The notes under the pieces were generated by a model that saw nothing but the letters and a program-made list of their open reading frames with translations, was not told the DNA's origin and did not search any database. Position numbers and translations under genes: made by a program. 22,853 nt of DNA from a virus, in IMG/VR virus record IMGVR_UViG_3300037963_000139, positions 1 to 22,853 of that record, one strand, 5' to 3'. Below, piece after piece: positions 1-22,853 of this stretch (its first letter is position 1; the number at the start of each line of letters is the position of its first letter).

Positions 1-684
1 GCAGGTTTTAATGGCGTTAAAGACAATGTATGCTATATCCATAGTACATACCTAGACAATAAAGAAAACCTCTCTAAGAGCTTCCTAGAGCGTATTAAGG
101 CTATAAAGCATAGGAACTTTAAAAAGTATCAGCATAAAATAATGGGTGGATGGCTAGACAAAGCAGAGGGTGTAGTGTTTGATAATTGGAGTATAGGAGA
201 GTTTAATCCCGATGGATTGCAAACATCATGCGGTATGGATTTTGGATTTAGTGTTGACGTTGATACCTTAACAGAAGTGGCAATAGACAAAAGGAAGATG
301 AAGATATATTTAAAAGAGCATATTTATAAAAATGGATTAAAGAGCCATGACTTAGCTAAGTTAATATTAGACAAAGTAGGCAATACGCTTATTATTGCAG
401 ATTCAGCAGAACCTAGACTAATAGCAGACTTAAAGCATTTAGGAGTAAATATAAAGCCTGTTAAAAAAGGAACTATTGAAAGCGGCATAACAAGGATGCA
501 AGATTATGAATTAGTCATAACACCTGAATCAACTAATATAGCTAAGGAGTTAAACAACTATGCCTATCAGGACAAAGGCTCTAAGTTATACATAGACAAT
601 TACAATCATGCAATAGATGGCATTAGATATAACGTAATTTATCACTTAGACAATCCAAATGCAGGTAAGTATTTTGTGCAATAA
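1..684 (+). CDS. terL: Terminase large subunit, C-terminal part (5' end outside window)
   Basis: The reading frame is open from base 1, so this is the 3' part of a longer gene; 227 residues are visible and the ATPase domain lies upstream. The protein is the packaging motor that cuts concatemeric DNA and pumps it into the prohead. The visible part looks like the RNase H-fold nuclease domain of large terminases. Three spaced acidic motifs fit the metal-binding triad: GMDFGF (Asp at 238-240), IADSAEP (Asp at 400-402) and NHAIDGIRY (Asp at 616-618). The ATG at 142 is internal: the upstream codons in the same frame, for example the stretch with YIHSTYLDNK, read as normal terminase sequence. A GC-rich hairpin follows the stop. 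I infer the family from motif order and spacing, and the phage context supports it. Confidence 0.9.
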   Translation, partial: AGFNGVKDNVCYIHSTYLDNKENLSKSFLERIKAIKHRNFKKYQHKIMGGWLDKAEGVVFDNWSIGEFNPDGLQTSCGMDFGFSVDVDTLTEVAIDKRKMKIYLKEHIYKNGLKSHDLAKLILDKVGNTLIIADSAEPRLIADLKHLGVNIKPVKKGTIESGITRMQDYELVITPESTNIAKELNNYAYQDKGSKLYIDNYNHAIDGIRYNVIYHLDNPNAGKYFVQ

Positions 685-688
685 AAAA

Positions 689-711
689 GGGGCGGCATTA
701 CGCCAACCCCC
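689..711. terminator. GC-rich hairpin after terL, with its U-tract on the minus strand
   Basis: GGGG (689-692) pairs with CCCC (707-710), and GGC (694-696) pairs with GCC (702-704), with a five-base loop and a small internal loop. On the + strand a run of six A precedes the hairpin and no T-run follows. Read on the minus strand it is a hairpin followed by six T, the form of an intrinsic terminator. It may act as a 3' end or RNA stabiliser for terL, or block antisense transcription. Confidence 0.5.
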
Positions 712-768
712 TAACAAGAGAAATGAAAACGTGGCAAAGATAATAAAAAAAACTAAATATTAACTATT

Positions 769-782
769 TCTATTATATATTA
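769..782 (+). promoter_or_regulatory. Late control motif, copy 1 (before the tail block)
   Basis: TCTATTATATATTA ends one base before the ATG at 784. It matches the copies at 10325, 11059 and 13485, except that the palindromic core is imperfect here. The 32 bases at 751-782 match 10306-10337 at 27 positions. I infer a phage-specific promoter or operator. No TAnnTTTG host-type element is present here. Confidence 0.5.
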
Positions 783-783
783 G

Positions 784-1386
784 ATGAAAGTTGCAATTAA
801 AAAAAAGGGTAAAAAAAAGCAGTACAAATTAATTGAGAGTTGGGAGGATGTAACATTAGAGAAGTGGATTAAATTAATAAACATTAATGATAATGATAAA
901 AGTAAAGAGGCATTAGAAACCATAGCACTTTTATCAGACATTCCTAAAAAGCTGATTAACCAATTAGGAATACAAGATGTAGCATTAATATTAAGTAAGA
1001 TAGCAGAGTTACAAAAAAAGGCAAATAGTTCTTTAAAAAAGATAATTGAGATAAATGGCAAAAGATACGGATTTCATCCTAGCCTATCAGATATAACATT
1101 AGGTGAGTATGCTGATTTAGAGGCTTTTATGAAAAATGATTTGCAGCAAAATTTAGCAAATGTAATGGCGATTCTTTACAGACCAATTATTGAAGAGGGA
1201 GAGAATGGATTTTATACTATTGAGAGTTATGATGGCAAAATAGATAAGAGGGCGGAAGAGATGAAAAAAATGAGTTCGGAGCAAGTGCAATCTGCCCTGG
1301 TTTTTTTTTGGATTTTCGTAAAGGGGTTGTTAATGACTTTGGAGTTATCTTTGATTCGCAGCATGAGGGAAACGAAACAGCAATAG
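784..1386 (+). CDS. Tail assembly chaperone, short form (G-like)
   Basis: A 200-residue protein that is lysine-rich at the start (KVAIKKKGKKKQ) and mostly helical after that. I recognise the stretch GFHPSLSDITLGEYADLE from Bacteroidota phages, but it has no well-known biochemical name. The assignment as a G-type tail assembly chaperone rests on architecture: near its end the frame crosses nine T (1301-1309), and a -1 slip there joins it to an 85-residue frame ending at 1565, as in the gpG/gpGT pair of lambda. Such proteins bind the tape measure during tail assembly. The short form ends 25 codons after the slip site at TAG 1384-1386. A distance of about 7 kb to the tape measure gene is unusual for this role. 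The ATG at 784 lies just after the late motif. Confidence 0.6.
   Translation: MKVAIKKKGKKKQYKLIESWEDVTLEKWIKLININDNDKSKEALETIALLSDIPKKLINQLGIQDVALILSKIAELQKKANSSLKKIIEINGKRYGFHPSLSDITLGEYADLEAFMKNDLQQNLANVMAILYRPIIEEGENGFYTIESYDGKIDKRAEEMKKMSSEQVQSALVFFWIFVKGLLMTLELSLIRSMRETKQQ
1302..1308 (+). other. Probable -1 programmed frameshift site (T TTT TTT)
   Basis: In the frame of the 784 gene the codons read CTG GTT TTT TTT TGG, so a T TTT TTT heptamer sits in the correct register for simultaneous -1 slippage, inside a run of nine T (1301-1309). After slippage, reading continues as TTG GAT TTT CGT into the frame that ends at 1565. Ribosomal slippage, RNA polymerase slippage on the T-run, or a homopolymer sequencing error would all look the same here. 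Confidence 0.6.
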
Positions 1387-1565
1387 CAACTGAAGATTTT
1401 GCAAGTCAATGGAATTGGTTCGGAGTGATGTATAGACTAGCAGGAGGGCAAATAGTAAATTTAGAAGCAGTAACCAAATTAAATCTTTATGAGTGTTTAA
1501 CATGGTTAACGTATGAAACAGAATTAGATTCACAAAATAGAGTAAAATATGGCAGTAACCAATAA
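1308..1565 (+). CDS. Tail assembly chaperone, -1 frame extension (T-like)
   Basis: An 85-codon open frame in the -1 register relative to the 784 gene. It has no convincing start of its own: its first codon is a TTG inside the T-run, with no leader. Read as a continuation of residues 1-175 of the 784 protein, it gives a 260-residue fusion. The segment is coding-like, with WNWFGVMYRLAGG and a helical end, NLYECLTWLTYETELDS, similar in character to T domains of tail chaperones. Its stop overlaps the next gene's ATG (1549) by 17 bases, consistent with translational coupling. Alternatively the 784 and 1308 frames are a single gene split by an indel in the T-run. Confidence 0.6.
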   Translation: MDFRKGVVNDFGVIFDSQHEGNETAIATEDFASQWNWFGVMYRLAGGQIVNLEAVTKLNLYECLTWLTYETELDSQNRVKYGSNQ

Positions 1566-2097
1566 GACATACAACAACGTAATAGAAACTCTAGCAAGGC
1601 TAGGTGAGTATCACGACCAAATACAAACAGTTTCAGTTGGTGATATTTTTGATATTAATTTAGAGAAAATGGAAAAAATGCCTTTGTTGCATATTAATCC
1701 TGTTAATGTTACAACAGGTGATGCACAGCTTACCTATAACTTTCAAATATTTATTTGTGATTTAGTTAGCGAAAAGGATAACTGGCAAACCCACAATGCA
1801 AAAGGATTAACAAAGCTAATAGACAATAAAAACAACGAGCAACAAGTATATAATCAAACTTTAGAAATAGCAACAGATTTTATAGGGATGTTAAGACATA
1901 GTACAAGACAATCATTAGCAGGTGTTGATGATATTAATAAGCCTTTGTACTTTACGCAAGACCAGTTTACAATAGAGCCATTTAGCGAGAGGTTTGATAA
2001 TTTGCTATGCGGTCAAGTGTTCCAAATTGGCATCTTAGTAATGAATGACTTTGATACTTGTAATATTCCTGTAACGGATGCAGGAGCAGGATACTAA
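1549..2097 (+). CDS. Conserved phage structural or tail-joining protein, function uncertain
   Basis: A 182-residue protein without signal peptide or membrane segment. The N-terminus (YNNVIETLARLGEYHDQI) is helical, followed by alternating strands and helices, and it ends with NLLCGQVFQIGILVMNDFDTC. I have seen this type of protein next to tail genes in Bacteroidota phages, where it usually remains hypothetical. Size, fold pattern and position between the chaperone and a gp10-like protein would suit a tail terminator or completion factor, but no diagnostic motif proves it. It overlaps the chaperone extension by 17 bases, and its stop TAA shares a base with an ATG at 2097, so the junction looks translationally coupled. 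Confidence 0.5.
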   Translation: MAVTNKTYNNVIETLARLGEYHDQIQTVSVGDIFDINLEKMEKMPLLHINPVNVTTGDAQLTYNFQIFICDLVSEKDNWQTHNAKGLTKLIDNKNNEQQVYNQTLEIATDFIGMLRHSTRQSLAGVDDINKPLYFTQDQFTIEPFSERFDNLLCGQVFQIGILVMNDFDTCNIPVTDAGAGY

Positions 2098-2113
2098 TGC
2101 TTAAGTTTAGAAT

Positions 2114-2521
2114 ATGGAAGATAGAGATACAAATAATACCACCAAAGATAACAATAAAGTTATGAGTTTTGATGATGTAATAGACATGGCAGAAGCTGTT
2201 AGTATTAAAATGGCTAGTTATAATGACTACCCACAATCAGCAACTAACAATGCTAAACGTGCATTAAAATGGGTGGAAAAAAACGGATGGGGTTCTTGCG
2301 GAGAGGCAACAGGAAAAAAAAGAGCAAGGATGTTAGCAAATAGAGAAAACATCAGCCGAGATACGATTGCAAGAATGGCATCATTTAAAAGACATCAACA
2401 ACATAAAGACGTTCCATATAGTGAGGGATGTGGTGGTTTAATGTGGGATGCATGGGGTGGCACATCAGGTATTGAGTGGGCAATAAGAAAATTAAAACAA
2501 ATAGATAAAAATAAAAAATAA
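2114..2521 (+). CDS. Small conserved Bacteroidota-phage domain protein (KRHQQ/WDAWGG type)
   Basis: A 135-residue protein. From about residue 37 it carries a very conserved-looking block with these landmarks: AKRALKW, NGWGSCGEATGKKRA, ISRDTIARMASFKRHQQ, EGCGGLMWDAWGG and IEWAIRKL. I recognise this block from Bacteroidota phages, sometimes as a separate gene and sometimes attached to head proteins; its biochemical role is not known to me. The two Cys-Gly motifs and several invariant-looking Trp and His residues suggest a compact fold. The first 16 residues (Asn/Thr/Asp-rich) look non-conserved, and ATG 2162 (residue 17, giving MSFDDVIDMAEA) is a plausible alternative start. A 22-codon frame at 2097-2165 would link the previous stop to that ATG through TAATG and ATGA overlaps. 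Confidence 0.65.
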   Translation: MEDRDTNNTTKDNNKVMSFDDVIDMAEAVSIKMASYNDYPQSATNNAKRALKWVEKNGWGSCGEATGKKRARMLANRENISRDTIARMASFKRHQQHKDVPYSEGCGGLMWDAWGGTSGIEWAIRKLKQIDKNKK

Positions 2522-2526
2522 CAATT

Positions 2527-2976
2527 ATGGCAAATTTAGTAGTAACAGTATCTGAAAGTGTAACCATTAATGGGGCTTTAAGAGGTTCATCAAACAGCTT
2601 AACAGTTACAGATATAACAGATACTTTTGAAAGGGTAATAACATGCCCTCATACAGCAACAACAACAATAGCAACATTTTCATCAAATGTATATGATAGT
2701 GCAGGAGCATTAGACAAAGAAAATGTGAGATATATTAGAGTTTCTAACTTATCAGCCACTCATGATATAGAAATCGGAGTAGCAGGAACAGCTTCTAATT
2801 ATTCCATGTTAATACCTGCCGGAAACTCACACCTTATAGCTAGGGCAGATGATGTTATGTTGGCAGAAGCTGATGCGGTTCCTACTTATGGCTCTTTAGC
2901 AGATATTGCTAAATTAGAAGTAAGACCAACAGCAACAACAGATGTAGATGTAGAAATATTTGTAGCTAGTATATAA
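2527..2976 (+). CDS. Small beta-rich virion protein, unknown
   Basis: A 149-residue protein, rich in Thr, Ser, Ala and Val with alternating polar and hydrophobic residues, and nearly free of Cys and Trp. It has no signal peptide. The pattern (short strands such as NLVVTVSESVTI, YIRVSNLSATHDIEIGVAG and VDVEIFVASI) suggests a beta-sandwich structural protein. Position inside the tail block, five bases after the previous gene and sharing one base (TAATG) with the next, suggests a virion component such as a tail or decoration protein. I do not recognise a named family. The ATG at 2527 is the only good start. Confidence 0.5.
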   Translation: MANLVVTVSESVTINGALRGSSNSLTVTDITDTFERVITCPHTATTTIATFSSNVYDSAGALDKENVRYIRVSNLSATHDIEIGVAGTASNYSMLIPAGNSHLIARADDVMLAEADAVPTYGSLADIAKLEVRPTATTDVDVEIFVASI

Positions 2977-3542
2977 TGGAAACCAACAATCTTGAAAGGT
3001 ATTTAGAAAGCTTTGGTAAATATATAGTCAAACAGGCTAGAACTAATTTAACCAAAGGTAAAAAAAATGTAGATAAAAATCTATACAATTCTCTAAGCTT
3101 TAAGGTTGTTGAAGATTCAGGCGGATTTACTTTGGAACTTTACATGGCAGATTATGGTAAATATGTAGACAAGGGAGTTTCAGGAACTAAAAAGGCTCAA
3201 AAATATACAGACTACAAAGGCGAAACAAAAACCACACCATACAAACGTGCAAAACAACCACCATCAGGATTAATTGAGAGATGGATAAAAAAAAGAGGCA
3301 TAAGAGGTAGGGTAGATAAAAAATGGAAGAGTGCAGGAAACAGAGGGGGGCAGTTTATAACAGATAAATCCTTTGCCTTTTTAATTTCAAGAAGCATTAA
3401 GTTTAATGGAACAAAAGGAATTAGTTTTTTTCAAAGACCATTAATGTTAGGATTAAAAAGATTTCGCAAAGAAATGTTATCGGCTGTTAAAAAAGATATA
3501 TTAAACACTTTAGACAAAGCACCTAATACAACAGTAAAATAA
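2976..3542 (+). CDS. HK97 gp10-like tail completion (neck) protein
   Basis: A 188-residue basic protein. The N-terminus is helical (YLESFGKYIVKQARTNL), then comes the hallmark YGKYVDKGVSGTKK, where HK97 gp10-type proteins have a conserved Y-x-x-Y/F-V-x-x-G motif, followed by Pro- and Lys-rich segments and a helical C-terminus (PLMLGLKRFRKEMLSAVKKDI). Family members sit at the head-tail junction and help finish tails. The length is slightly above the usual 110-160 residues because of an insert around residues 95-130 (KKRGIRGRVDKKWKSAGNRGG). It begins by sharing one base with the previous stop (TAATG). Family recognition is by motif only, without a search. Confidence 0.65.
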   Translation: METNNLERYLESFGKYIVKQARTNLTKGKKNVDKNLYNSLSFKVVEDSGGFTLELYMADYGKYVDKGVSGTKKAQKYTDYKGETKTTPYKRAKQPPSGLIERWIKKRGIRGRVDKKWKSAGNRGGQFITDKSFAFLISRSIKFNGTKGISFFQRPLMLGLKRFRKEMLSAVKKDILNTLDKAPNTTVK

Positions 3543-3548
3543 AAAAAT

Positions 3549-5000
3549 ATGTCAGTTCAAAATTCAGTAATAGAGCAACAACCACTATACCCTACAATGC
3601 CTGTGGGGCAGGATGTTATTTTTGTAATATCAAATGATGATGCGGTAGCAAATTATGAAAAGGTAAAATTTATAGTTGATATACATATTAGCAGTACAAC
3701 ACCGCCTGATGTTACAACCACAAATGATTTAGTTGGCAGTTATAAAACAACGCCTAATAATGCAGGTGTGGGAATGTTTGATTTACGTAATGTTTTAGAA
3801 AACTATGTAGAGGCAGATAATATGGCTGCTGATGGCAGTAGTTATAAATCAACAGTAACAAGTCCTGAAGAAAGACATCCTATACATTTAATAGATAAGT
3901 ATTCCGTAAACAATAATACTACTAGATACATGGCATTAGTATTTGCAGTAGAATTTTTGGGAGCAACAGATGCAGCAGGGAATCAGGATGCAAACACAGT
4001 TCGCAGGCAGGTAGGAACAGAAGTAAATTCAGATTTATTTGTTTTATTTAATGGCTATTTAAAATATACTGATAAATTGATGATGGGAACCCCTGTAAAC
4101 AATAATTTTGGATTTACAATGGTTGATTTCTTTCCTGCTGCTGTTGGGCTTCCTTTTGTAACTGATAAAAAGTTTTTAACAAATGCTCCATTAATACAAT
4201 ATGCTAATTTAGAAGATTACGGAACACTTGCTTTTTTAGCACCAACAGATTTAATAGGCAATAATGTAACATCAATAAAAATATCATATTTTGATTCAGC
4301 AGGGGCGGCAGTAGGAACGCCTGATACAGTAACTAAAAGCATAGGAACAGGGGCTTATACTGTTTGGGATGCTGAGATAAATAAACAAATTGTATTTTTT
4401 GGTTGCTATCCTGGCAATTTACAAAATTGGAGTACAACCTTTCAGGCTAATACATCTACAATAAGCTATTATACCATTAAGGCTTTAGATGCAAGTGGTG
4501 ATGATTCTACAAAAACTTATACAATAAACATTAATTGTCCTGATGGTTTTGGCTATGAATCTATTAGGCTTTGTTGGCTTAATCAATGGGGTGCTTGGGA
4601 TTACTACACGTTCACAAAAAAATCAACTAGAACCATATCTACAAGCGGCACAACTTACACACAATTGCCAGGAACTTGGAACTCATCTTTATATAGGCTA
4701 GATACTTACAAAGGCGGTAAAAAAGCATTAAGAAGAAATGCAACTGAAAGGATTAGTATGAACACAGACTTTGTAAAAGAAGATGATAATGTAATGTTTG
4801 AAGAACTAACAAACAGCCCAGAAGTTTATTTGTTAGAGGGCTACCAAACTGATGAAAACTTTGCGGCATTAAATCAATATGTAACACCTGTAACATTAAG
4901 CAGTTCATCATTTACTAAAAAAACAATAGCTAATGATAAATTGATACAATATTCTTTTGAGGTAGAAAAAACAAAAATGCTAAGAACACAATCTGTATAA
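3549..5000 (+). CDS. Large tail or adsorption structural protein, unknown
   Basis: A 483-residue protein with beta-rich composition, many Thr, Asn and aromatic residues, and no signal peptide. Visible landmarks are VIFVISNDDAVANYEKVKFIVDIH near the N-terminus, GMFDLRNVLENYV around residue 75, and WLNQWGAWDYYTFTKKSTRTI around residues 345-365. The combination of an FDLRNVLENY-type motif with a GAWDYY motif is familiar from Bacteroidota phage tail proteins, but I know of no demonstrated function. It lies between the gp10-like protein and a 921-residue tail protein with which it shares the TAATG junction, so I infer a tail-tip or baseplate component. Confidence 0.5.
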   Translation: MSVQNSVIEQQPLYPTMPVGQDVIFVISNDDAVANYEKVKFIVDIHISSTTPPDVTTTNDLVGSYKTTPNNAGVGMFDLRNVLENYVEADNMAADGSSYKSTVTSPEERHPIHLIDKYSVNNNTTRYMALVFAVEFLGATDAAGNQDANTVRRQVGTEVNSDLFVLFNGYLKYTDKLMMGTPVNNNFGFTMVDFFPAAVGLPFVTDKKFLTNAPLIQYANLEDYGTLAFLAPTDLIGNNVTSIKISYFDSAGAAVGTPDTVTKSIGTGAYTVWDAEINKQIVFFGCYPGNLQNWSTTFQANTSTISYYTIKALDASGDDSTKTYTININCPDGFGYESIRLCWLNQWGAWDYYTFTKKSTRTISTSGTTYTQLPGTWNSSLYRLDTYKGGKKALRRNATERISMNTDFVKEDDNVMFEELTNSPEVYLLEGYQTDENFAALNQYVTPVTLSSSSFTKKTIANDKLIQYSFEVEKTKMLRTQSV

Positions 5001-7765
5001 TGAATACACAACTAATATTATATCCACAATCTTATACAGGGCAGTATAACACTACAACCAATACTTATACTATTGGTTCTACTGAGTTTGTTGTTGACGG
5101 CATGAACTTTAGCACTATAAACTCAGCACCAACATACGAACAGTTATTAGCTACTTTTTATCCGCCTGCTATTATTGCAGCAGCACCGCCTTCTATTATA
5201 AATTCATGGTATAAATTTAGGGCAGCATACGCAATACCACAGGCTGCATATCCTAGCAATGTTGGTAGTACATTGATTTTAAATTCTACCTCTAATCCTA
5301 CAATGACAGGGGTATATCAAAGACTTTCAGGCTTGACAATAGGGCAAAATTATGATATTACAGTAGATGTTGGTTCTATTAATAATGAAAGTTTAGACAT
5401 TAGGGCTTATGATGGCTCAACACAAATTGCAATACAGCAGTTTGCTGCGCCAATTACAGTAGGAACTTATACTTGTACGTTTACTGCAACTGCTGCTGAT
5501 AATACAATTAGTATTGCTTCTACTAGTTCAGTAGCAGGAAATTTAGTGATTAACAGTATATCGGTACTACAACAAGGGGCAGGAAATACAACTACAACTT
5601 ATCAATTAGAAGATGGGCAGGTTATATGCGACCTGTATGAAGATGAAAATATACCATTAACTTTAAGTGTTGATGATTTTAAAAATGCAGCAGAGCAGGT
5701 ACAATCTTACTCTAAGGCTTTTAAGCTACCAGGCACTAAAAAGAACAATTTAATATTTGATAATATCTTTGAGGTAACACGTTCTACAACAGGGCTAGTA
5801 TTTAATCCATATGTTAAAACTAAAAGTATTTTAAAGCAGGATGGATTTATTTTATTTGAGGGCTATTTAAGATTAATAGATATACAAGAAAAGCAGGGCG
5901 AGATAAGTTACAATGTGAACTTATATTCAGAGGTGATAGCCCTAGCAGACATGCTAGGAGAGGCTACATTAGCAGATTTAGGTTTTGAAGAGTTAGAGCA
6001 TGACTACGTAAAATCAAATATTAAAAATAGTTGGAACACATCAGGAACAGGAATTGCTTATACTAATTCTAATGCATCAGGATTTAGAGATGATTATAGC
6101 ACATTAAAATATCCGTTTTGTGATTGGAACCATCAGATGTTAGTGGCTAATGGTTCAACAGGCTCAGGGGCTACATTAGGCAACCCTGAATTAACACTAT
6201 TAGAGCAGGGATTTAGACCTTTTATTCAGGCTAAGTATTTAATAGATAGAATTTTTTATCAAACAGGCTCTCCATTTAGCTATACAAGTGAGTTTTTTAA
6301 TACTGATGAGTTTAAGGAATTATACATAGACTTTAACTGGGGCGAACAGAATCATGGAGCGGCTCCTGATAGAACAGATACGCTAAAAAGAGAATCGGAT
6401 TTATCTACTATACAAAATATGACTCAATCATTTGAGCCTGTGCAACTACAAACTTTTGTAAGTGGAAACAACGCTTTATATGCTAACCACAGATTTACCT
6501 CTGATGTAGCTAATTTAGAAGTGTCAGGCTCAGTAAGAATACAATTAGAAAATACAAGTTCATTGCAAACTAGAAGTTCTACTATGGCTTTTGGTAGGTA
6601 TAATCAGGGTGGGGCTGTAATTGAATATTTTGAAGTTGTTAATGTAGATATTGCACCATTAGGCTCAGGAGCCTTAAATGTTACTTTTGATACAATATTA
6701 AATCCTGGCGAGTTTTTAATGCCTGTTGCTAAACAGGATAGTAATGCAGGGGATGTAAGAGTTTCAACAGGAACCACGTCATTTTTTGATGTATCATATA
6801 ACAACCATGCAGCAACAGTAGAATCTCTATTAATAAAAGAACGTGGCGATTTGTCACAATGGGAACTAATAAAAGGTATAATGACAATGTTTAACTTAGT
6901 TTCAATACCTGATAAATCAAATCCTAATAATATATTAATAGAGCCTTATAATGATATATTTTTAAACAACGCTAATAGTAAGCAATTAGATTGGACTAGC
7001 AAAATAGATGTAGAAGAGGTTAAATTAACACCACTAACAGAATTAAAAAGATTAACTACTTTTAAATTTGTAGAGGATGATGATGATTATGCTTTTAATC
7101 TTTACAAAGGGGCGGTACAAGGGCATTTATATGGCTCTAAAATTTTTGATGCTTCTGTTTCTGGTGGTGGTTTGCCTACAATATTAACAGGAGAGGAAGA
7201 AATAATAGCAGAACCATTTGCAGCAACAGTACCTAAGCCTTTGATGTCGCAGTTTTCTGATTTTATTACACCTGCAATATATTCTTATAATGCTGATGAT
7301 GGCACTTCGCAGGGGTTTGCAAATAGCCCTAGAATTATGTTTAACAATGGCGTAAAGACTTTAACAAGTTGCACGTATTATATCCCTGCTCAAAATACAG
7401 AAGCAGGAGAGCAAATGACAGACTTTTTACAGTTTAGCCATTTAACAGATATTCCAACTGTAACAACAATACCACCATTAGCAACAGATACAAATGATTT
7501 TCACTTTGGGGATTGTCAGCTAATAAATCCAATAGGAAACGCAACAACAAACAACCTATTCTATCTTTATTGGCTACCTTATTATAATGAGTTATACAAT
7601 CCTGATACAAGGACTATGACATTAAAAGTAAATTTAACTCCAGGTGATATGAACAGCTTTAATTTCTTTGATACTGTATTTATCAAAAACAGAGAATATA
7701 GAGTAAATAAAATAGATTACAAACCAGGCGATTTAGCAACAGTAGAATTTATACTTATTATATAA
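5000..7765 (+). CDS. Large tail-tip / adsorption protein with a carbohydrate-binding-like region
   Basis: A 921-residue protein. Residues about 70-190 read like a jelly-roll carbohydrate-binding module (LTIGQNYDITVDVGS, then SLDIRAYDGS and TYTCTFTATAADNTISI). From about residue 200 there is a block I associate with Bacteroidota phage tail proteins: ENIPLTLSVDDF, SYSKAFKLPGTKKN and GFILFEGYLRLIDIQEKQG. The end has NREYRVNKIDYKPGD. The middle is beta-rich with no catalytic motif that I can name. The size and position among adsorption genes suggest a tail-tip or hub protein contacting host glycans. It shares one base with both neighbours (TAATG at 5000 and 7765), so the three large proteins are probably translated together. 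Confidence 0.55.
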   Translation: MNTQLILYPQSYTGQYNTTTNTYTIGSTEFVVDGMNFSTINSAPTYEQLLATFYPPAIIAAAPPSIINSWYKFRAAYAIPQAAYPSNVGSTLILNSTSNPTMTGVYQRLSGLTIGQNYDITVDVGSINNESLDIRAYDGSTQIAIQQFAAPITVGTYTCTFTATAADNTISIASTSSVAGNLVINSISVLQQGAGNTTTTYQLEDGQVICDLYEDENIPLTLSVDDFKNAAEQVQSYSKAFKLPGTKKNNLIFDNIFEVTRSTTGLVFNPYVKTKSILKQDGFILFEGYLRLIDIQEKQGEISYNVNLYSEVIALADMLGEATLADLGFEELEHDYVKSNIKNSWNTSGTGIAYTNSNASGFRDDYSTLKYPFCDWNHQMLVANGSTGSGATLGNPELTLLEQGFRPFIQAKYLIDRIFYQTGSPFSYTSEFFNTDEFKELYIDFNWGEQNHGAAPDRTDTLKRESDLSTIQNMTQSFEPVQLQTFVSGNNALYANHRFTSDVANLEVSGSVRIQLENTSSLQTRSSTMAFGRYNQGGAVIEYFEVVNVDIAPLGSGALNVTFDTILNPGEFLMPVAKQDSNAGDVRVSTGTTSFFDVSYNNHAATVESLLIKERGDLSQWELIKGIMTMFNLVSIPDKSNPNNILIEPYNDIFLNNANSKQLDWTSKIDVEEVKLTPLTELKRLTTFKFVEDDDDYAFNLYKGAVQGHLYGSKIFDASVSGGGLPTILTGEEEIIAEPFAATVPKPLMSQFSDFITPAIYSYNADDGTSQGFANSPRIMFNNGVKTLTSCTYYIPAQNTEAGEQMTDFLQFSHLTDIPTVTTIPPLATDTNDFHFGDCQLINPIGNATTNNLFYLYWLPYYNELYNPDTRTMTLKVNLTPGDMNSFNFFDTVFIKNREYRVNKIDYKPGDLATVEFILII

Positions 7766-8613
7766 TGGCATCAATACCTTACATAACAGGATTTGCAATA
7801 AAACCTGCAAAGATTAGCGGAACAGGAGTTGTAACATTTACAGATGGCAGGAATGAGATAGTTCCTAACCAAAGACAATGCGAAGCCTATGGATATACCT
7901 ACAACCCAACAACAGGAACTTGTGAAGCTTTTAAATATAGTTCTAATTTAAGTGTAAATCTAAACAACGAAAATAACAACGTACAAGGCTCACAAAACGT
8001 AACAGGAGTAGGCACTAACAACACCTATATAATGGGTGAGAATAATGAGGTTATTGACGTGTCAAGAAACAACATTTTAGTAGGTAGTAGAAACCAAATC
8101 ACTAAACAGGTAGATAACACCGCAGTTTTTGGCACTTTAGGAGAGGTTAGAGAAACAAACTCATTTGTTATAGGGGGTAATGCTACATCAGACGTTTTAG
8201 GCAAAAGGCAAAGTGTTCAATTATTATATGGTGGACAAACAACAGATGGCAATACTGTAAATTCTTATTTAAATAATACAACAGATTCTTTTGTAGTAGT
8301 ACCTGATAACACTATAATGTATTTTCATGCTGATTGTGTAGCTGTTAGAGTTGGCGGAACTAGCGGCTCAGGAGCAGTAGGTGATTTTAAGTCATGGGTA
8401 GAACGTGGCGTTGTAATTAACAAGTCAGGAACACTAAGCATAGAAAGAGAAAGAGATACAATCAAAGGCTCAGGTACTACAACAGGATGGCAGCCAACAG
8501 GGGCAGTATCAGGAACTAATTTTTTGTTACAAATAAAAGGAACTAATAATATGACTTTAGAATGGGCTTTAAATGTAACATTCACACAAATAAAAACAGG
8601 AGTAGCACTATAA
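7765..8613 (+). CDS. Tail fibre or spike with YadA-head-like repeats
   Basis: A 282-residue protein. Residues about 65-150 contain short repeating units with Asn, Gly and hydrophobic residues (ENNNVQGSQNV, NNTYIMGENNEV, NNILVGSRNQI, NTAVFGTLGEV, NSFVIGGNAT). This is the pattern of left-handed beta-roll heads in trimeric adhesins, also common in phage fibres. The C-terminal 120 residues (from about QSVQLLYGG) are beta-rich, end in WALNVTFTQIKTG, and resemble fibre tip domains. Cys39 and Cys53 in the N-terminal region could pair. It probably forms a trimeric receptor-binding fibre. It is coupled to the upstream 921-residue protein by TAATG and lies 10 bases before the tape measure. Confidence 0.65.
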   Translation: MASIPYITGFAIKPAKISGTGVVTFTDGRNEIVPNQRQCEAYGYTYNPTTGTCEAFKYSSNLSVNLNNENNNVQGSQNVTGVGTNNTYIMGENNEVIDVSRNNILVGSRNQITKQVDNTAVFGTLGEVRETNSFVIGGNATSDVLGKRQSVQLLYGGQTTDGNTVNSYLNNTTDSFVVVPDNTIMYFHADCVAVRVGGTSGSGAVGDFKSWVERGVVINKSGTLSIERERDTIKGSGTTTGWQPTGAVSGTNFLLQIKGTNNMTLEWALNVTFTQIKTGVAL

Positions 8614-8623
8614 ATAAAAAGAT

Positions 8624-10165
8624 ATGTCAAAAGTAGTATTAGAAGCAGAAATAAAATCAAATATTAAATCGGTATCAAAAGAAACTAAAGACTTAACCAA
8701 TAATTTTGGTGCTTTTGGTATTACCATAGGCAGCATAAAAGAGAAATTTAATGACTTAGGCAAAATAATGTTAAATGGCTTAACTCAAATAAAATTACAA
8801 GCACAATTAGCAGGAGTTGGATTTAAGCAGATGTTTAGCGGCCAAATAATTAGAGGGGCAAAAAATTTGTTTACAGCTATTAGAGTAGGGGTTGCTGCAA
8901 CAGGTGTTGGGGCTTTAGTTATAGCATTTACATCATTAGTTACATTTTTAACAAAAACTAAAAAAGGAGCAGAACTGCTAGAGGTTGCAATGGCAGGACT
9001 TGGAGCAGCATTAAGTGTAATAACAGATAGAGCCTCTAAACTAGGTGGTGCGATTGTTTCGCTTTTTAAAGGAGATACAAAGGCTGCCTTAGAGGGTGTT
9101 AAAGGCACGTTTTCAGGTATTGGTGATGAAATAGTTGAAGATACTAAAAAAATAATGGCTTTAAAAAGAGCCTTTCAAGCATTGAGAGATAGCAATAGAG
9201 AGTTAAACGTAGAAACAGCAGAGCAAAGGGCGGAAATTGAAAGGTTAAAATTAATAGCAGAAGATGTTACTAAATCTACGCAAGAAAGGTTAGCAGCAGC
9301 AAAAGAAGCATTTAAAATAGAAAATGATTTGCTAGATAGGAGGATTGCAAATGCAAAAGAGGCATTAAGAATACAGCGAGAGGAAATGAAAACCGCAACA
9401 AACATGGATGATGCTTTAGATAGAGAGGCTCAGTTAAGAATTGATTTAGCAAACATACAACAAGAAAGTACAACAAAGCAAATAGAGTTAAACAACAAAA
9501 TTAATGCTATTGAAGCTGAGGCACAGGCTAAAAGAGATGCCGCATTTGAAAAGGAAAAAGCTCAAAATATTGAAAGGACTAAGGATTTAACATTAATGCC
9601 TGCCATAGTTGCAAAAGTAAACAACGAACTTATACAGGCAGATAATGATTATTTTGCACAATTAGAAATAAATCAAACAAAGAAAAAACAGCTAGAAAAG
9701 GACTTACAGGCTTTTAGAAAAGATGCCACAATGCAGGGGCTACAACTGATACAACAAGCAGCAGGTGAGGGTACTGCAATAGGTAAGGCAGCAGCAATAG
9801 CCCAAGCTACAATTACAGGAACGCAAGGGGTTATAAATGCTTTTACAGCAGCAAATCAAAATTTTGCACTAACAGCAGCAACAGCAGGTGGTTATCCAAT
9901 AGTGATGGCAGGACTAGCAGCAGGTTTTGCCGCTACAAATATTGCTAAAATTGCAGCAGGTTCACCCCCTAGTGCAAGTGGCGGAGGCGGAGGCGGAGGA
10001 GCAGGCCAAATGGTGCCACAAACACCTGCACCACAAATGATGTCAGGTGCTTTTGAATTAGGCGGAGGCTTAGCCCCAGAGCCTATGAAAGCGTTTGTCG
10101 TAACTGATGAAATGACTAATTCGCAAGACCAATTAGCTAACATTAGGCGACAAGCTACAATATAG
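8624..10165 (+). CDS. Tape measure protein
   Basis: A 513-residue protein that sets tail length and is ejected with the DNA. Visible features: an alanine- and glycine-rich hydrophobic segment at about residues 86-110 (VGVAATGVGALVIAFTSLV) and a second at about 120-150; a long charged coiled coil at about 175-370, rich in Glu, Lys, Ala and Arg; a second Ala-rich hydrophobic stretch near 390-450; and a run of seven Gly near 455. This domain order is typical of tape measures. The length predicts a rather short tail if the usual 1.5 angstrom per residue applies, about 77 nm. It is unusual that the gene follows the fibre genes instead of preceding them. The ATG at 8624 follows the upstream stop by 10 bases. 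A weak hairpin follows the stop. Confidence 0.8.
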   Translation: MSKVVLEAEIKSNIKSVSKETKDLTNNFGAFGITIGSIKEKFNDLGKIMLNGLTQIKLQAQLAGVGFKQMFSGQIIRGAKNLFTAIRVGVAATGVGALVIAFTSLVTFLTKTKKGAELLEVAMAGLGAALSVITDRASKLGGAIVSLFKGDTKAALEGVKGTFSGIGDEIVEDTKKIMALKRAFQALRDSNRELNVETAEQRAEIERLKLIAEDVTKSTQERLAAAKEAFKIENDLLDRRIANAKEALRIQREEMKTATNMDDALDREAQLRIDLANIQQESTTKQIELNNKINAIEAEAQAKRDAAFEKEKAQNIERTKDLTLMPAIVAKVNNELIQADNDYFAQLEINQTKKKQLEKDLQAFRKDATMQGLQLIQQAAGEGTAIGKAAAIAQATITGTQGVINAFTAANQNFALTAATAGGYPIVMAGLAAGFAATNIAKIAAGSPPSASGGGGGGGAGQMVPQTPAPQMMSGAFELGGGLAPEPMKAFVVTDEMTNSQDQLANIRRQATI

Positions 10166-10169
10166 CTAT

Positions 10170-10187
10170 AACGCATTTTAAAGCGTT
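10170..10187 (+). terminator. Weak hairpin after the tape measure gene
   Basis: AACGC (10170-10174) pairs with GCGTT (10183-10187) around an AT loop, followed by TTTAAGC with only a short T-run. It is the only stem visible in the 172-base gap to the next gene and fits the end of the tail operon, but it would be a poor terminator. Confidence 0.35.
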
Positions 10188-10324
10188 TTAAGCAACTTTA
10201 TGGATTGACTAGTATATTAGTATTAAAAAACAAATAAAATAAAAACACTAGAGTAAAGCCAACAAAATGAAAAATATTATGTTAAATAATAAAATTTTAA
10301 AAATCAAACAAATTATTAACTAAA

Positions 10325-10337
10325 TCTATTATATAAT
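10325..10337 (+). promoter_or_regulatory. Late control motif, copy 2 (before the protease gene)
   Basis: TCTATTATATAAT ends immediately before the ATG at 10338 and contains the perfect 10-base palindrome ATTATATAAT. AAATCAAACAAA lies at 10301-10312, and the same 12-mer lies at almost the same distance before copy 3. A promoter whose start point lies downstream of this motif would put the start codon outside the mRNA, so either transcription starts at the motif edge or the element acts otherwise. Confidence 0.55.
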
Positions 10338-11057
10338 ATGCCATGTAAAAAATGCGAAAACGGAAAATATAAATTCGGCAATACTGGTGAGTGTAAATAT
10401 GACACGTTAACCGAATGCCAACAAGATAATAAAGACTATTACGAAAAAACTACATCAATCGTAGAACTTGTAATTGCAGATGATAGTGAAGAGTTAGCTA
10501 TTGATGCTATTAGCTTAGTAAACTCTCCTGCAATAGAACAGGACTTTGTATTCTTTGGTAAAGAAAAAAATAATCTAACCTTTGCTAAGGTAGATGAAGA
10601 AAAAAGAATGCTAGTTAGTCCTGCATTAATACCTAACAAACATATATTTAGATACGACACTAATACAGACTCTGAGTATTATGTTTACTTTAGTCCTGAA
10701 ACAGTACGCAAGGCTAGTGAGTTATATTTAAAGCATAACAACCATCACAAAGCTACACACGAACATAATGAACGAGTAAGCGGAGTTCTAACAGTAGAAT
10801 CATGGATAAAAGAGGGTGATAGTGATAAATCTAAATTATATGGCTATGATTTGCCTAATGGCACATGGTTTGTTAAAATGAAAATAACAAATGATGAACT
10901 TTGGAGAGAAATTAAAGAGGGTAAATTAAAAGGGCTTAGTATAGAGGGCTACTTTACAGATAAGATGGCTAAGATGTCAGAGAGAACACCAACAGATGAA
11001 GAAATACTATCAGCTTTAAATGAGATAATACGTGAAAATCAAACAAACTCAAAATAA
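10338..11057 (+). CDS. Prohead protease, XkdF-like (Peptidase_S78_2)
   Basis: A 239-residue protein matching XkdF-type prohead serine proteases in its landmarks: ISLVNSPAIEQDF (about 58-70), KRMLVSPALIPNKHIFR (about 89-105), YYVYFSPETVRKAS, KATHEHNE with the likely catalytic His (141 or 143), NGTWFVKMKI and GLSIEGYF with the likely catalytic Ser201. The enzyme processes scaffold and capsid precursors inside the prohead, which fits its position just before the scaffold and major capsid genes. The first 30 residues form a separate Cys-rich motif (C3, C6, C19, C27, with NGKYKFG) that looks like a small metal-binding module. No alternative start keeps it, so ATG 10338 is preferred although it abuts the late motif. 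Confidence 0.85.
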   Translation: MPCKKCENGKYKFGNTGECKYDTLTECQQDNKDYYEKTTSIVELVIADDSEELAIDAISLVNSPAIEQDFVFFGKEKNNLTFAKVDEEKRMLVSPALIPNKHIFRYDTNTDSEYYVYFSPETVRKASELYLKHNNHHKATHEHNERVSGVLTVESWIKEGDSDKSKLYGYDLPNGTWFVKMKITNDELWREIKEGKLKGLSIEGYFTDKMAKMSERTPTDEEILSALNEIIRENQTNSK

Positions 11058-11058
11058 A

Positions 11059-11070
11059 TCTATTATATAA
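11059..11070 (+). promoter_or_regulatory. Late control motif, copy 3 (before scaffold and capsid)
   Basis: TCTATTATATAA follows the protease stop by one base and lies 20 bases before the scaffold ATG at 11091. AAATCAAACAAA at 11036-11047, inside the end of the protease gene, repeats the 12-mer upstream of copy 2 with one base less spacing. Its position before the most highly needed virion genes fits a separate start of transcription. Confidence 0.5.
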
Positions 11071-11090
11071 CAGAACCTAAAACATTAATC

Positions 11091-11807
11091 ATGGATATTA
11101 AAGAACAAATATTAGTAGCACTTGGTTTAAACAAAGCTGAGGAAGAAATTAAATTAGGATGGCAGTCTAAGTCAGAAGATGGTGGAACTATTTTCGTTTC
11201 TACTGCTGAGGAACTAGAAGCAGGTGTAGATATATCTGTATTGCTAGAGGATGGCACGACAATCCTTGTTCCAATCGGAACTTACAAAACAGATACAGGA
11301 GTATCATTTAGAGTAGAAGAAGAGGGTGTTGTTTCAGAAGTTATGGAATCAGAAACAGAGGAAGAGGATACAGCAGATGATTTAGCAGAAGAAAAGGAAG
11401 AAATGGCAAAAGAAGATGATAAGGATGAGTATGATGAAGAGGCAGCAGTTTATGACTGGGAAGGAATGGAGAAAAGAATTAAAAACCTGGAGGATGCTGT
11501 GGCTGACCTTAAAAGAGAGATAGGTGAAACAGGTGATGTTGAAGAAATGGCAGAAGAAACAGCAGAGCCATCTACAAATCCTAAATCTATTAAAACAACA
11601 GAGGTGGTAGAATTTTCAGCAGAAGATGAAATAGAAAAATTAAAAGCTGAAAACGAAAAGTTAAAAATGGAATTAGCGGCAAGTCCTGCTGATGCTCCAA
11701 TTAACACAAACAAATTTAGTACAGAAAGCAAAACAAGAACTTATACAAAAAAAGAATTAAGGAGGATGACACCTAACGAAAGATTCTTAATGAAACTAAA
11801 TAAATAA
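11091..11807 (+). CDS. Scaffolding protein
   Basis: A 238-residue, very acidic protein. The N-terminal part (about 1-85) is ordered and beta-like (GGTIFVSTAEELEAGVDISVLL). It is followed by a Glu/Asp-dominated stretch at about 87-120, a coiled coil at about 125-145 (GMEKRIKNLEDAVADLKREIG), a second coiled coil at about 185-205 (DEIEKLKAENEKLKMELA), and a basic end (KKELRRMTPNERFLMKLNK). An acidic body, coiled coils and a basic C-terminal tail that can contact the capsid lattice are typical of scaffolds. Placement between the prohead protease and the major capsid gene strongly supports this. No family-specific motif is visible. Confidence 0.75.
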   Translation: MDIKEQILVALGLNKAEEEIKLGWQSKSEDGGTIFVSTAEELEAGVDISVLLEDGTTILVPIGTYKTDTGVSFRVEEEGVVSEVMESETEEEDTADDLAEEKEEMAKEDDKDEYDEEAAVYDWEGMEKRIKNLEDAVADLKREIGETGDVEEMAEETAEPSTNPKSIKTTEVVEFSAEDEIEKLKAENEKLKMELAASPADAPINTNKFSTESKTRTYTKKELRRMTPNERFLMKLNK

Positions 11808-11834
11808 TAATTAACAAATAAAAAACAAAAAAAA

Positions 11835-12746
11835 ATGGCAGAACCAACAGTAAATCAAACGTTTACAGGACGTGAAGCTGGATTTTATATCTCAGCAGCT
11901 TTGCAGGATAGCGTGTCTTTAGACTACATGACAATCCTTGAAAACGTAAAATACAAAATGAATGTTCAAACACTTGGAGCAGCAAATGTAGTAAGAGACG
12001 CAACTTGTGACTTTACAGACCATGGAACTCTTGATTTGGGAGAAAGAGTTTTAGAAGTTGAGCCTTTCCAAATTAACTTAGACTTATGTAAGAAAAATCT
12101 TTTAAGTTCTTGGGAGGCGTTAAGCATGAGAGCAGGAGCAGGGGGTGCGCCAGCACCAGCATTTACAGACTATGTAATATCTTACATGGCTAGCAACATT
12201 TCTTCACAAGTTGAAAAATGTATTTGGACAGGTAACACAGCAAACAATGGTGAGTTTACAGGATTCGTAACAGGTGGTGTGGGGCTTTTATTAGGAGCAG
12301 GAGCAACTCAAGTTGCAGCTTCAGCAACACCATTTTCAGCAGCAAATATTATAGCTAACTTAGGCGAGGCTTACACAGCTATTTCAGATGCTTTATTTGG
12401 TAAAGATGACCTATATATTTATATGTCACCAACTTCTTACCAAATGTATATACAAGCATCATCAGCTTTAACGAACTTCCCTTACGCAAATATGAGTGAA
12501 GATTACATACCTGTATTTAATGGTGTAAAATTAGCAGTTTGCAATGGAATGGGAGATGATGAGTTAGTAGTAGCACAAAAAAGCAACTTATTCTTTGGAA
12601 CAGATTTAATCTCTGACACAGATGGAGCTTCAATAAGAATCATGGACATGGCTGCTTTAGACGGTTCAGACAATATGAGAATTGTTTGTCGTTATAATGC
12701 AGGTGTGAAGCAAGGAATCACAACAGATATTGTAAGAGTATCATAA
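11835..12746 (+). CDS. Major capsid protein (HK97-fold type)
   Basis: A 303-residue protein, the expected size for a capsid protein with a separate scaffold. Visible features are an N-terminal arm (residues 1-25, FTGREAGFYISAALQ), a helical segment with NLLSSWEALSMRAGAGG at about 90-110, the stretch ISYMASNISSQVEKCIWTG typical of the spine helix of HK97-fold capsids, and KDDLYIYMSPTSYQMYIQAS with an NAGVKQGI segment near the end. It assembles the icosahedral shell and is probably trimmed or matured with help of the 10338 protease. The gene has its own A-rich leader and a UUCG-capped hairpin just downstream. Identification rests on position after the scaffold, size and overall pattern. Confidence 0.8.
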   Translation: MAEPTVNQTFTGREAGFYISAALQDSVSLDYMTILENVKYKMNVQTLGAANVVRDATCDFTDHGTLDLGERVLEVEPFQINLDLCKKNLLSSWEALSMRAGAGGAPAPAFTDYVISYMASNISSQVEKCIWTGNTANNGEFTGFVTGGVGLLLGAGATQVAASATPFSAANIIANLGEAYTAISDALFGKDDLYIYMSPTSYQMYIQASSALTNFPYANMSEDYIPVFNGVKLAVCNGMGDDELVVAQKSNLFFGTDLISDTDGASIRIMDMAALDGSDNMRIVCRYNAGVKQGITTDIVRVS

Positions 12747-12764
12747 TAAACTTAATTAACAGAT

Positions 12765-12784
12765 GCGAGGGCTTCGGCTCTCGC
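12765..12784 (+). terminator. Stable UUCG tetraloop hairpin after the major capsid gene
   Basis: GCGAGGGC (12765-12772) pairs with GCTCTCGC (12777-12784) over a TTCG tetraloop, eight pairs with one G-U. No T-run follows, so it is more likely a partial terminator or an mRNA-stabilising structure that separates capsid expression from the next gene. Confidence 0.6.
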
Positions 12785-12812
12785 CTCTATAACCTTTAAA
12801 ACATAAAAAAAT

Positions 12813-13397
12813 ATGGCATGTACTAATTTAACTAAAGGTAGAGGGCTTGATTGTAATAGAGTATCAGGTGGCATCAAATACGTTTATTTTGGAGTTTACG
12901 ACCAGTTTACAGCACCTATTGATGGAACAGGTATTGTAGTTTCTAATGGTGAAATAACAGATATTGAGATGGGGGCAGGAACTGGCTTGTATCGTTACAC
13001 AATGCCATTAGGCGTTGCATCAGCTACTGATACGATAACAGGTAGTAGAGAAAACGGAAGTGTATTCTATGAGCCAACAGTAGAAGTTATTTTAAATAGA
13101 CTAACTAAAGAAGACCAACACGAGATTAAGCTTTTAGCCTCAACAAAAGTAGTTGTATTTTGTCAGTTAAATGCACAATTAGCAAACGGACATGATGTGA
13201 TTATTGGAATGGGGGTTGTTAACGGAATGGAACTTAATGCAGGAACTATGGTTACAGGGGCTGCTTTCGGTGATAGAGGCGGTTATAATCTCACACTATC
13301 AGGTATGGAGGCAGAGCCTTTTGCAATGGTAGCAGATTATACTACAAATCCATTTGATAACGCAGCATTTACAAATGTATCTATAACTACATCATAA
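12813..13397 (+). CDS. Probable major tail tube protein
   Basis: A 194-residue protein that starts MACTNLTKGRGLDCNR followed by GGIKYVYFGVYDQF. The end carries GMGVVNGMELNAGTMVTG, GDRGGYNLTLSGMEAEP and FAMV, a layout I associate with tail tube or major tail proteins of Bacteroidota siphoviruses: a G-x-x-x-G-x-x-L turn, then a GD-x-x-GY-x-L strand and a G-x-E-x-x-P end. It would form the hollow tube through which DNA passes. It is the last gene before a strong terminator and is cotranscribed with scaffold and capsid, which fits a protein needed in many copies. A head decoration protein is the main alternative. Confidence 0.5.
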   Translation: MACTNLTKGRGLDCNRVSGGIKYVYFGVYDQFTAPIDGTGIVVSNGEITDIEMGAGTGLYRYTMPLGVASATDTITGSRENGSVFYEPTVEVILNRLTKEDQHEIKLLASTKVVVFCQLNAQLANGHDVIIGMGVVNGMELNAGTMVTGAAFGDRGGYNLTLSGMEAEPFAMVADYTTNPFDNAAFTNVSITTS

Positions 13398-13433
13398 AAC
13401 TTATCATTAGTTTTTATATATATTCTTGATTAG

Positions 13434-13460
13434 GAGGGCTTTATGCCCTCTTTTTCTTTT
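13434..13460 (+). terminator. Intrinsic terminator after the scaffold-capsid-tube operon
   Basis: GAGGGC (13434-13439) pairs with GCCCTC (13445-13450) over the loop TTTAT, followed by TTTTTCTTTT (13451-13460). This is a standard Rho-independent terminator in the + direction. The next late motif begins 25 bases further on. Confidence 0.9.
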
Positions 13461-13484
13461 ATTAGCAAATAAATAAGACCTTTT

Positions 13485-13497
13485 TCTATTATATAAT
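13485..13497 (+). promoter_or_regulatory. Late control motif, copy 4 (before decoration/portal block)
   Basis: TCTATTATATAAT lies directly after the strong terminator at 13434-13460 and 13 bases before the ATG at 13511. Here the palindrome extends to 14 bases, CTATTATATAATAG (13486-13499). CAAATAAA at 13466-13473 occupies the place of CAAACAAA before copies 2 and 3. Its position just past a terminator is the best argument that the motif starts transcription. Confidence 0.6.
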
Positions 13498-13510
13498 AGG
13501 TACACTAATT

Positions 13511-14209
13511 ATGATACACGCAACAACAAATTCTAGCTTTCATGCATACATACAAACTCAGGATGTGAGGATTGGTACTGCTAATGATACTAATACAAGA
13601 TATTTGTTTAAGTTTACTAATGATATGAGTGGTGCTGTACAATATGCTTATCCTGAGCAGCAATTATACAACAGGTATAGTAAATTCTCATTTAGCTACA
13701 ACGCAACGCCTGATGTGTTTTTAGGGCGTGTTGATTTAAAACCTGCAGGATATTGGAAATATGAAGTTTATGAGGTTACATGGGGGGCTTTTGCAGCATT
13801 AGATAATGAACAAGCACCATCAACTGAATTAGCAGTATTACTACCTGCAAGTATAAGAAGAGGTGTAGTACAAGGATTAGTTACAAAGGGCAAAATGTTA
13901 GTATCAGAACTTAGCGGAACAGAAGAGGTGCAATATACTCAAAATGGTGGCGAGGTTATCAGTTTAGACATAGCTTATGGCGGTATTGGCTACCCTATCG
14001 CTCCTACTGTAACAATAACAGGTGATTGCATAACACCTGCAACTGCAACGTGTACCATATCAGGTGGTGTTGTAGATAGTGTAACTCTTACTTATGCAGG
14101 AAACGGATATACCGAAAACCCTGTTGTTACGCTTTCAAGTGTAGGCGAAACAGCAACAGCTAGTATAACAGCTAGTATTCAAGAAAACAATTATATTTAT
14201 AACGGATAA
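13511..14209 (+). CDS. Virion structural protein with tandem GGxVxxxxxxYxGxGY repeats
   Basis: A 232-residue protein. Residues 1-140 form a beta-rich domain with the landmarks TRYLFKFTNDMSG and DVFLGRVDLKPAGYWKYEVYEV, a pattern I know from Bacteroidota phage structural proteins of unknown role. Residues 146-183 and 184-220 are two copies of a repeat (GGEVISLDIAYGGIGY...PTVTITG...ATAT and GGVVDSVTLTYAGNGY...PVVTLSS...ATAS), common in phage fibre and adhesion proteins. It is the first gene after late motif copy 4. I infer a surface-exposed capsid or neck appendage; the exact place in the virion cannot be read from the sequence. Confidence 0.55.
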   Translation: MIHATTNSSFHAYIQTQDVRIGTANDTNTRYLFKFTNDMSGAVQYAYPEQQLYNRYSKFSFSYNATPDVFLGRVDLKPAGYWKYEVYEVTWGAFAALDNEQAPSTELAVLLPASIRRGVVQGLVTKGKMLVSELSGTEEVQYTQNGGEVISLDIAYGGIGYPIAPTVTITGDCITPATATCTISGGVVDSVTLTYAGNGYTENPVVTLSSVGETATASITASIQENNYIYNG

Positions 14210-14219
14210 AAATTAAAAA

Positions 14220-14498
14220 ATGGCAATAGAAAACGTACAACAATTATTAACAGAGCAATTAGGTAAAAACGGAAATACAGAGGTTGTTACAGCAGCAGCA
14301 GCAGTAAGTAGTAAAGACTTTTATTGTGTTTATTTTCCTGTTGAAAGTGTAGTAGCATCAATTACAGCAGCAGATGCAACAGGAGAAGCGGCATTACAAA
14401 CAACACTACCTGCGGGAACTACTTTATTTATGAACGTAACAGCTTTAGAATTAACGAGTGGAATAGCTATTTGTTATAACGAGGGAGCAACTACATAA
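14220..14498 (+). CDS. Small virion-associated protein, unknown
   Basis: A 92-residue protein, Ala- and Thr-rich, without signal peptide. The N-terminus (IENVQQLLTEQLGKNG) is a short helix, followed by beta strands (DFYCVYFPVESVVASIT, TTLFMNVTALELTSGIAICYNEG). The pattern of a short helix and a small beta domain, with a final strand G-I-A-I-C-Y, occurs in small phage head or fibre-associated proteins. It sits 10 bases after the repeat-containing structural protein and one base before the lectin-like gene, so the three are probably one expression and assembly group. No named family is recognised. Confidence 0.45.
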   Translation: MAIENVQQLLTEQLGKNGNTEVVTAAAAVSSKDFYCVYFPVESVVASITAADATGEAALQTTLPAGTTLFMNVTALELTSGIAICYNEGATT

Positions 14499-14499
14499 T

Positions 14500-15177
14500 A
14501 TGTTATCACTTAGTCAAAAATTAAGTTTAAATAGAATAAGACCACAGGGCGGTTGGACGCCTGGCTCTGATAATGTTGTGGCGTGGTATAAAATGGCAAC
14601 AGGAATTGTTTTAAATGGCTCTGATGTTAGTGAATGGAGAGATAGTTCAGGCAATGGTTACACTATGAGCCAATCAGATGCTGCACAACAACCTGCATAT
14701 TCAGCAGGAGTTTTAACTTTTAATCCTGCTAATATTGAGTGTTTAGAATTAAATTCAACACAAATAAGCTTGGCTAATGATTTTACTATTGGCATTCGCT
14801 TTAATGTGGCAGCTACAACAGGGGTTTTATTAGCAGACCAGGATGCAACAGGCGAGTTTTTAAGGTTTCAATCTAGCAATACATTGAGATTAAAAGTTGA
14901 TGGTACCGCACCTTTAGATTTAACATTGAATAGTGGTACTTTTACAGGGGAGCAATATGTAGTATTAACACGTTCTAGCGGCACAGTTAATTTTTGGGTA
15001 GATGGTGTTCAACAAACCGATTCAGGAACAAAAACAGGAACAGCAGATATTGATGCAATAGGTGTTAGAAAAGTAGATTTAAACCCTTATGATGGCACAA
15101 TACGTGAAATTCAAATATACAGCAGTACAAGTGCGGCATTAACTGCTAATGTCAATACATGGTTAGCAGCTTTATAA
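14500..15177 (+). CDS. Concanavalin A-like lectin (LamG-type) virion protein
   Basis: A 225-residue protein. After a short N-terminal segment (MLSLSQKLSLNRIRPQGGWTP uncleaved, not a signal peptide) comes a LamG/concanavalin-like beta-sandwich: VVAWYKMATGI, SEWRDSSGNGYTMSQ, QQPAYSAGVLTFN, DFTIGIRFNV, YVVLTRSSGTVNFWVDGVQQ, and the closing IREIQIYSSTSAAL. Each of these strands has its counterpart in phage LamG domains. Such domains bind glycans, so this protein may decorate the capsid or assist adsorption to cell-surface or extracellular polysaccharide. It lies just upstream of the portal, which suggests a head- or neck-located lectin rather than a tail fibre. Confidence 0.75.
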   Translation: MLSLSQKLSLNRIRPQGGWTPGSDNVVAWYKMATGIVLNGSDVSEWRDSSGNGYTMSQSDAAQQPAYSAGVLTFNPANIECLELNSTQISLANDFTIGIRFNVAATTGVLLADQDATGEFLRFQSSNTLRLKVDGTAPLDLTLNSGTFTGEQYVVLTRSSGTVNFWVDGVQQTDSGTKTGTADIDAIGVRKVDLNPYDGTIREIQIYSSTSAALTANVNTWLAAL

Positions 15178-15187
15178 AATAAAAAAT

Positions 15188-17191
15188 ATGAAAGACAATA
15201 TTATTAATATTAATTTAGAAACAAGCACAGCACCAATAATATCCGAAACTAGAGGTAGGGATTGGATAGAATACGGAACAGATGATTGGCGTAATTTATA
15301 CCCTCAATTCTTAATAGACTTATATTACTCTAGTTCTATTACAGCAGCTATTATTAATGCTACCTCAGAAATGATAGCAGGAGAGGATTTGATAATAGAA
15401 AATGAAGAGGATAGAGATTTAGAGGCTAGGGTAAAACTACAAAACTTTATGGATAGGGCAAACGGAAACGAAAGCCTACATGAAGTTATTAAAAAATTGT
15501 CTTTTGATTTTAAACTACAAGGTGCTTTTGCACTTAATATTGTATGGAGTAAAGATAGAACACAAATAGCAGAAATATATCATGTACCTGTTGAAAAAAT
15601 AAGATGTGCAAAACCTGATAAATTTGGCAAAACACCAGGATATTATATAAGTTCTGATTGGAGTAATACTAGACAAAACAAGCCTTATTACGTACCTGCT
15701 TTTAATGCTAATGATAGAACCTCAGCAAATCAAATAATGTATGCAGGTCTTTATAGCCCTAATATGAATAGCTACTACACCTGTGATTGGGCTTCATGCA
15801 CAAATTGGTGTCTTATAGATTCTAGGATTAGCGAATTTCACTTGAATAATATATCTAGTGGATTTGCAGGTTCTTTTATGATTAATTTTTCAAATGGAAT
15901 ACCAACGCAAGAGGAGAGATTTCAAATAGAGCAAAGCTTAACAGATAAATTTACAGGGCAAAATAATGCAGGTAAATTTGTTTTAACATTTTCAGATGAT
16001 AAGACTAGAACTCCTGAAATACAAGCAATAACACCATCTGATTTAGATAAGCAATACCTAGCATTACAGGAACTATTAACACAAAACATTTTAAGCGGAC
16101 ATAGAGTAACATCTAAAACTCTAATGGGTATTGATAGCAAAAACGGATTTTCATCAAATACAGATGAACTAATAAATGCTGCTGATTTTTACAGACAAAC
16201 AGTAATTATTCCTTTCCAAGATATGCTAATCAAACAGCTTAGAAAAATATTCCAAGTTAACAATATGGATATGCCTGTTCGCTTTGTACAATTAAAACCA
16301 ATCACAGTTCAATTTGATTCTAAGACAATCAGAGAAGTTATGACTACGGACGAAATACGTGAGGAACTGGGGCTTGACAAATTAGGAGGTGAAGATACAA
16401 TAGAGCAGGATGTAAAACTCAGCAAAGTTGGTATGATTGATGGAGAGCCTGTTTTTAGCACCATAGAAGAGGCTGAGGCTTACGCAAAAACAAAAGGGTG
16501 TGAGGGGTACCATGAGCATGAATATGAGGGTAAAACGGCTTATATGGCGTGTGAGGGGCATGAAGAGGCAACAGAACTATCTAAGTTTATTCAGGAATTT
16601 GGTGAGGACGTTCCAGAGGGTTGGGAAATTGTAGATGATGAAATAGTAGATGGTGAGCATCAGGATTTTGATTTTGAAAAGGAATTAAATAAGGTAGCTA
16701 GTGAAAAATTTGAGTTTATATCTACTGGTAGGCAAAACCCAAATGTTAGAAGTGAGCAGGATGGATTAAATAAAGATGGTGATAAGTTTTTTAAGGTAAG
16801 GTACATGTACACCAAAAACAATGCTTTAAGTCAAGAGGGGGAAACTAGAAGTTTTTGTAAATTAATGATGGCTAGTAAAAAAGTGTATCGTAAAGAAGAT
16901 ATTTTAAGAATGTCAACAATACCTGTAAATCCAGGATGGGGGGCTAGGGGTGCTGCTACCTACTCAATTTGGCTGTATAAGGGCGGTGGCAACTGCCATC
17001 ATTACTGGAGGCGAGTTATTTATCAGGCTCCTGCAAGTGATGAGGGTTTTGTTGTTTATCCTGATAATATAACAACAGATAAGATTATAACAGCTACAAA
17101 AGCTAGAAGCGAGGGCTTTACAATAAAAAGAAATGATAGATTAGTTGCTAAGGCACCTAAGACTATGAGAAACGAAGGATTTTTAGATTAA
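15188..17191 (+). CDS. Portal protein with long C-terminal extension
   Basis: A 667-residue protein. Residues about 25-400 fit a phage portal: an N-terminal RDWIEYGTDDWRNLYPQFLIDLY segment, a helix-rich body with SSITAAIINATSEMIAGEDL, a beta region (FALNIVWSKDRTQIAEIYHVPVEKIR), and the late segment ITPSDLDKQYLALQELLTQNILSGHRV, then helices around the channel. The dodecameric portal is the DNA entry and exit pore and docks the terminase. Beyond about residue 400 are two additions: a Cys/His-rich motif at 437-458 (KGCEGYHEHEYEG, YMACEGH) and a domain at about 503-612 with FKVRYMYT, RSFCKLMMASKKVYRKEDI, NPGWGARGAATYSIWLYKGGG and CHHYWRR. I have met similar blocks in Bacteroidota phage head proteins, without known function. 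The gene lies far from terL, an unusual order. Confidence 0.8.
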   Translation: MKDNIININLETSTAPIISETRGRDWIEYGTDDWRNLYPQFLIDLYYSSSITAAIINATSEMIAGEDLIIENEEDRDLEARVKLQNFMDRANGNESLHEVIKKLSFDFKLQGAFALNIVWSKDRTQIAEIYHVPVEKIRCAKPDKFGKTPGYYISSDWSNTRQNKPYYVPAFNANDRTSANQIMYAGLYSPNMNSYYTCDWASCTNWCLIDSRISEFHLNNISSGFAGSFMINFSNGIPTQEERFQIEQSLTDKFTGQNNAGKFVLTFSDDKTRTPEIQAITPSDLDKQYLALQELLTQNILSGHRVTSKTLMGIDSKNGFSSNTDELINAADFYRQTVIIPFQDMLIKQLRKIFQVNNMDMPVRFVQLKPITVQFDSKTIREVMTTDEIREELGLDKLGGEDTIEQDVKLSKVGMIDGEPVFSTIEEAEAYAKTKGCEGYHEHEYEGKTAYMACEGHEEATELSKFIQEFGEDVPEGWEIVDDEIVDGEHQDFDFEKELNKVASEKFEFISTGRQNPNVRSEQDGLNKDGDKFFKVRYMYTKNNALSQEGETRSFCKLMMASKKVYRKEDILRMSTIPVNPGWGARGAATYSIWLYKGGGNCHHYWRRVIYQAPASDEGFVVYPDNITTDKIITATKARSEGFTIKRNDRLVAKAPKTMRNEGFLD

Positions 17192-17199
17192 GATAGATT

Positions 17200-17763
17200 A
17201 TGGCATACGTATTATTTATATCAGAAGATAAACTAAAAGATTCAACAGCTTTGAATCTAAATATAGACACTGCAATTTTATTGCCATTTGTGCGTGAAGC
17301 ACAGAAATTGTATATAGAAACTGCATTAGGCACTCAGCTAACCGCCCATTTGAAAGCACAGATAACAGCAGGAACATTAGCAGGTGCAGACAAAACATTA
17401 GTAGATGATTATATTGCGGAATGTTTGCCTGGATATGCGGTGTATCATGCTATACCATTTTTGAGATTTAAATTTGAGAATGGCAATATTTATTCTAAAA
17501 CATCAGAAACAGGAACACCTTTAAGTACAGAAGAGGCGCAGCATTTGAGAGAGGAAGTTATGAACACAGCTAGTTACTATCGTGAAAGGCTAATAGACTA
17601 TATTAGAAATAATACGTCTAGCTTCCCTGCCTATTCAACAAACTCAGGTGCAGATGTTAGCCCATCAACGGATAACTATTATGCAGGTATGAATTTAGAA
17701 AGACCATCTAATAGAAGTTCTAGATTAACTTTAAGAGATTTTTTAACTCCTGATTTAACATAA
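17200..17763 (+). CDS. Head-tail connector / adaptor protein (DUF6712-like, gp6 type)
   Basis: A 187-residue mostly helical protein. It starts with a short strand (YVLFISEDKLKDSTAL), followed by FVREAQKLYIETALGTQLTAHLKAQI and LVDDYIAECLPGYAVYHAIPFLRFKFENGNIYSK. This matches the plan of gp6-like adaptors in Bacteroidota phages: a helix with the A-Q-x-x-Y-I-x-x-x-L-G signature, then a second helical pair and a loop with G-x-I-x-x-K. The C-terminus (about 130-187) is Ser-, Asn- and Tyr-rich and probably flexible. The protein would form the ring below the portal. The gene follows the portal by 8 bases and shares a base of its TAA with the ATG of the next small frame (TAATG at 17763). Confidence 0.65.
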   Translation: MAYVLFISEDKLKDSTALNLNIDTAILLPFVREAQKLYIETALGTQLTAHLKAQITAGTLAGADKTLVDDYIAECLPGYAVYHAIPFLRFKFENGNIYSKTSETGTPLSTEEAQHLREEVMNTASYYRERLIDYIRNNTSSFPAYSTNSGADVSPSTDNYYAGMNLERPSNRSSRLTLRDFLTPDLT

Positions 17764-17885
17764 TGAAGAAACACTATAAACCAAAAAATACAAATATAAC
17801 TAAGCTTAAATCCTACTTGGAAAGTAAGCCTAAATTAAATAAAAATGAGCGACTTAAAAGACACAATACAAGTAGGGTTAGCTAA
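17763..17885 (+). CDS. Small basic protein, unknown
   Basis: A 40-codon frame starting inside the connector's stop (TAATG) and ending TAA 17883-17885. The product is highly basic (KKHYKPKNTNITKLKS... ending RHNTSRVS), with no membrane segment. Its last 41 bases overlap the start of the next small gene in another frame. The coupling at both ends supports translation, but the sequence resembles nothing I know, so it may be a short regulatory or DNA-binding peptide, or simply a leader that delivers ribosomes to the membrane protein downstream. Confidence 0.4.
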   Translation: MKKHYKPKNTNITKLKSYLESKPKLNKNERLKRHNTSRVS

Positions 17886-18006
17886 TGGTTCAGCTATTGG
17901 TTTTAGCCTAACAGATTGCAACGAAATATTAACTTTTGTATCCTTAGTTTTGGCAATAGGATTTACAATTTATAAATTTATAAAATATGAAAACAATAAT
18001 TTGTAA
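17845..18006 (+). CDS. Small membrane protein, holin-like candidate
   Basis: A 53-codon frame from ATG 17845 to TAA 18004-18006. Residues 1-24 are polar to amphipathic (SDLKDTIQVGLANGSAIGF), residues 27-43 form one hydrophobic segment (EILTFVSLVLAIGFTIY), and the end is short and charged (KFIKYENNN). Small one-membrane-span proteins with this plan lie upstream of endolysins in many phages and act as holins or their partners. It overlaps the previous and next small frames, so expression is probably coupled. A second holin candidate (18583) lies after the endolysin; which is the true holin cannot be read from the sequence. Confidence 0.6.
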   Translation: MSDLKDTIQVGLANGSAIGFSLTDCNEILTFVSLVLAIGFTIYKFIKYENNNL

Positions 18007-18067
18007 AATAATAAACATAATAACAGGCGGTAGGTATTGCTTAAATTCATGTGATAATTGCAGATGA
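17987..18067 (+). CDS. Very short Cys-rich frame (26 codons)
   Basis: It starts at ATG 17987 inside the end of the holin-like gene and stops at TGA 18065-18067, where ATGA joins it to the next small frame. The peptide has a hydrophobic N-terminus (KTIICKIINIITGG) and a Cys cluster at the end (CLNSCDNC). A lipoprotein-like or disulphide-linked spanin-type peptide is conceivable. Only the overlaps on both sides support translation. Confidence 0.3.
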   Translation: MKTIICKIINIITGGRYCLNSCDNCR

Positions 18068-18189
18068 AAAAAAGAAAATTAAATAGCAGCAACCCTAAGT
18101 ATATTAAAACAGATAATAGTGTTAAAATGCGTAACATATTTATTAAAGAAGTTAAGGACTGCAAGATTTACAAATCATATTACATATAA
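18064..18189 (+). CDS. Small basic frame (41 codons)
   Basis: It starts at the ATGA junction with the previous frame and ends at TAA 18187-18189. The product is Lys-rich (KKRKLNSSNPKYIKTDN...) and not recognised. It overlaps the long version of the endolysin frame, and its stop lies one base before TTG 18191, a possible endolysin start. It may serve mainly as a coupling leader for the endolysin. Confidence 0.3.
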   Translation: MKKRKLNSSNPKYIKTDNSVKMRNIFIKEVKDCKIYKSYYI

Positions 18190-18553
18190 TTTGGACTTAA
18201 AATACTTTAAACTATCTGAATTTGATAGCCTTGATGAACCAAACTCAGGTTCAAAAATGGACGAAAAATTCCTAGAAAAATTAGACTATGCCAGGCATAA
18301 TGCAGGTATTCCATTTAAAATAAATAGTGGATATAGAACTAAGGCGTGGAATAGTAAAGTGGGTGGGCGTGTAGGTTCTAGTCATATCAAAGGATTAGCA
18401 GCAGATATTGCATATAATGGCAGCAGAGATAGATATATAATAGTTAAATCTTTAATGGAGGTGGGAATAACAAGAATTGGAATCGGTAAGAGTTTTATAC
18501 ATTGTGATGTTGATAAAGAAAAAGACCAAGAAGTTATTTGGCTTTATAATTAA
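18119..18553 (+). CDS. Endolysin, peptidase M15A (D,D/L,D-carboxypeptidase type)
   Basis: A 144-residue frame from GTG 18119. The catalytic zinc site of peptidase family M15A is complete: SSHIKGLAADI (H89 and D96) and FIHCDVD (H128 and D130). INSGYRTKAWNSKVGG, before the first zinc motif, is also typical. The enzyme cleaves peptidoglycan cross-links at the end of infection. The first 25 residues (LKCVTYLLKKLRT...) do not look like the family, whose members normally begin near LKYFKLSEFDS, so TTG 18191 (giving MDLKYFKLSEFD, 120 residues) is a good alternative start, one base after the upstream small frame ends. There is no signal peptide, so export probably depends on a holin. Confidence 0.85.
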   Translation: MLKCVTYLLKKLRTARFTNHITYNLDLKYFKLSEFDSLDEPNSGSKMDEKFLEKLDYARHNAGIPFKINSGYRTKAWNSKVGGRVGSSHIKGLAADIAYNGSRDRYIIVKSLMEVGITRIGIGKSFIHCDVDKEKDQEVIWLYN

Positions 18554-18582
18554 AATAAATTTACTAACTAAAATAAATAATC

Positions 18583-18777
18583 ATGAATGACTTTTTAAAC
18601 AAGTATCTAATTGGCTCTATGCTTCGCAGCCGCAAGTTCTGGTACACAGTAATTGGAATTGTAACAACTCTATTGAGTGACACTTTTGGATTAAATCCAG
18701 AAGAGGTAAAAAACATTTTAATCAGTATTGGCGCCTTAGTGTTAGGGCAAGGCTTTGCAGATGCAGCAAAGAAGTAA
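18583..18777 (+). CDS. Small membrane protein, holin-like
   Basis: A 64-residue protein. Residues about 14-33 (LRSRKFWYTVIGIVTTLLSD) form a likely membrane segment with a basic N-terminal edge. A polar turn (FGLNPEEVKN) follows, then a second hydrophobic stretch (ILISIGALVLGQGFADA, about 45-61). Small two-segment proteins containing SRKFWYTVIG and a G-Q-G-x-A-D end are common near lysis genes of marine and Bacteroidota phages, where they are called holins by context. It lies 29 bases after the endolysin and overlaps the phosphoesterase gene by 17 bases. Confidence 0.6.
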   Translation: MNDFLNKYLIGSMLRSRKFWYTVIGIVTTLLSDTFGLNPEEVKNILISIGALVLGQGFADAAKK

Positions 18778-19495
18778 TAATAGATACAGATTAAAGCCGC
18801 AAGAGATAGCGGTTATTGAAAAAATGAGGGAAACCGAGGCTAGGAATGTTCTAGTTATCGGTGACCTTCATTGCCCTTGGGATTTAGAAGAGTACTTACC
18901 ATGGGTTGTAGAACAATATAGCACATGGAATTGTACGCAAACAATTTTTATTGGTGATGTGGTAGATTCCGCAGGATATTCGTATCATGAGCAGAATCCT
19001 GATTTGCCATCAGCAGGTGATGAACTTAACCTTGCTATAAAAAGAGTGCAGCGTTGGTATAATGAATTTAACGAAGTTGGAACAAAAGTTATTATAGGAA
19101 ACCATGATAGAATGGCTGCTAGAAAAGCTATGACAGGCGGAATACCCTCAGCCTGGTTAAAGTCTTATAGCGAAGTACTGGGAACTCCTAATTGGGATTT
19201 TGTAGAAAGATATGTGCAAGATGGGGTGCAATATGTGCATGGTGAGGGCGGAACCGCTAGAACAAAATGCAGGGCTGATATGATGAACACAGTACAAGGG
19301 CATCTACATACTCAATGTTACACAGAGCATTATGTAGGTAGAAATTTTAGGGTGTTTGGAACTCAGGTTGGAACAGGCATAAATTTTACAAATCTAAGCT
19401 TTAATTACGCAAGAGCAGGTAAAAAACCTGCTATTGGTTGTGCAGTCATACTTAATAACGGAACACTACCTATTAATCTATTAATGCCGCTATAA
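18761..19495 (+). CDS. Calcineurin-like metallophosphoesterase
   Basis: A 244-residue protein from ATG 18761; two further codons back to TTG 18755 are possible but less likely. All metal-binding motifs of the calcineurin-like superfamily are present in order: VIGDLHCPW (D35, H37), FIGDVVDS (D66), IIGNHDR (N114, H115), VHGEGG (H160) and GHLHTQ (H181, H183). It should hydrolyse a phosphoester, perhaps of nucleic acid or a nucleotide. GDLHCPWD followed by GDVVD with a Ser- and Tyr-rich insert is typical of phage members. Its position overlapping a holin-like gene at the end of the late block is striking, since such enzymes more often sit with replication genes. The substrate cannot be inferred. 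Confidence 0.85.
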   Translation: MQQRSNNRYRLKPQEIAVIEKMRETEARNVLVIGDLHCPWDLEEYLPWVVEQYSTWNCTQTIFIGDVVDSAGYSYHEQNPDLPSAGDELNLAIKRVQRWYNEFNEVGTKVIIGNHDRMAARKAMTGGIPSAWLKSYSEVLGTPNWDFVERYVQDGVQYVHGEGGTARTKCRADMMNTVQGHLHTQCYTEHYVGRNFRVFGTQVGTGINFTNLSFNYARAGKKPAIGCAVILNNGTLPINLLMPL

Positions 19496-19575
19496 TGAGC
19501 GAAAAACAAACAAATATACGCCTGTTTATATTGTATTTTTTAATCATTTTTAGCATTATTTTGCTTAATTTATAA
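19495..19575 (+). CDS. Very short membrane peptide (26 codons)
   Basis: ATG 19495 shares a base with the phosphoesterase stop (TAATG), and TAA is at 19573-19575. Seven polar residues are followed by about 17 hydrophobic ones (LFILYFLIIFSIILLNL), a clear single membrane span. The coupling at the start and position at the end of the lysis block make it a candidate lysis accessory peptide. In such AT-rich DNA a chance hydrophobic frame of this length is also possible. Confidence 0.4.
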   Translation: MSEKQTNIRLFILYFLIIFSIILLNL

Positions 19576-19631
19576 GTTTTTTTAAAATAATTTACTAGAT
19601 ATAAAAGCATTTTTTTTAATATTTTTTGTGA

Positions 19632-19645
19632 ATAAACTTGTTTAT
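19632..19645. promoter_or_regulatory. Palindromic operator candidate over the early -33 element
   Basis: ATAAAC, TT, GTTTAT forms a perfect 6+2+6 inverted repeat that covers the TTG of the early promoter (19638-19640). This is the usual place for a repressor to block RNA polymerase. No repressor gene is seen in the window. Confidence 0.4.
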
Positions 19646-19667
19646 ATCATTTTTTGTTGTATCTTTG
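19638..19667 (+). promoter_or_regulatory. Early promoter, Bacteroidota -33/-7 type
   Basis: TTG at 19638-19640, a 19-base spacer and TATCTTTG at 19660-19667 match the Bacteroidota primary sigma consensus (TTG, about 19, TAnnTTTG). Transcription should start near 19673-19675 and run into the small-gene and replication block from 19692. It points to control by the host RNA polymerase immediately after infection. Confidence 0.85.
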
Positions 19668-19678
19668 TACCATAATTA

Positions 19679-19697
19679 AAAACAAAGAAAAATGAAA
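19679..19697 (+). repeat. Repeated translation leader, copy 1
   Basis: AAAACAAAGAAAAATGAAA is identical at 19679-19697 and 19920-19938, each including the start codon of a small early gene. The start at 20134 has a related leader (AAAACAAAATAAAAGTGAAA). No Shine-Dalgarno site is present. The A-rich leader fits Bacteroidota translation initiation. Confidence 0.6.
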
Positions 19698-19907
19698 ACA
19701 ACAGAATTTAAAAAACAACTAATTAAAGAAAAAGAAAAAATAACTTTTCAAATAGAAAAAGTGCTTCAAGAAAGTAAAAATTTTAAACTTGGAACTAAAG
19801 AAATGCAACATCTAAATAAACTACATTTTCGGTTACGTGGTAAACTTGGTGCTATTGATACTTTGCTATGGACAGAAGATGTAATTGAAGAACTTAATAA
19901 TAAATAA
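19692..19907 (+). CDS. Small early helical protein, unknown
   Basis: A 71-residue protein, first gene after the early promoter. It is Lys- and Glu-rich and predicted helical throughout (TEFKKQLIKEKEKITFQIEK, then NKLHFRLRGKLGAIDTLLW), with no Cys, signal or membrane segment. A two-helix hairpin is likely. Immediate-early small proteins of phages often modify host functions, but no sequence feature identifies a target here. The leader, identical to that at 19933, supports the start. Confidence 0.5.
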   Translation: MKTTEFKKQLIKEKEKITFQIEKVLQESKNFKLGTKEMQHLNKLHFRLRGKLGAIDTLLWTEDVIEELNNK

Positions 19908-19919
19908 AATATAAATACT

Positions 19920-19938
19920 AAAACAAAGAAAAATGAAA
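19920..19938 (+). repeat. Repeated translation leader, copy 2
   Basis: This is the second identical copy of the 19-base leader found at 19679-19697. It ends with the start codon and second codon of the 58-codon gene at 19933. Confidence 0.6.
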
Positions 19939-20109
19939 GCAAAAATAATAGAAATTAACAATACTTTAACTCACAAAGGAATCAAAAATAAATATGGTTT
20001 ATTTGTATTATCTACAAAAGACAAATATATTAATGAGTTTGTTTGTTACTCAGACAACAAAAAAAGTTTGATAAATTTTTCAAAAGGATATTACACTATA
20101 ATTAAATAA
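19933..20109 (+). CDS. Small early protein, unknown (58 residues)
   Basis: A frame of 58 codons from ATG 19933 to TAA 20107-20109. The product is a small Lys-, Asn- and Tyr-rich protein with alternating strands (KAKIIEINNTL, YGLFVLSTKD, EFVCYSDNKKSLINF, GYYTIIK), which suggests a small beta domain. It carries the same leader as the gene before it, strong support that it is translated. No family is recognised. It belongs to the early operon. Confidence 0.5.
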   Translation: MKAKIIEINNTLTHKGIKNKYGLFVLSTKDKYINEFVCYSDNKKSLINFSKGYYTIIK

Positions 20110-20133
20110 TTAATAACTAAAAACAAAATAAAA

Positions 20134-20391
20134 GTGAAAACAAATTACAAAATTACAAACAAAGTAAGCGGTAACACGCAAATTATGAACCAACAAGAAA
20201 AGGATATATTTTTTTCTTATAGCAAAACTCAAATGTCAAATTGGAATAAGTATGGAAAGCGTAATATGATAGATGATTATTATATTGAGGAAATTAACTA
20301 CTTAAATAAAATACCTGTTTGGCTAATAACAAGTGTATTAATTGCAGCTACTATTTGTTCTATGTTGCTTCATATACAATTAAACTACTAA
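20134..20391 (+). CDS. Small early protein with C-terminal membrane segment
   Basis: An 85-residue protein with a GTG start (20134) and an A-rich leader related to the two preceding genes. The first 58 residues are polar with many Asn, Tyr and Lys (KTNYKITNKVSGNTQ, DIFFSYSKTQMSNWNKYGKR). Residues about 61-80 are hydrophobic (VWLITSVLIAATICSMLL), then a short polar tail. The topology is probably tail-anchored with the main part in the cytoplasm. Early membrane proteins of phages can act in superinfection exclusion or host takeover; nothing in the sequence says which. Confidence 0.5.
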   Translation: MKTNYKITNKVSGNTQIMNQQEKDIFFSYSKTQMSNWNKYGKRNMIDDYYIEEINYLNKIPVWLITSVLIAATICSMLLHIQLNY

Positions 20392-20393
20392 TT

Positions 20394-20726
20394 ATGGAAT
20401 TGATAGCACAAGATTTTTATTTTTATAATAACGAAATTTACAAGACAATAGAAAAGCTGTCGCCTGATGGTTGGTTTACAGACCTTAAAAAAGTTGAGCC
20501 TAGCATTAGAATCTTTGGAACGCAAGAACAGATAAACAAAGCTTTAGATGATTATATAGAACTAACAGGGCTTAATTTAGATGAAGGTTTTGATTTTAAG
20601 CCTGAGCCAAAAGATTCACGTTTTTATGACAAAGATAGAAATGAGGTCATTAAAAAGAAACTAAAAGAATACAAGGAATTATATAATAAAATGGATAATA
20701 ACTTAGCACTAATAACAACGATATGA
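20394..20726 (+). CDS. Early protein, unknown (110 residues)
   Basis: A 110-residue protein. I chose ATG 20394, two bases after the previous stop. A longer frame back to TTG 20319 would overlap the membrane segment of the previous gene and is unlikely. The protein begins MELIAQDFYFYNNEIYKTIEKLSP with WFTDLKKVEPSIRIFGT, continues with a helical QEQINKALDDYIELTG and has a Lys-rich helical end (NEVIKKKLKEYKELYNKM). No known domain is recognised. Its ATG and stop are tightly packed between neighbours, and it ends with an ATGA overlap into the next gene, so it is expressed with the recombination-like gene. Confidence 0.5.
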   Translation: MELIAQDFYFYNNEIYKTIEKLSPDGWFTDLKKVEPSIRIFGTQEQINKALDDYIELTGLNLDEGFDFKPEPKDSRFYDKDRNEVIKKKLKEYKELYNKMDNNLALITTI

Positions 20727-21106
20727 AAACTAATATTTTAAAAGAAAAGTATATAAAATACGAATTAACAAAAGATGATGTTTTTAAGCATCAACACTAT
20801 ATAATAATTACAAGGTCAGGAATAGAAAAAATACAAGCTATTGAAAACATACATATTACTTACAATGTAATTAAATGTGAAACTAATTTTGCTGCTGTTC
20901 AGGCTACTGCAATCAAAAACGAAAACACAATACAAACATTTGGCTCGGCACTAAAAGGTGACACATTTAAGGAGGGTAACACCAATAGTTGGTACGTAAT
21001 GGAAATGGCAGAAAAAAGAGCCATGAGCAGAGCAGTATTGAAGCTAACAGGCTTTTATGAGTTGGGAGTATTTGGCGAAGATGAATCAGAAGAATTTAAA
21101 AAATAA
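20723..21106 (+). CDS. Possible recombination/ssDNA-annealing protein (ERF/Rad52-like character), uncertain
   Basis: A 127-residue protein sharing ATGA with the upstream gene. The C-terminal half contains YVMEMAEKRAMSRAVLKLTG followed by FYELGVFGEDE. A helix of the form MAEKRAxxRAxLxLTG close to a G-V-x-G-E-D-E end recalls the end of the core in phage ssDNA-annealing proteins (ERF, Rad52/Sak) and recurs in a common Bacteroidota phage protein. The N-terminal half (HIIITRSGIEKIQAIENIHITYN-like, then NFAAVQATAIKN) is beta-rich. The location just before SSB and replication genes fits. The protein is short for an annealase, so it could be a divergent or accessory member. Homology has not been tested. 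Confidence 0.4.
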   Translation: MKTNILKEKYIKYELTKDDVFKHQHYIIITRSGIEKIQAIENIHITYNVIKCETNFAAVQATAIKNENTIQTFGSALKGDTFKEGNTNSWYVMEMAEKRAMSRAVLKLTGFYELGVFGEDESEEFKK

Positions 21107-21109
21107 CAT

Positions 21110-21181
21110 GAGGGGGTTTTAAGCAATTATTAATTATTAATGTCGCTGTTATACTTTGTAAATGCTTCCCCCCTCTTTTTT
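21110..21181 (+). terminator. Long-loop terminator / structured RNA between early genes
   Basis: GAGGGGG (21110-21116) pairs with CCCCCTC (21069 not involved; 21169-21175), and AAGCA (21121-21125) pairs with TGCTT (21163-21167), separated by a small internal loop. The apical loop is 37 bases and AT-rich. Six T follow (21176-21181). This fits a terminator or attenuator in the early operon, with an unusually large loop that may hold a regulatory or small-RNA function. Confidence 0.6.
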
Positions 21182-21200
21182 ATTAACTAAACTATAAAAC

Positions 21201-21374
21201 ATGGAAAATTACACACCTAAAAATAGTATTAACACCCCTTTAGATAATACTGAAAGGCTAGAGTATTTTAAAAGGGAAAGCGAGAGAGTAAGAGAAAACA
21301 ATCTTAAATTAAAATTAGAACTATTAGAAGAAAAACAAAAACTATTAAAAATTTTAGAAATCATTAAAAAATAA
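21201..21374 (+). CDS. Small coiled-coil protein (57 residues)
   Basis: A frame of 57 codons from ATG 21201 to TAA 21372-21374, with an A-rich leader (ACTATAAAAC). After a polar N-terminus (ENYTPKNSINTPLDN) the whole protein is a charged helix with Leu and Ile at heptad-like spacing (NLKLKLELLEEKQKLLKILEIIKK), so it should form a coiled coil. It lies six bases before the SSB gene and after the hairpin at 21110-21181. The function is unknown; a partner of the SSB or replication proteins is possible by position only. Confidence 0.5.
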   Translation: MENYTPKNSINTPLDNTERLEYFKRESERVRENNLKLKLELLEEKQKLLKILEIIKK

Positions 21375-21380
21375 AAAATT

Positions 21381-21713
21381 ATGGAAGTAAAAGGGAAATT
21401 AATTAAAAAACTACAAGCAGAGGCAGGAACATCAAAGAATGGTAAGCCCTGGGAAAGTCAAACAATCTTAGTAGATACAGAAGAAAAATTTAATAATATC
21501 ATAGCTATCAAATGTTTTGGCGATAAGGTTAAACAAATGAATAAGTTAAAAGAGGGTGATATGGTTGCTATAAGCTGTAATGTTTATTCACGAGAATATA
21601 ACGGAAAGTATTACAATCAAATTGATGGTTGGTTTTTTGTAAATCAAAATGAAAGCCCAACAGATAACAGGTCTGAATTTGTAACAACAGATGATGATAA
21701 TTTACCATTTTAA
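21381..21713 (+). CDS. ssb: Single-stranded DNA-binding protein (DUF3127-type OB fold)
   Basis: A 110-residue protein. Residues 1-88 follow the OB-fold plan of DUF3127, an SSB-like family of Bacteroidota: EVKGKLIKKLQAEAGTSKNG, KPWESQTILVDT, NNIIAIKCFGDKV, LKEGDMVAISCNVYSREYNGKYY and IDGWFFV. The last residues are DDDNLPF, the acidic tip ending in Pro-Phe through which SSBs recruit replication partners. It should coat single-stranded DNA during phage replication and recombination. It lies six bases after a coiled-coil gene and two bases before the DnaA-like gene, within the replication block. The ATG at 21381 has an A-rich leader. Confidence 0.85.
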   Translation: MEVKGKLIKKLQAEAGTSKNGKPWESQTILVDTEEKFNNIIAIKCFGDKVKQMNKLKEGDMVAISCNVYSREYNGKYYNQIDGWFFVNQNESPTDNRSEFVTTDDDNLPF

Positions 21714-21715
21714 TT

Positions 21716-22225
21716 ATGACTGAGGAACTAAATTTTAAAGCAATATGCGACCTTACTACAAACGTGTTAAACATGCCTAAAGGCTCTTTAGCATTAAGAA
21801 GTCGCAAAAGACCTTTGCAAGTTGCACGATCCGTAGCGGCTTATATTGGCAGGTCAGAAGAGGATATACATAGAAAGGTTATTGGCAAAGTATTAAATAG
21901 AGATAGGAGTTTAATATATCATTATGAAAATAGGCATAGTTTTTTATACAGGTCATGCAGTCTTTATAGAGATACTTTTTCTGCTGTTTATAAAGCATAT
22001 AAAGATATTGATAATGAAAAGGAAATTTTTATCAATGGTAAATTAATGAAAGAGTATTTATTAAAAAACAATGTTAAAGAATCTAAAGATTCAGATGTTA
22101 TTTTGCAAGTAAAAAGCGGTGAGGCTATTTGTGATATTAATACTTCTTATTTTGAATTTTCAAGTCAATTAGAAAATATTAAATTTGCAATGGAGAAATA
22201 TTACTATACAATTAAAATGTTATAA
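21716..22225 (+). CDS. Protein with DnaA domain IV-like DNA-binding motif
   Basis: A 169-residue protein. Residues about 28-75 read like DnaA domain IV, the double-stranded DNA-binding helix-turn-helix: RSRKRPLQVARSVAAYIGR, then VIGKVLNRDRSLIYHYENRH, corresponding to R-x-R-x-x-x-x-x-R-x-x-A-x-Y and the G-x-x-x-x-x-R-D-x-[ST]-x-x-x-x signature of DnaA. There is no ATPase domain: the remainder (about 90-169) is a Lys-, Glu- and Tyr-rich helical region of unknown type. It may recognise the phage origin or compete with host DnaA. It lies two bases after ssb and shares one base with the next HTH gene (TAATG), so they belong to one replication unit. Confidence 0.7.
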   Translation: MTEELNFKAICDLTTNVLNMPKGSLALRSRKRPLQVARSVAAYIGRSEEDIHRKVIGKVLNRDRSLIYHYENRHSFLYRSCSLYRDTFSAVYKAYKDIDNEKEIFINGKLMKEYLLKNNVKESKDSDVILQVKSGEAICDINTSYFEFSSQLENIKFAMEKYYYTIKML

Positions 22226-22845
22226 TGGACAAACCTAATTACTATGCTATAATACCTGCTGAGGTTAGGTATTCTAACTTAAAGCCTAATGCAAAGCTTT
22301 TATATGGAGAGATTACTGCATTAAGTGGAAAGTTAGGGTATTGTTACGCAACTAATAATTATTTTGCTGAATTGTATGGAGTAAGCAAAAACACTATTAG
22401 CAGTTGGATTAGTGATTTAAAAAAATTAGGTTTTATAAATGTAAATGTTGAAAGGAACGCTAAAAAGCAGATAATAAAAAGATGTATAGGTATTACGAAA
22501 AAAATGGATAGCCCTATACATAAAAAGATGAAAGGTAATAATACAAGTATTAATAATACGAGTAATATAAATATAACTAAAGAAAAATTTATTTTAGAGG
22601 TCATGTCTTATGATTATCCAAAAGATATGTTAGAGGATTTTATAAACTATTGGACTGAGGGTAAAAAGAAAATGAGATACCAAAAACAAAGTACATTTGA
22701 AATAAAATTAAGATTATTGCGTTGGCAAAAAAATCAAAATAAATGGGATAAACCAAAGACTATGAGTAAAATCCATCAACATTTACAGAAAAATATAAAC
22801 GTAAAAGAAAAATTAAAAAAACAATTTGAAAATGAGAATAATTAA
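22225..22845 (+). CDS. Replication initiation protein with N-terminal winged HTH
   Basis: A 206-residue protein. Residues about 7-75 fit the HTH_36 / phage replisome-organiser type: YYAIIPAEVRYSNLKPNAKLLYGEI, then YATNNYFAELYGVSKNTISSWISDLKKLGFI with the recognition helix. An Asn- and Lys-rich linker (about 95-118) follows. The C-terminal part contains EDFINYWTEGKKKMRYQKQ and TFEIKLRLLRWQKNQNKW, which resembles the DnaT/DnaD-like tail of phage replication proteins that contacts the helicase loader. The gene shares one base with the DnaA-like gene upstream. Phage replication origins often lie inside such genes; the Asn/Ile-rich linker DNA around 22540-22580 is repetitive (AATAATAC, AATATAAATATAAC) and might be one. 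Confidence 0.75.
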   Translation: MDKPNYYAIIPAEVRYSNLKPNAKLLYGEITALSGKLGYCYATNNYFAELYGVSKNTISSWISDLKKLGFINVNVERNAKKQIIKRCIGITKKMDSPIHKKMKGNNTSINNTSNINITKEKFILEVMSYDYPKDMLEDFINYWTEGKKKMRYQKQSTFEIKLRLLRWQKNQNKWDKPKTMSKIHQHLQKNINVKEKLKKQFENENN

Positions 22846-22853
22846 AACAATGT
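22832..22853 (+). CDS. Possible start of next gene (runs off the window)
   Basis: ATG 22832 opens a frame overlapping the end of the replication gene and continues to the last base (MRIIKT...). Only seven codons are visible, so nothing can be said of its product. A helicase or helicase loader commonly follows such a replication gene. The ATG at 22850 is an alternative start. Confidence 0.25.

Follow-up and report, generated by a model that had tools for sequence, protein, structure and literature searches.

The motif repeated before the late genes of the viral DNA analysed here (the window, 22,853 bases) is best read, from sequence comparison, as half of a late-gene promoter in a large group of uncultured marine phages. 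This promoter is most likely read by the phages' own sigma factor, whose DNA-reading loop appears to have changed together with the motif. We estimate at about 80% the probability that this is a bipartite late promoter in which the motif supplies the -10 half, recognised by the host core polymerase with a phage ECF-like sigma.

Motif copies and features of the window

The 11-base core TCTATTATATA was detected exactly at four of four places in the window, with no exact copy on the opposite strand; the 13-mer TCTATTATATAAT is matched in full at 10325-10337 and 13485-13497, and with a single mismatch at 769-781 and 11059-11071. When the window was modelled by second- and third-order Markov chains, the mean was 0.09 and 0.08 core copies on both strands together, with a maximum of 2 in 300 runs per model. 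The four copies claimed by an earlier sequence-only reading are real and well above chance. The 13-mer with up to three mismatches barely exceeds chance (62 matches against 43 expected). All four copies lie within the 1,666 of 22,853 bases uncovered by the listed open reading frames (ORFs), in the gaps before the tail block, protease, scaffold/capsid and decoration/portal genes where that reading had placed them. The features are given below, A13 being the conserved A after the core and d its distance to the ATG.

751-782, + strand: proposed late promoter 1 (tail block); box AACTAAA 751-757, core 769-779, A13 782; ATG 784, d=2
784-10165, + strand: tail gene block behind promoter 1; ORFs, tape-measure and unknown tail-like families
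10305-10338, + strand: proposed late promoter 2 (protease); box CAAACAAA 10305-10312, one base farther upstream than elsewhere; core 10325-10335; A13 10338 doubles as the start codon's A, d=0
10338-11057, + strand: prohead protease behind promoter 2; PHROG head maturation protease families
11040-11072, + strand: proposed late promoter 3 (scaffold/capsid); box CAAACAAA 11040-11047, core 11059-11069, A13 11072; ATG 11091, d=19
11091-13397, + strand: scaffold-like gene (named from position), major capsid protein and a further gene, behind promoter 3
13432-13460, + strand: terminator-like stem (13432-13452) with T-rich tail, dividing the capsid block from promoter 4
13466-13498, + strand: proposed late promoter 4 (decoration/portal); box CAAATAAA 13466-13473, core 13485-13495, A13 13498; ATG 13511, d=13
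13511-17763, + strand: decoration-like gene to portal (phrog_33693, E=2.4e-67) and the following gene, behind promoter 4
19638-19667, + strand: host-type promoter before the early operon; TTG, then TATCTTTG at 19660-19667
19692-22845, + strand: start of the early operon, with SSB and replication initiator; ORFs, family matches

The terminator claimed before the fourth copy is thus present as a terminator-like stem; the scan of the window for such stems gave 16 sites against 9.0 expected in shuffles. For the host-type promoter, the Bacteroidota sigma-A consensus was used as it stands in passages of PMC6847099 and PMC9723704. By inspection, the TAnnTTTG -7 box is absent at the four late sites and present at 19660, as the earlier reading had noted; the TAnnTTTG scan, run without a chance control, matches inside genes too.

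The palindrome did not hold as a conserved property. Its right end varies in the relatives (AAT, AGT, AAC, ACT, ATT, AAA, TAA), and ATTATATAAT has two more perfect copies, at 7757 and 20678, both outside the four sites. We rejected the palindrome as the functional unit, and the conserved dyad symmetry expected for a palindromic operator or activator was not found in the relatives, where the right half is variable. Because the palindrome is not conserved, the palindromic activator site that had been offered as one option is unsupported, while the other option, a phage-specific late promoter, is favoured by the comparative evidence.

A directional, bipartite unit in the relatives

The conserved unit is directional and bipartite, consisting of CAAAYAAA, about 11 bases and then TCTATTATATA-N-T-A. 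The upstream box stands at a nearly fixed distance from the core (before the tail block it reads AACTAAA), and both it and A13 are conserved across 71 non-redundant sites. The sequence-only reading had missed this box. The bipartite pattern was detected in at least 120 viral stretches, against 6 with the reversed pattern. In 22 long contigs there are 45 exact cores on the late strand against one on the opposite strand, and each late-strand core lies 0-47 bases upstream of a gene start.

Sites precede the late gene blocks in the window and stand at equivalent places in many relatives. The tail-block promoter is kept before the orthologous gene in most relatives, and orthologous sites are also present for the protease, scaffold/capsid and decoration/portal promoters; these counts leave out the negative-score rows of the ortholog-site table (terS, ParB, some protease), which are wrong starts, wrong orthologues or genes without this promoter. 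Within the blocks, no exact core occurs in the 62 bases before the starts of the portal and cluster-17 genes. Among 13 listed opposite-strand exact cores, 11 are the full palindrome TCTATTATATAATAGA, taken as forward promoters read backwards; the other two, in L049 and L161, look like chance. Divergent cores occur as well, with TATATAC in register at 4 of 5 sites in G023 and TATATTATATC at one of five sites in G018.

The copy abutting the protease ATG had seemed a puzzle, and it proved to be a family-wide feature: the ATG begins exactly at A13 in 76 of 180 non-redundant sites and within 3 bases of it in 98, with A13 weaker at the sites with d=1-3 (16/22), and the spacing to the ATG spans 0 to about 47 bases. 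Transcription would start at A13 or within about 3 bases of it; many late mRNAs are therefore predicted to be leaderless or nearly so. According to the part of PMC9723704 that treats them, leaderless mRNAs make up 5.5% in F. psychrophilum.

The sigma-like protein and its residue 76

The advice to seek a phage sigma factor outside the window proved sound. The unread stretch, about 5 kb long, is spanned by other contigs, and these encode a divergent ECF-like sigma protein; the nearest kin, L436, spans the window's two ends and carries the gene, as do the near kin L437, L439 and L440. That stretch is missing from the incomplete window record, whose own phage presumably has the gene too. In the relatives the gene lies farther downstream on the early-operon strand, beyond the position equivalent to the window end, and in most genomes a small conserved cysteine-rich protein (DUF6171) follows it. 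Of 42 long contigs, 36 encode the sigma-like protein and the other six are all below 25 kb; it was also detected in 8 of 9 promoter-selected contigs against 0 of 6 controls; the exception is a 23 kb fragment, and another of the nine holds only the last 26 sigma residues, at a contig edge. Conversely, promoters were found in 11 of 11 sigma-selected contigs.

The protein matches TIGR02937 (sigma70-ECF) over nearly its full length (E=5.5e-9), with a best score of 35.9 against a curated cut-off of 42.9 bits; Pfam sigma scores are likewise below their curated cut-offs. It is therefore named ECF-like and not filed as an ECF member. The AlphaFold model (pLDDT 72.7, pTM 0.43) has two helical parts and a loose linker at 90-125, suggesting with moderate confidence the ECF architecture of sigma-2 and sigma-4 only, joined by a linker. 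Nearly all of the model's fold matches listed are sigma factors, and it matches SigmaE domain 4 in fold (rmsd 1.4 over 66 residues); Foldseek gave no match at E 0.001 or better, the VIA-align Z was 11.5, a level that helical models may attain by chance, as the tool warns, and the PDB sequence-profile search was weak (best E 0.12).

The strongest evidence matching this protein to the promoter is the covariation of residue 76, located in the predicted -10 specificity loop, with the core. All 25 genomes with predominantly TCTAT cores have Arg at this position, and all 11 with other cores have Thr, Asn or His there, the core labels of divergent genomes being assigned by hand (G014 is doubtful; G009, G012 and G013 come from few sites). 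Residue 76 is the sole tested column without a residue shared between the two core groups, and lineages with different cores retain a matching phage sigma-like protein. Site by site, R pairs with C in 144 of 151 and N or H with A in 36 of 36; additional loci gave R/C 59, R/A 2, K/C 1 and Y/A 2, the site-level survey (148 loci; residue unreadable in 4, promoter in 32) overlapping the genome set, for example in contigs of L121, L154, L187 and L368. Single A-type sites are tolerated in R76 genomes (5/151 sites, plus 2/61 in the further loci), mostly before the protease, notably in G015, G054 and G056. The structural-gene tree has 4 independent switches, of which 4 agree (p 0.125), the sigma tree 3 and a larger sigma tree 2. 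With so few switches (2-4), the covariation is strong but statistically not decisive.

In the proposed scheme, a host sigma-A type promoter (TAnnTTTG) would drive the early operon containing the sigma gene, and the phage sigma would then switch on the tail, protease, capsid and portal blocks and, in relatives, the terminase and ParB/methylase genes. Its domain 4 would read CAAAYAAA and its domain 2 the core, residue 76 deciding between C and A at core position 1. We consider it somewhat better than an even bet that these phages, an abundant group, use a private late code in which one residue of the sigma's specificity loop sets one base of the -10 core, rewritten several times across most or all late promoters of a genome, with start-codon-fused promoters and leaderless mRNAs for many structural proteins.

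The host is presumed to be Bacteroidota, from the TAnnTTTG box and the TerL of relative G015, which is akin to those of Flavobacterium phage 11b and Cellulophaga and Bacteroides phages. Isolated phages gave no near DNA match to the window and no match to the G015 sigma; their only capsid matches were 4 Nonlabens phage records (22%). A profile scan of genome contigs with the sigma alignment returned 3 loci: two are on phage contigs that had been binned into MAGs of unrelated organisms, and the third is a weak partial match.

Alternative readings and known systems

The motif might instead be the site of a late activator working with the host primary sigma, for example the DUF6171 protein; its gene follows that of the sigma-like protein in most genomes, so that linkage would make it covary, and phage sigmas often require cofactors, as in T4. 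We consider this improbable, since the late promoters lack the host TAnnTTTG box, the spacing of the two boxes is sigma-like, and the residue that covaries best belongs to the sigma-like protein, within the loop that should read the -10 element. An RNA role, in which late mRNAs are made from promoters farther upstream and the motif acts on their translation or stability as a 5' element, would suit the 76 of 180 sites that abut the start codon, but the variable ATG spacing, the genes inside blocks without an exact core, the promoter-like box at fixed phase and the covariation with the sigma-like protein all speak against it and leave it with a slightly smaller chance.

A host alternative ECF sigma could read the promoter, the phage protein having another role, and F. 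psychrophilum has seven ECF sigmas according to the relevant part of PMC9723704. The motif and the phage protein, however, co-occur and covary, and the matching protein is kept in lineages with different cores, making this reading very improbable. The chance that a phage single-subunit RNA polymerase uses the motif as its promoter is close to negligible. Such promoters have in outline an AT-rich core ending near the start, which resembles the motif, but the search proposed with the sequence-only reading found PF00940 in 0 of 10 long relatives (T7 positive control, 9.9e-110), and the proteins of at least 250 aa encoded by G005 and G015 fall into clusters of terminase, ParB/methylase and structural type; we rejected it.

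A phage-sigma late promoter is the preferred reading. As proposed here, the T4 late promoter TATAAATA has an AT-rich core that a phage sigma, gp55, reads; it is not known to have an upstream box and needs the sliding clamp. A close parallel is phiEco32, whose gp36 is described as an ECF-type phage sigma for middle and late promoters, as also in SU10 and 7-11 (passages of PMC4281155, PMC4331800). By that description the two systems share a short, well-conserved, low-copy motif before late structural genes, on the late strand here, and would share a phage ECF-type sigma used with host polymerase. They differ in that the phiEco32 motif, tAATGTATAtA, lies 6-8 bases before mapped starts, whereas the core here is longer and has an upstream box, start codons are often at the predicted start base, the host is presumed Bacteroidota and genomes are about 29 kb (77 kb is given for SU10). 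As in bacterial ECF sigmas such as SigH and SigmaE, the model has two helical domains, and the sigma-2 specificity loop and strict spacing recall SigH, in which a loop between sigma-2 helices reads one flipped -10 base (part of PMC6411747). Unlike bacterial ECF sigmas, the phage protein scores below the HMM cut-off, no anti-sigma was identified for it, and the core is long and AT-rich instead of a short GTT-type -10 element. The late motifs quoted for AR9 (AACA-6N-TA/G) and phiKZ (TATG) in PMC5312081 are also short and phage-specific, with the start base inside or at the edge, and are read by phage multisubunit polymerases, unlike the proposal here; the gene lists of these 29-kb genomes showed no such polymerase. 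In open-licence papers we found no report of the late promoter or sigma described here; the family and its promoter appear new, of a kind already known from phiEco32.

If the proposal is true, these phages would make many leaderless or nearly leaderless mRNAs for structural proteins in a host phylum where such mRNAs are rare, which is a sharp prediction. The sigma and promoter would form a testable pair for phages infecting non-model marine bacteria, and the natural series of matched variants may make an ECF-type specificity code readable. In our opinion, such private pairs could also serve as expression tools in Bacteroidota.

A proposed late promoter in the window and its relatives

The window record (22,853 bases, virus) is apparently incomplete. 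Its gene order and the exact copies of the 11-base core TCTATTATATA are as follows.

Window gene order: start inside terminase large subunit, then tail, protease, capsid, portal and lysis genes, end in early operon
Early operon at the window end: SSB and replication initiator
769, + strand, non-coding: core before the tail block (copy 1)
10325, + strand, non-coding: core before the protease (copy 2)
11059, + strand, non-coding: core before scaffold/capsid (copy 3)
13485, + strand, non-coding: core before decoration/portal (copy 4)

The sequence-only reading had proposed a palindromic motif in four non-coding gaps, and the exact core was detected at all four places, with 0.08-0.09 copies expected on both strands together (Markov models of the window). 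The palindrome did not hold up as the specific unit, the shorter ATTATATAAT having two extra perfect copies in the window, at 7757 and 20678.

Scanning of viral contigs with the capsid protein detected 111 related stretches, and 80 (41-98% identity) were kept. The window and 21 relatives, 22 long contigs together, have 45 exact cores on the late strand vs 1 on the opposite strand, with a gene start 0-47 bases past each of the 45, two of which a crude gene caller labelled as inside a gene. Most precede terminase small subunit, ParB/methylase, tail-block, protease, scaffold or decoration genes, and in three cases the gene is unassigned and lies upstream of the protease. No exact core was found within 62 bases before the starts of the block-internal portal and cluster-17 genes.

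The alignment of 71 non-redundant exact-core sites detected a second conserved box, CAAATAAA, 11 bases upstream of the core (C or A at -19, AAA, T or C, AAA), T-rich positions immediately upstream of the core, and an A at position 13, just past the core, kept in 96% (A13). A handful of sites, window copy 2 among them, have one extra base between box and core. This bipartite pattern was found in at least 120 stretches in viral contigs vs 6 for the reversed pattern, 4 of the 6 in contigs >100 kb. The tail-block promoter (window 751-782) has AACTAAA where other late promoters have CAAAYAAA, as do nearly all relatives in which the site is readable; this retention points to gene-specific tuning of promoter strength, maintained over large divergence. 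The core ahead of the terminase genes in several loci (L159, L163, L197 and others) forms a full palindrome of 16 bases, TCTATTATATAATAGA, and another palindrome, TTGATTAATCAA, comes after it in the leader. Host-type TAnnTTTG boxes lie ahead of early operons in the window and many relatives, with the ATG ~21-46 bases past the box (pattern scan without chance control).

A sigma-like protein encoded with the proposed promoter

Of the 22 contigs examined first, 18 carry a gene for a sigma-like protein of ~187 amino acids, and so do 36 of the 42 in the enlarged set; in the other six, records 17.9-24.5 kb long, none was called. It was found in 8 of 9 long promoter-selected contigs (one an edge fragment only) vs 0 of 6 reversed-pattern control contigs, and all 11 sigma-selected contigs carry promoters (3-5 each, <=2 mismatches, one direction per contig).

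The TIGR02937 sigma70-ECF match is nearly full length (E=5.5e-9), yet below the curated cut-off; of 40 members, 33 matched a PHROG sigma-factor family and 35, weakly, Pfam sigma region 4. The AlphaFold model is all-helical with a loose linker (pLDDT 72.7, pTM 0.43), and its top Foldseek hits are sigma factors, those of the ECF type included, though none reaches E 0.001. VIA-align gave Z 11.5 against E. coli SigmaE over 150 residues with rmsd 13.3, indicating differently arranged domains, and Z 11.0 with rmsd 1.4 over 66 residues against SigmaE region 4 with its -35 DNA. Helical models may reach such Z by chance, therefore the concord of many sigma entries outweighs the score.

The window record itself has no sigma gene. 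The sequence-only reading had hinted at a phage sigma outside the window, and the nearest relatives indeed carry the gene in a stretch absent from the record. The 27.4-kb record L436 matches the window right end at 95% and the left end at 97%:

L436, 12726-13304: sigma gene, between the parts matching the window ends

Three further records (L437, L439, L440) likewise bridge the window ends with sigma between, at 85-96% identity, thus "outside the window" corresponds to ~5 kb of unread sequence. All four sigmas have Arg at residue 76, and the records have 3-4 late promoters each, one record with an additional opposite-strand match.

The 31-kb contig G032 has two different sigma-like matches, 698-1252 (L360) and 29145-29708 (L361), which could be two separate sigma genes or result from a join in the assembly. 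A cysteine-rich ~134-aa protein (PF19668 DUF6171, E=4.2e-8), a candidate cofactor or anti-sigma, is encoded behind the sigma-like gene in most genomes (L099:5455-5859 in relative G015, and orthologues), in two pieces in G009, G012 and G013. L099:6461-7711 codes for a fusion of a ParB-like domain with an N6/N4 DNA methylase and has its own late promoter; this gene is about half length in G005 and G006 (197-215 aa). Contigs of the group inside MAGs labelled Pseudooceanicola and Euryarchaeota (L325, L326) are probably wrongly binned.

Residue 76 and the first core base

All or most promoters are altered alike in some lineages: the core is TATATTATATA in relatives G017, G018, G021 and G052 (17/18 sites exact), TATATAC in G023 (4/5 sites), and TATATTTTATA in G008 and G016 (2 sites each). 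Every one of the 25 mainly-TCTAT genomes has Arg at residue 76, and the other 11 have Thr, Asn or His; this is the sole column tested with no residue shared between core classes and has the top mutual information. Among 148 sigma loci, some on contigs overlapping the first (36-genome) set, R76 occurs with C at core position 1 at 144/151 sites and N/H76 with A at 36/36. A further 80 loci, 62 with sigma, gave R/C 59, R/A 2, K/C 1 and Y/A 2. A fifth close relative, L438, has Tyr at 76 and a looser A-type site. The scattered R/A sites indicate that Arg-76 tolerates an occasional A-type site, often the protease promoter (G015, G054, G056); none of the loci compared combines N, H or Y with a C-type site.

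The AlphaFold model places residue 76 in a loop that joins two predicted helices (57-73 and 78-95). The specificity loop 72-79 of M. tuberculosis SigH reads one flipped -10 base, with T76 and N77 among the residues involved, according to PMC6411747, and residue 76 may correspond to it in position, by helix order rather than superposition.

The capsid, portal and terminase tree has four changes of each trait, and all four independent pairs agree (p 0.125), so few pairs that significance is unreachable even at 4/4. The sigma tree has three residue and three base changes. A sigma tree from a larger set thinned to 107 rows, of which 90 pair R or K with C, 16 pair another residue with A and 1 is an exception, has two residue changes and three base changes. 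The trees conflict on the placement of G017/G018 and G021/G052, suggesting that sigma genes may recombine while promoters still match.

Start codons and predicted transcript starts

Of 180 non-redundant sites, 76 have the next ATG at position 13 itself, 22 have it 1-3 bases further on, 8 at 4-9 bases and 72 at >=10 bases; in one it comes 3 bases earlier and one has no ATG. The protein starts are credible, since identical N-termini (MPC, MIQ, MKV) follow short and longer spacings alike. A13 is conserved independently of the ATG (37/40 sites at distance 10-20, 27/30 at 21-40), though more weakly at 1-3 (16/22).

Phage-encoded ECF-type sigmas that serve dedicated middle/late promoters have been described in phiEco32, SU10 and 7-11 (PMC4281155, PMC4331800), thus the kind is already known. 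The open-licence papers searched yielded no report of this sigma family or the promoter it is paired with, nor of start codons abutting such a promoter or a natural specificity series, and the family and promoter appear new.

A13 lies 5 bases past TATTAT, a position that allows it to be the predicted transcription start. In flavobacteria, merely 5.5% of mRNAs are leaderless (PMC9723704) and leaders exceed 10 bases in 87% (PMC6847099). If A13 is the start, the mRNAs with the ATG at this position would be leaderless; with a start a few bases earlier, their leaders would be 1-3 bases long.
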